In this document: piece by piece, positions 1-64,000 of the stretch
How the letters are laid out: every line of letters begins with the position of its first letter
Numbering within the stretch: the stretch's first letter is position 1
DNA from: Selaginella tamariscina
Lineage: Eukaryota > Streptophyta > Lycopodiopsida > Selaginellales > Selaginellaceae
Direction of reading: 5' to 3'
Assembly: GCA_003024785.1 (NCBI GenBank)
Contig: PUQB01000435.1
Location: 148,612-212,611, forward strand
Length of the DNA stretch: 64,000 nucleotides
Notes under the pieces: model-generated
Seen by the model: only the letters and a program-made list of their open reading frames with translations
Database searches by the model: none
Told to the model about the DNA's origin: nothing
Made by a program: the position numbers and the translations under genes

Positions 1-14
1 CGCACAAAACAGCA

Positions 15-353
15 TTATGTGGAATGGTGTAAGAATTGTCGTCCTTCATTCTCCATGAGCTCAGCTACACGTTCCTGATTCAGTGGCCTGTAATTGAAGT
101 TTGGGTTGACGCTGTAATACTTAACCCTACACTGGTAAATCCTATCATCCAACATCATTTCCTTGTGGCTTATTGCAGCATGGGACGTCACAGGTGCAGC
201 TGACAAAACGACTAATGATTTTCTTCTACAATCTGAATCAACATGTGTGATCCCCGATTGATGCTGTTCTAAGGTTCTCGGCACACTCTTCCAGCTCCCG
301 AAATTTTCTAAGCAAATTGAACATGATCTGTAAAGAACCTGAGACCAAGCCAC
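15..353 (-). pseudogene. ParB-like domain fragment, partial
   Basis: An open frame on the minus strand of about 112 codons. Its C-terminal part (around residues 75-105) reads YYSVNPNFNYRPLNQERV followed by AELMENEG. This matches the start of ParB/sulfiredoxin-like nuclease domains, where a pattern of the type P-x-N-Y-R-x-L-x-x-x-R-V-x-x-L-x-x-x-x-x-G is usual. The frame stops soon after, and the neighbouring frame continues toward the window edge, so a frameshift or intron is likely and the rest lies outside the window. The gene points away from the palindrome array at 1325-2535, as the ParB-methyltransferase gene at 51-54 kb points away from its own array. I see no match to a host gene. The domain call rests on this short motif alone. 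Confidence 0.35.
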
Positions 354-1324
354 CCTCTCAATCTCCTTTTATGATGTCGCAGTTTCTCTTCAATGTGAGG
401 AGGGACGATTGCTCTACTTGCTGATTTTCTGTATTGTGAAGCAATATCTCCTAACAATACACCTACTCGATGAGTCTAAAGATCTTCGAAGTCGACATCC
501 AGATGGATCCCCTCCTTAGATGGGCTTTCGTTGAGTTGAAGAAGAAACTCCAAGGTCAACATCATTAATGAACACGTGAACGTCATTATCCACAAGTCGA
601 CAAAAACCACCTGAAATTAATGTTGTAACTGGCGACCTCTGGATCCGAGAACGTGACATTGGATGGAACAAGGCATATGTGTCAAGCATCGTTCAATCTG
701 GGTTCACAGCATGCTTTCGGATGCTTGACTAGCACCCACATTCCATTGTTTTGCTTGTTCAGCGATGTGACAGAGGTTAGTTTGACAGCAACCATGGTTT
801 TTCAATGCGCTTCCCGTTTAGTTTGAAATATGGCCAAGTTGATTCCAGAATCCCCCTGCCCATCTCTTCTCATGCTCTCGTCTTTAATGTCACCTCAATT
901 CCACATCTGAATACAAAAATGATTAATTCAAGTATCTGAGTATAACAGATTTTATTTTAATTCTTACCCAGAATTGACGACGACTCCATACTAATGACTC
1001 GATCTCCTTGTTTGATCAAATCGTCCTTCTGCAAAATAATACACTATGAATACAAATCATATAAAACGCACACACACTTGTATAAACCCGAATATACAAA
1101 AATAATACACAGAGAGAAGTAGACGGAATTAACTGTCCAAAGCTCACCTTTGTGCTAGTTCAAAGGAAAGATAACATTCGTTTTAGAACCACCACAAATG
1201 TGAGCTCTGGACAATTTTACATAGTTCCTAGCTTTTACTCGAAATATTATAATAAGATGATAAAAGTAAATAAAATGAGATATGCAACTTATATATACTA
1301 ATACACATATATATTCACATGGAA
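354..1324. other. Unassigned stretch, possible decayed exons
   Basis: No long open frame is present. Minus-strand scraps are open for 30-60 codons between in-frame stops (for example around 480-680) and could be decayed exons upstream of the ParB-like fragment. From about 900 the sequence becomes AT-rich. It contains one clear inverted repeat at 1131-1216. Confidence 0.3.
1131..1216. repeat. 24-base inverted repeat (hairpin)
   Basis: The arm at 1131-1154 (AACTGTCCAAAGCTCACCTT then TGTG) pairs with the reverse complement of 1193-1216, with about three mismatches and a 38-base loop. It could be a small hairpin, a remnant of transposon termini, or a regulatory stem. No target duplication is visible. 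Confidence 0.6.
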
Positions 1325-2535
1325 GGTGCGGCGGGATTAATCTCGCCACCCTTCAATGCCTCCTAAAAGAGTGGCGGGATTAATCTCGCCACCTTTCTAG
1401 AGGCCTTGAACGGGAGTGCGGAATTAATCTTGCCACCCTTCTCGGTCTCAGAGAGAACTTGGTAGGATTTATTTGGCACACCCCTTTAGTGACTCCAGAA
1501 AGGAGGCGGGATTAATCTCGCCCACCATGTAAGGGATGGTTAAATGAATTTCCCCACCCTTCCCCGTTCTCTCCATTGGTATGTTGTAAACCTTCTACAT
1601 CTCAACAGAAACGTTTGGGATTAGTCCGATTCACCAATGGAGAAAAAAAGGAAGGGTGGCGGGATTCATTCCTCCAACATGCATTGAATCCCGCCGCCCA
1701 GGGCCTTCACTCGGTCCCTATGTGGCGGGATTAATCCCGCCGGACACCAATTCCCTGCTCGAAATCGGGCGGGATTAATCCCGCTGCCTAGGCCCTTTAG
1801 GCAGGCCTTTGGCGGCGAGATTAATCCCGCCCGATTCCGTGCAGGGCAACGGGATTAATCCCGCCGCCCGGCCCTTCACTTGGGCCCTAGGCGGCGGGAT
1901 TAATCCCACTGGACGCCAATGCCTTGCGCGGAATCCGACGGGATTAATCCCGCCACTTAGGGCCCGAGTGAAGGGCCGGCGGCGGGGATTAATCCCGCCG
2001 CCTAGGGCCCGAGTGAAGGCCGGGGCGCGGGATTAATCCCGCCGCTAGGCCCGAGTGAAGGCCGGGGCGGCGGGATTAATCCCGCCGCCTAGGGCCCGAG
2101 TGAAGGGCCGGGGCGGCGGGATTAATCCCGCTGCCTAGGCCCTTCAGGCAGGCCAATGGCGACGGGATAAATCCCACCCGATTTCGCGTAGGGCATGCGT
2201 ACGCGCGGGATTAATCCCGCCGAACGCCAATGCCCTGTGTGAAATCCGACGGGATTAATCCCGCCGCCTAGGCCCTTCAGGTAGGCCAATGGCGGCGGGA
2301 TAAATCCCGCCCGATTCTGCGCAGGGCATGCGTACGCGATGGGATTAATCCCGCCGCCCAGGCCCTTCACTTCGGCCCTAGGCGACGGGATTAATCCCGC
2401 TGGACGCCAATGCCCTGCACGGAATGCGGCGGTATTAGTCCCGCCGCCTAGGCCCTTCAGGCAGGCCAATGGCGGCGAGATTAATCCCGCCGCCAAGTGG
2501 CTAATTATATAGCGGCGGGATTAATCCCGCCGCTA
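1325..2535. repeat. Palindrome array A (GGCGGGATTAATCCCGCC)
   Basis: About 25 copies of the self-complementary 18-mer GGCGGGATTAATCCCGCC, some degenerate, are spaced about 41-47 bases apart. Spacers are themselves partly repeated (for example CTAGGCCCTTCA and GGGCCGAAGTGAAGG variants). The left third is more degenerate (TTAATCTCGCC) than the right. The same motif makes up array B at 9437-10290, so both arrays probably belong to one element family or one interrupted element. Weak open frames rich in GLIPP across the array are by-products of the repeat. Confidence 0.93.
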
Positions 2536-3347
2536 CACACACACACACACACAGATATATATATGTATATGTGTGTGTAGGAGAGTGCGTGTGTGTGCCA
2601 GAGATAGTCAAATCAGATAAAATTATACAGATACACACACACATATATATATGTATATGTATATGTATATACGCGTCTGTGTGCGAGAGATAAATAAATA
2701 AATAAAATTATACAGATACTGGTACACATAATATATCTGTAATATATATATACATATACACATATATATATATACATATACATATACAATAATATATATA
2801 TACACATATTCATATACAATAATATATGTGTATATGTATATCGTGTGTATGCGTGTGTGAAACAAATAAAATCATACAGATAAACAAATACACACACACA
2901 CATATATATACAGGAGAGTGCGTGTGTGCGAGAGATACAATTAACAAATCAATAAAATTATACAGATACACACACACACATATATATATATAGATAAATA
3001 AATAGATACATATTAATATATATATACAAATATATCTGTGTGTGTATAGTATACGAGTGTGTGTGTGTGTGAGAGAGATAGAGATTTATAGAGAAGAGAG
3101 AGAGAGAAGGATATATATATATATATATACAGATATATATATATACAAATATATCTGTGTGTGTATATGTACGAGTGTGTGTGTGTGAGAGAGAGATAGA
3201 GATTTATAGAGAAGAGAGAGAGAGAAGGATATATATATATATATACAAATATATATATATATACAAATATATCTGTGTGTGTATATGTATACGAGTTGTG
3301 TGTGTGAGAGAGAGATAGAGATCTATAGAGAAGAGAGAGAAGAAGGG

Positions 3348-3384
<37 letters not shown>

Positions 3385-3640
3385 GTGTGTGTGTGTGTGT
3401 GTATATGTATACGAGTGTGCGTGTGTGTGCAAGAGATAGAGATCTATAGAGAAGAGAGAGAGAGAGGAGATATATATATATATATATATCTGTGTGTATA
3501 TATGTCTACGAGTATGCATGTGTGTGCGAGAGATAGAGATCTAAATTATATTATTAAGATACACACACATATAAATATATATGTGAATAAAAATAAATAA
3601 ATATCACAAATAAACGCAGAGGAGTGTGTGTGTGAGAAGA
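2533..3640. repeat. Microsatellite island (CA/TA/GA/GT)
   Basis: Dense alternating CA, TATA, GT and GAGA tracts. Inside, a higher-order unit of about 100-120 bases (GTGTGTG, GAGAGAGATAGAGATTTATAGAG, then TATATA and ATCTGTGTGTG) recurs several times between 3010 and 3540. Both strands have long open frames of Y/I/T/H or S/L only, which are artefacts of the repeats. Confidence 0.9.
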
Positions 3641-4310
3641 GAAGAGATCTCACCTGTGTGAGAGAGAGAAGGAGATTTCGCCGCCGCCGCCTTACAAACC
3701 CTAGGAATATACCAAAACCCTAAAAAGAATAGAATATATATTAACCCTAATTGAATATTCCTTTTAAGAATATACTTAAACCCTAAAAAGAATAAACTAT
3801 AGATTCGCCCTAAATGAATATTCTTTCATTATATTATCAGCGTGTGCGTGTGCGTGGGTGTATCACATACACCCTAAGAATAAATATCATGCAAGGGTTT
3901 AACACGTGTATGAGAGTGTTAAAGTTTCACATGCAGCGATACATATATACACACATAGTATTATACACATAGACATATATACATATTATATAAATATTAG
4001 AGAGACAGAGTACAGGATCATGTATGGTGTGTATGTATGAGAGAAGAGTGACAATACATATTATGGATCATGCATGGTGTGTATGTTTGAGAAAAGAGAG
4101 ACAGTACATATTTACATGGATCATGCAGGTGTATGTATGAGAGAAGAGTGAGATTATTAACAAATTAAATTCATACACATTGGATATATTAGTACACACA
4201 TATACATACACACGTGTATACACACAGACATACATACATATTACATGTGTAAATTCAATGTAGGGTTTAGGGTTTAGGGTTAGGATGGATCATGCAGGGT
4301 GTTTATGTAT
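3641..4310. repeat. Minisatellite and telomere-like flank of hAT insertion
   Basis: After a short CCGCCGCCG tract, GAATATACC/ACCCTAAAAAGAAT units recur at about 3700-3830. From about 4015, units built on GGATCATGCATGGTGTGTAT followed by GTATGAGAGAAGAG repeat in tandem. A TAGGGTTTAGGGTTTAGGGT tract sits at 4261-4280. The hAT element at 4319 is inserted inside this minisatellite, which resumes after 7887. Confidence 0.8.
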
Positions 4311-4318
4311 GAGAGGAG
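4311..4318. repeat. hAT target-site duplication, left copy
   Basis: GAGAGGAG immediately precedes the left terminal inverted repeat and is repeated exactly at 7888-7895. Eight bases is the standard duplication for hAT elements. Confidence 0.93.
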
Positions 4319-4490
4319 CATAGTTACGAACACGGTCGGGATCCCGGCCGTGTTCACCGTGTTTCATGAACACGGCCATGGGTCGTGTTCCCACGGCCGT
4401 GTTCATGAACAGTAAATACTGTTACGAACACGGGCCGTGATCCCGGCCGTGGTTGTTGGGATCACGGCCTGTGTTCGTAACACCAACTTA
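4319..4490. promoter_or_regulatory. hAT left subterminal palindromes
   Basis: Several overlapping palindromes of the form GAACACGGCCGTGTTC, and a longer hairpin CGAACACGGGCCGTGATCCC with its inverted partner GGGATCACGGCCTGTGTTCG, fill the first 170 bases of the element. They probably serve as transposase binding sites or promoter elements. The right end has unpaired GTTCGTGTTC copies (7808-7880). Confidence 0.7.
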
Positions 4491-4769
4491 GGGTTAGGGC
4501 ACACATAATAATATTTTCTAGGGCTTGTTGAATCTGGTGAGTTCATCTTCATTCTACAGGATTCTATATATCTCATGTTGTTCATCATAAGTGTGGTGCA
4601 GTTCTGATCAAGGCAGCATTTTGGAGAGCTAGCATTTTATTTAATATTCAATGGATTTGAACCGGAGAAGACCCTCAATTCTGGTGAGTTTTTTTAAACG
4701 GATTTAAATGCAGTTCATTGTAGCTTTGGCATCACTGTCCTCTGACTCCATCCGTATGCAAAAATCTAT

Positions 4770-5325
<556 letters not shown>

Positions 5326-5718
5326 TTTTGTGCACCTATTTCGACTCCATCTCCTTAATCTTGCTCGCCGCCGTTGCCGCTTTCAATTCTCAAGGTCTCA
5401 AGGTTGTGCATTTAATTAAACTTTATTTTCTTTTTTTTTTAATTTAATATTTTCATTAGTTATTTATTTTATTATTTAACAGTTTCCAGTTGCCGCTACA
5501 TTCCTAGGCACTCTTTATGTAGTGTCTCGCTATTTCTACTTTAAAGGTTATGCTACTAGGAATCCAGACAAGAGATATCATCCTATTGGGTACGTGTATG
5601 TGTATGTGTATGTGGAACGATTGTAACTATAATATTAAACTAATACTAACATGAATATTACTTTATAAAAATATAATTAATGTTTTACATTCATAATAGT
5701 GTCTTACTGCTACCAAGT

Positions 5719-7721
5719 ATGGCGCAACAATCTAGCATACTACAGGGGCGAAAGCACCCTTCTTCACGGTGGTGGGACGAGGTAAATGTGCTGGAGAGCA
5801 GGGGGCATGGCCACAAACTATGGTCATGCAAATATTGCACAATGGTGAACAAGCTCAGTGGCGTTGATCGTGTGCGAGCTCATCTGTTGGGAGATGGCCC
5901 AAGTAGTAGGGATATCGTGAGTTGCCCCCTTATCTCAAGTAACAAGAAGGTAGAGCTAGTTAACATGCAAAAGGTTATTGACTCTGAAAAAGGCACAAGG
6001 GGGAAGAAACGGTCGAATGTAGAACTTTCAGTGCTAGTGGTATCATCCCATGCAAGTGGAAGTGGCTGCCTTTCCTCGTTGTTTAACAAGCAGAGCCAAG
6101 TCCATATTGTAGATTCGATGGATCCAGAGCAGAAGAGTCGAGTTTGATGTGGCGATTGGAAGGTTTTTTTGGAATGAACACATTCCATTTGTGAAGGCTC
6201 GGTCCCCTTACTTCCTCAACATGATCCAGGAAGTTGCCAGGCATGGTGTGCCTTATGCACCACCAAAATATGATGATCTTCGGGAGAAGCTTCTATTGAA
6301 AGAGAAAGGATTCATTGACGTTGAGATGGCATCCATGAGGAAGCAGTGGGAACAGAGGGGTGTAACCATATGCGCAGATGGGTGGGCAGATAGAAGGAAT
6401 CGGCATATCATGGGGCTTGTGGCATATAGTCAAGGACGAGTAGCTTTTCTGAAGGCTATCGATATTTCCTCAATAGGAAAAACAGCTGAGAATACTTTGC
6501 GTTGCTGGGAAGAAGGCATTAGCATTGTGGGTGCAGAGAACGTTGTCATGGTTGTAACAGATGGGGAAAATGCGAACAGAGCAGCAGCAGCAATTCTAAA
6601 ACAAAGGTACCCGAAGATTCAATGGGCAGCATGTTTTGCCCATTGCTTGAACAATGCCTTGAAAGACTTTGGTGAACTTCCATGGATGGTAATGCTTCTG
6701 GAGCGAGGAAAGGCTTTGGTGAGCTTCATCAGGAACCACTCTCATATGGTGGCACTGTTGGCGGAGTTTACTCACAAGCGAATGCTGCGCTATTGTGATA
6801 CGCGGTTTGGTTACAATTTCATTATGATGGAGAGGCTAGTAGAGCTCCGGGAAGCTCTACAACAGATGTTTGTATGCCCTGCATACAAAGCAAGACCTGA
6901 GTCGAAGACGAGAGCAGGCAAAGACAGTTATGAAACTGTTTTTGATGATCATTTTTGGGAACAGGTTAAGGACATGTTAGAGGTGTCCAAGGATGTTATG
7001 CTGCTACTTCGTCTTGTGGATGGTGATATACCTGCGATTGGAAAAATATATGAGTGTATGAACAGGTTGGATGCAAGTTTAGAGGAAGGACAGTCGGATT
7101 ATGGCAGGTACATGGAACTTCATCAGATCATGTCTAACCGGTGGCATGAGTATCACTCGCTCATGCACTCGGTGGCATATATGCTGGACCCCGAGTTTCA
7201 AGAGCATGAAAAACATGCCAATAGAGAAGTCATGAAGGATTGGAATGCTTATTTGTCGGCCATGTTTACATCTAGTGAGAGGGACGTGATACGGGATGAG
7301 CTTTTAACTTACAGGAGGATAGGAGGCATTTTCAAATCGATTGATGCTAAGGCTGATCGCACTAGGAAGGGAGCTGTACGTTGGTGGAGGACTATGGTTA
7401 TGAAATTCCAGCTCTTCAGAAGTTGGCCATTCGAGTTCTAAGTCAGGCATGCTCATCATCCTCGGTGGAGAGACTGTTTAGCACTTTCGAGCATGTGTCT
7501 TCAAAAAGAGGAACAGACTTACTGTGGATAGGACAGTAGATCTGGTTTTTGTGGCTTGCAATAGCAAGTTGTTAACTTGCAAAAATGATTGTGACTACGA
7601 CAAGTTTGTGAGCTACAAAGTACTAGAGACAGTTCCTCATCCGGAAGACGAGCTTGAGTCAGGAGAGGAAAGAAAGATGGAGACAATGTCGAAGATTGTG
7701 AGGTTGAGGATGTTTGATTAG
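5719..7721 (+). pseudogene. hAT-family transposase (BED + DUF659 + hAT-C), frame-broken
   Basis: Catalyses cut-and-paste transposition of the surrounding element. The start MAQQSSILQGRKHPSSRWWD (5719) leads into a BED-type zinc finger (LWSCKYCTMVNKLSGVDRVR then AHLLG). After a +1 break near 6140, a DUF659-like domain follows: CADGWADRRNRHIMGLVAY, then VMVVTDGENANRAAAAIL and WAACFAHCLNNALKD, the conserved acidic and C/H-rich hAT blocks. A second break near 7395 and a third near 7510 (an AAAAAG run) split off the C-terminal dimerisation segment, whose expected LSQACSSSSVERLFSTFEHV is legible across frames. Upstream, 5400-5700 has possible untranslated exons with short introns. Total length of about 650 residues is normal for hAT. 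The breaks are single-base and may be real decay or assembly error. Confidence 0.85.
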
Positions 7722-7746
7722 TTTATATATAAAAAAAGTAGCATAT

Positions 7747-7796
7747 TTCTAGAATTAAAATTAGAATATTCTTAGAATATTCACTAGAATATTCGT
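7747..7796. promoter_or_regulatory. GAATATTC cluster in hAT right end (HSE-like)
   Basis: Alternating GAA and TTC triplets two or three bases apart (AGAATATTCTTAGAATATTC and ACTAGAATATTC) resemble plant heat-shock elements (nGAAnnTTCn). Comparable blocks lie in the other mobile elements of this window. A regulatory function is inference. Confidence 0.45.
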
Positions 7797-7887
7797 GAGC
7801 CATTCGTGTTCCGTGTTCGTGTTCTGTGGTCGGGTTCTTGAAATCTAAGGCTCGTGTTCGTGTTCCGTGTTCATGTTCGTAACTATG

Positions 7888-8260
7888 GAGAGGAGTGAGT
7901 GTTATACACAGATATACATTATACATATTACATAATATTGTAACATCAGTACATATTATGGATCATGCATGGTGTGTATGTATGAGAGAAGAGACAGGCT
8001 ACATATTATGGATCATGATCATGCATGGTGTGTATGTATGAGAGAAGGGATTATGCATGGTGACACTGTGTATGTATGAGAGAAGAGATAGAGTGTTAAC
8101 AAATGAAAATCGTACACATTGCATATATTATATTAGTACACATATATACATACACACGTGTATACACACAGACATACATATATATTACATGTGTAAATTC
8201 AATGTGTTACATACACACACACTGAGTACATATAGATCATACATGCGTTGAACATGATGT
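7888..8260. repeat. hAT right target duplication and duplicated flank
   Basis: GAGAGGAG at 7888-7895 is the right target-site duplication. The minisatellite GGATCATGCATGGTGTGTAT then resumes. Bases 8093-8206 (TTAACAAATGAAAATCG to GTGTAAATTCAATG) closely match 4151-4262 on the other side of the element, so the target was already a tandem duplication or array before the hAT inserted. Confidence 0.8.
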
Positions 8261-9436
8261 TTTTCAATAAAGAAGCAACATATAATTTCTCAAGTTTGGT
8301 TTAGGGCAATGTGCATGTGTGTGCATATGTGTCTCTGTAAGTGCTTCTAATGCGTGTGCACATGTATATATAAATTTATGATTGTGTTTATATATAATAT
8401 GTGCAAAACAAACATCGAATAATTAAGAAAATAATATTAATATACACACTATGAACATATTTTAAATTATACATAATAATATATGATTTTATCTAATATA
8501 TAGCCATATATAGTTTTAATAATATATATTAATTTAAATTGATAATAAGGTTTAACACTAGAATATTCTTGAAATAATAACAAATTAATTGAGAAAATCC
8601 CATTAATATATACAAATGTAGAATAATTACTGAGATAATTAAGAATAAGACTAATTTAATTATGATAATATGTTTAATATTGGAATATTCTTTGAATATT
8701 AAGAAAATAACAAAGAATATCCCATTAATAGTAGGAAATGTAAATTAATTACTCGAGTAATTAAGAAAATAATAATAATAAACAGACTATGAATATATTT
8801 TAAATGATACATAATAATATATCAATTTATTTATTGTATTAGTGTATATATATATATAATATAAACTTAATAATATATACTTGAATATTAAGAATGTAGA
8901 ATAATTACAAAAATTTCGTAATATTAAACAGCTTGAAGCACTTGAATGACATTAAATGCAATTTTAAAACACTCATTGGAATTGGAGAGTATATATGTCA
9001 GACTGTCGGTTATTTGTTTCAACTCATCTTAAATTTTCTTTTCTGTTATTTCAAAAATTTGAATTTCTGACATAAGTATTATCAGTCTGACATGTAAATT
9101 TGAAAATACATTTAATTTCCCACTCAAATTCAGATCTGGTTCTTTCTCCGGCAAGGGTTTCTTCATTTTCACTCTTCAGATTTTCTTTTTTCTTCTTAGT
9201 GATCAGCTCAGGAGCGACATTAAATTGGGTGCGCTATTGTTTATAGGAAAGCACGGCGCCTTCAGTGCTGTTTACAAGTAAGTATTATAAACAAATTTAG
9301 ATATATTTATAAAGATTCACTCTCTTACATTCTCTCTTAAATTTTAGAATTTAGGGATTTAGGAATGCATTAGGATTACAATATATTCTGTTAGGGATTT
9401 ATCCCGTTTAAATATACTTTTAACTTAGTATTCTCG
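8261..9436. other. AT-rich intergenic sequence
   Basis: Very AT-rich, with loosely repeated ATTAAGAAAATAA and GAATATTC-like words and no credible gene on either strand. From about 9120 base composition rises. A possible transcribed leader (TTCTTTCTCCGGCAAGGG to GCTGTTTACAAGTAAGT, ending in a good donor at about 9279) may be a noncoding first exon of the gene at 10440. Confidence 0.4.
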
Positions 9437-10290
9437 GTTAGCCGGGGCGGCGGGATTAATCCGGCCATTTTTTTTCGCCTCTTTGAAGAGGTGGCGGGAT
9501 TAATCCCGCCACCATCTCTTTCATAGCTATGGCAGAATTAGTTCGGGCAATGCTTCTCCGCCTCTTAAAAAGAGCGGCGAGATTAATCCCGCCGATAACT
9601 CTCTCAACTGATAATGATTTACTTGAATTTATTAGAAAGAGTTGTCGGCGGGATTAATCTCGCCAACCATTTTAGGAGGCAGAGAAGGGGTGGCGGGATT
9701 AATCTCGCCACTACTTCCCTGTTTTAAATATTTGTGGGCAGAATTCATCCCGAATCTCTTTGAAATCATAGTTTCGGAGAGAGTTGTGGGCGGGATTAAT
9801 CCCGCCGCTTATTCCCCGTCGTCAGAGTTGTGGGCGGGATTAATCCGCCGCCTATTCTCCGTCGTCAGTGTTGTGGGCGGGATTAATCCCGCCCCCTCTT
9901 CCTCGTCGGAGGAATTTGCGGCGGGATTAATCCCGCCGACTCTCACAGACGAGGAAGATCCGGCGGCGGGATTAATCCCGCCGGTACTTCCTAGTCGGAG
10001 GGAGCCCCGGCGGGATTAATCCCGCCGCTACTTCCTCGTCGGAGGGAGCCCGCGCGGGATTAATCCCGCCGCTACTTCCTCGTCGGAGGGAGTCGGGATT
10101 AATCCCGCCGGTACTTCCTCGTCTGAGGGAGCCGCGGCGGGATTAATCCCGCCGCCTCTCTCCGACGGGGTAGAGTCGGCGGCGGGATTAATCCCGCCGA
10201 CTCTCTCCGATGGGGTAGAGTCGGCGCGGGATTAATCCCGCCGACTCACTCTGAAGGGGTAGAGTCTGCGGCGGGATTAATCCCGCCCAT
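9437..10290. repeat. Palindrome array B (GGCGGGATTAATCCCGCC)
   Basis: About 17 copies of the palindrome GGCGGGATTAATCCCGCC stand about 42-47 bases apart, with more uniform spacers in the second half (TACTTCCTCGTCGGAGGGAG and CTCTCTCCGACGGGGTAGAG, themselves partly palindromic). The array ends about 150 bases before the first coding exon of the plus-strand gene at 10440 and could act as its promoter or as a transposase binding array. It matches array A in motif and spacing but not in spacer sequence. Confidence 0.93.
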
Positions 10291-10439
10291 CAGTTATATT
10301 AATAAAGCATGAGATATTATTTTTATATATAATTATGTATTATTGCACATGCATATTATTAAGCAACTGCAGTTATGATTTCTTACAAATATTGCATAAA
10401 CAGATATCATAAATAACACAATTTTATGTGCAGGACAAT

Positions 10440-13400
10440 ATGTATAATACTGGAGATAAAGTATGTCTTCTTCGGAACAACGAGATAGTTGGCACTGGAA
10501 CTGTGGAAGTTCGAGATGATAATGCATCATGTCACAATATTGCCCAAGGATCTTGTGTGTACGTATGGGTGAACACCATTTTCAAGCATGTTGAGGTTCC
10601 TGGAATGGAATTTGAGGAGGGTTCTCCTGTATTGTGGAATTTGGATGAAGTCAAGGCTGACACAGAATATACAGAGTCACAAACAAACAGTAGCACGAGT
10701 TTTCCAGATGATGGCTTGCCTGCTGTGATGGATGAGGTGATTCTCTTTCTTCATGAGATTGAGGTTGGGAGAGGCATCATCACAGCTATAAATCCAATGG
10801 AAGCAGTGTCAGAAGAGAAACTAGGGTCCGACTTCGTGGGTGTAGTTGTGACAGAGGTTTCACCTAATGGCACTTTGCATCCTGGATCCCTCGTGAGGTG
10901 GCGAACATCTGAATTAAGACGGCAAGATGGTTCAACATATTCTGGGTTGGATTTCAATAATAACAACCCGGAAGAACAACTCATATTTGAAGAGGTTCCT
11001 TGCATTGGTCCTATTAAAAGAAAAAGGCGATTCATGGGTTGCAGATCTTCCCCTACATGTTTCAGCAAGAGGATGAAGATGGATCCTACATCTTCCGAAA
11101 GTGTTACGAGCATTTCCACGATTGACTGCTGCAAGAAGAAGTGTTGTCAGATGGCAGACCGGAATGAAATTACCCAATGTAGACATGTCTTTCGTACGCT
11201 CACCCAAAAGCAAAGGCATGAGTTTGTATATGCTGCACTAACTGGGTGTATTGATGGAATGGCTTCGGACACAGGTTATCAGAGTACATCCATGGTATTT
11301 AATAAGGTGGCCATCTGCTTCAAAGCTTGGTACAGTATATATGGGATCCCAAAGACCACGTTCTACCGTCGGAGGGATGAGTGGTTAGATGGAGCGCGAA
11401 CCTCAGTACATGGGAACACTGGCTTGGTCAAAACCCGCTCTCACATTATGGCAGCCATAGAGATACTCAAGGCTTTTGTGGAAGCAAATGCAGACAGGAT
11501 GCCTCACAAATGCCGAACCACAAATGCAGGGGTCAGGGAAAATCTCAAGGTTTTGCCTCGATCTACACTCAATTGAAGCTGTGTGAACATGTGAACAAGT
11601 GCCTCAGCTTGATGGGGCTGCAAGCAATCTGCACTGGTACCTTCAACAACATATGGAATACTCATTTTAAGGATGTGGAGATTGCAAAACACTCTAGCTT
11701 TTCCAAGTGTGACACTTGTACATCATTGAAGGCTGCAGAGGCTTGTGCAAAAACCTTGGTGGAGATCACTGCCATTCAAAAGAAGATGGAGGCCCACATG
11801 ATTGCGCAACAAACTTGCCGGTCTCAGTACTATGCACACCGCATGCTTTCTGTGTCACACCCATCAGAGTACCTGTGCTTGATCCATGACAAGATGGATC
11901 ATTCAAAGACCAGCATTCCAAAGCTCGTTGCAACACCAAAGTGCCTTGGAAATGTCATGAAACTTCCGATTTCATTGACAGTGTGCTAACACATGGACAC
12001 GGTTGTGAATCATATGGACACTTTTCACTTCCACATTGGTCTAGCGACTCCAATTTCACTATTGGGTCGTTGGCCATGTGTTTCAGAAACCTTGAAGCCC
12101 ACTCACAGACAAGTCCTATCGGTGATCTCAAAGTGAAGAAACAACACCTTCAACCTTTACATAATGCTCTCATGAACACGTCTGCACTTGAGGCTACTTG
12201 GGAATATGAGAGGCATTGTCAGCAACCTGCACAAAAAAAAGATGGCCCTGTTGAGAGTTCAGGTTCAGTGGAGGGATCTAGCTCAAATAGTGTACATGTG
12301 TCCTCAACATCAAATAAGCTTCCTCGTCATTTGCTTTTACAGATGGATAATTGTGCAGGCGAGAACAAAAATAGGTAAATCATTTTACTTAAGGGTTTCT
12401 CAAGCTCATACTTACTTTTATTTTCTAGATATGTGCTAGCATACTTGTCAATGCTTGTTGCCAAAGGTGTGTTTGAAACAATCACGCTCAGTTTTCTTAT
12501 GGTTGGTCACACTCATGAAGATATTGATGCGTTCTTCAGCAAGGTCTCCAACTCTACAAAAAGGACAAGTGCACTTACCTTACCGCATATGATGAATCTT
12601 TTTGAAAATTGCATCTCCAAAAAAAGTTGTGCTTTGCTTGTGACTGAGGTGCCAGACTTCAAAAAATTTCTCAAGGAGTATATAAAAGAGGGGAGTGATT
12701 CTTTAGTTGGTCACCTTGTGCCGCTACAATTCTTTTTCTCCCATACGAGATGTATACCTATTATGCAGTACAAGTTACGGCCATCAGAGCAGGAGTGGTT
12801 ACCGAAAGAGGGGTTAATGCTCTTCAAAAGTGGAGAGAATGGAAAGCCACTTCTCCCAGAAGGACAACCAGACCCTATTCCATTGAGTGCCCAGCTCAAG
12901 GAACAAGAGGTTATTATTGATGGCATCAAAAAATATGTGGCATGGGTTCAAAAATCGATGCCAAAGAATTCTGATAAGGCAACTGGTTACTCAGAACTAT
13001 ATAAGCATGTGGTTGACTATTGGGAGACTGTTGTATCGAGAGTTGGAAGGGCCTACTGTCACAAGTACAGAATTGCAACACCCTTTTTGGCCTAAAACAA
13101 GGTGGCGAGAGGAGATTGAAATGACATCACTGAGCACAGACGACATAGAAGCCAGTAGTGATGTGGAAGTGCAAACCCCACACTTTGTTGGACAAAGGAA
13201 CCAAAAACCTAAAGCATACTTTGATTGCTGCAGGATCTTCAAAAACTAATGATGGTTCTCATTACTCCAGATGCGTCATATAATCAGCCTATTTGGATGG
13301 GTCAAATTATCGACACACCTGAAGTAATCACAAAAAATAGTATTGTTAAGGTTGCATGGTTCAAACCACAAAAAAGGCGACACGAGAAGGAGAGCGAAAG

Positions 13401-13557
13401 ATATAATGGATGCCTAGAGAAAACATGGTCTCCCAATCAAAAAGACCCAGCATGTTTTATAAATGTTAAATCCATTCGATATGGGTGGATGTCAAGAAGC
13501 GTTGATAAAGTCACGATTAACAAAACTGCAAGGGAATGTATGTTTTCTGAAGCTTAA
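10440..13557 (+). CDS. DUF7869-like protein, DDE-type, candidate transposase
   Basis: A long plus-strand gene, readable over about 1,000 codons. The ATG at 10440 lies just after a TTTTATGTGCAG acceptor, so an upstream noncoding exon is possible. The N-terminal 200 residues hold two copies of an unnamed domain (VCLLRNNEIVGTGTV and VILFLHEIEVGRGII). A helical segment (FKAWYSIYGIPKTTFYRR) follows, then an RNase-H-like core: CLIHDKMDHSKTSIPK, LLLQMDNCAGENKNRYVLAY and VGHTHEDIDAFFSK give D, D and D/E at the usual places, as in the DUF7869 family. A real GT-AG intron (12375-12428) interrupts GENKN/RY. Single-base breaks occur near 11550, 11975, 13085 (a TTTTT run) and 13240 (an AAAAA run). The tail (NQPIWMGQIIDTPE) resembles the chromatin-reader-like ends of such proteins. 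Array B just upstream suggests a mobile element, but I found no TIR. Confidence 0.65.
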
Positions 13558-14040
13558 AGCAATTACAAAATTATAAAATATCATATATTTAATATTCATA
13601 ATTATTATAAACTCTTTAATAATAGTACCAAATTGTTTACTTAACTATATAAATTTAAAAAATGATATGGAAGATTGACTATATTATTATAGGATTTTAT
13701 ATATATATTATTACTACTACAAATTTTTAATTAATAATGTTATATTTAAATATTAATATTTTAATAACAACATCAATATTTATATAATGTACCTCTTATG
13801 CTCTTCCTTAATTGTTATATTAGGCAATATATTATATAATTTAATACCTTCTACTTTTATAATGTTATTAATTTTTGTTCAATGAATGCTATAATTTATT
13901 AAAGGGTAGAATACAAAATAGAATATTCTAAAGAATATTCTATTTTCAAACATATATTCTAAAGAATATTCCTTTAATATTAGAAAATGCTAATTAAATA
14001 GCTAAAATTGCTAATTATTAGGAAATGGGACTATAGCCAT
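13558..14040. other. AT-rich 3' flank with GAATATTC block
   Basis: AT-rich without genes. At 13921-13972 the repeated GAATATTCTAAAGAATATTC and ATATTCTAAAGAATATTCC form tandem palindromes like those at the ends of the element at 50925-58677. This may mark the right end of the DUF7869 element, but no inverted repeat or target duplication could be confirmed. Confidence 0.5.
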
Positions 14041-14540
14041 GCCCATTTTAGTTACAACTTGCATCCACTAACATTACAAACTCGGCTGCTTCCTCCTTCG
14101 CTTGTATGCCTCGTAGTCCATGAGTTTCTTGTGGTGGCAAGCCGTTGAACCTCTATGTCTGAGCATTCTAGGTCATCCCCTGGTAGTCGGAAGATTATCG
14201 CTAGTTCGTCAAACATAATGCGGAAGACTGCGCTCTCATCTACGCCCGGTTTGACTGGCTACTAGTTCCGCTGGCTGGAGGAATTGTTTGGCCTTCTCAA
14301 CGAATCATGGTCCTCCACTTCTCCCCACGGAAGGTCGAAGAATTCATCCAATCGCAATTGCCTCCTAACTTGCCGGATGTCGGGTTGCCCGATTAATTCC
14401 TTGAACTTGGAGTGCCTGGGCGACACCAGCTCCGCTGCTCGTTCTTGGCCCTTAATGAGCACACGAATTTTCTGATTACCACCGGCCGATTTCTCTTTGT
14501 CCACCCCGTGGTTATGGTAGTGGGAGTGTGGCATTGTGCA
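14041..14540 (-). pseudogene. Unrecognised protein fragment
   Basis: GC-richer island on the minus strand. An open frame starting at 14534 (MPHSHYHNHGVDKEKSAGGN) runs through charged sequence (FKELIGQPDIRQVRRQLRLD then EFFDLPWGEVEDHD) to a stop near 14262. Coding-like sequence continues in another frame (VDESAVFRIMFDELAIIFRL and MDYEAYKRRRKQPSL, ending in a stop near 14075). It looks like one protein of about 150 residues broken by a frameshift. The composition suggests a piece of a transposon or retroelement gene, but I do not recognise it. Confidence 0.35.
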
Positions 14541-14759
14541 CCTCCTTCCTAAGTATGGGTGTCATGGTAGTCCTTGTGGCGTCCTCCGAGGTGACTGGCG
14601 CGTCTATCCCTGCGCCTGGATACACAATGATGGCGCCGCCCAACCATCATTGCCTTCGTAGTGCATGCATCACGCCTGTGGTCCAGCCTTGTGGACCATG
14701 TGATCATGTGATCCCCCCCGGTTTGGCTGTATACCTGCACACGTATTAGTGTAATTTGA

Positions 14760-17700
14760 ATAATTATATTATATATTATTTAAAATGGAATGTTAATTTT
14801 AATTATTTGTGTGTGTGTGTGTGTGGTGTAATCTATAGTCATGTTTGTACATGCTATAAAATGTTGATATATTATCTTTTCATTATTTTTGCTTATAATC
14901 TGAAATTAAAAGATAATAGCTGGTTTAAATAATGTACTGTATATAGGTAATATACGCTCATTGATATTCGTCTTGAATAATGTAAAATCTCGCTCCATTG
15001 TGCATACTGGATTATTGACTTATTCTTTCATACTTTTGTAATATATTGGGTATTTGCATGTGTATCTTGATTGTATGTGTGCATGTGTGACTTAAGTGTT
15101 GCATGTGTCTGTTGAGTGCATGGATGTGTGTGACTCTTGAGTGTTTGTCTATGTATCAGGTCATATGTGTGTCTGTGTGTTAAGTCTCAAATGTAGGTGT
15201 ACAAACACAATATTATGTGTATAATGTGTTAATGGAGTGTTATTTAAGTTTTAATTAATAGTATGTATTAGATGTTCTTAAGGAAGCCCTTTTGTGCTTT
15301 ACTAGTACATTTTCATGAGTTCTTTTTGGCAAGCATATTGTTATATGTATGAATATAAAACACATATAACACACACACATACATATATGTGTGCATGTGT
15401 GTGTTGTGTGGTGTGTGTGTGTGTGTGGTGTGTGTGATATTAACATATATATATATATTTTTAAATGTATGTTCAAGTTTGGTGATTATTAACTTAAAAA
15501 TACTTCAAATGAAATATCGACTACAATATACATTTTAAATAGTTTGTCAATAAATTTTGAATATATATATAAAATAATTTAAATATTATAATGAAAGACA
15601 ATTATGATTAAATTAAAGAGAAAAGAAAAAAATTATACTTTTTAGAATCATGACCTGAATCAATGAATATAATTTAATGAAGGCATAAATATAATTTGTG
15701 AAATAATTTTAAGAAAAAATTGATAAAGAATGTGTGTGAAAAAGATTAATGTTGCTTAAATATTTTTGTTTCTTTTATTTTTAATTTTCAGAATTAGATA
15801 TTTGTAAAACATTATAATTTTAATGTTATTGATTTGGATAAAGTACATTAACAATTAAAAGACAATTATAAACATTAAGACATTAAAATTATTTAATAAG
15901 TCACATGAATGCACACACATAAATATTAAGGTGGTTTTAAGTAAGTCATGTATTTACATATTTTATTATGAAACATCATAATTATATTTTAAATACATAT
16001 GTGATACCTTTTTTCCTTTTCATTTTATTTTTTTAAAAAGATGTTTTTAACAATTTCAAATTGACTGTGCAAATTACATTGTAACTTTATTAAATTATAT
16101 ATTTGATAATTTTAAAAATGTTTTGATTTCAAAAACAATTTTATTTCTTTTTCACATAATAAAATTTCTTTTACTAAGTCAAAACATTAAAAATAAATAC
16201 ATTAAGATATTTAATAAGTCTTGAGTATGTATGGCAAACGTATTAATTAATGTATATTTTTAAATTCATGTTAAAATGTGTAAGTTATGGTTATTATTTT
16301 AAAATACTTTAAATAAAACATTTTAATAGTTTATTAGCAATTCTTTTAATTCTAATATCTTATGAAATTCTATTATGCAAAACAACTTAAATTATAATTA
16401 CAAAGATTAAATACTTTTTCTTAAAAAAATCACAAACTAAATAATAAATAGAAAGTCACAAATATGTTTTGTAAAATGGTTTAAAGTTCTTATATATATT
16501 TTTTTTTAAAATAGAAAAAGAATGTATATACTAATGTAATTTGTTTAATACATATCAAAGAAGAAAGATTACCCATCACTTATAATATATTTTAAATGTC
16601 ACATGTATTATTTTTAAAATTATGATTTAATAATGTTTTTGTAGTGTGTGTAAAAGATAAGAAATAAAAAGAATATTTTGTTTTTAAATTAAAAATTAAA
16701 ACACCAAATATATAAGTTTGATTTATAAAATAATTTTTTAAGTTCTTAATCATTCCTTCTTTCAAAATAAATAGAAAATCACATATGTATATTAAAATAT
16801 AATTAATACATATTACACCTACATGTTTGTGTGTAAATATATATTTTTTTATAATTGAAAATCTTATAAATTTATGGTGTGAAACAATTGTTTAAAGAAC
16901 AAGTAATATAAAATAGTTTATTATTCATAATTAAAAAGTTTATAATTAAGAAAAATAAAACAATATGCTTTAATTTTATTAAATAAACAAAAGTAACTCA
17001 CTTCCTTAATAAGGAAGAAATTAAAAGCTTTTGAAAATGACAAAGAACTTATTAATTTAAAAGAATATAAAAAAATTTAAGTTAAAAGATTAAAATAATT
17101 TATTATTATATTGTGCCTTTACGAATAATGTTTAATTCGTTTTGCATCATACAAAATAAAATAAGTTAAAAAAACTTTTTTATTGAACTTGTTTAAGTCT
17201 TATAAAAACATTAGTAATAAGATGAATCATGAATAAACTTTGAAAGTGTTATATATATGTGTGTGTGTTGTTTACACTTTATTAAACAGAATGTATTAAA
17301 TTCGTGGATGTAAATGCATTTGAAATTCAAGAAAAGTTTAAAGTAATTTATTAATATTTATACTATTAATAATAATGTTTAAATTATTTTACATAATACA
17401 AAATAAGATAGGGTAGGAAATCTATTGTAAACAACAATAAGAAAAAATTTAAATAATATTTAAAAGTTTTTTTTGATCATAAGACTTTTAATCATAAAAA
17501 CACTATTGTTAAAAGATAGTTAAATATTAAAAAAAAAATTAGACTTTCTTATTACTTGTCATTTAAACAAATATCTCATACTGTAAATGTATAAGACTAA
17601 AAATCATATATTTACATAACATTACTTGTTTAACTAATTTGTAACTTATTTTGAATATTATAAATTATAATTATATTATTTAATTAATGAATTATTTAAT

Positions 17701-19820
17701 GTATGGACTTTGATGATGTGTATATGAAAAAGAATATATTTTTTTTAGAATTCTGAGTAAAATAACTAAATATATAATTCGATCAAGGTATGAATGTAAT
17801 TTGTAAGACTTTCTTAAAATTTTAAAACATTTCTTCTAGTATATAAAATTTGCATAAATTATATATTAGCTATATGGTTTATGTTAGTTGTTTTATTTCC
17901 TATATATAAAGTAGAATAATTATATATTAAAAAGAATTTGTAAAAATATATAACATATAAATATAATACATATTTATTTCACTAACATAATAAAGATATC
18001 TCTTAACAAACTCATACCTAAGGTATTATATTTCCTTACCTTTTTACATAAGAAAATTTGATGGTTAGTGTGTTTAATACATATAATATTTGTGTATGTG
18101 TGCATGTGTATTAACTCACCTAAAATGAAATTTCCATTATTGAATATATTCATCTTAAAATAGTATTTTAATATTTCATCTTTTAAAGTTAATATCTAAA
18201 GGAAAAAAAAATAATAATAATTACCATCTTTTTCCCAAATAAACACATAAGGAGAGAGATTATTCAACATTTATAAATGTATTTTATATAATGATTTTTG
18301 TATAACTCATGAAAATATTTTTCAGCTATATCATATTTATAAAACATAGAGTGCACCTCCTTATAAGTGTTTAATGCGTATTGCTGGATGGTAAAACTTG
18401 AGTAACACCATTAACATATTGTATATATATACTTTAATGTTTTAAAGTTTATAAGCAATTTTTCACTAATAAGTATATGAATTATGTGAAAAGGTTATCC
18501 ATATATTAAAACAAATTAAATTATTATTATTCATAATGAGAATCTTTAATTGAATTTTAACACAATATGCACCATAATCATAAGATTAGAAAGTTTAGAA
18601 TAACATATTTCATATAATAGTCTTAAGGCAACTTACATAAATGTTTCATAGTTATTTCATGAAACTTTTCTATAAATATTTAATCTATATTAATGATTGA
18701 AACTTGAATAATACTTTATTAATATATTATACACACGTACAATTATATAGATGCATTTGTCTTTAGTACATGATTAAGATAGAATTATTTTAAAAAAAGT
18801 ATCCTTTGTAATGTTCTATTTAAAAATAATTATCTCAAAAATCATATCATAAATGTTACACGATAAAGGTTTTTTTTAATTGAAAAAACATGTTTTGAAC
18901 AATTTCTTTCTTATAAAACCAATTTTAAAATCATATTGTTGAAATTATTTTAGATAAACTGTGTAAAGATCACATTTTAAATTCATTAAAACCGTATATA
19001 TTGTAAAACCATTTACAATACCAATTGCTTTTAGAAACCAATTGCTTTTTATTTACAAAACCATTTCTCAGACTATAAAAATTTATAAAAATCATTATTA
19101 AAATCATATTAAATATACCAAGCCATTTTTTAAACTATAAAAAAACCAATGCCAAAATTTTTAGCTAGCCCTAACTATTTTAAAAACCATTTAAAATATT
19201 ATAGCTGTGTAAAAAACATATGATTTTAAAAAAACCTACGATGTGACTTACTACACCCATATGCAACCTTGTACACACATTAACACTCGAGAGTCACACA
19301 TAGGCACACACTCAACACACATGTAGACAATAGAGTCACACAAGTGTATATAGTCGAGATACACATAATACACACCACATATAAGACTTGAGTGATCAAA
19401 GTGTGAAGGAATATATGCATATATGTGTGAAAAAGTTGACAATTAAGCATACATGGCCGAACAAGGGTTGCACGACAAAACATGTGTGAGAGAGCCTACA
19501 CGGATGAAAAGCTTCTTCATTATTGAAGAACAGTATCTGAAACCTTATATTATTTATATAGTTTACAAAGCATGTGCATGTGCATGTATTCAAATTATAA
19601 ACAAAAGTAATGAAAATATATTCTTCAACAAAAAGATTAATGTGAGAAATTTGAATTAAAACTTTCAAGAAAATATAAATCATACCTAACATGTAGTAGC
19701 ATTTTGCATCTTAACGAGTACCAGCATTTTTGTAATATATACCGATATAATTATAGACCATAGCATAAAGCTGTACAAAATTATCGTTATATACAAAATC
19801 TATTATGTTATGTTATGGAC
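14760..19820. other. Long AT-rich gene-free region
   Basis: About 5 kb of very AT-rich sequence with scattered GT tracts (14806-14826, 15385-15440) and no credible coding exon on either strand. No terminal repeats, tRNA or long tandem array were seen. Confidence 0.7.
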
Positions 19821-19824
19821 GTTT

Positions 19825-20094
19825 TCATTGGACTTTGAATGCTCTCAACTTGTTACTAAACAAATCAAGTACCTCCAAAGTTCTTAAACTTAGGGGAATT
19901 GAATCAGACAACATGTTTCTAACAAGTTTGAAGAATTTAAGAGTGTAGAGATTGCCTATGTGTGCAGGTAATGCATGCTCAAATTTGTTGTATGATAAAT
20001 CCAGGAACCCTATTATACCAGGAACCTGTATAACTGACTTCCCCAAAAGACCATCCCATAGTTTACCCACCATGTTACTTCGAGTAGAACTCAA
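19825..20094 (-). pseudogene. Leucine-rich-repeat fragment
   Basis: A minus-strand frame of 89 codons with about three leucine-rich repeats in plant receptor style (GIIGFLDLSYNKFEHALPAH, IGNLYTLKFFKLVRNMLSD, LRTLEVLDLFSNKL). It has no signal peptide, membrane segment or kinase, and no extension is found on either side. It is probably a relic of an LRR receptor-like gene. Confidence 0.6.
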
Positions 20095-20519
20095 TTCCTG
20101 ATAAGTGATTTAACTTTTGGAAAGCAGGATGGTGATATCCTTTTCGCTTGTGTCTAGAACTGTCTATGGAGCAATAAAAACAAGTGCACGTTCCTAAACA
20201 GCCTTGTATTTAAAGGGAATCGTCTTGGTAAGACAGAAATCTACACTGTGGGAAGAGATTGTGCAGAGGATCTAGTCAATGCCTAATTTTGATACATTGT
20301 AAGTGGGAACTTTGTGTGTTCTCAGGAGCAACTTTATCATTCCTTTCCAATTTATATTCCAGCAGGAATTCAGTAGCATACAATCTTCTCATTTGATACG
20401 GGTGGTGGTTTCTTGTTAAGAGTGTCTACTTTGTATAATGGAAATACAACTTATATTGAGTTGTATGTATACAGACATCCTGTGCTGATGTTGCCTAACA
20501 TAAACTAAGAAATGATCCT

Positions 20520-21600
20520 GACAAAGTAGAAGATGAATCTCCCACTCTGGCAGAGAAAGTCTCCTTGGCAGCTACTACTACAGAATCCTTGGCTCTGTAT
20601 GCCAAATTCCTGGCATAATCCTAACCTCCTCCAACGTGCACAGCACATGCTGCTATTGCTTGCGGCTTGGAATAGGGTCGGGTTTAGGGTTTAGGGCTTC
20701 TTTGCTAGTGACAAGGTTGACAGAATATCCCTGCACATAAATGATGTGTTTTTGTTGTCCATGTATTGTACAGTACAACGTGTCATCGTTCTATGCAAGA
20801 TTTTTACGCAGTGGGACTTATCTTCTTTGAAAATCACAGCAAGGATAAGAACCAGAGACATCACAATTAACAATAAAGATTGAATGAATTTTACAAATTT
20901 ATAAAAGTTTAACTTGAAATAAATAATATAAATACATTAATACATTATCCATGAATCCATATACATACTTTTGGCTACCTATAGAGTCCACGTCTAGCAA
21001 AATGCGTATGATGCAGATTCAATATGCAAATAAGTAAATACATTATATTTTTCTTATAATTATTTCATTATTTTTCTTTTTTTTCACCAAGATCTATCGT
21101 ATCCAAACCCAATTTTCACGGTCACCCGCAGATGTATGAAATCTTCAAATTACCACCATAATTTGAATTTGAATTTAAACGTTTGATTACAAAATTCGTA
21201 AAATATATACATATGCATTGACCATCACGAGCGATCTAATTAGAGAACAAATGATTCAGATGAAGTGCATGAATCTCCTACTGTAGCAGAGAAAGTCTCC
21301 GTGGCAGCTCTGCCAGTGGAATCCTTAGCTCTGTATGCCAGATTTCTTACAGAATTCTTCATCTCTTCGAGCCTGCTTGTGCATCTGAAGTTATCCTTCT
21401 TATGGACAACTGTTGCAACTGCTGTTTTCTGCATTCCGTTGATCCTTGCAATGCGCATTTCTGCAAATGCAATACCTTCTCTGAGCTTCATCACAAGCGC
21501 CATGTCAGTGGGAATATGATATGTTTGTATTTGTCGAATTGTGTGAAGATATACTGCTAATGGGCCTCTTATATGAGACAAAGTTGCGGCTGGCGGCTCA
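20520..21600 (-). pseudogene. Duplicated unknown exon, two copies
   Basis: Two minus-strand stretches encode nearly the same segment: 21240-21581 (KNSVRNLAYRAKDSTGRA then ATETFSATVGDSC) and 20530-20625 (NLAYRAKDS and ETFSARVGDS in broken frame). The longer copy has 113 codons, is charged and predicted helical with no membrane segment, and ends in a stop near 21240. I do not recognise it. It may be the last exon of a gene partly duplicated here. A GGGTTTAGGGTTTAGGG tract lies at about 20675-20692 beside the shorter copy. The rest of 20095-20520 shows nothing identifiable. Confidence 0.4.
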
Positions 21601-21609
21601 CGGAATATC

Positions 21610-22438
21610 TTCTGGGATGACTGGAAATGCTAGAAACTGTTGTGTGTGTGTGTGTGTGTGCGTGGGTGTGGGTGTTATATGATTATGATCACATACATGA
21701 AAGAATGACGTCAAACCTTGTCCGGCTCCATGTTTCCGGGTCGGCAACCTCAGCCGCAGCCGCCAGAAGTATCTGCTTTCTTGTGTTGTGTGTATATGTC
21801 ATATGTGTGTGTGTGTGTGCGTGTGTGTGTGTTTTGAATACATATTTTTTTGAAATGCCTTGGGATTGGGACAGTATGTTGGAACAACCAAGAGTAATTT
21901 GATGTTCTAGTGCACAAGCAAATCTATGTCATTAAATACATAATTGGTTAAAAAAAAAATTATATGTCTATAGATGTGCATTTGAAGAAACATGAAAGTG
22001 AAACACAAGTTCCTAAGGAGGTTCATATTTCACAAAACTTCACAAGCAAAGAGTAAATTTCTGCCTTGTGGGTGAACATTCTTCACAAACTTGAAGAAGA
22101 GGCAGCATCATCTTTTGCCGCATTGTGGGTGTCCATATACAACATTGTGTGTGTGCGTGTGTACATAACTTTGATTCTAAGCGTGTGCTCTTGCTGTGTG
22201 TGTATATTTGAAAACATTGATGTATTAATCTGCTTTGAATAGCAAGAAAGTTACAATGCGGATTGAATAAGCAAGAATCCACTATGAAACCCTTCATTGA
22301 CAATACAAACATATCCATTAAGTAATATATACACATCTATAGAAAACATTATTAAATGATTTTGATCACGCCATTATATATACAGCACAAGGCCTTCGGA
22401 TTGTCACTGTAATCTTATTTCTTAGTTTGCCTCCAGAA
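21610..22438. other. Intergenic with GT tracts
   Basis: Contains (GT)n at 21640-21660 and 21805-21830. Short frames on both strands look random. The 5' flank of the EF-hand gene begins here. Confidence 0.5.
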
Positions 22439-23144
22439 ATGGGACTGCTCCAAGGTATTAATGTGTTAAAAGTCCATGCTTGTTTTAATTATTTTCAACG
22501 TGTTGATTAACTAAACAATACACACTACAGGAAAGGAGTTGAAGCATGAACATGTCCGGGAAATTATAGATAAGATTTTTGATCATTACACTGAACATAG
22601 TGGCAAGGACTACATCACATTTCAGGAGCTTTACACAGCAATCCTTCTTGTTTACAAGTAACTTGTGTGTGTGTGTGTGTGTGTTGCATATTAATTTGGT
22701 TCTTATAATACTTAGTGATATAAACAAGCGTTTTCCTGGGCCTCACTATGATCCACCAACCAGGGAAGAGGTGCATCAAATGCTCGAGGTGAGTGTGTGT
22801 CTGTGTCTATATATATGTGTGTGTGTGTGTGTGTGCATTTTTTTTTTTTATAATAAAACTAAGATGATAAAATGCAGGAAATTGATACAAACCGCAATGG
22901 AGTTTTGGACCGACAGGAGTTTACCATATTTATGGAGAAGTTTACCTCAAAACTGGTGGCGAGAATGAGCAAGAAAATCCTAATATTCTCAATTGCAGTA
23001 CCTGCCCTTGCATTCCTCACAAAGGCAGCAACTGAGAGAATCCCGGGGATTGGTCCCTTTGTGAAGAAGGTTCCCTCACCAGTTTATGCTTCTCTCATTA
23101 CCATGACCATTGCCATAGTAACAAGATTAACAGATCGTATATAA
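22439..23144 (+). CDS. EF-hand calcium-binding protein with C-terminal membrane segment
   Basis: Four exons are clear: 22439-22454, 22531-22657, 22716-22788 and 22878-23144, all with GT-AG introns, giving about 160 residues. The start MGLLQGKELKHEHVREIIDK is followed by DYITFQELYTAILLVY, a degenerate first hand, then NDINKRFPGPHYDPPTREEV, a block shared with the small plant EF-hand proteins. EIDTNRNGVLDRQEF is a canonical second loop with D-N-N-D-E ligands. The C-terminal quarter (KKILIFSIAVPALAFLTKAA and SPVYASLITMTIAIVTRL) is hydrophobic, suggesting membrane anchoring. The protein probably senses calcium at an internal membrane. Introns 2 and 3 are mostly (GT)n. No frame breaks are seen. 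Confidence 0.85.
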
Positions 23145-23235
23145 ACTTATTTTCAAATATTTAATAAAGAATTAAAGTTAATAAAGATAATATATATATA
23201 TATATATATAACTACACAAGTTAATAGTCATCTTG

Positions 23236-25484
23236 TTACCAGTAATCACCACATGAGCATATGCCTTGTTCATGAACATGAAACCGAGCTGCATCTCTAC
23301 ATACAATCCTTCTGTTCTCTGTCTCGGATACAAATGTGATGAGCCTATGGCAATCCTTGCAAACACGGAGGTTCTTAGTTATCCGTATTGTACCGCATGT
23401 ACTATTTACTAGAGCACAGGCTAGAGCAAGCTTCTCACTGTGGTCACACAAAGCATCTTCCTTCTCAGCATCAGGTATATTCCTACTAACACCCTCAACG
23501 TTTCCACTTGCCTTAAACTTGCACATAATCTCTCTTAACTTCATTCTTATTTCATCACTCTGTGGATGACTCTTATCCCCGACTACAAAATAATGTACCT
23601 TTCCGCTTTCATCAATCCACCAGCTCTTCCCAGGCTGCTGTTTCTTCCATGCCTTTGCATCGTTTCTCATATTCTCCACTCGTGCTTGCTCCTCCCACAT
23701 GCCTTTGCTACCGTAGATGCTCGACATCAGTGCATATGCTGTAACATCGCCACGGTCCATTTCTAGTAGGGACTCAAAAGCAAGCGTCCCTACATCATGA
23801 TTCTTCCACTTTCTACAAGCACTTAGTACAATTCTCCATGTAACAATGTCCGGTTTCATTGGCATCAATCGCACCAGTGACACTGCATCATCAAGTCTAC
23901 TTGCTCGGAGAGTATATCAACCATGCAACTGTAGTGTTCTATCCCCGGTTTGACACTGTAGTCCCGCTCCATTGCAGCAAAGAGCCTCGCGCCTTCCTTT
24001 ACAAGACCAGCATGGTTACAAGCTGAGAGAATACACATAAACGTGACACTGTTGGGAGACACACCATCGTCCTCCATGAGGCGGAAAGAGTCGAAAACTC
24101 TACTGGTGTCACCCTGCGAGCTATAGGATGCAACGAGGGAAGTCCAACTCACTAAGCTTCTTGTAGCTATCGACGAGTCGAACACTTGTTGACTGTCCAG
24201 CAAACTCCCACATTTTCCATACATGTCCAGCAAACTGTTGGAGAGTATCTCGTGAGCCTCGAGGAGATCGCTTCTACATATCTCTCCATGTACAGCCTTT
24301 CCGAGTTTCAAATTCACAAGAAAACCACAAGCCTTGAGAGCTGAAATGTAAGAGACAGAGTTCGGCGGACAACTCATCCGTGAGAAGAGTTCCAACGCCA
24401 TCTCGGCCTGCCCGTTCTCCACGTATCCCTGCATTAAGACGTTCCAGGATACCAAATCTGGAGATACCATACGATTGAAGACCGTATAAGCATCTGTTAA
24501 ACTCCCACATTTTGCATACATATCTATCAAGGTGTTAGCAATGAAGATGTCCCGGTCGAAGCCATGCTCTGCTGCATGTGAGTGTACCTCCATTCCTTTG
24601 TTCATCCATTTCAGTTTTACAACCTTGTCATTCACTTCCTGAGTAGCAAGGTTACTGCATGCCTTGAGTGAAGCAAGAAAGACCTGTGCATCTAGTGTGT
24701 GTCCATCAACCGATCTCATAAGATCGTATAACTCTAGGCAAGTCTCGGGCTCCCCATTGTGGATAATATCCCATCATGAGTGCAGTCCAAGACACAGGGG
24801 CGTGTTCTGGCATCTTCATGAACACAAAGTATGCATCCCTCATGCTTCCACACTTTGCATACATGTCTACCAGAGTGTTGGCAACATAGATACTGGAATC
24901 GCTTCTGCGTTCTATTGCTGCTGCATGAACTGCCATTCCCTTCTCTAAAGTATTGAGCTTTGTGAGTTTACCATCAATCTCTCGCCTTTCTCTCTTACTG
25001 AAAGACTTGTACAGGCCTTAAGTGCAGCCACAAAAGTCCGAAAGTCAGCTGCATTTTCAGAAGCTGCTGCAAGCATCGTTGGTCAGGTGCGTGCGTGTGC
25101 GTGTGCGTGTGTGTGGTATACATGTATACACACCTTGCATGGACTGGAAAACTTCAAGTGCTGTTTCTCCTTCACCATTGTCAGCATATCCAAGGATTAA
25201 AGCATTCCACGAGACAACAGTGTGAGAGAGCATTCTATCGAAGACACGCCTGGCCTCCACCATGCTACCGCATTTGAGTACATACTAATCAGAGTGTTTG
25301 CGACGTAGACGTCTGTATCCTCTCCCGTTTCGACTGCTACAGCATGGAGTTTCTTCCCCTTGTAAAGGTTCCGTGAGCTAGCGCATTCCTTCAGTGCAGT
25401 GAGTAGGTTGGATATGCTCGATTCTACTTGTACCTTGTGCTCCCGCACCTTGATGAAGATGTGTAATGAGCTGCGAATCCACAT
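23236..25484 (-). CDS. PLS-class PPR protein with E and DYW domains
   Basis: Organelle C-to-U RNA editing factor by family. Repeats in the PLS pattern read through several frames: VANTLISMYS, VVSWNALILGYADNGEGETA, VANTLVDMYAKCGSMRDAY, IANTLIDMYAKCGSLTDAY, SWNVLMQGYVENGQAEMALE. The C-terminal E region (TWRIVLSACRKWKNHDVG) leads to the DYW deaminase: HSEKLALACALV then CKDCHRLITF gives the zinc-binding H-x-E...C-x-x-C set. The protein ends CSCGDYW (stop near 23236). An intron with (CA)n lies at about 25072-25133. Single-base breaks near 23880, 24750 and 25270 disturb the frame. All domains are otherwise intact, so this is either a young pseudogene or a good gene with sequence errors. The N-terminal transit region could not be placed. 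Confidence 0.85.
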
Positions 25485-25589
25485 TCTTTGTCATTCTCCA
25501 AGATTTTGACAAAACCCTGAACCCTTAACATCTGTTTTAGAGCCTGTTAGTGTGATAACATATACAGACTACATACGATAGGAGCCAGT

Positions 25590-25598
25590 GTGTGTGTC

Positions 25599-25670
<72 letters not shown>

Positions 25671-25672
25671 AG
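25590..25672. repeat. (TA)n(GA)n microsatellite
   Basis: A TATATA tract followed by more than 20 GA units. It lies in the gap between the PPR gene and the next minus-strand gene. The remaining 25490-25920 holds nothing else recognisable. Confidence 0.9.
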
Positions 25673-25926
25673 TTTTTGGATATATCCGTTAAGTTTGTAT
25701 TAGAGTAAACGGCACAAACAGCCCAAAGATGTAGAGAGAGAGAGAGATGTTTTACGATAGAAATTAAACTAGAGAAATTAAACATTGTTAATTCAGCAAT
25801 GTATTTTAATGACATTTATCCAATGTAGATAAGTTGTGCCACACAGTTCTTTTTGTTTTTATTCTTGAAATTTATATACTGATTCTTCAATTCTGAATAC
25901 TGCCTCATTCTACATCTGTACATCTG

Positions 25927-26420
25927 GTGTCAACAAGAACACACTTCCATCCTGCAAATCATATGAAACTTACATTAGAACCCAAGAGAGAGCAAGAGAG
26001 AGAGAACTCACAATGCAATAAACTTTGGAGGAGATGCTGCTTCCTCTTCGATCCTGTGAACAAGATCTGCCCACAGTGCAGACTTCTCTGCTCGTTCCTT
26101 ATCAATACAATCTTCTTCGAGATATGCAGCTCTTTGGGCACCTCCAGCTGACTCTGAGTACTGGAATGCACTTCTGCATAAGAAAAAACAAGGCGTATTC
26201 AGATTGAATCCCGCATTTTATGCAATAATCTACTTACCACTTGGTTCTACAGTAGGAACACGAGAGCTCTTGGTTGCTCCAATACACTGTCCCAAATTTT
26301 CCCAGAAGCCCCACCATCTTATATCTGCAATATAACTCCTTTGCAAATGTATATATACGAAACTGATCACCTGTGAATGACTGAAAATAAGAACAGAGAG
26401 ATGTTAATATATACACTCAA
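25927..26420 (-). CDS. Unrecognised small spliced gene (uncertain)
   Basis: Two or three minus-strand exons look coding. One (about 26236-26380) encodes GDQFRIYTFAKELYCRYKMV then GLLGKFGTVYWSNQE. A second (26005-26172) encodes SAFQYSESAGGAQRAAYLEE and ERAEKSALWADLVHRIEEEA, with an acceptor at its 5' side and a GTGAGT donor at its 3' side. A last exon near 25920-25953 would end the protein. The second segment is helical and acidic. I do not know the family. It may be a separate gene or the far 3' part of the PORR gene next door, although that gene has its own stop near 26590. Confidence 0.4.
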
Positions 26421-26589
26421 AGTGGCGGCTGCGGTTTAGTTTTTGCGGCTTTGATTCCGGCCCGGAAATGAGGGCTGCCGGCTAAGATGTCGTTTCCAGA
26501 AGTTTCATATTTTGAAATATAATATTCCCAAGCATAAAGATATAATGACGTTATATTTGATGCTTATAATAAAATACAAATTAAATAAT

Positions 26590-27107
26590 TTACCAGGGCT
26601 CTACCTTAGGCCGGAGAGCAAAAGCGACTTCCTTTCGTCTACGGATTTCATCCAAATACTGCTTTGCCTCGCTGTTATCCTCGTCATCATCTGACCATGC
26701 ATCTTCATCCTCGTCATCGTCCAAGTCATCATCCTCGTCGTCCTCGTCCTCATCTAAACTGCGTCCTTGCTGGCGTAACCTGATGGCACGTGGGTCGATC
26801 TTAGCAAGTGCTGCCAGCTTCTCCTTGACAATTACTAGCGGGTCTTCTGTACTAAAAGCTGTGCTTTCTCATCATATGCTTCTCTCAGAAACACAGAGTC
26901 CCTATCCCCTGAAAACAAAACACAAACATATACATACATACATAACTACGCATATAGGACGTTACACACGTGCACGTGTGTGTGTGTGTGTGTGTGTTTG
27001 TAAAACATTCCAAACCTATATAAATCGTATGTCTCGATATATTTTATGTGCTCATATCGAACTCCTTACTGCTCTTTTATGTACTTGTCTCTCTCTCTCT
27101 CTCTCTC

Positions 27108-27143
<36 letters not shown>

Positions 27144-28494
27144 ACGTATGTTTATTCAAAGGTGTAAACAGAACTCGAGGTTATATATGTCTGGAGGTGC
27201 TAATGGAACATAAGATATCTTATATGTTTGACCTAGACATTCATATCATATTGGTAAATATCATTATATATCTATGGAAGAATTTCTTGTATCTACGCAA
27301 CACACGGTGCCGCACTTCATATCGATCTAAATAGCTGCATATGAGTGGATCTGATATTACTTACGTATATGCATATCCATAGCGGTATAGGGAATATGTG
27401 ATAATACAAACTTGCACAGGTATGTACATATTAAGTGTGTGCATGTCCACACAAATTGTAATGCATGATACTTTATATATATATATATATATAGATAGAT
27501 AGTATATATAGATAGAGAGAGAGAGACACCTTAAACGAGACGTAGAATATCTCAGGATGCCTGATGAGCATGCCCCTCACTTGCTGGGAGAATTTAAAAT
27601 CCGATCTAAAATGCGTCAAGTGGTCAACGAGAGTCTTCTTCTCAATTGTGAGGTGCAGGAGCTCCTGAACAACGCCACAGCCCTCCGTTCCGCCTGCCTG
27701 GACCCGGGATGGAGACCTTCGGACTCTCATACGGAGACACAGATGCGTACTCTGGAACCTCAGAAGTTTAGCCTTCTCTTTACGAGGGAAGTTTGTACCC
27801 CTTGGAAGTGTTACCCTGGGAAACCTTGGAACTCGTCCACTTACAGTCATTCTTCGTAGTCCTCCACTTGTGCCTCCGTCTTCTTCTGGTCGAATGTAAC
27901 AGCAAGCTCGGGATCCCACAGTTTAACCTCTAACGCAGTTCCCAAAGGAGTCTGAACAGACGCAAAAACTCGGGTACTTGGCCACAAACGCCCTGTTGAA
28001 GTCCAGCGGTAAGCCCAAGTCCTGCCTAAGATGCATAATCTTGCTAACAAGTATACGGTGGTCCACAGACATCATCAGGAGCTTTCTCAGTCTGACCACT
28101 GCCGAGTCCTCTACCTGTCTCTTCAGCTCCATTTCTTCTCTGTATTGTTCTTCAGCCGCAGGAGACAGACCGAAATACATGTTACCTGCACCTCTTCGAA
28201 TATCCTGAACACTGCAGGGAATTTCTTGATCAGAGATATCATCTTACGGTCTCCTGCTTCCCCAAAATGACTTCTGTATCTTGCAAGCTCGCGGAGTGTC
28301 ATGACTTTGCCTGGGTGCTTTACTAACACGTTTCTCACCTTGCTTACGAGCTTTACTCTCTTTTGCCGCTCGATTACCTTGTCCAGCGTATAGTCCTTTG
28401 TCCGCTTGACCGTAGCACGAACCGCTGGCAGCTTGTGGGTTCGCTGTGGTGAGCTCCTTGGAAGCAATCTCTCGCTGCTCCGAAGAATAGCCAC
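26590..28494 (-). CDS. PORR-domain organelle RNA-binding protein (WTF1/RPD1-like)
   Basis: Plant organelle RNA recognition proteins bind group II introns and act in mitochondrial or plastid splicing. The first exon encodes MAILRSSERLLPRSSPQRTH (basic, transit-peptide-like), then DKVIERQKRVKLVSKVRNVL and ELARYRSHFGEAGDRKMISL, the start of the PORR domain. Later exons give LRKLLMMSVDHRILVSKIMH, LGLPLDFNRAFVAKYP, VSGRVPRFPRVTLPRGTNFP and QVRGMLIRHPEIFYVSFK, the typical order of PORR blocks. The C-terminus has VFLREAYDEKAQLLVQK, KDPLVIVKEKL and a strongly acidic tail (DEDEDDEDDDLDDDEDEDAW), a known feature of this family. The stop is near 26590. A large microsatellite-rich intron (about 26900-27530) and several one-base frame breaks, including near 26848, are present. 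An alternative start at 28525 exists in another frame. Confidence 0.75.
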
Positions 28495-28899
28495 CGCATT
28501 CTAACGGAGACGCTAGAGCCAACATTCTTTCTTACCCAACCCTCTCAAGAACCCTAATGGGGGGATGTGGGCAGTGCTGGCTACCACCGTATAATCCTTA
28601 GGCAGTCGTAAGAAGCACACTGGTAAATGTGTGCACACAAGACTAGAATATCTTGTCCAAGTGCTTCAACTGGTACATGGTAGCTGAGAGTACTTCTCTA
28701 TTACAGTTTCTTCGCACCCGGGATGCGTGGAGAATGGGGAAAGCGTATATGGAGTCTCTTATACCATTTCTCCTCCAATCCGGTTTCTCTCAAACACACA
28801 CAACACACACACACGTGTGTGTATGTGAATCTGTGTGTGTGTGTGTAACTTGGTTATCAATTAAGAAACCGAACGAGAGAGATGAGCAAAGCTGAAGGT

Positions 28900-29481
28900 T
28901 TATTTCTTGACATTATCCTTGGGTTTCTTAGTCCCATACTTAGACCTGCCCTGCCTCCTGTTTGCAACCCCAGTCAGATCCAAAGTCCCTCTAACACAAT
29001 GATATTTCACACCGGGCAAATCTTTCACTCTGCCCCCTCTAACCAGCACACACGAGTGCTCCTGCAATTATGCCCTTCACCTGTATACATACATATATGT
29101 TCAAGTACTATGCATGCATGCGTGTGTGTGTGTGTGTCCTATTAGTAATATTCATAGCAGCATCACCTCAAGTGAGACACACTCACCACGCACACGCACC
29201 TGGAATATACGCGTTTACAACAAACTTGTTTGAGAGTTGAACTTTGGCAATTTTTCGAAGGGCTGAGTTGGGCTTCTTTGGTGTGACAACAGAGACCCTG
29301 AGGCATATTCCTCGCTTCTGAGGGCACCTTTGAAGTGCACGTGTCCTCTTAGCACTCTTCGAAGGCTTGAGTGTTGTTGCATCGCATCGCACGTCTGTCT
29401 CTTCTTCATGCTCTTCATTGTGTTTAACCGTCACTCCTGCAAAATAACCAGTATGCTTTATTTGTATGTATATCATACAGT

Positions 29482-29523
<42 letters not shown>

Positions 29524-29894
29524 AGAGAGAACGTTAACCTGGTATATAAACAATATTGTGTTCAAACAAGAACTAGCATATACAGTTGTTCACCCGTGTG
29601 GTTCATATTCTTATATGAACAAATGTGCATTAATCCAGAAAATGTACCAAAATCAAGCTTAAACAGAGGATTAAGAGACATTAATCTACATTTACCTGTG
29701 TGGTGGAATTCCTGCTGGCAATCCGCTACCGTGCTGAAATGCAGATGATGCAGAAGATGAACAACGAATTGTGCACACGCTCCTCGATTTCTGTGTATGA
29801 AATCCTCGCAAATCCAATGACAGGAGTCGCCCATTGTGGGATTCCTCAAGAAACTAGACGGACACACACAAGTAGACACTCCCACACTCGCCAT
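28900..29894 (-). CDS. rps12: Nuclear gene for mitochondrial-type ribosomal protein uS12
   Basis: uS12 sits at the decoding centre of the small ribosomal subunit. Three exons: 29694-29894 ([20 protein letters not shown], a likely targeting presequence), about 29214-29438 ([46 protein letters not shown]) and 28900 to about 29082 ([34 protein letters not shown]). The CPQK and GEGHNLQEHS blocks are closer to plant mitochondrial than to plastid uS12, so the gene was probably transferred from the mitochondrial genome. Splice phases match. In exon 3 one T is missing in the codons for HNLQE (near 29068), which shifts the frame; this looks like a sequencing error or a fresh mutation. The presequence assignment to mitochondria is inference. 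Confidence 0.85.
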
Positions 29895-30216
29895 TGAAGA
29901 GCCCTAATCCCTATGTGGCTGAGATCGTACCGTGCATTTCCGTTCCGTACTACATCTTAAATACACATTGTGTTGGTCGCTAGTGCGTGTGCGTGCATGG
30001 GTGTCAAACACACGCTAACCGATATCTCAATGAGTACCTGACACACACATATTTATCTAAGAATGTAAGTACATATATATGTAGCTGTATATGCAACAAG
30101 TATATATTAATTAGGTAGAAATTTATCTTAATGCAACACGCAACATTAATAAATACATAAGCTATACAGCAGCTACCAAAATTTTGCTCCTCAAACCGCA
30201 TATATCCATCGCATAT

Positions 30217-30473
30217 TCATCGTATATGCGTGCGGCCCAGGACCATATTCCTGTGTTTCTAACAGCGCTCTGCTGCAAAGAGTAATATTCCCAATCAGAT
30301 ATAACTTTGCTTACTTAACTTTGTCTCTGTTATGTATATAGACTTGTTACTAAATTATACTCAAATATGTTTACCTGAGATTTTGGAGATGGAAAAACGT
30401 TCCAAATCTTAACGTCTCGTCTCCTGCTCCGGTTACAATTGTCTAAACAGATAATACTTGATTAGTTACTTGT

Positions 30474-30524
<51 letters not shown>

Positions 30525-32892
30525 CCTGACCGTCAGGCGAGATAGCAAGATACAAAACTCTGTATGTGTGGCCCGTCAGTGTAGAGAGCTGAAATCAAAT
30601 TAGAAATGTATATATCATGTTGTTAGACTTATCTGGTAATTATTAATAAATTACCTTTGACATAGCCGATATCTCCAGACAATTATCTGGTTCTGTGAAT
30701 AACCGTGTGTACTTACAAGCTCGTTTACATTCTTTGACCATACCAAGTTGCAAACCTGTGAACAAGAAAAGAACTAAGTTAACACACATACTTGTGTATA
30801 CAGCAATATGAAATACAAGAAATCGATCTATAGATATCTCATATAAACACGTGCATGTATCACACGGGCACACACGCACACACAACTTCCTCAATTACTA
30901 ACCTGGCTACCAGTGTCAACACTGCTCAAGTGCGTATTAGTGGCTGTATTCCAGAAGCGTATACATTTGTCTACGGTACCACCTCCGGAAGCAAGGAGAC
31001 CATGCTGATGCGGTGACCACGCAATGGCTTTTACTGCTGCTGTATGCTCACTGAACTTTAGAACCGGCTGTGTAGACATTTGATTCCACACAAACAGCTA
31101 TAAAACAATATAAAAGCATTAATATATGATTTGACTATTATGAACAATATATAAAGGAAAATCATAAATGTACGTCCGTATATACAGTTGTGAAAGAGGG
31201 GGTGTGTGTGCGTGTGTGATGATATTCACCTGATTGTCATTACCACCAGACGCAAGCTCACGGTCGTCGTACGACCATTTCAGGCCACAGACCTGGAAAT
31301 ATAAACAGTCACACTATATTGTATATCAAATATCTGATACGTGTACGCTTGTATTAGTTTGATGAGGGATTATACTTAGTTTGATTTAGGGTTAAATGAA
31401 TATTATACTTACTTCAGATTTATGACCAACGAGTCTGTTGACAAAATCCTCGGTGGCACGAATATCCCGCTGTAAAATATTCCTATCACGACTACCAGAA
31501 GATAGTACATTAGAGCTCCAAGCCAAGGTTCCCACTCTTGTCCTGTGGCCACCCATGGTTCTCACTTTCTTGCAACGTGTTGCATCCCAGATCTATTAAG
31601 TAAAACACAACACATCACACATAAACATACATCCACGCATGTATCTCCATACAACATGCACTACATATAGACATACACATACATGTCTGTATATATGTAC
31701 GACACGTACAGTATGCAGACATGTATATGTATGTATATATATGTACCTGGACTTCACCGAGATTAGTTCCAACTGCTAAGTAAGTTCCTCGTTGTGTCCA
31801 GCCAACAGAACACACACTGTCGTCGGGACTCAAATCACAGAGTTTCGTCACCTGAATGTACAGAGAAATGGAATTATTACATGAAATGTTAATAAGATAA
31901 ACTCGACAACGCACAGTGCATATATATACATATATGTAACCCTCGGTGTAGCATACCTTGCTGGTGCATGCGCTCCAAAGGTAAACACAGGTGCCGAGAC
32001 CCACAGCTAAAACGTTGAGTGACGACCAGTCGACTAAGTTAGATAGAAATCGTCTTGAAGAGCAGGTGCATCCAAAACCTGAATGTGTAATAATATACAT
32101 CTAGTTATATTTATGTACTAAATAATTGTATAGTAGAATAAACTATAAAATATATACATCATCAGTCCAACTAGTATTAAAATAATGCAGATAAGATTCG
32201 CAGCTGATGTCATAAGATATGCGTAGTGCTTTAATATTTATAAAGTACACACAGGAATATATGAGAAACACAAAATTCACACTGTACACATACCTTATAA
32301 GGAGATCTGGCAATCTTGCGTGGAGCTTTACGAGGGCTAGTAACAGTCCCAGCAAGAGCCCCATCTAATCCAACAGGCGAAAAGAGAACGGCGAATCCGG
32401 AGAAGCACTAGCTCCAGGAGACCGATGCTCATTCTTAAACCTGAACAAGTTCCTAGTCGGACTCATAGTCGCCCTGGCGGAGAGTTTCTCACTACTGGTG
32501 GGCAAAACAACACCAGAATCGCTCCCAAACATCTCTGTCCGGAGAAGCATTGAGTACGCCGCTGCACTGTCCTCTCGTGTCTCATTTCCATGAGACAGAT
32601 TAGTGTTTGATGGGGATTTGTCAAGCAGAGCGAACCCTGTAAGATTGGAGCTCGCCCTGCTGGGAATGAACCGATCACTGTATGAGGTCCGGTTAGAGAC
32701 CGAAATGCTGGACTGTGCATCCATATTCTCCGAATTAAACACCGAAGAAGTGGAGAACACAAGCGAGCGCCTTGCCGTTATGTTTGCTCGTGGAGATTCA
32801 GACTCCAGTCTAGAGATTACAGGCGATCCTCTGTATTTCTCCACGGATTCATCGTCTTCTTCCATTGGATCTGTGTGCCTGATCCTCTTCAT
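30217..32892 (-). CDS. Cdh1/Fizzy-related (CCS52-type) APC/C activator
   Basis: WD40 activator that brings substrates to the anaphase-promoting complex at mitotic exit and in endoreduplication. The first exon (start 32892) carries the C-box [13 protein letters not shown], then [13 protein letters not shown]. Next come [15 protein letters not shown], then [113 protein letters not shown] and [18 protein letters not shown], the seven-blade propeller in order. The C-terminus reads IWS then GRTHIR and stop, the IR tail that docks to the APC/C. About ten short introns, several with GT or GA tracts. Single bases are missing near 30665 and 30246, both in short homopolymers. CCS52A and CCS52B were not distinguished. 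Confidence 0.9.
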
Positions 32893-33024
32893 GGAATGCT
32901 TACCTCTATCGAGCGCCGTCTCTCCCCCCGTGTTTGATTTCGACCTAACCCTACTCCGCGAAAATGTCAGTGACGTGGATTTCGCGGCAGATCTTTATTA
33001 TTTTAGTTCAAATATAATTTGAAA

Positions 33025-34310
33025 ATACTTATTTAGATAGAGTAAGAATCCTTAATCTAAAATTATACATATATACCTTTCAAAAATTAAATTTACATTT
33101 ATACCCTTTAAAAACTTTAATCCTTGTATTTTAATTTTATAATATTTAATAAAATATATATTTAACTTATAACAAATTAAATGAAATAAAATAAAGTTTA
33201 CTAATTATTAGATATTTAAAAAATGTCATAATTGCAAATTGAAGAAATAACATATTTTTAATAATAATTATATTATATTACATATATATCTTTAAATGAT
33301 TACATTTAAAGCTAAATATAATAGAATTTAAATTAATTTTTAAAAATATATTTAAGTTAATTTATAATATAAACTAAAATAAACGTATACTTTATATATT
33401 CTAATTTGAAATGAATAATGAGAAGCGATTTGAACATGAGGATGCGTTACTTAATAGGGAAATCTGAGAGAATATTCGAGGGAGGATCATATAGGATTAA
33501 GACTAGGGTTCATGGCCGACAGTTTAGGTCCGCACCATATTGTACTGATTACAGTGATGATGATGTTACAAAAATCACCATTGTATGAGCGTGGTGCAAC
33601 ATTAATCGGTCATGGTTTCTCCTATTTGCATCAGGATTCTCGTTTCTGATTGCATACTGAAACTCCACTGAACATACATATTCGTCTGCATATATCTGTT
33701 TCTTTTTGTGTGCGCGTATGTAGAAATCTACTGAGTTTTGTAATGGGTTTTTAATTATTTCCTCGTTTCTAGATCTACTGTTACCTGGTTAGATTAATTA
33801 ATTAGCATATATGGCTTTGTTGTTGATCAGATCTGAAGTCATATGTAATACATTGCTTGTGTGACATTGCAAACCTGCAGTTTGCCATACACCCACATCA
33901 GATTGTTCATTTCAACTGTCAAGAATGCTGATCAACAGCCAGTCCGAGTAACTGGGAGTCTTGTTTTTCGCTACAGTTGCAGCAGCAAACCGCAACTGTT
34001 CTTCATTACGTTGCTTGTATCCTTCTTCTTGCTTTGTTTGACAGCATTGAAGAGGGCTACCTCATGTATTTCTCTTTGGGTTTTGGCCCCGCCACAACAT
34101 CATCCCAAAGCCTATACATGTATATACTTGTGAAGAAAGGGATTAAGAATCTTATCAAGCTGCTATTGAAAACTTATCATCACAGTTTATATATTGAAAA
34201 CCAAAATGGTACTTATATATAGATTAAACGAGCCTGCTTAAAATAAGCACAAAATAACAAACGAGCCAGCCAATACATGTAACTGGACAAAGTGTAGAAA
34301 TGTGAGCTTT
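33025..34310. other. Intergenic, no clear gene
   Basis: 33025-33420 is AT-rich. 33450-34200 has mixed composition with short plus-strand frames (for example from 33861, with a hydrophobic LFFITLLVSFFLLCLTAL) and splice-like sites, so a transcribed noncoding RNA or a leader divergent from the Cdh1 gene is possible. I cannot support a protein. Confidence 0.35.
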
Positions 34311-34528
34311 TTAAACAATCAAATCCGACGTGTTTAAGTAAAAGCCCAGTGTCCAGCGTCTAAACAGCCGCCACGAAAGTGGAGGCAGCCGCACTAACAC
34401 AAGAGAATATCTGCCAATGGATTTCCTCCATCTTGCATTATTGTACCACTGGCATATCCCCCATCTGCATAAAGCTGTCTTCATTAAAGCACAACAAAAG
34501 AATAAGCAGATGCACTGAAAGCGAGACA

Positions 34529-34561
<33 letters not shown>

Positions 34562-34668
34562 CGTATCTGTCTTCTCTCTCTCACACACACAGACACATCG
34601 GCGCACACGTACGAGTAGCATATATATGGGTGTGTGTGTGTAACATTCTTACCTTAACACATGAATGT

Positions 34669-37600
34669 TCACATGTAAACGTCATCCAGCTTCCTACCAT
34701 CACCCTGCAGAATCCTCACAAGCACCTTTCCATCAGTGGCACGCTCATCCAACGATGGTAACAGCCTCTCCTCAGATAACTTCTCCAAATACTTCCCAGC
34801 ACCTACAACGGGGACAGTTCGTATAATGGTCATTAACAGATATAAGATGTTACATACCTTCGAACTTTCCCTTCTCTTTCAACCTGGTAAGAGCTTCAAT
34901 CACTGTACCAGTATTCGTATTTGCATTCCGGCTCAGAATCTGGATTAACAGCTTATAAGTAACCAGATTAGCTTCGTACTCCTTGTCTGTCATCTCTACA
35001 AACAGATTATAAGCTTCGGAGAGTAGATTCCCACGTATATACGAATCCATCATCCCATTATACGTATCCACGTCTGGTTCACACCCCGCCTGTTTCATAA
35101 GCTCAAGCATCTGCTTACTACCCTCTGGAGTAGCTAGCTTCCGTATGAACAGATTATACGTAGATACGTTTAGCTTCTTCCCACTGTCTAGGAAAGATCT
35201 AAAGAGTTTACGTGCTAAATCAACCCGGTCTTGGTTAATTAAACCTGTTATGATTAAGTGAATCGTACCCGGGTCGAAGTTTAATCCCATTGAAGGGAGC
35301 TCTTTGAGAAAGCCCCATACCATCTCCACTTTGCATGTTTTATATGCTCTGTCTGCGATTGTAACTACGTCTTCCGGGGATGTATATCCCGATTTTGACA
35401 TCTCTTTGAAGAGCGTACATGCCTGCAATCATATAAAAATAGCTGTGTAAGTTTATAAACAATCTGTAAAACATGCATATGCAAGCAGATACACATAAAA
35501 GAAACATACTTCTTACAATACGTCTGTATATGGCAGTATATAAAGTACATGTACATGTAGCGACTATAAAACGTGCAATTATGACATAACCCACACCTAG
35601 ACACGCACGCACGCGCTATGCATGTGTATATATATATATAAAGATGTGTGTCTATTAGCATATAAAGTTATATGTATATGTATATTATAGTAGACAGTAC
35701 AAAACGTAACATAATATACACGTACATATTCGCAGCTATGTGTGTGAGTGTGTGTTATATAAAGCTACATTTATGTACAAGATGTTGACTTGTTGAAAGT
35801 TCCAAAACCAGGAATATATATATATATAGAGAGAGGGGGGGGGGGGGGGGGATAGATAGATATAGATATATATGATACTTATGTACAAATGTATAAGATC
35901 GTTACCCCAACACACACACAACAAATTCACATGTAAAAAGATCTATTTGGGACATACCACCCAGGGAACTCAATCCTTGTCTATCTGTCTAAATATCTGT
36001 GTAACTATGATAGTAGCCACTATAACAACGTGCTATTAATGACATAACGTACACAGACACCTGCACATCTCTGGATATATGTTGAACAGATACAGAAAGC
36101 ATACTAAATTATACTGACACAGAAGGATAGGTGTGTGTAAGTTATACTGAAATAGGTGTGTGTGTATTTGTGTGTGCGTGGGCAATGTCTCTATACTATA
36201 AGTGATGCAATATACTGCGATAAGTGCAGTATATTAATTATTGAATACATATAAACATGTGCATATACTATATGCAATAAATGTACACATAACTGCTAAT
36301 TGAATACATACATGACCAGTATAAGTAGATTTTTAAGTATAAAATTCTTGTATATGTATCATGTCTCTCTCTCTCTCTCTGTGTCTATATATATGTGTGC
36401 GTGTGTGCGTGTGTGCGTGTGTAGATAGATAGATATCCACAGAGGGAGAGAGAGACATTATAACATAACATACTTGTAACGTACCTGTGCTGCTTTCTCA
36501 GTAACAATCAGCTCCGAGAGTATGGGAACACAAGTAGAAGAATACGGCTTAAGTCCAAGCTCAAGCATCTTCTTATACTGTGTCAAAGCAGTTCCAAGTT
36601 TACCAGCATTAACCAGATTACGAACAAGCGGATTATAAACCTCCTCGGACGGACTCTCCATCTGTTCAAGCACCTCAAACGCAATCTCTTCCCTGCCTTC
36701 CTTGCTCACACACTCCACCAACGAAGCATATGCAGCCATACTTATTTCATGTCCCCAGCCTTCATTTCCTGAAACAGCTTATAAGCAGCCTCAGTGCCCC
36801 AAATCTACACGTCTTCGCCATGAGAATCTCATATGTTATGGCGTTCATCTTGCGTACCATCTTCATTCTTGAATGCATCACATCGAACTGTAAGTTCTTC
36901 CCAGAGTCCAGTAGCAGCCTCAGAATGCAGTTGAAGCTCGATGTCTTGGGTGGCTTGCAACCAAGCTCATCCATCTTTAGAAAGAGCTTTGCAGCATCGT
37001 CTACCCTGTTCAATCTTGAGTATGCAAGCATGACCGTGACAAACATCGACTCAGTCAGCTCCATCTTCCGCTTATGCATCTGAACTATCAACCATTCCAT
37101 CTCCTCAGCCTTGTCTGTAGAGCTCAGTATCTCAAAGAGCAAATTAAACACGGACTGATCAAGCTTTATATGTCGTCTAGCTCTCACCCACATGTAGAAA
37201 CTGAACACCAGAGATGAATCTCTAGCACGTTTGATAATCTCTAGCGCGTGCTCTGCCTTCACCTGGTCACCCAACAAAGCCAGTTTCTTATACAGATCCC
37301 GCCATTCCGTGTTCTTGAGCACATCACAGACGTAGTCTATGAGTTCTTCATCGGATCTAAACGGTGGAAGTAGCTGAATCTCTTCAAGCGCCTCCACTTT
37401 CGGCTGCTCGACGACCTCTGGCACGGATTTCTTCTCCGGTTTTGTAAATTGCAAGTCAAGCAGGCCCAGATTCTCCGATTTCCTCTCCGATAAACTGTCC
37501 GATTGAGAACCCGAGGGCTGCCCGAGCTTGTTCTCGGACGGATTCTTCGTCTTGAGAATGTTTTGATCGAACAGACTAGAGAAATCATCTGAGAAGAACC

Positions 37601-37670
37601 TGGCATTGGTGCTTCTGATCCGTGCTCCTGCCAGGAGCCGCCTGCGGCAAAATGCGAGTGCCATTCCCAA
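34669..37670 (-). CDS. P-class PPR protein, probably organellar
   Basis: Three exons: 36485-37670, 34858-35422 and 34669-34802, separated by an intron of about 1.06 kb and one of 55 bases. The N-terminus MGMALAFCRRRLLAGARIRS with ARFFSDD is a convincing mitochondrial presequence. Then come about a dozen 35-residue repeats without E or DYW tails: FNLLFEILSSTDKAEEMEWL, TVMLAYSRLNRVDDAAKLFL, YNPLVRNLVNAGKLGTALTQ, IITGLINQDRVDLARKLF, YNGMMDSYIRGNLLSEAYNL. It ends DGRKLDDVYM. One frame break near 36770 separates two parts of exon 1. P-class proteins usually stabilise or process organelle RNAs. The long intron contains a run of about 18 G near 35836 and many CA/TA tracts. Confidence 0.82.
35832..35853. 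repeat. Long poly-G tract in PPR intron
   Basis: A run of about 18 G on the plus strand, preceded by GAGAGA and followed by GATAGATAGATA. It can form G-quadruplex DNA. On the transcribed sense (minus) strand it is poly-C within the long intron of the PPR gene. Confidence 0.85.
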
Positions 37671-37739
37671 CCAGAATCGAAGAACCCTAGCTCCACATTT
37701 TCTTAATCTGCTAGAACCCTAAACCATAAAACCCTGATT

Positions 37740-37966
37740 AACATATGCAATGAAAAATTGAATAAAACAGCATATAAATATAAACAATGGAGTGTGGGCA
37801 GAGAGGTGTGTGTGCATGTTATAAATATATATTTATGTATAAGCGCATATTTTTTTATATTTATACAGAGACACTATTGAGAATTTACACTTAAATTTTT
37901 TAATTGAATCTAAAATATATGATATAATAAATAAATTAATATACATACTATACATACATACATATA

Positions 37967-38009
<43 letters not shown>

Positions 38010-38290
38010 ATATATATATTATATATAATTTATATTTTATAGAATAATACCAAATTTACTATTTTAGATAAAACAATTAAATTTATATATAATTCTATGC
38101 ATATATTTATTCAAGTTTATTATATATTACGCATTACATATATTTAAATTTACGTATTAACATTCAGAAGTTATTTATATACAATTCTATGCATATGTTT
38201 ATTCAAGTTTATTATATATTACGCATTACATATATTTAAATTTACGTATAAAAACATTCTGAATTTCATAATTCTTTATTAAACAAAAAA
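37740..38290. other. AT-rich intergenic with (TA)n and short duplication
   Basis: (TA)n tracts lie at about 37965-38030. A segment of about 75 bases (ATTCTATGCATAT to TTTAAATTTACGTAT) occurs twice in tandem, at about 38090-38160 and 38180-38250. No gene was seen. Confidence 0.7.
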
Positions 38291-38294
38291 ATAA

Positions 38295-38368
38295 TGGCCC
38301 ACACAGGTCTCGAACCTGTGACCTTCGCGTTATTAGCACGACGCTCTGACCAGCTGAGCTAGAAGGCC
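38295..38368 (-). tRNA. tRNA-Ile (anticodon AAU)
   Basis: The minus strand folds as a full cloverleaf: GGCCTTC acceptor, TAGCTCAGCTGGTCAGAGC D-arm, GTGCTAATAACGC anticodon arm with AAT, and ACAGGTTCGAGACCTGT T-arm, then GGGCC and A. The T-arm is a perfect 5-base stem. The acceptor stem has one T-T mismatch and one G-T pair. It matches plant cytosolic tRNA-Ile(AAU). No intron; CCA is not encoded. A short poly-A on the plus side corresponds to poly-T, the Pol III terminator, after the gene. Confidence 0.95.
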
Positions 38369-38443
38369 ACTGCGAATTTTTTTGTCGCTTCGATTGCATT
38401 TGAAGAAAAACATTTCCGCCACGTGTTGACCGCATAGGCGCCC

Positions 38444-39118
38444 ATGTGGCAATTCGGTGTGATGTTCGGCGCTGATTGGCTCCAAGTCTGCAGATGTTTA
38501 TCAGTTAATCAAGAAACCGATCAGGTATTTGAAATAGGGAAGAAGGCAGCGTATGTTGAAGTTCAATGGGGAATAACACGAATGGACACAGCGAGCATGC
38601 CCGTTACAGGGCTATGGTGGAATTGGACACTGACGGTGTTTTTGTGAATGGTGGGTTTGAAATAAATCAAAAATAAGTACAAATTAATTAGAAATTCAAA
38701 AAAAATGTCAGTATTTTTATTTGATTTGTGTATGGTTATGATGGGCATGTGTTTTCTTAGATGACACATTAAGGAGGATTCAAGTTGAGGCCTATTACAA
38801 CAATAAACAGGACCGCCCAGTGACCAAGAAGATTACGTTGGTTACCAAACGCAATGGCGAGCATTCTACCACTACCACTACCACTACGGCCTCTTCCAAT
38901 TGGTCAGGTAAGCAATACTAATGTACATTGTTGAATGATTATTCTATAGATTTATATTTATCCATTTTTTAAAACTTGCATTATTTGATAAGATTGTTGC
39001 TAGGTTCACAATATATAAAACCGCACTCGAGTAGAACGTATAGGTGTGTGTGTGTGTGTTCTACATTCTAACACTGGTGGTGCAGGAGCGAGTCATCCCA
39101 CTGGAGCTGATATGTAAG
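38444..39118 (+). CDS. Unrecognised small spliced protein gene
   Basis: An exon around 38444-38648 encodes KKAAYVEVQW and, after a one-base break near 38575, NNTNGHSEHARYRAMVELDT then DGVFVN. It splices to 38761-38908 (DDTLRRIQVEAYYNNKQDRP, VTKKITLVTKRNGEH, then a run of seven Thr) and to 39085-39118 (ASHPTGADM, stop). Splice sites are canonical and phases fit. The protein of about 120-140 residues is hydrophilic and has no known motif. An alternative donor GTAAGT overlaps the stop. Function unknown. Confidence 0.5.
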
Positions 39119-39512
39119 TGATTATTATTTCTTAATATTATCTAACTTAGATTTGTATCTACACACAGGATGACTATTAGTTCTTGGTAAGTAGGCAGAA
39201 TATACTTGGGAATGTACAGGATCGATGTGTCTCCTTAAGGGGTGAAGTTTCTAGCTTGTTTTGTACAAGTTTGTTTATTTTCTTTTTTAAATATACAAAA
39301 TGTTTATATACATATATATCACACCTATAAATCTTTATTTTTCTAGATTATATTTACAAAATGTACAGAAATACACAAGTAGATTCTTCTGCTTAGCATG
39401 AACAAACCTCCATTCTGCACAAACAAGGAATTAACTTTACCATTAATGGTTAATGGTAAACTCATGAATATATTATATATATATAATATATATGGTGATA
39501 TTGGATTAGAAC

Positions 39513-39959
39513 TTACAAGTCGGAAGTGCTTGGTATCTTAATTGATGTGGCCCCAAATTTCTGAACAAACTCCTTCACCTCCTCTTTCCAATTAACTTCA
39601 TCTGTTGGACATGCCAAGTTAATAACGAACACACACACGCATGTGTATACACACGTAAACTGAATGGATGACAACACACAGAGCACACCACAGCGTGTAT
39701 ACACACACAGACACACGTCTTACCTTGAGGAGGATCGACTGAGATTTGGGAGATCTGAGTGGAAGTCAAGGCAGGGATGTACGCTTCCGTCTCTGGAGAA
39801 ACACATCAAATAAAAGAAAATTAAGTTAAAATCTAGCAATTTTTTTTGGAGTTTTCTTAGAAAATAAATAAATAAAATCTAATTAGACTTACTTTGGAAT
39901 TCCGATGTCTTTGGAGCAGTTCCCTGGAGCCAATTTTGGAACCATATCTTCGAACTCAT
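39513..39959 (-). CDS. Small unknown protein, 74 residues
   Basis: Three exons (39893-39959, 39724-39792, 39513-39601) join in frame through canonical introns to give 74 residues: MSSKIWFQNWLQGTAPKTSE, then AYIPALTSTQISQISVDPP and DEVNWKEEVKEFVQKFGATS, ending TSDL. It has no transmembrane segment. The conserved phase joins and a complete frame support a real gene despite its size. The second intron contains CA/GT repeats. I do not recognise the family. Confidence 0.6.
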
Positions 39960-40584
39960 TTTGCTTCTCGAACGGATAAGAACGATGCAGATAATTTTTA
40001 ATTGGATTTTTCTGATGATGATATTGACATAAGGGTTTTGTATATTTTTATATATAGTGGACAGACGGCGGCTGCCGCTATTTGTGCATTTGTCGGCTCG
40101 TAAGTTTAATAATTAAACACCAATATACACACACGTATATACACACAACTTTGAAGAGTATAGTCCTTAGTAATTATTAACAAAAGTTTAAAAGTTTAAT
40201 AATCAAGCTTAATTTATATAACGTTTATTTGTATATGAGATGCCATCAATAGTTATTGTTTATAAGATTCATATATTTTTTTTTGACGTAACAAAAAGTG
40301 AATCCTATAATTCATATCGTCTGGGAAACGTTCTTCAAAATGTTTTCTTTCTTGATATTTTTATTTAATGTTCACTCGAAAATAAATAAAAAATTCAGGA
40401 TGAAATTTCTACATTTTTTAATAAGAATCTTTAGTAATGTAAATGTCTTAATATGAAATTGAATTATAAATTTAATTTTTGTCAGGCAATTTCATTAACC
40501 CATGTCTTTATTTAGTTTAATCAAAATAGATTGGATTATTTAACATTCTTAAGTAGGTTTAAGTTAACCATGTATGTATGTTTT

Positions 40585-43500
40585 CTAGTATTGGTTCTGT
40601 AGCTGGTCCTGCAAAGTTTAAACACATGTAAATAAATAAATAAAAATATGTAATAAGTTGATTTAATTTAACATGTCTTACCTCATTAACAAATAAAGCA
40701 TGGAAGCCATAAGGAATCCTGACCGGAATCGAAACAACCGCAACAGGCTCAGATGCCATTGTCTTTGCATCAATCACAACTGCCTCCGATGTCCTATTAA
40801 ATAAAACGTAATCAATATAGAAATACACATACACATCATGTGTGTGTGTGTGTGTATTATAATACATAATTATTAGTTTAAAGTATGATATTACCCTTTG
40901 CTTTCGTCGTAAACGAAGGTTATGAGGTAACCATCATCTTCATCTGCACCGTCCACGTTGCTTGGGACAAAGACAGCTTCTGATCCATACCGTTCATTAC
41001 CATAATAAAACACACCTTCCACATTGCTCCCGATCTCAACCTTGTCATTGGATAAATCCGGATACTTCTCAAGGTTGATTTTTGCCACTCCTTTTATCCT
41101 CAGTTGGTCATGGAATACCGACATATATACATATTTATGCTTCCTGTTAGAACATGAGAGGTTATATGTGTACGTGTGTGTGCGTGTGCGTGTGCGTGTG
41201 TGTACAACTTTAAGACATTTACCTTCCTAGACGATTGTCATTAATACGAGGAAACTCGACAGCTGGTCCTTTAGTAAGTGATTGCTGTGAAGCCTCTCCA
41301 GTCTTCAAGTTAAATCGGAACTCGTAACTATTACACACAAAGAAGTTACACACACGCACACACACACACACACACGTAGCTTACAGCTCTATAACGTTCT
41401 CCTCAGTGCCTTTGATTAGTTCAAAGTCGATCTTAGGCATTCTACATGCCAGTAGAACCACTTCGTCTCCATCTTCCCATGCATTAGCTGAATAAACGCA
41501 GAAAGAATACATTATCGATGTGTGTGTGTGTGTGCGTGCGTGCGTGTGTGTATAACTATGTACCCGTGTGAAAAATGTAGCAAGCCGGCAGCTCAAACCA
41601 CTTAATTTGGCTATCATTATTTGCATAGCGAGGGTAGAACTCCAAAACGAGATTTTCTTGAGCCATCATATGCAAATATCATCTTACCCTCACCCAGGTT
41701 CTACATAAAAATTTAAATTAGTAATTAAATATTACTAATTAAATTATAATTAACGTGAAAGCTTACTTTAGGCTTAAATATCAATGGTAAATCCATGAAA
41801 ACTGCATAGTTTTCTGTAATTGCAAAGTCATGCATCATGACAGGCTCAGGAATGTGTATGGGCACTGGCTCTTGTAACGTTCCATCTTTGGAAATAATTC
41901 GGTATACACAATAAGGTGGCTCGTACAGGTAGCAAAAAAAAACAACTCTCCTGTTATTAAAAATAAATAAAATAAATTATTAAAAAATAAATTAAAAAAA
42001 AAGAAAACTTAATTAATTAATTAAATAATAAACCTGTCACTGGATCAACTTTTGGATGAGCAGTAACACCATGCGATAGTCGTTTCTCGTAGTCAAGTAT
42101 TCCAATGGTTTCAAGGTTGCCATCTTCCAGCATTCGGATAGCATCTACACATACCATATAAGTTCACTCACACACACACGCACATGCACACGCACGTACA
42201 CACGCACACACACATAGAGAGAGGGAGAGGGAGAGAGATACATACATACATACATAGGTACATAGACACACAATAACACACACAAAAATATATACATCAT
42301 ACTTACGCATACATATTTTTTATTTGTTTATATATTTCATTTTTATGTGCATATGTGTGTGTAAGCGTGTAGTTGTGTATGAACATTTGTAACTTACATG
42401 GCTTGTCAGCTTCGAGCAATGCTAGTAGTTTCTTATTGTGAAAAATCATGGCAGTATTACCTAAATCAATAGCGTAAGTGTCACACACACACGCACACAC
42501 ACCACGTACACACATATATTTTAACAAATTATTAATAAACCTGTTCCAGTTCCATATTCTGTGTCAACAACTCCAAGATTCACACGGAGCTTATAAAGGT
42601 TTCCGAGAAAAATTCCAAGTGGTCCTTTCATGTCTCCTAACTACAAACACAAAGACATAAATACACACGCACACGCACACGCACACGCACACGCACACGC
42701 ACACACACCATCTCACCTTCAGAAACTTGGGGAGCCATAATACTCCTCTTGTTTAAGCTTTGAAGTGCTCACGTAACGAGAAACATACGTAGCTGTGCCA
42801 TTCTTGATACGTAAACCATGTAACATCCTACATTTTCATATAATAATTTATTTATTTTTTTAATAATATTAGTAAATATCTTACCCATCCCCATCAAACC
42901 TGCATATGAAAGTCTGTATGTTAATACCATAAACTAGAATCAAATGAAAGAATATCCTTACCAGTGGTACCCTGCTACAGGCTTAAACTTGGGATTTGGC
43001 CCAGTTCTCACAAACTCTCCATTCAGGCATTCCTGACAAGAACAAAAGATAAACTTATTGCTCTGTATATGTACACTTATACCTTCCGTATATATATATA
43101 TATATGTACATACGGTAGCATATACAATTATAATATTAGTGGGTGAATGATCCTATAAACGATTATAAAGAATTTGATTTCACCATTCATAAATTCAAAT
43201 TTTAAATTTAAAAATTTAAGTTAATTTCAAATTTAAATTGACATTAGCTAGGACTTAAACGAAAGAAAGCTTATATAATAATTCTAATATGACGTGTAAT
43301 TACAGGTAATAAGCTGTATTAGTATTTTATAAAATTATAAAACTGTACTATAATTTAGAGTATAGCACATTAAAATAAGTACTAATCGGCTACGCTTCCC
43401 CTTTATTCCAATACTATTTAGGAGGGATTTCAAATGCTTAGATATTATGACATGAAGGAAAATCTTAAAAATTCCTTATGTCGGCTACAAAATTGAACAT

Positions 43501-44109
43501 TATCGTCTGAATACACCCATACACACCTAAATATCACTAACACATGGAATTACACCTCAATTAAGCATTACATTCACACGTATGAAAAACCGTAAGAATG
43601 TACACAAGAAACCCTTGAGAATTAAGGTAAATAATTAATTTCCCTTTAGTTTCTTATATATACACGTTCTAAGAGAGAACCGTGTTCTACAAGTGTCCCA
43701 CTAGATCCACTAATTAATGAATAAATGTTTTTTATAATAATAAATTCATGTAGACAACTTTGTACATAGTAAACAAATAAAAGTTTATTACTATAAGTTA
43801 ATGATATATATATAAACTTACGGGCAGATTGCCGACGACGGGCAGATTGACAAAGGGACCAGCTTCCTCCACAGGCGCAAAATTTTCATTAAGAAAGAGG
43901 GATTTCTCAGCGGCAGATTTGTCGAAGAAAGCGCGAACAATCAGAGATTCAAGCGCGTCACAGAAAGCACTTGCGAGCCTGTTAGAAATTCCAGGCTTCT
44001 TGGGCTGCACAATTCTTACTCCCGGAGGGGAATTTTCATGATTTGTGGACCTGTCATGTCTTTCTTTCCTGAATTCTTCGTTCCCCATGTTATGTTTCTT
44101 GTTAAACAT
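40585..44109 (-). CDS. Carotenoid cleavage dioxygenase, CCD1-like
   Basis: Fe(II) dioxygenase that cleaves carotenoid double bonds to give apocarotenoids and ionone-type volatiles. It starts near 44109 ([20 protein letters not shown]) without an obvious plastid transit peptide, as in cytosolic CCD1. Hallmarks in order: [113 protein letters not shown], ending EDQLQNQY. The four iron-binding histidines are visible in the TAHPK, MMHDFA, FHTANA and GFHALF blocks. There are about a dozen short introns, several with CA repeats. Minor one-base breaks occur (for example near 41655 and 42735). Substrate specificity cannot be read from the sequence. Confidence 0.88.
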
Positions 44110-44149
44110 TTGGCTTTAGGAACTTCTTTATAGACTGAGGGTGTCATTG

Positions 44150-46950
44150 CTAGCGTGTGTTTTAATCTCCGCCGTACATGAGAGAATGTGGTGGAGAGCG
44201 CAGAATCAATCGCTGTCGTTTACGATACTGTTTTACATCCACTGCCTCAAAACATCGGATAATTATTATAAATATAATTATAATAAATTTATTAAATAGT
44301 AGATATTCTTAATGACAGAATTATTCAGCGTCTCGTATATAGTGTTATTAATGAACTTTTCCTACGTGTTTATCTGCTGGCCATTGGATGAGATGGCATG
44401 TGTTTATCGATGGTTTAAATTATTTCTTTAAAATAATTAAAATATAATAGTACATGCAACAATGTTATAAAAATTCTTGTGCCTGTTATGAATAATCTTT
44501 ATAGGAGCAACTTTAAAATAAACCTGTAACACACGTATATACATTATACACTCTCAGTACGATGATATATATATATATATATATATATATATCCTGAGTA
44601 ACATACACACACACACTGGCATAATTTATAGCTTAAACCATTAGTTCATATATAGTTAATAAATTATGCGGGTCTTTATTTCATTTATAGCTATAGACCA
44701 AACGAGATAATTCTATTTTTAAATATAATTTTTATTCACATAGTTTTTATGTTATTTATAAAATATTATTATTTATCAATTTATTATATTGCATGCTATA
44801 TTATTAAGTCATGATGTACTGGTACGTTTTAAACATTACAGAATTTCACTGATTCACTCAAATAAAAATGTACTCAGAAGGTCAGCAATTGCGTGTGGTC
44901 GAACAATCTTATTAATTTGGTGTGGAGTATAAATACACGTACACGTACATATGTTAGTTACTTGTGTATGCGTTGCATGAGACACCACGCGCACACACAC
45001 GACTTCTAGATGCTAAACATACTGGTAGACGTGGAGGAAACCCTCGTATATATCGATGTAGAAAGTATGTTTGGATCATTTGAAAAAGACAATATTGAAT
45101 TTACAATTTGAGTAACGAATAAACATTAAATATTGATCTATATGTACAATTTTATTTCATTATCTGTTTAGTTTAATACTTAATTGTAATATGTTTGTAA
45201 GGTAACTACAGTAAATATGTAAATTACATTACAATATGTATGTTTTGACGTGCATACTTAATTAGACTCTAATTAAATTGAAACACACTTTAATTAAATT
45301 TAAATATTAAGTATCATAACTATAAGGTCAGAAGGTTAAGATATTATTATTAATATTAAAATTGTTATATATAGTCTCACTTGAGTGGTTTTTCACTCTA
45401 AATTTTTAAAGCTGTGATTTAGAATCTCACAGTTTGAAACAATGTAATTAATACCAAAATTAATGGAATTAGAGCAATCTTAAATTAAATTTTAATTATT
45501 TGTAATTAAAACTACTTTGTGATGTTTTACTACTCAAGTTATGTAATTTAAATTGAAAATTAAAAAAAAATTTAAAATATTCTCATTAATAGCACTTAAC
45601 TGGTTTTAGTTTAGTTTAGATTTTTTTTTTTAAATATTTATTTCTAACTTTAAAACTAGGACCACTTAATTAAGTTTTTAAAAAAAAATTATTGATTGAC
45701 TTTTGCTTTTGTTTTTTTTTTAATTAAAAATAGAAAAAATACTACAACAATATTAGAAAAAACACCACCCTTGATCATATTCAAAAATTGAAAATAAAAT
45801 TCTTAAGATTATTATATTTTTTGTATCTTTAAGGAACAAGAATTAAAAAAAATATATTCAATTCAATTCGTTTAATAATAATATTCAATGGTGATTTAAA
45901 AACATTGTTGAAAAACTCATTAAACTAAAAGTTTTTAAACCTTAATAATTAAATAATTCAATACCTATAGAATGTCTTACATAGAAAATCACTCATATAA
46001 GATTCATTATCCCAATATCAATGATTTAAATTAACTTCATCTTAAAATAATAGTAATAGTAACGAAATATTAGAAAAAAATAAATTAATGATATCCTAGT
46101 ATATATTTAAGTCTTAAATTTATTTTGTTCATAAAATTTATTATAATTTATAACTTTGTTTATAAAATATAAAGTAAAAAGTAAATATGAAACAACAAGT
46201 ATATATGATTTAGATTTATTTCATCTTTAAAGAACTATAATAGTAAAAACTTTAAAATATTATAAAGATACCGAATATTAAATAAGGTTTTTAAAATATT
46301 TCATATACTAAAATTAACATAAATTTAGAATATTTTTAAAATATATTAAAATCTTCTAGGACTGCATGTACTAAAATCATATTAATGTTATTTTAAAAGT
46401 GATAAATTGTCAAATATTCATGTTTAATACTCACTATGAAATAATATACTATGTTGAAATGAGTTTTATAGTTCTCTTACAATAGCAATTATATTAAAAT
46501 AAAAATATAATAATATCTTACGTTTAAAGAAGCAAGACTACAAACAAATTTACTTAAAACTTAATTTAAAATATATAATTATAAAATATTTAATAATATC
46601 TTATCTTTAATGTAAGGGACTTGAATACAGATAATGCAAAGTCTTATTTAGATTTATGCATCCTACTACAAACGAGTTATATTTTTGGTACATCCCGTTG
46701 GACACACAATCTCTTTCTCTTTCTCTTTCTAAGATACAAAAAATATAATAAGAAGAGTTTTAATGAGTCATGAAAATTATCTCAATTGAAAAGGTTAAAA
46801 AGAGTTAAAAAAAATAAATTCAAATCAATTCGTTTAATAATAATATTCAACGATGATTTCAAAACATTGTTGAAAAATTCGTTAAACTAAAAAGCTTTTA
46901 AAACTTAATAATTAAATAGTTCAATACTCATAGAATGTATTACATAGAAA
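44150..46950. other. AT-rich gene-free region
   Basis: About 2.8 kb, strongly AT-rich, with (TA)n at about 44567-44592 and no coding signal. A segment near 45840-46000 (CAATTCGTTTAATAATAATATTCAA to ATAGAATGTCTTACATAGAAAATC) recurs at about 46815-46955 and in weaker form near 63510-63640, so a dispersed noncoding repeat is present. Confidence 0.65.
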
Positions 46951-46951
46951 A

Positions 46952-48281
46952 TCACTCGAGTTCAACTGATATAAGATTCATTGTCTCAGTTCTCGGCCCT
47001 CGCCATCTCTGTCCATCACGGCTCTTATGATCGATCTCCTCAGGACTGACTTGTGTCTTTGTCCCTTCAGCCACCTTCTTCCCGGTTTTCCACTTGTCAA
47101 CCATGGATGCCGCGTTTAGGTTCTGCTCGGCTCCACAAGGCCAACATATCGTTGGTACACCTGCACATATGCTTTCCTTGCCGAGTTCCATCCACAGTGA
47201 GTGAAGAATGCTCCAACTGATTCATGCCTCAACACATGCACCTGCATCATTCTACAACATTACATATCTTTCACACACACCCACGTAGTACCTGGGGAGC
47301 CCATTCCACGACCAAACCTTGATCACCAAATCCTCCTTAGCATCCAGAGCAAAGTTTCGTCTTAAAGCCCATAGAAATGGCTGGCCATTCGCTTTCACAG
47401 CTTGAGAAATCTTCTCGACTTGTGAGATACCCCACTCCCAAACGCAATATACAGCACCGTGTACTGTGCTTGCTTGTCTAGCCAGTTCAATACGGACATC
47501 TCAGGCTCTGTGAAACCAGCCTTGGCATCATCTTCGTCTGAGAAACACTCTGGAGGTAACAAAGGTCCCACCGGTAAGAACTTGAGCGCCGCACGTCGTG
47601 CGTCCACGACTTCTTGCTCGAGCTCCTCAACTGTGTTTATGAGAACGCATGCCGCCTCTGGAAAACGTCCAACTGCCTGTCCAAAAAGCCGTACAAAATC
47701 GTTGTTTATGGAGAGGCTCAATGCCCGGAAGAAACGTGATCAGTGTGCTGTCTTCCGGATTAGCTGAGAAAGTTGCGATTCATATGTTTATCTGTTTATA
47801 CATATATACAACTGACCGTAAACAGGAAGAAAGCCTTCAGAGACCAGTCGTGGAATATACGAGCAAATCACCTCAATGCGAACGCGGTCCGTAAGCAATA
47901 CAACTCTGGGAATACACAAACAGTTGGCCAAGTCCTGTGTCCATCCCAGAAATGATGCACCTGAGAGGAGTCTTCAAAGCTTGTAAAGCATGTTCCACAG
48001 CCTCTCTCAGCAGATGTGAGACTGGCAATGTGAGGTTCTCGGGCCTGGGAATCGAAACCAGGTCGATGTGTTCCTGTTGTAGCTTCAGCTTTGTGCTATT
48101 ATGTGAGTACAATGGAATATTAGAGGTTTATTTATGGGGCTAAATACAAGTGTAATAATCGTACTGTGAATACGATTATCAAATTGAATCCTAGTGGAAC
48201 TAATCTCCTCTAAAGCTCCACCATTGGATTGACATGGCCAGATTCAACCGATGGAATGACTGCAACATGAATTCTTTCCAT
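46952..48281 (-). pseudogene. UDP-glycosyltransferase, family 1, decayed copy 1
   Basis: Family-1 UGTs transfer sugars to small molecules. The start [10 protein letters not shown] (48281) is followed by [10 protein letters not shown] and an in-frame TAG where copy 2 has a Ser codon. Further blocks are RLVSEGF-like sequence, [56 protein letters not shown] and [20 protein letters not shown]. The UDP-sugar PSPG box is split by an intron ([20 protein letters not shown], then [20 protein letters not shown]). Frame breaks occur near 47430 and in the PSPG region, and the extreme C-terminus (GRELR to the end) is lost. The premature stop plus breaks indicate a pseudogene. It lies head-to-tail with copy 2 from a tandem duplication. 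Confidence 0.85.
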
Positions 48282-48330
48282 AGCTGTGGCAATAATTAAT
48301 AATCTCTAGAATATTCGTTATACGTTTAAT

Positions 48331-49760
48331 CTAAAAACAAGAGGCAATCTCCTTGAAAGACAAGAGGTTCTTCTGGGACGAGCCACCACGAAATGCACCT
48401 CTTACAATCCGCATCAGCTCTTTAGTTCTGCCTCTCATGTCAGCTCCACATCCATCCATCACCGCTCTAATCACACCCTCGATCTCCTCAACCGTCACTT
48501 CTGTCTTGGTCCCCTCGGCCACCTTCTTCCCAATCTTCCACTTGTCCACCATAGCTGTTGCATTTACATTCTGCTCTGCACCACAAGGCCAGCATATCGT
48601 GGTACACCTGCACAGACACTCTCCATTGTAGAGTTCCATCCGCAGTGTGTGAAGAACGCTCCCACCGACTCGTGCCTCAAAACATGCACCTGTACAAACA
48701 GCGTGTGTGTGTGTGTGTGTGTGGTGTTGTATATATGTTTATATTACCTGGGGAGCCCAATCCACCACCAAGCCTTGATCACCGAATCTCTTAACAAGCT
48801 CTTCAAAGAAATCCTCACTGGAATCCGTGGCAAAGTTCCGTCTTATAGCCCATAGAAACGGCTGCCCGCTAGCTTTCACAGCTGCGCAATCTTCTCGACT
48901 TGTCCAACAGGCAGAGACACCACACTGCCAAATGCGATATACAGCACTGTGTGCTGCATGCTTGTCTAGCCAGCTCAATATGGAAGCTCACCCTCTGTCA
49001 ATCTAGCCTTTGATTCAGCTGCATCTTCGTCCGAGAGAAACTCCGAAGGTAACAAAGGTCCTACAGGTAAATACTTAAACTGTACACGTTGTGCATCCAC
49101 AATCTCTTGCTCTAGCTCCTCAACTGTGTTCACTAGAACGCACGCCGCCTCTCTAAAACGCCCCACTACGCGTCCGAGTGGCTCTATGAGTGATTCCACT
49201 CGTGGAATGCAAAGGAAGCTGTTTTCTGTGGAGAGGTTCGATACCAGGAAGAAATGTGATCAGTGTCTTGTCCTCCGGCTTAGCTGACGAAAACAGGCAA
49301 ACGTATAGTTATCTATAACAACCACTAAGCAAGATTACCATTGACAGGAATAAAGCCTTCAGAAACGAGGCGTGGGATGTGGAAGCAAATGACTTGGGTT
49401 CTAGCACCGACCGTCACGAATACAACTCGAGGAATACCCAAATCGTTAGCCAAGTCCTGTGTCCAATCCAGGAACCAATCAGAAATGATACACTTCACGG
49501 GAACCTCCAGGGATTTCAGGGCGTGTTCCACGCTCTCCCTCAGCCCAGTAGAAGCCTCTAACGTGAACTTGTCAGGTTGGGAATCGAAACGAGCTCGACA
49601 TGTTCTTCGTGAAATTTGTACATAGCTTTGTGTAGTAGTCTTCCGTGAGGATGACCTTCACACTGAACCCCAACGGAATTAATCTCCTTGAAAACTCCAC
49701 CATTGGATTCACATGTCCAGAACCAGTCCATGGGAACACTGCTACATGAATTCTTTCCAT
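48331..49760 (-). CDS. UDP-glycosyltransferase, family 1, copy 2 (frame-broken)
   Basis: The start [20 protein letters not shown] (49760) carries the catalytic-type His of GT1 enzymes (SGHVNP). Then [50 protein letters not shown]; an intron at about 49285-49338; [62 protein letters not shown], an intron, and [20 protein letters not shown]. It ends [20 protein letters not shown] and IASCF. Breaks occur near 49580, 49215, 48990, 48930 and 48600. Overall length and domain order match a full UGT of about 470 residues. Acceptor unknown. Confidence 0.8.
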
Positions 49761-49849
49761 GATAAATCAATAGGGAGGATACAGAATATGAATATATAGA
49801 GAGGAGTAATTCTATTAAAGATAAAAGATAAAACCGAATATAATATGCA

Positions 49850-50324
49850 TTTATTGGTGGTCTCAGTTCGTCACAACGGACGTAATCTGTCAGCAGTTGT
49901 GTGTGGACGTGCACCCGACACGTGTCCAATCTTAGCAACTGTTAGCTCCTTGCTCTCACAGCAAACCTCAAGGATTGCATTCCAAAGCTCAGCATCTGAT
50001 CCACACTATCGAAGTAGCATATCTCAATATACACATATACATTATGCATGCGTATATCTGTGGGTGTATATCTGTAATGTACTTACCAGGATATGGTTAT
50101 GACGTACATTGGAAATACCAAAAGCTTTGATTAATCGAGCGAGGAAAAGTGTCTCTAGACGTGGAGATATCTTGAGGATAGACATGGCTTGCTCATGTTG
50201 TCCCTGTTTTGCATAACACTCAATTATAATTGCCCAGCTGCTCTCTCTGGCATTCTCTCAAACACCTTCTTTGCGTCCACCAGGTCACTCATGCCAAATC
50301 CTTGTAACACATGTAATGCTTAAG

Positions 50325-50364
<40 letters not shown>

Positions 50365-50794
50365 AGAGAGTGAAATAAGCATGTCCCAAGCATCAACTGT
50401 CCGACTTCCCAGGCTGGAGATAAGCCAAGATCATGCATTTCCAAGAGTCTGCATCCATTCTAGGCAATATCTTGAACATAATCTTTGCTTCCTGAAAATG
50501 CCCATTCTGGGCATTTGGTGAGAGAAGTGTGTTCCAAGCCCATATATCCTTATCTTGTGACTTCTCAAATAGATGCTGAGAGAGAAGGAGTTTACCATGA
50601 GGAACACATGCAACAGACATCCATATAAAAGTCTCTGTGTTCCGTTGCGGCATTCTTCTGTATGTTTTCATTGCTGCTTCAAACTTCCCCGCCTCGGCAT
50701 ATATTGCAAGCAAGCTGTTCCACCAAGCGAGGTTGCTTGTCATCTGCAATGTGTGTGCAGGAAAACTATATATACATTTAGCCTGTGATACCAT
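49850..50794 (-). pseudogene. PPR protein remnant (PLS type)
   Basis: The minus-strand frame 50393-50794 carries three PPR units (NLAWWNSLLAIYAEAGKFEA, DIWAWNTLLSPNAQNGHFQE, DADSWKCMILAYLQPGKS). After a GT/GA microsatellite gap, further broken units can be read at about 50105-50320 (SDLVDAKKVFERMPERA, AKQGQHEQAMS) and about 49880-50000 (ELWNAILEVCCESKEL). No E or DYW end is present. It is a fragment of an RNA-editing-type PPR gene. Confidence 0.6.
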
Positions 50795-50915
50795 TTACAT
50801 ATTGGAACAGTGACTCAACCGGTATAACTAAGTATTTACTGTATAGAAAATCTATTAAAACTCTGCCATGTTCAATGAAAAATCAGCTTCTACCCCAAAC
50901 ACGTTGTCCTCCACA

Positions 50916-50924
50916 TAGCCCTCG
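50916..50924. repeat. Target-site duplication of MULE-like element, left
   Basis: TAGCCCTCG here is repeated exactly at 58678-58686 on the far side of the element. Nine bases is the usual length for Mutator-like elements. Confidence 0.75.
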
Positions 50925-50961
50925 AGTCCCGACAAAAAGAGGGCTTTCCGGGCTTGGACCC

Positions 50962-51020
50962 GGAATATTCTAAAGAATCTACCAGAATATTCTTAGAATA
51001 TTCCTAAATATTCTTAGAAT
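50962..51020. promoter_or_regulatory. Left-end GAATATTC cluster (HSE-like)
   Basis: Alternating GAA/TTC triplets (GGAATATTCTAAAGAATC, AGAATATTCTTAGAATATTC, ATATTCTTAGAAT). The spacing is close to that of heat-shock elements. The matching cluster is at 58576-58634 in the opposite end. Confidence 0.5.
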
Positions 51021-51134
51021 TTAGGATTTTGGCTCAGTCGGCAATTAACAACAAAAAATATTTAAATCATAGCCATGTTTATACTGTATTATTAAAGTTT
51101 TATTTCAACACCAAAGAGTACAATTCAACACTTG

Positions 51135-54100
51135 TCACTTCTTCTTACGATTGAGCAATGCTGCAATTCGTGAACCACCAGTCCTACTTGACGTCGCTAT
51201 TGGTTGGGTTGGGATTTCCTCTGGCTGGATGTTCTCTTTAATCCTGTTCATAGCAATTCTCCCGAGCTCAGGGTTCTTCTCAGTCCCAACAATGTTTCTC
51301 CCCAGCTCGATAGCTGCAAGCATTGAGGACCCCGTACCACTGCCTATATCCCAGATAAGATCACCTGGCCGGGTGAGTCGTTCTATCACGAGCTGCATCA
51401 ATCGAGTGCTCTTCGGTTGGTAGTCCATCCTGCATGTGAAGATAATGGTAAATACTTAAATTGTTGAAATGAAATGCCTACCATGGTTCTTGGAACCGCT
51501 CAGGATTATCAACAAGAATTGTTGATGACAAACGCAGCGGATTATCGCGCAATCCTCTAGATGCATCTTGGAAGACAAGAAGGAGCAGGATGCTCTCCTG
51601 TTAAAACATCAAAATCATTAATGAACTTCATGAATAAAGAAAAAAGTACCTTCATCTTGTTGCGGTAGCCCCAACCACGCCCTCTGTAGATGTAGTACGT
51701 TGCAGCAAGTTGAAGGTCCACCACACTTGCAGCTCGGACAACTTGATCCCAGGTGTTTGCTGCAGCAAACACAACCAACCAACCATTTGCAGCCATATGC
51801 ATACCTGCAAACTGGAGTGCTTCATCGAACTTCACTGGATCAAGGTAGAGGTATGGCGTATCACTCGTTGTATTTCCTGGCAAGGTCCCATTTGGAAGGT
51901 CGAAGATCACCAAGTTGAAACCATATTCTCCCGCAATATGCTGGTAGCGAGTCTGGCTGTCAGCTGTATGGTACCTGGCCACCTGTGTCTGAACTTTTCT
52001 ATAAGGAACCAGTCTAGCAGGAACCTCCTCTTCCTTCTCATCCGTGAGCACGGCCTGTTGCATCTCCTCGATGTCATCAATCGCCAAGAAATTATCACCT
52101 CGAGTTGTAGCAAGTGAAGGGACGAATGTGACCAAGTCATCCTTGATGTCCATGGTTCCCTGCGATGGTAGCACTTCAGATAAATTGAAGAAGGCAGCTG
52201 GATCGCGAGTAGTGGAGGTGCCAGCTACTGTATCTGAGGTCTTCTTTGACTGCTGCACAGGCTGACGCCGCTTTGCCTTGGCCTTTGTCTTCTTAATGAA
52301 GTCGACCTCTGCCGGATCCCATGAGATGCATGGGAGATCTTTTGAGTGTTCATTGTAGAGATCCTTCTCCCATGTTGGTGGTTGCCCAGGTGGATAATCA
52401 AGCCAGAACGGTACGTTTACACGTTCGAACTCTGTCAGGCCAGATCTTGTCTTCGACCACATGTGTGGTGCTTCCATGTAATCTGACCAGAATACCATAG
52501 TCTGTGTGTGAGGCACCTTTCTCGCTGCGACATACCTGTAATGAACATATAAGTAGTGTCAGAATGTAACATTGTCAAGAAGATCATCCTTACCTCCAAA
52601 TCATCCTTCTTGCTGTCTCTTCGTGTTCGAGGAACTCTTTCAGCTCTATGGAGTAAGTGAACTTCACACACTCATGGAATGGCTGGAACATCACGTTCTT
52701 GCATTTTACCCGCACTTCATCGTACCAAGTCGTGAAATCTGTAACCGGCCTGGTCCACTCGCCATCCTCGATGAGTCCCGTGAGAATCTGGACTGCCTCC
52801 TCTCTGATCGCTCGCCAATACAAATCGATAATAAACCACCTTATCCACTCCTTATCCTGAACACCCGGCAATCCAAGTGTCTCTTGCTCTCTCTTCAGTT
52901 CGAGACGTACCAGTTTATTGAAGTACATGATTCTCGTCTCGTTTGGAATTCTCGCCCTTGAAAGCGCGTACAGCTTTTCCAACCCCATCCATCTGCATTG
53001 TTTCCATGTGATTTGGGTCACCTTGTCGAACCACTCTTCACCCAATGCAGGATCGATGATGGCTAAGATCTTCATCATGCGCTTGTCATGCTTAATGTAG
53101 ACCTGTTGTTGCTCCTGGTATTTGTTGCCTTTGGATGCCCTTGCAGCCTTCTCAAGATCATCCTCAATCTCACTCTGTAATTCACAGACGTAATCAACTA
53201 AGTAATATAAGTGTGAGACGTGGTACCTCAAAAAAAATCTTTGCACAGATCAAATTCGGAAGTGGATGCCAAGCTTGTTGTCCAGTTGCGCTTTCCTTCC
53301 ACTTTCTTATGTCATCTCGTTCCTTGTCACTGAGCCTGGCCAAGATCTTCGCTGTGCCCTCCTCACTGGTGCAACATGTCTTCACAGATAGCAGAAGATG
53401 TGGCAGTGTGGTTTGCACTGCCGTTGCGGAGGAACTGCATATTTGAAAATCTCGAAGTTAGTTAATCCTATGATCTAGAGGTCACTATGTTTACCTATTA
53501 ATTTGCTGAAACATTGTCACAAGCTGAAGATTATCCACATCCAGCACGGCAGGAAACTCTCACTGCCCACTGATTCTTATCTTCCGTGTCTTCTATGTAC
53601 AGCTTCTGAAGCACCTTTAGCCTGTGATTACCATCCCAACAGATGAACTTCTTCATCGAAAGCATTGGTGCCCATTGCCGGAACATGTCAGACTGAAGCT
53701 CCTCCTCAAAAGCCAAATGCTGAGCATACATCGCTTCATCGCTTCTCAATGCTGCCAGATCTGCATCTGTCATGGGGTCCCCAACTTGAAGGATGAACTG
53801 AGTGGTGTTGCGCAAATAACCAACTGCCTTCTTGAAACTCCTAGTCAAAGATTCCAGATCCGCTGGATTGACTCTCCGCACCTGTTCATTTCCCAGAATT
53901 CGGCAAATAGGGACATCCGGTGCCTCTCCATATTCTCGGATTGTGATCTTCGCGAGAAGACGCACTGCACTCTCCGAATGCATTGGCTGCAATGTTGTAA
54001 ACTTCCTCATTATCTGGCACTTCTGCTTTACCCTTTTCTTCTTCTTAGCAGCCTCTGAATCTCCAGCAGCTTTGCGTCGTCTCTTCTTGTTCTTGGGTTC

Positions 54101-54439
54101 ATCCTCTTCGTCACTCGACAAAGTCACTGCGCATGAGGCTTGTGTGCCTTCTGTCTGCTCCTGTGTCTCCTGTGGTAAGACATCATCCTCAACTTCTTCA
54201 ACAAAGTCTGATTGTTCTTGTTGGGGTTGAACTACATCCTCTTGCTCTCCTGACCAGTCCTGCTGGCTTGCCTGTTCAACTGGAGCATCACTTGAAGGTC
54301 CTTGTTCCTGAACCACAGCCAGCTTCCTACTTCCTCTCCCACGACCCCGACGCCCTCTCTGAATTGCAGCTCTAGCTTCTGCTTCTCTCTCAGTAGGCTC
54401 CTTCATCTTCTTTTCTTGTAAACGTTGTGAAGAGCGCAT
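51135..54439 (-). CDS. ParB-like / beta-class DNA methyltransferase fusion
   Basis: Six exons (53495-54439, 53227-53434, 52594-53174, 51650-52535, 51482-51597, 51135-51429) with canonical short introns whose phases all fit, giving about 1,000 residues. The N-terminal 120 residues are disordered, with an AT-hook-like GRRGRGRGSRK, glutamine/acidic stretches and basic NLS-like KNKKRRRK and KKKKRVKQK. A ParB/sulfiredoxin-like segment follows, ending FICWDGNHRLKVLQKLY. The middle (exons 2-3) is helical and unrecognised. Exons 4-6 form an amino-methyltransferase fold in beta-class order: NLVIFDLPNG at the motif IV place, AANGWLVVFAAANTWD, GWGYRNKMK, then KSTRLMQLVIERL and motif I DIGSGTGSSMLAAIELGRNI with VGTEKNPE. 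The catalytic DPPY/SPPY is DLPN, so activity is uncertain. One frame break near 53555. Confidence 0.7.
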
Positions 54440-54519
54440 CTACAAAAGCAATAAGGTTTAACAAAAAACTGTAATAAATGTTCAAAGATGTTTAATAAAA
54501 ATAAAAAAACATACTAGCC

Positions 54520-54845
54520 CTCACAGTCGGCGTGCCGACTGAGAGAGCAGTTGCTGTAAGTCCCAGTCGGCATGCCGACTGGGCCTGCATCAAAGGGAGT
54601 CCCAGTCGGCATGCCGACTGGGCCTGGCAACAAAGGGAGGCCCAGTCTGGGACTGGGAACGAAGCGAGGCCCAGTCAAAATGCTAGGTGGGACTAGAACA
54701 GTCAACCCTAGTCAAAATGCTGACTGGGGCTGGAACAGTCAACCCCGGTCAAAATGTTGACTGGATCTGGAACAGTCCACCCCAGTCGGCCTGCCGACTG
54801 GGACGGACAACGAAGTCAGTCCGAGTCGGCAGGCCGACTCGGATT
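54520..54845. promoter_or_regulatory. GTCGGC palindrome array between divergent genes
   Basis: Copies of CAGTCGGCATGCCGACTG (54564-54581, 54603-54620) and variants (AGTCGGCGTGCCGACT, CAGTCGGCCTGCCGACTG, GAGTCGGCAGGCCGACTC), plus degenerate CAGTCAAAATGCTGACTG units, stand about 35-40 bases apart. The array sits 80 bases upstream of the ParB-methyltransferase start and 470 bases upstream of the transposase start, so it could be a shared promoter or transposase/ParB binding site. Confidence 0.85.
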
Positions 54846-55312
54846 TCTTGCAACTGTGAAGAGATGTAAAAAGATGAACAGATCATGAAGAGATCATGAG
54901 CAGATCATGAAGAAATCAGAAAATACTCACCCCCTCAATGGAAGCCTATTGTGATTAATCCCTGGAGCCACACTTGCTCCACGCTATGCCCCCAAATGAG
55001 CCCCTGCTCCACGAAAACCTAGCCGCCCTAGCTGCCCTAGCCGCCCTAAATCAATTAAAAACCAACCTAATTTCTGTAAACATATTGCATGCATGATCGC
55101 CACTTGTACATAGTAAAACTTTTTAATTTACAAAAAACCTACCCAGACGCAGTAAATTAATTTCACTCTTCTACCCAGACGCACGCAATTAATATTATTT
55201 TTAATATTTGTCAATGAAATGATTGCCTCACGACTAACAAACACATTAACCATCGTGTGTAATATGTTCATTGTCTTTGAATTTTAACTTTTGTTTGTTC
55301 CATTTTTGCTAC

Positions 55313-58300
55313 ATGGCAAGAATCAGCTACAATGGTGTTGACAAGGACTTCCCTGCAGATGAAGATGGTATTGCATTTGTCTTTGAAACAGATCTCAGGT
55401 CTGCATTTGACATTCCACCTTGGCAATCTTTTAAAGTGCTGCATTTGATGTCTGTTGTTGGTGGAGATGCTGCGAATGTTGAGGTAGAACCAGAAGGGGC
55501 AAGAGCTAGCAGTTTTGTGTATTACACACTTCTTCCTTCCAAAGGACCATATTCCGGTTGGAGACAACAGATCGGGACAATTCTATGGTAACAATACTTC
55601 GCAATAGTCAGAGATGTAGGATTGGGAAGCAACTGGTGGTCTCGTCATCGATTCAGCAAGTTGCTGAGGTCCCAGAAGATTGCAACGGAAATGTGATTTA
55701 CGAGTTGCCAGCACACGAAACAATGAAGGACAAGTACAAAGGGATGAATAGGAAGGATGGGTGTGATTACTGGACTCAACGCTGCACAACACATTGGAAT
55801 GTTCCAGCTCGTGTTAGTCGCAGTTCATGTATTGGCCACATGAAATGCGTAAAGGAAACATGTCCGTTCATCAGCTTAAGTAAGAAAGCAAATGACTGCC
55901 AATTTAAGGGCACCATTGATAAAGTCCAGTTATCTTCAGATGGTAGAGTGCTTGGAATGAAGTGTGTGCATTGCAACAATGAGCCCCTTCTAGTGCAGAC
56001 ATGCTCCGTTGTTGCATATTACATAATTCCAGATGATATCACATGCACGAGGCTTTTCATCCATCTTGGAGAACATCAACATCCACGTAGACCACCCGAA
56101 TCCATGGTCTCTAAAGACAGAGCTAAGGAGACAATCAACAAAGCAGTCGCTGCAACCCCAAGAACTAATCAACGTGTCATAGAGTTTCAAGCAGCACGCA
56201 ATATAATTTTGGAAAAACTGGTAACAGATTCTGGAGATGTATCATACGACAAGGTTCTGTCAGATCTACTACCACTCACAAATCACCGCCGGTAAGCAAA
56301 AAAATTATTATTTCCTTTTGGAGATGCTTAACCTTTCCACTGTAGAACAAGAGAATGGATATCTCAGGCTAGAACAAGAGACACTCGTTTCAAAGAAGGT
56401 TACGAAGGACTTCTGCAGTTAAAGAAGAAGCTATCAATCCCATTCATACATGTTATCCACATACCCGGAATGGACCTCAACGGAGCTGAAGAGCAGCCTT
56501 TAATCTTCAAAATGACGGTTGCCGGCCCAGGATCCGGAATAGACTACATTAGAAGGTGTCAATCTGGAGGTGATCTCGAACAGCAGTGGGTGGTGCTAGA
56601 CCACACATATCGTATTGATGATTGTGTACACTGGGAATACATCTCTATGATCCATTGTAAGTATTAACATATCTATGTTTTAAAATACTTACTAATATAA
56701 TGCACTTATGTTTGTGTAGTTTAAGGTCGATGGTGACACTTGCTTATGGTGACATGATCAGGGAGGATAGTGTGGCGGTGATCAAATTTTTGAACACTAT
56801 GCTTCAAGTGTGCAGCAAGCAAGGACTTCATAATGTGAACTTTGCGGGGTTCATGTCAGATGAGTCAGGTGCAATTTGGTTAGCATTGCGTCAAGTTTTC
56901 AACAATGGGTCAAAGATGAAAGGAAGAGAAAGGAGTTGTTTGTTCCATTACATGCAGTCAGTGCGTCAAGTTACAAAGAAGTGGATACTTGAGGAACACA
57001 GGGAGGAGCACATGAACCTTGCACGCTCATGGCCTGCAGCACTAACCAACCAAGATAAGTTGGAACGACGAGTAATGTTGGAGTCATTTTGGGAAGGCAG
57101 GTCCAGTAACGTTAGCGCTTTGCAAACATGGCTGTCATGGTGGGCAAGACATGAAGATCATATTTCCATGACAGAGATAATTGACTTGACAGAAGATGGT
57201 GTTGCGAATGTGCCTACCACTAACAACTCCGAAGTTGTTCATGAGCACGAAGAGCAAGGCTGACGAAGCGTGTTCCTTTGTTGGAGGCAACAATGTTAGA
57301 TTTAACAGATGCTGTTTTCCAAAGTGCAAAGGTCAAGGCATCATTTGAAGGGAGATATTCAGGCACAGGTCCTTCCATGGAAACTCTTCTGAAACGTGCA
57401 CAGCAGAAACTTTCAGCGGGAAAATCAGTGTCTCCAACAACTTTTGCAAATCTTGTTAGTGATGAAGAGCATCTTGCAAGTCCAGAGTTTGCCTCTACAA
57501 CAAATGTTCGTGTTCGAACCGTTCGTCAACCGTCAACTGGGGACCATGGGATTGATGCTTCGTACACATAGACATGACACACAATATGCAGAACAAGTCA
57601 TCCCAAATGCACGCAGGAAAAAACTCAAGTTTCAAGATGTCAATGTCACTGAAAGAGAGACGTTGATGACTCAGTGGGCCATCAGACGCATTGGGGAGGC
57701 AAGTCAGGTGAAATGTCTAGGTCTCACTCAGGACGGTAACAGCAAGTGTGGCAGACCCATAGGATATCCACATCGTGTACCGGCACCAGGATTTCACGGT
57801 AGACGGCAATATACAAATGCATTTGGGAACATTGAGTTCACTCATCAGATGTTATGGTTCTGCCCACGCGATTCTTGTTGCTTCAGACGACCATATGCAG
57901 GGATTCCTCCTGAGAGTATTCCAGAAGTTCCAGAGGTTTGGCCAGTTCAAAAAGGAACAAACTTGAATGCAAATGAGGTTGAAGCTCTTCTGAAAGCAGG
58001 ATTCAAGTTGGAGGGATTTGAAGAAATGGTAGACGACAGTAGTAGCCGAATGGATCGAACACCATCACCACCAAGAGGAGAGGGAGCACATAGAGTACCA
58101 ACATACCATGGACGGAGTGTGCGAACACCAACAAGAATGTCCAAGGAACATGAGAAACATTACAACCAGGCAAAGATTCTTCAAGGTCGGATCAACAACG
58201 TGGAGGTGGTTCAAAGAGGGAAGACTGAGGCCTTCATTGTCTCTGCAGGCATGCAATCTGCTAAGGTAACAATTTACTGTTCCGTCATGCACTTGTGCAA

Positions 58301-58479
58301 CTTTTCAGAAAGCCAAGAACTGGAGCCCCTGCCAACACATGTATTTTGTGTACACTCATGTTCTTGGATTGGAAGACCCAACGATTACTTACTTCTTACA
58401 GAGGCGGACCCTTACTCCAGCAGAAGTGCATCGGTTATTGGTTGATTGCAAGCGCAATGTCGAACCTGCGACCTTTTAA
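55313..58479 (+). CDS. MULE-like transposase with WRKY/GCM1-type zinc finger
   Basis: The start MARISYNGVDKDFPADEDGI (55313) leads through a one-base break near 55575. A Cys/His-rich DNA-binding domain follows (CDYWTQRCTTHWNVPA, CIGHMKCVKETCPFISLSKK, MKCVHCNNE, FIHLGEHQHPRRPP), reading like a WRKY-GCM1 finger. After introns at about 56292-56345 and 56658-56718 comes the transposase core: WVVLDHTYRIDD (first D), NFAGFMSDESGAIWLALRQV (second D) and RSCLFHYMQSV (C-x-x-H block). The third acidic residue probably lies in the helical part that follows. After breaks near 57262 and 57560, a second Cys-rich block (VKCLGLTQDGNSKCGRPIGY, LWFCPRDSCC) and the last exon (58309-58479, FLQRRTLTPAEVHRLL, stop) finish a protein of about 920 residues. 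The family is close to Mutator-like transposases but unusual. Confidence 0.7.
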
Positions 58480-58575
58480 GTCAGTCGGTATAGTAAAGTC
58501 TAGTCGGCAAATAATTAGCGTTTTTCACTTGTTGGTCGGCATTTTATATTGAAAGTTAAAGATAATCTACTTGGC

Positions 58576-58634
58576 AGAATATTCTAGAATATTCCCGTTT
58601 ATTTGACAGAATATTCCTGGATATTCGGGAATAT
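58576..58634. promoter_or_regulatory. Right-end GAATATTC cluster with perfect HSE
   Basis: AGAATATTCTAGAATATTCC contains four alternating GAA/TTC triplets at exact two-base spacing, a textbook heat-shock element. It is followed by AGAATATTCC and ATATTCGGGAATAT. Confidence 0.55.
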
Positions 58635-58677
58635 GCGAAAAGCCCGTTGTACGAAGCCCGGTTTTTGCTAATCCTCG

Positions 58678-58907
58678 TAGCCCTCGCATGCCAAGGCTTC
58701 TAATAAAGCAAATTCTTCCGATCCAGCAACATGCTCCGATGGACAGGACACTCTCTCTGCATAGTCTGCAAATATATATAACTGCGTGCGTGCGTGGTTA
58801 CTCACTTCTCGTGTAGAACTTTGTTCCTTCCTACGGACTATTCTCAAGCGAATATACCAACTATGTCCGGGAGTCATCACCGTGACAGCTTCAAGAAACA
58901 AAGACAA
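58678..58907 (-). pseudogene. Host open frame interrupted by the MULE-like element
   Basis: The minus strand is open through VTVMTPGHSWYIRLRIVRRK and, after a possible intron with (GC/GT) repeats (about 58755-58805), SEHVAGSEEFALLEALACEG. The frame ends at the element. If the flank at 50860-50924 is placed directly after one copy of the target duplication, the frame continues as VEDNVFGVEADFSLNMAEF and a stop. I do not recognise the protein. The plus-strand gene at 58862 overlaps it, so only one of the two may be real. Confidence 0.4.
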
Positions 58908-59292
58908 GTATTGAGATCTTTTATGAGCGTTCAGCCTCCTGCAAGGAAAGTATGTATATATATACTAACTAATTAAACAATAATAAGTACCAGCGGGAGC
59001 CTGCAACTTTGGACGAGGTGCTGCGAACAACTTCTGAGAAACCGTTTATCTTCCAGAGGAAAGCGTGACGCCCTATGAGATTCTTCACCTTGTTGAACTT
59101 GCAGGAGAGAGCATACGGTATGCATACGTAATTCCCTTCCATAGCAATGGTTTCACTATAGTTGATGTGTGGGACTATTCTTGTAAACGTCTGCTGTCTC
59201 TGCTGCGCATTCCCAAAGGTTGCATTTGCTCAGCACATCGTCATGTCATAGGCTTCATTTGCATCAATCGCATTAGAAAATCAAATACATAG
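58862..59292 (+). CDS. Unrecognised small spliced gene
   Basis: MSGSHHRDSFKKQRQVLRSF (58862) continues to PPARK, a GTATGT donor near 58950, a CCAG acceptor near 59000, and REPATLDEVLRTTSEKPFIF. After a one-base break near 59067, VTPYEILHLVELAGESIRYA and GFTIVDVWDYSCKRLLSLLR follow, with a stop at about 59292. The second half has a weak beta-rich, WD/F-box-like look (VDVWDYSCKRLL). A TATATATA sequence lies 90 bases upstream. The MULE-like element ends about 180 bases upstream of this start and could affect its expression. Confidence 0.45.
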
Positions 59293-59299
59293 ACCTTCG

Positions 59300-60752
59300 A
59301 CCTTCCTTCAGAGATCACACACAATGAGCCAAAACACCACAATATCTTGGGCTTTGAACATGGAAGTGACGAACAAAGAACAATTCAGCTTCGGTTCTGA
59401 CGGGGCTAACCAGGTCGTTCGATGGTAAATGATGAAGACACCGCACAGCAAAGGCCAGGTTCATGGGGCGAGTGCAAATCTCCTGCACGGCTGCTCTAAC
59501 GGAAGTTTCTGACGCATAGCACTTGCAGCAATTCAAGTTGATACATAACATTGAATTCTCCAGTCATGGTAGCAAGTCACTCTGCAATCGGTATGCTTGT
59601 TAAAACTCATAAAACTCATATGTCGATTTATATACAATGTACACCTAACTAGTTAACATTCTAAAGCTTTATTAAATCATCAATATTAATTAGATATTAT
59701 TAAAATATTTTATATTTTATTATTATAATTTTTTAATTAAAATTAAAATTAAAATTAATTTTAGTATTAAAATATATTTTAGATCGTTATCAGATTTTAA
59801 CCTTTACGAAATTAAGTTTTCTATCTATATATAATTAGGCTGTTAGAATTCATATTCATATTTATATATCGTAAACTCACATATGTTTACAATATGTATT
59901 TTATATTAACAAAATGTTCATTCTGAATCATTAATTAATTTGTTAATTTATTTGTTAAAACTAAGTTTTGATTAACAATCTTTAAGAATAATCATAATTA
60001 TATATATGGTGAATAATTAGTTTAAACGATTTACAAATAATCCACAATCATACAAAATGTTAAACTTAATTATATGTATATTCTATATGCATACACTATA
60101 TACACAACATGTATACAGTAGGTACACAAATAAAGAGAAATCGAAAGTTGTATAAAAAAATATAATACACATTAAATCGTATTTTTTAAAACATGTAATT
60201 CATACTATCTAAAATAATATATATCTAAAAATGGATTATAATTAATGAAAAAAATATAATTAAATATATTAAATCTATCTGGCAACACCTGCCAGGAGAC
60301 ACGTGTATACTGAGGTAAAAGTTAAAAAATGAACAGCTTGGATTGAAGAAATCAACGGTTGAGAAAATACCGCGTCTAATTAATGCAAAGGACACGTGGA
60401 TACATTTTCCTTGAACCATATATATTGACAGTGAACCTAGATGTTAGGGTAAGCGCCACTCTGAAATCCCTTGTTGTGTACTCCGGAGTCCATCTGGAAA
60501 CGGTGAGGTAGCTTGCGCCAGTCAAAGAAATCCCTCGGACAGATTTCAGGTTTACTCTCTTTTTTTTTTAATCTTTCTTCTCTCTTCTCCCTCCCCATCT
60601 CTCCCTCTCTCTTTCTCTCTCTCTCACACACACACGCGCACACACATACAAACAGAATATAGTACGTTGATATTTATAATATGTAAATATATACATAATC
60701 ATATTAATTACAGTTAAGCGTGATTTGTTGAATGTGTATTTCAGAAGGAAAC
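59300..60752. other. Intergenic; AT-rich with possible leader exon
   Basis: 59300-59590 has a GC-richer stretch with a minus-strand frame (CASETSVRAAVQEICTRPMN) of unknown meaning. 59600-60400 is AT-rich. 60430-60560 (ending ATTTCAGG) may be a noncoding first exon of the next plus-strand gene, followed by a (CT)n(CA)n tract. Confidence 0.35.
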
Positions 60753-61344
60753 ATGGGGAAGACGGGACGACACAAGAAGAAGCATGTAGAAGGTAAGAAA
60801 GTCCCTTCAATCCCATTTTTGCCTTCTTTTCTCATGCTTGGCCTTATTTTTGTACTCAGCAAGGACCGAGGACAACCAAGATCTTTATTGCCCTTGTCTG
60901 CGAATGTGGACCTGTACAAAGCTGCTAAGGTCATCATCAAGAAAACCTTACTCATGTGTGCAGCCATTTTCCTTATTGATTTTATGTCAAACATGCTGGA
61001 AAAGAAGGTACCCATATGCATATTTATACATCTTTGTGTCTTACATCAACCCAACCTCTATATATATATATAATGATTTAAAACTTTTATTTATATCATG
61101 TAGATAATATCATACAGACAATTGAATCTTTTCTATTACCAATAAGCTTATAGCTTATAGTTCTTCTTTGATACAAAGAAATTTATTGTAATCTACGCAA
61201 GGTCTCTGTATACAATTAACATATAATATGAATCGTAAGACATTTATTGTGAACTTGTGCAGGCGGTGTCTTCGTGTTATTGGAGCTTGTGGTTTTTAAT
61301 ATTTTCCTCGGCTTTCAGCTTGTGTCTATTATATTCTATGTACT

Positions 61345-61388
<44 letters not shown>

Positions 61389-62670
61389 TTGTGCTATATC
61401 TTTTCCAGATTCACACGTATACCTGGAGCAGTTCGAAACTACGAACGAAAGGTAAGAACTTAGAAATAGTTATTTCTTAACGCATCAATTAACTTATGAT
61501 CATAACTGAATTCACTATATTTATCTATTTATCTATATATACTGATTTTTTTATTTTGTAGCTTAAACATCGCATTTCAGTTGATGTGGATAATCGTCCC
61601 AATTGTGCAACTTTGGTAACTAAAAACACATATATGCATGCATACACACACTTTGTTTGCATAATAGTATTATATATTATATATTTTCACTTTGATATAG
61701 TGTATGTGTAAGTACACATATATGTATACGCATTAACACATCTTTATATATGATATACTTATACATTAAATTTATATACATGTTATATTATGTATATGTT
61801 TGCATTAGTGTTTTTGAGTGTTTGTGTTCGCGCGCGCGAGCGTGCTTAATATACATTCTTACCTACAGAATGAACAAGAAGTGGTTAAAAGCGTTGAACA
61901 TAGAATTGAATCTGAGGAGGTGCTTACGAAAAACGTAAGTCTTTCATTTGTTTATTAAGTTCATTATTCCTTAATAAGCTCTGCTTTCACTCAAGCATAT
62001 ACTTATTATTATAGAAATGTAGGGACATGTTTATCTTTCTGATATAGAGCACTAATTTCAGGTGGTTTCTATGATAAACGATGAAGTGGAGAGTGATTTG
62101 GAGATAGAGGCAGTGGAAGGTCAGCATATTAAATTACAAGTAATAGTTAAATAAACTTAATATATACCGATATCCCTATGTATTGATTTAAGTAATGACT
62201 TTGCAGATGTGCCTTGTTATACCAAATATGTGAAACATGAATTATTTGTTATAATATATATACACATGCATATCGATAGGACAAAGACTATATATATGTG
62301 TGTATTTGTGCGTGTGTAATGTTAGTTTGTATATTGATGAATTTGTATCCCTGTATATGCAGATATTAATCGCTGTATTTTCTTACAGAAGAAGCGCATG
62401 AAAGGTGGATTGAGAAACTCTTACAAGTTGCTGCAATGTATAAACCTCTCTGTCGTAGTGAGGAATCAAAGATCTTGCTGGAGAATCTAATGCTTATTGC
62501 CAGAACCATGATTGGCCCCGAAAGGTTAATAAGGTAATTATTTGCTTGGACAGATCTATGTATGTATATTGTGTGTGTGCGTGAGAGAGAGAGGGGTTAG
62601 TTCACACTTTGTTTATTGCAGATTAGCGAGGCTAGTGCTGCAAAAGCTTTGTCAACTAACTCACAAAAAA
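60753..62670 (+). CDS. Unrecognised multi-exon gene
   Basis: The first exon MGKTGRHKKKHVE (60753-60792) is strongly basic. The second (60860-61006) gives EARTEDNQDL and, after a one-base break at a CCC run near 60893, LSANVDLYKAAKVIIKKTLL and FLIDFMSNMLEKK. Small further exons near 61261, 61412-61451 and 61561-61617 can be read in more than one frame. Clearer ones follow: NEQEVVKSVEHRIESEEVLT (61869-61932), VVSMINDEVESDLEIEAVE (62063-62118) and EAHERWIEKLLQVAAMYKPL, EESKILLENLMLIARTMIGP (62388-62531), then LARLVLQKLCQLTHKKQH and a stop. The protein is helical and charged, about 250 residues. Family unknown. Introns are short, several with GT tracts. Confidence 0.45.
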
Positions 62671-62686
62671 CAACACTAGAGAAGCC

Positions 62687-63053
62687 ATGAATACTGACGA
62701 ATTCAGAGATTGGAAGAAAATGTGGGCGCTGAACAAGACGTCAGAGTTTCCTTATCGTCCACTGAACGAAGATATCATGTTCGAGAGGATATTAAGCCAC
62801 CGTGAGTATATTTTAAACCTTCCATGATTAGTTAATCTTGACCGTGAATGGTTTTACAGCTCGTGTGAATACCCAAGATGTCCATTCTATTTACGACAGT
62901 TATGCGCTCGGGGTAAATCTGGATTTGTATCCACGAGTGGTCTGCAAAGACAGCAGTGATTACCAGAGTTTGACAGATGAGCACAAGATGTATTACATAT
63001 GCCACACCATTCTCCAGTATCGATATCCCGGTTTCCCTAACGGTAGCTGGTAA
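62687..63053 (+). CDS. Unrecognised 102-residue protein or last exons of preceding gene
   Basis: Two exons (62687-62801, 62860-63053) join in frame to give MNTDEFRDWKKMWALNKTSE, FPYRPLNEDIMFERILSH, VNTQDVHSIYDSYALGVNLD, YQSLTDEHKMYYICHTILQY and RYPGFPNGSW, then a stop. Its ATG lies just after the stop of the preceding frame, so a missing base could fuse the two into one gene. It is aromatic-rich and soluble with no known motif. Confidence 0.5.
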
Positions 63054-64000
63054 TTCACGTTCTACTGTTTAATGAAAGAAGCACCTTACCAGTATGTATC
63101 TGTTTCCATCTCTGCGTGCGCGTGTGTTTTAAGGCCCTTATAGCCTAAGCTTGAAGACTTGTTTAGGCTCCCAAGTTACGTTCGTCTGTCGTACGTCTTG
63201 AACTGGTCAATCTATTAATACGTAGACATACATTATACACACCTAATAGATAAACGTATACACACACAACATATGTATATTTTGCATGCTTCTGTAGCAG
63301 TCAGAGTTTATATGCAAGTGAATGTAAATAAATTTATTATACATCCATGTACAGTTGAGTATATATAGCGTGTGTAAATAGAGATGTATTTGTGTAGCCA
63401 TGCATACATATAAAAGATTTTTATTAAGCAGGTATTAGCTCGTTTTATTTTATGGAAGAACAAACATATACCCGTTTGATTTGGTAGGGTGGTAGATGAA
63501 TACGACTTAATAATATTTAATGGTGATTTAAAAATATTGTTGATGAAGCACAAAACTTATTAAATTAAGAGGTTTGAAAACTTAAAATCAAATAGTTATA
63601 ATACCCATGGAAATGTCTTTAGTAGAAAATAAGTCGAGTTCAAGTGATATAATATTCATTATTTTCAATATCAATGGTTTAAACTTTATTAATAATAAAA
63701 AGTAAAATATTTTAATAGTATCTTATGTTCAATGTAATTTTACTTACAACATAAACTTTATATTAAAATAATAATAACAATAACGAAATATTAAAAAAAT
63801 ATACTGATATCTTAGTATATATTTAAGTCCAGTGAAAGTGGCCGTAGTTAAAAAATGCTACGGATTAATAATTAACTAAATAAATAATAAGTAAATTAAT
63901 AATTAAACATTTTCGTAACATTTTTCGACTACGGGCGCCAGTTTCACTAAGTCTAAATTTATTTTGTTCATAAAATTTTGTAATTATACTTTTGTTTATA
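63054..64000. other. AT-rich 3' flank with dispersed repeat
   Basis: No gene seen. 63500-63800 resembles the noncoding repeat at 45880-46100 and 46820-46970 (AATATTTAATGGTGATTTAAAA, ATAGAAAATAAGTCGAGTTC). At 63832-63950 there is an approximate inverted arrangement AGTGAAAGTGGCCGTAGT ... ACTACGGGCGCCAGTTTCACT, which may be the ends of a small nonautonomous element. Confidence 0.45.

Follow-up and report, generated by a model that had tools for sequence, protein, structure and literature searches.

Does this locus hold a mobile element that carries a DNA-methyltransferase gene of bacterial type, and if so, what might the element gain from it? Within the 64-kb stretch of DNA analysed (the window), an initial annotation had delimited a mobile element with a 9-base target duplication and related ends, and both proposals held. 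The element is 7,753 bp long (50925-58677) and is bordered on either side by exact 9-base repeats, TAGCCCTCG, the longest exact match common to the flank stretches compared. A 7-bp duplication is also possible, because both ends start with 5'-CGAG if the terminal CG of the repeat is assigned to the element. The terminal inverted repeats are imperfect and gapped: when the outermost 100 bases of the two ends were aligned in inverted orientation with gaps allowed, the score was 55, against 43 for the best of 500 shuffles (0/500 as good); with the outermost 40 bases, the score was equalled in 1 of 500 shuffles. No second copy of the element was found within the window. Joining the flanks as an empty site restored a minus-strand ORF of 115 aa (92 + 23 residues), which matched MATH_2 at E 8.8e-4, its 20 bits falling short of the cut-off (32); without joining, the stretch gave no domain match at E 1. 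Since the joined flanks regain both the frame and a weak MATH match that is absent from the unjoined stretch, the insertion into a host gene is very probably real.

Table 1. Features of the element and its flanks (window positions; domain and motif names are those of the candidate assignments).
Feature	Position	Strand	Remarks
Left target duplication copy, TAGCCCTCG	50916-50924		identical to 58678-58686; host ORF regained at empty site
Left end	50925-51042		gapped terminal inverted repeat with right end; AATATTC-rich repeats; one GTCGGC (51037)
Methyltransferase gene, exon 6	51135-51429	-	AdoMet-binding motif I LIWDIGSGTGSS at 51324-51359; PF01555 match
Methyltransferase gene, exon 5	51482-51597	-	
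Methyltransferase gene, exon 4	51650-52535	-	motif IV candidates FDLPNG (in 51887-51919) and SDTPY (in 51836-51865)
Methyltransferase gene, exon 3	52594-53174	-	no family match
Methyltransferase gene, exon 2	53227-53434	-	
Methyltransferase gene, exon 1	53495-54439	-	basic, NLS-like stretches; ParB-like box FICWDGNHRLKVLQKL at 53600-53647; frame break near 53550
Array of 22-bp palindromes, core GTCGGC-NN-GCCGAC	54522-54842		intergenic, between the divergent gene starts
Transposase gene, damaged	55313-58479	+	start codon picked by eye
Transposase N-terminal Cys/His region	55822-56085	+	
Transposase introns	~56292-56345, ~56657-56719	+	latter joins out of frame; one more possible near 3' end
Transposase DDE-like motifs		+	LDHTY (in 56587-56622), MSDESG (in 56847-56879)
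Transposase further DDE-like motifs		+	CLFHY (in 56937-56963), TTNNSE (in 57216-57245)
Transposase C-terminal Cys cluster	57714-57893	+	
Right end	58503-58677		gapped terminal inverted repeat with left end; AATATTC repeats; two GTCGGC (58503, 58535)
Right target duplication copy	58678-58686		identical to 50916-50924
Interrupted host gene, MATH-like	58687-59230	-	ORF ending in left flank, split by element

Two intron-bearing genes lie inside the element in divergent orientation, a damaged transposase gene and a six-exon gene, as had been proposed. The product of the latter is about 1,010 aa long; its five introns (60, 52, 58, 52 and 52 nt) are all GT-AG, and 713 residues are open downstream of a single frame break in exon 1. 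In view of these introns and this open length, artefactual exons were rejected. A host gene lying beside unrelated repeats was likewise rejected, the gene being within the target duplication and divergent from the transposase. Exon 1 also matched CDC45 (E 0.006 and 0.05), but below cut-off and in an acidic low-complexity stretch, and this match was set aside. The description of the gene as fully adapted to a eukaryotic nucleus is too strong for this copy, whose frame is broken and whose motif IV is unusual.

The C-terminal N6_N4 DNA-methyltransferase domain predicted from the sequence was confirmed by profile (Pfam PF01555, E 7.2e-9, 36.3 bits against a cut-off of 26.7; 36-40 bits across queries). 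PHROG 67, a DNA methyltransferase, was matched as well (E 2.5e-11), and the methyltransferase half matched 73 of 50,697 phage records at E 0.01. Against phage and bacterial ParB-methyltransferases hhalign scored 50.6 (best of 100 shuffles 26.4), with only the last ~62 columns aligning detectably. The PF01555 match is restricted to the AdoMet-binding C-terminus, where further methyltransferase families matched weakly, every one under its cut-off. Among 5.8 billion proteins, no homologue of the protein was found at E 0.01 (the 7,997 candidates sharing the most common words were scored), and two viral_contigs scans gave no match.

The catalytic motif IV of beta-class N6_N4 methyltransferases is [DNS]PP[YFW]. 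Motif I of the product is well kept and lies C-terminally; motif IV is unusual, with two candidates, SDTPY and FDLPNG, of which a five-sequence alignment favours the former by placing DTPY on the DPPY, DIPY and DPAY of phage enzymes. An unusual motif IV beside a kept motif I would suit a protein that no longer methylates, a DNA-binding regulator or transposase partner using the fold to bind DNA or cofactor; the palindromes between the divergent gene starts would then be operators balancing the two promoters. We regard this as unlikely: motif I is well kept, the candidate DTPY retains D, P and Y in register with DPPY or DIPY of the phage enzymes, and for the accessory protein of a published analogue, Sola1-1_Ec32, the predicted product is 4mC or 6mA (PMC12477816).

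The initial annotation had joined this methyltransferase to a ParB-like motif. The methyltransferase stood; the motif was found, but neither Pfam, hhalign nor the predicted fold bore out a ParB domain. The call consists of a single motif box, FICWDGNHRLKVLQKL, and the architecture. ParB was not matched in Pfam up to E 10 or in PHROGs at E 1, and the stretch gave three chance-level phage matches (E 6 to 8). Compared by hhalign with 31 ParB-methyltransferases in four versions (242 aa, 175 aa, inter-motif stretch removed, box alone), it scored 14.9, where the ten best of 100 shuffles scored 18-21; scores of trimmed queries were attained by 26/100 and 14/100 shuffles. Three of these versions, overlapping one another, picked the expected GHTR box at scores that shuffles reach, and the 242-aa version aligned elsewhere. 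A single-sequence fold of the region (pLDDT 38) was too poor to show a ParB fold. ParB identity of the N-terminal part is thus plausible but unproven.

Transposases of the MULE/MuDR group have a DDE pattern with C-x2-H between the second D and E, a GCM/WRKY-like N-terminal zinc finger and a target duplication of about 9 bp. The candidate motifs of the transposase gene may represent this pattern, and the 9-bp repeat agrees with it, although 7 bp is also possible. Introns aside, the gene shows three frame changes among its reading frames. Pfam searches of its pieces up to E 10 found neither MULE nor any other family of transposases; the matches obtained were weak, under their cut-offs and to unrelated families (e.g. 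Fer4). Among the 5.8 billion proteins, no homologue was found at E 0.01 (6,791 candidates scored). The earlier proposal of a spliced MULE-like DDE transposase keeps its candidate motifs and its introns and lacks a transposase profile match; the MULE affiliation is plausible but unproven, and a MULE-like group is the most likely vehicle. With its transposase gene broken, the element copy described here can probably no longer support itself.

MULEs are well known to capture genes. The methyltransferase gene, with its frame break, might accordingly be a host or foreign gene taken up in the manner of a Pack-MULE and without a role in the transposon. We consider this very improbable, as the same kind of domain pair is reported in the same opposite layout for algal transposons (PMC12477816) and the palindrome array sits between the two genes.

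The GTCGGC palindromes noted earlier proved to be a regular array. Eight units were scored, with spacings of 37-40 bp in six of seven, and five exact GTCGGC-NN-GCCGAC cores were observed where none was expected (100 shuffles). With a core-less unit near 54641 excluded, 68 of 80 dyad pairs were paired, against 60.5 in partner shuffles (0/2,000 as good), a figure that overstates independence because the units at 54670-54744 look like amplified sister units. The paired changes reduce to about two (columns 8/15 and 3/20), and in the units at 54670-54744 column 10/13 is unpaired in 3/3 and column 9/14 in 2/3, which speaks against kept symmetry.

Methylation by Dam times transposition of the bacterial elements Tn10 and IS50. 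In a similar way the methyltransferase might aid transposition directly, methylating the array or the ends and so timing transposase binding or replication-coupled excision. GTCGGC is found not only in the array but also close to either end, which would fit this, as would a Bacillus cereus ParB-methylase that is reported to nick DNA (PMC5512222). Outside the array, however, GTCGGC is not enriched: the element has just three against 12 in the remaining 56 kb, within chance (p 0.25), and we think this role quite improbable.

In the best explanation, for which, taken as a whole, the case seems to us evenly balanced, the element is a DNA transposon of cut-and-paste type that landed in a MATH-like host gene, in its last coding exon, and its accessory gene is a self-targeting anti-silencing gene of a MULE-like transposon. 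The accessory protein would be nuclear; its front part would be ParB-like and bind DNA, and its end would be a DNA methyltransferase acting on N6 of adenine or N4 of cytosine. The intergenic array would be a docking site for an element protein, either methyltransferase or transposase. Docked there, the accessory protein would add a foreign base mark that keeps the element promoters open against host silencing or, alternatively, makes the element ready for transposition; the outcome would be akin to that seen with Arabidopsis VANDAL elements, whose anti-silencing VANC proteins bind tandem motifs in the elements' noncoding DNA. Binding, methylation and the effect on silencing are all predicted steps. 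Standing against this explanation are the frame breaks in both genes, the unusual motif IV, the unconfirmed ParB part and the lack of GTCGGC enrichment outside the array. A more specific claim, that a land-plant transposon uses a ParB-methyltransferase to write 6mA or 4mC, marks foreign to plants, on parS-like palindromes and thereby evades or alters silencing by host 5mC, is in our judgement decidedly unlikely.

If the self-marking reading is true, bacterial-type self-marking operates in plant nuclei. If sister copies are intact and active, they would constitute a plant system in which a mobile element lays a bacterial-type base mark at defined palindromes, and would open a direct test of any effect of the mark against silencing by the plant.

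The initial annotation knew of no precedent for such cargo in a plant DNA transposon. Precedents exist: in Sola1-1_Ec32 of the brown alga Ectocarpus a ParB + N4/N6-methyltransferase gene lies opposite the transposase (PMC12477816), and the same paper credits similar ParB-methyltransferases in green and red algal transposons to Iyer 2011 and Petroll 2025. By its description, the Sola1-1_Ec32 gene resembles the present one in layout, a methyltransferase opposite a transposase, with the ParB part here a motif only. The accessory protein of Sola1-1_Ec32 has 1104 aa against ~1,010 aa here; it resides in a 21.5-kb element of the Sola1 superfamily in a brown alga, whereas the present element has MULE-like motifs, 7.75 kb and an apparent plant host. 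No land-plant case was found in the literature searched, which covered few subscription papers (Iyer 2011 and Petroll 2025 may list some). The land-plant-like host and the MULE-like vehicle are apparently new; transposon-borne ParB-methyltransferases, reported for algae of the brown, green and red groups, would with them reach what seems to be a land plant and a MULE-like vehicle. Phage and bacterial ParB + N6_N4 methyltransferases (e.g. L005, Streptococcus phage vb_Spy_7) have the same domain order, with a putative ParB here; L005 is compact (530 aa), encoded by one uninterrupted ORF and has a canonical DPPY, unlike the spliced gene here. In fungi, KDZ, hAT7 and further transposons with TET/JBP likewise carry a DNA-base-modifying enzyme, but these are dioxygenases acting on 5mC, a different enzyme family (PMC12730594). 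The bdelloid rotifer N4CMT is also a eukaryotic, intron-bearing gene for an N6_N4_Mtase (PF01555) of bacterial type, yet it is a host gene fused to a chromodomain that silences transposons, not cargo (PMC8885841). VANDAL21 of Arabidopsis (MuDR/VANDAL) is a plant transposon and, like the present element, has a motif cluster in its own noncoding DNA, which in VANDAL21 the protein VANC21 binds; VANC, as described, is no methyltransferase and lowers DNA methylation, and its motif, YAGTATTAY, forms same-orientation arrays where the element described here has palindromes (PMC5735166).

Removal of the element, the 7,753-bp candidate MULE-like DNA transposon at 50925-58677, together with one of the repeats that border it, brought the flanks together, and a minus-strand ORF of 115 aa then ran over the junction (92 + 23 residues). 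The joined ORF matched MATH_2 (PF22486) over profile positions 42-135 of 136 (E 8.8e-4), at 20 bits against a curated cut-off of 32, and the unjoined stretch, ended by the element as in the window, gave no family match at E 1. With an approximate query, in which the upstream exon was joined by eye and inexactly translated, MATH_2 was matched at E 4.1e-8 in the joined form versus 2.3e-5 unjoined. The restored ORF and its match in joined form indicate that the final coding exon of a MATH-like host gene was most likely interrupted by the element, and insertion into such a gene is very likely.

The exact repeat TAGCCCTCG lies on either side of 50925-58677, precisely where the initial annotation had placed the element. 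Both ends start with 5'-CGAG if the last CG is assigned to the element, and a 7-bp duplication is therefore also possible. The ends are gapped inverted repeats with about 90 related bases. Their inverted alignment scored 55 over the terminal 100 bases (best of 500 shuffles, 43), bearing out the claim of related ends, and 24 over the terminal 40 bases, a score reached by 1 of 500 shuffles. The similarity is partly AATATTC-rich sequence. That the element is real is close to certain. A 32-bp piece of the AATATTC-rich left-end repeats was also found at 7763-7794 (94% identical), approximately 320 bases downstream of the DUF659 gene.

Features in the window (window coordinates)
Feature	Position	Strand	Remarks
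Transposon-type gene, DUF659 domain	6113-7441	+	E 1.3e-38
ORF with DUF7869 domain	12379-13095	+	E 6.6e-27
ORF with E, E+ and DYW deaminase domains	23236-23916	-	3' part of PPR gene
Eight scored 22-bp palindromes between the gene starts	54522-54842		spacing of 37-40 bp in six of the seven intervals
MATH-like host gene, seemingly last coding exon	58687-59230 with 50850-50924	-	interrupted by element; empty-site ORF restored

Among the neighbouring genes is one for a PPR protein with a DYW deaminase domain (E 3.4e-31); such a domain, together with introns of 52-60 nt, points to a plant host, perhaps Selaginella. ORFs from 10413, upstream of the DUF7869 ORF on the same strand, may share a gene or mobile element with it; the first of them had no family match. 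Islands of very low G+C lie at about 15000-20000 and 44000-47000 (17-26% in 2-kb windows, versus ~31-48% elsewhere in the region).

The minus-strand gene of the element has six exons and five GT-AG introns (60, 52, 58, 52 and 52 nt); exon 1 holds one frame break, past which 713 residues are open, and the whole protein has ~1,010 residues, in keeping with the spliced gene first described. The methyltransferase claim was likewise sustained by profile search: the C-terminus matched N6_N4_Mtase (PF01555; E 7.2e-9, profile 165-220 of 221), PHROG 67 DNA methyltransferase (E 2.5e-11) and four more PHROGs named DNA methyltransferase or methyltransferase (E < 1e-4). Its score against 31 aligned ParB-methyltransferases was 50.6 over 62 columns (best of 100 shuffles, 26.4), and the solved structures DpnA and MboIIA matched weakly (E 0.002-0.003). 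The archaeal-virus protein L001, of PHROG 67, is 25% identical to the product over 199 aligned columns. The matched region is mostly the AdoMet-binding end, where weak matches to other methyltransferase families occur too, each under the cut-off of its family. Motif I is kept. Motif IV has two candidates, FDLPNG, preceded by a run of hydrophobic residues, and SDTPY, which lies 13 residues further on; in a five-sequence alignment DTPY falls on DPPY, DIPY or DPAY of phage enzymes. A methyltransferase domain is close to certain.

The ParB-like part was harder to secure. The sequence FICWDGNHRLKVLQKL (53600-53647) resembles a ParB/Srx GxHR box and its surroundings fit by eye, but Pfam- and PHROG-type searches of the minus-strand product gave no profile match confirming ParB. 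In hhalign, three of four query forms paired this box with the GHTR box found in phage ParB-methyltransferases, at scores that shuffles also reached, and the fourth aligned elsewhere. The predicted fold of the stretch was unusable (pLDDT 38). We nevertheless consider a ParB identity likely, because the same pairing has been published for an algal transposon rather than from evidence on the element itself.

In the divergent transposase gene we located the candidate catalytic motifs LDHTY, MSDESG, CLFHY and TTNNSE as well as Cys/His clusters, which we take to resemble those of MULE transposases. The reading as a MULE-like DDE transposase stands on these motifs, but no transposase family was matched in a Pfam search; a homologue search with the protein found none. 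MULE affiliation is likely. The reading frame changes three times apart from introns and the second intron joins out of frame, which suggests that this copy is probably unable to move itself.

Between the two genes, the exact core GTCGGC-NN-GCCGAC occurs in five palindromes of the array (0 expected, 100 shuffles). Dyad pairing was 68 of 80, versus 60.5 with shuffled partners, though the units share an origin by duplication. Counting both strands, the element holds 13 copies of GTCGGC, 10 of them in the array, and the remaining 56 kb holds 12. The three outside the array, one close to the left end and two close to the right, do not exceed chance expectation (p 0.25). In three adjacent units (54670-54765) GTCGGC has become GTCAAA and the other arm has partly matching changes. 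These are G-to-A and C-to-T, with one changed column off the deamination pattern, and as judged from sequence might be a trace of methylated-cytosine decay followed by amplification.

The best-supported mechanism, which we infer throughout, is self-targeted anti-silencing: a protein encoded by the element would add a base mark to its own element and so counter silencing. The initial annotation knew of no such gene as cargo of a plant DNA transposon. No land-plant case was found among the matches listed in the literature searched (titles and abstract openings, largely outside subscription journals), but one account (PMC12477816) describes the Ectocarpus transposon Sola1-1_Ec32, in which a ParB-like plus N4C/N6A methyltransferase is encoded on the other strand from the transposase. 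Thus both a gene of this kind and the notion of self-marking have already been published. The Ectocarpus protein has 1104 aa, somewhat more than the minus-strand product, and the opposite-strand layout is common to both. According to two reports (PMC5735166, PMC10398659), VANC proteins of Arabidopsis VANDAL elements bind clustered motifs in the element's own noncoding DNA and strip silencing marks; a plant transposon can therefore encode a protein that binds its own motifs and removes silencing. PMC12695648 discusses eukaryotic 6mA in terms of MT-A70 enzymes and ties it to permissive chromatin; these enzymes belong to another family than the minus-strand methyltransferase.
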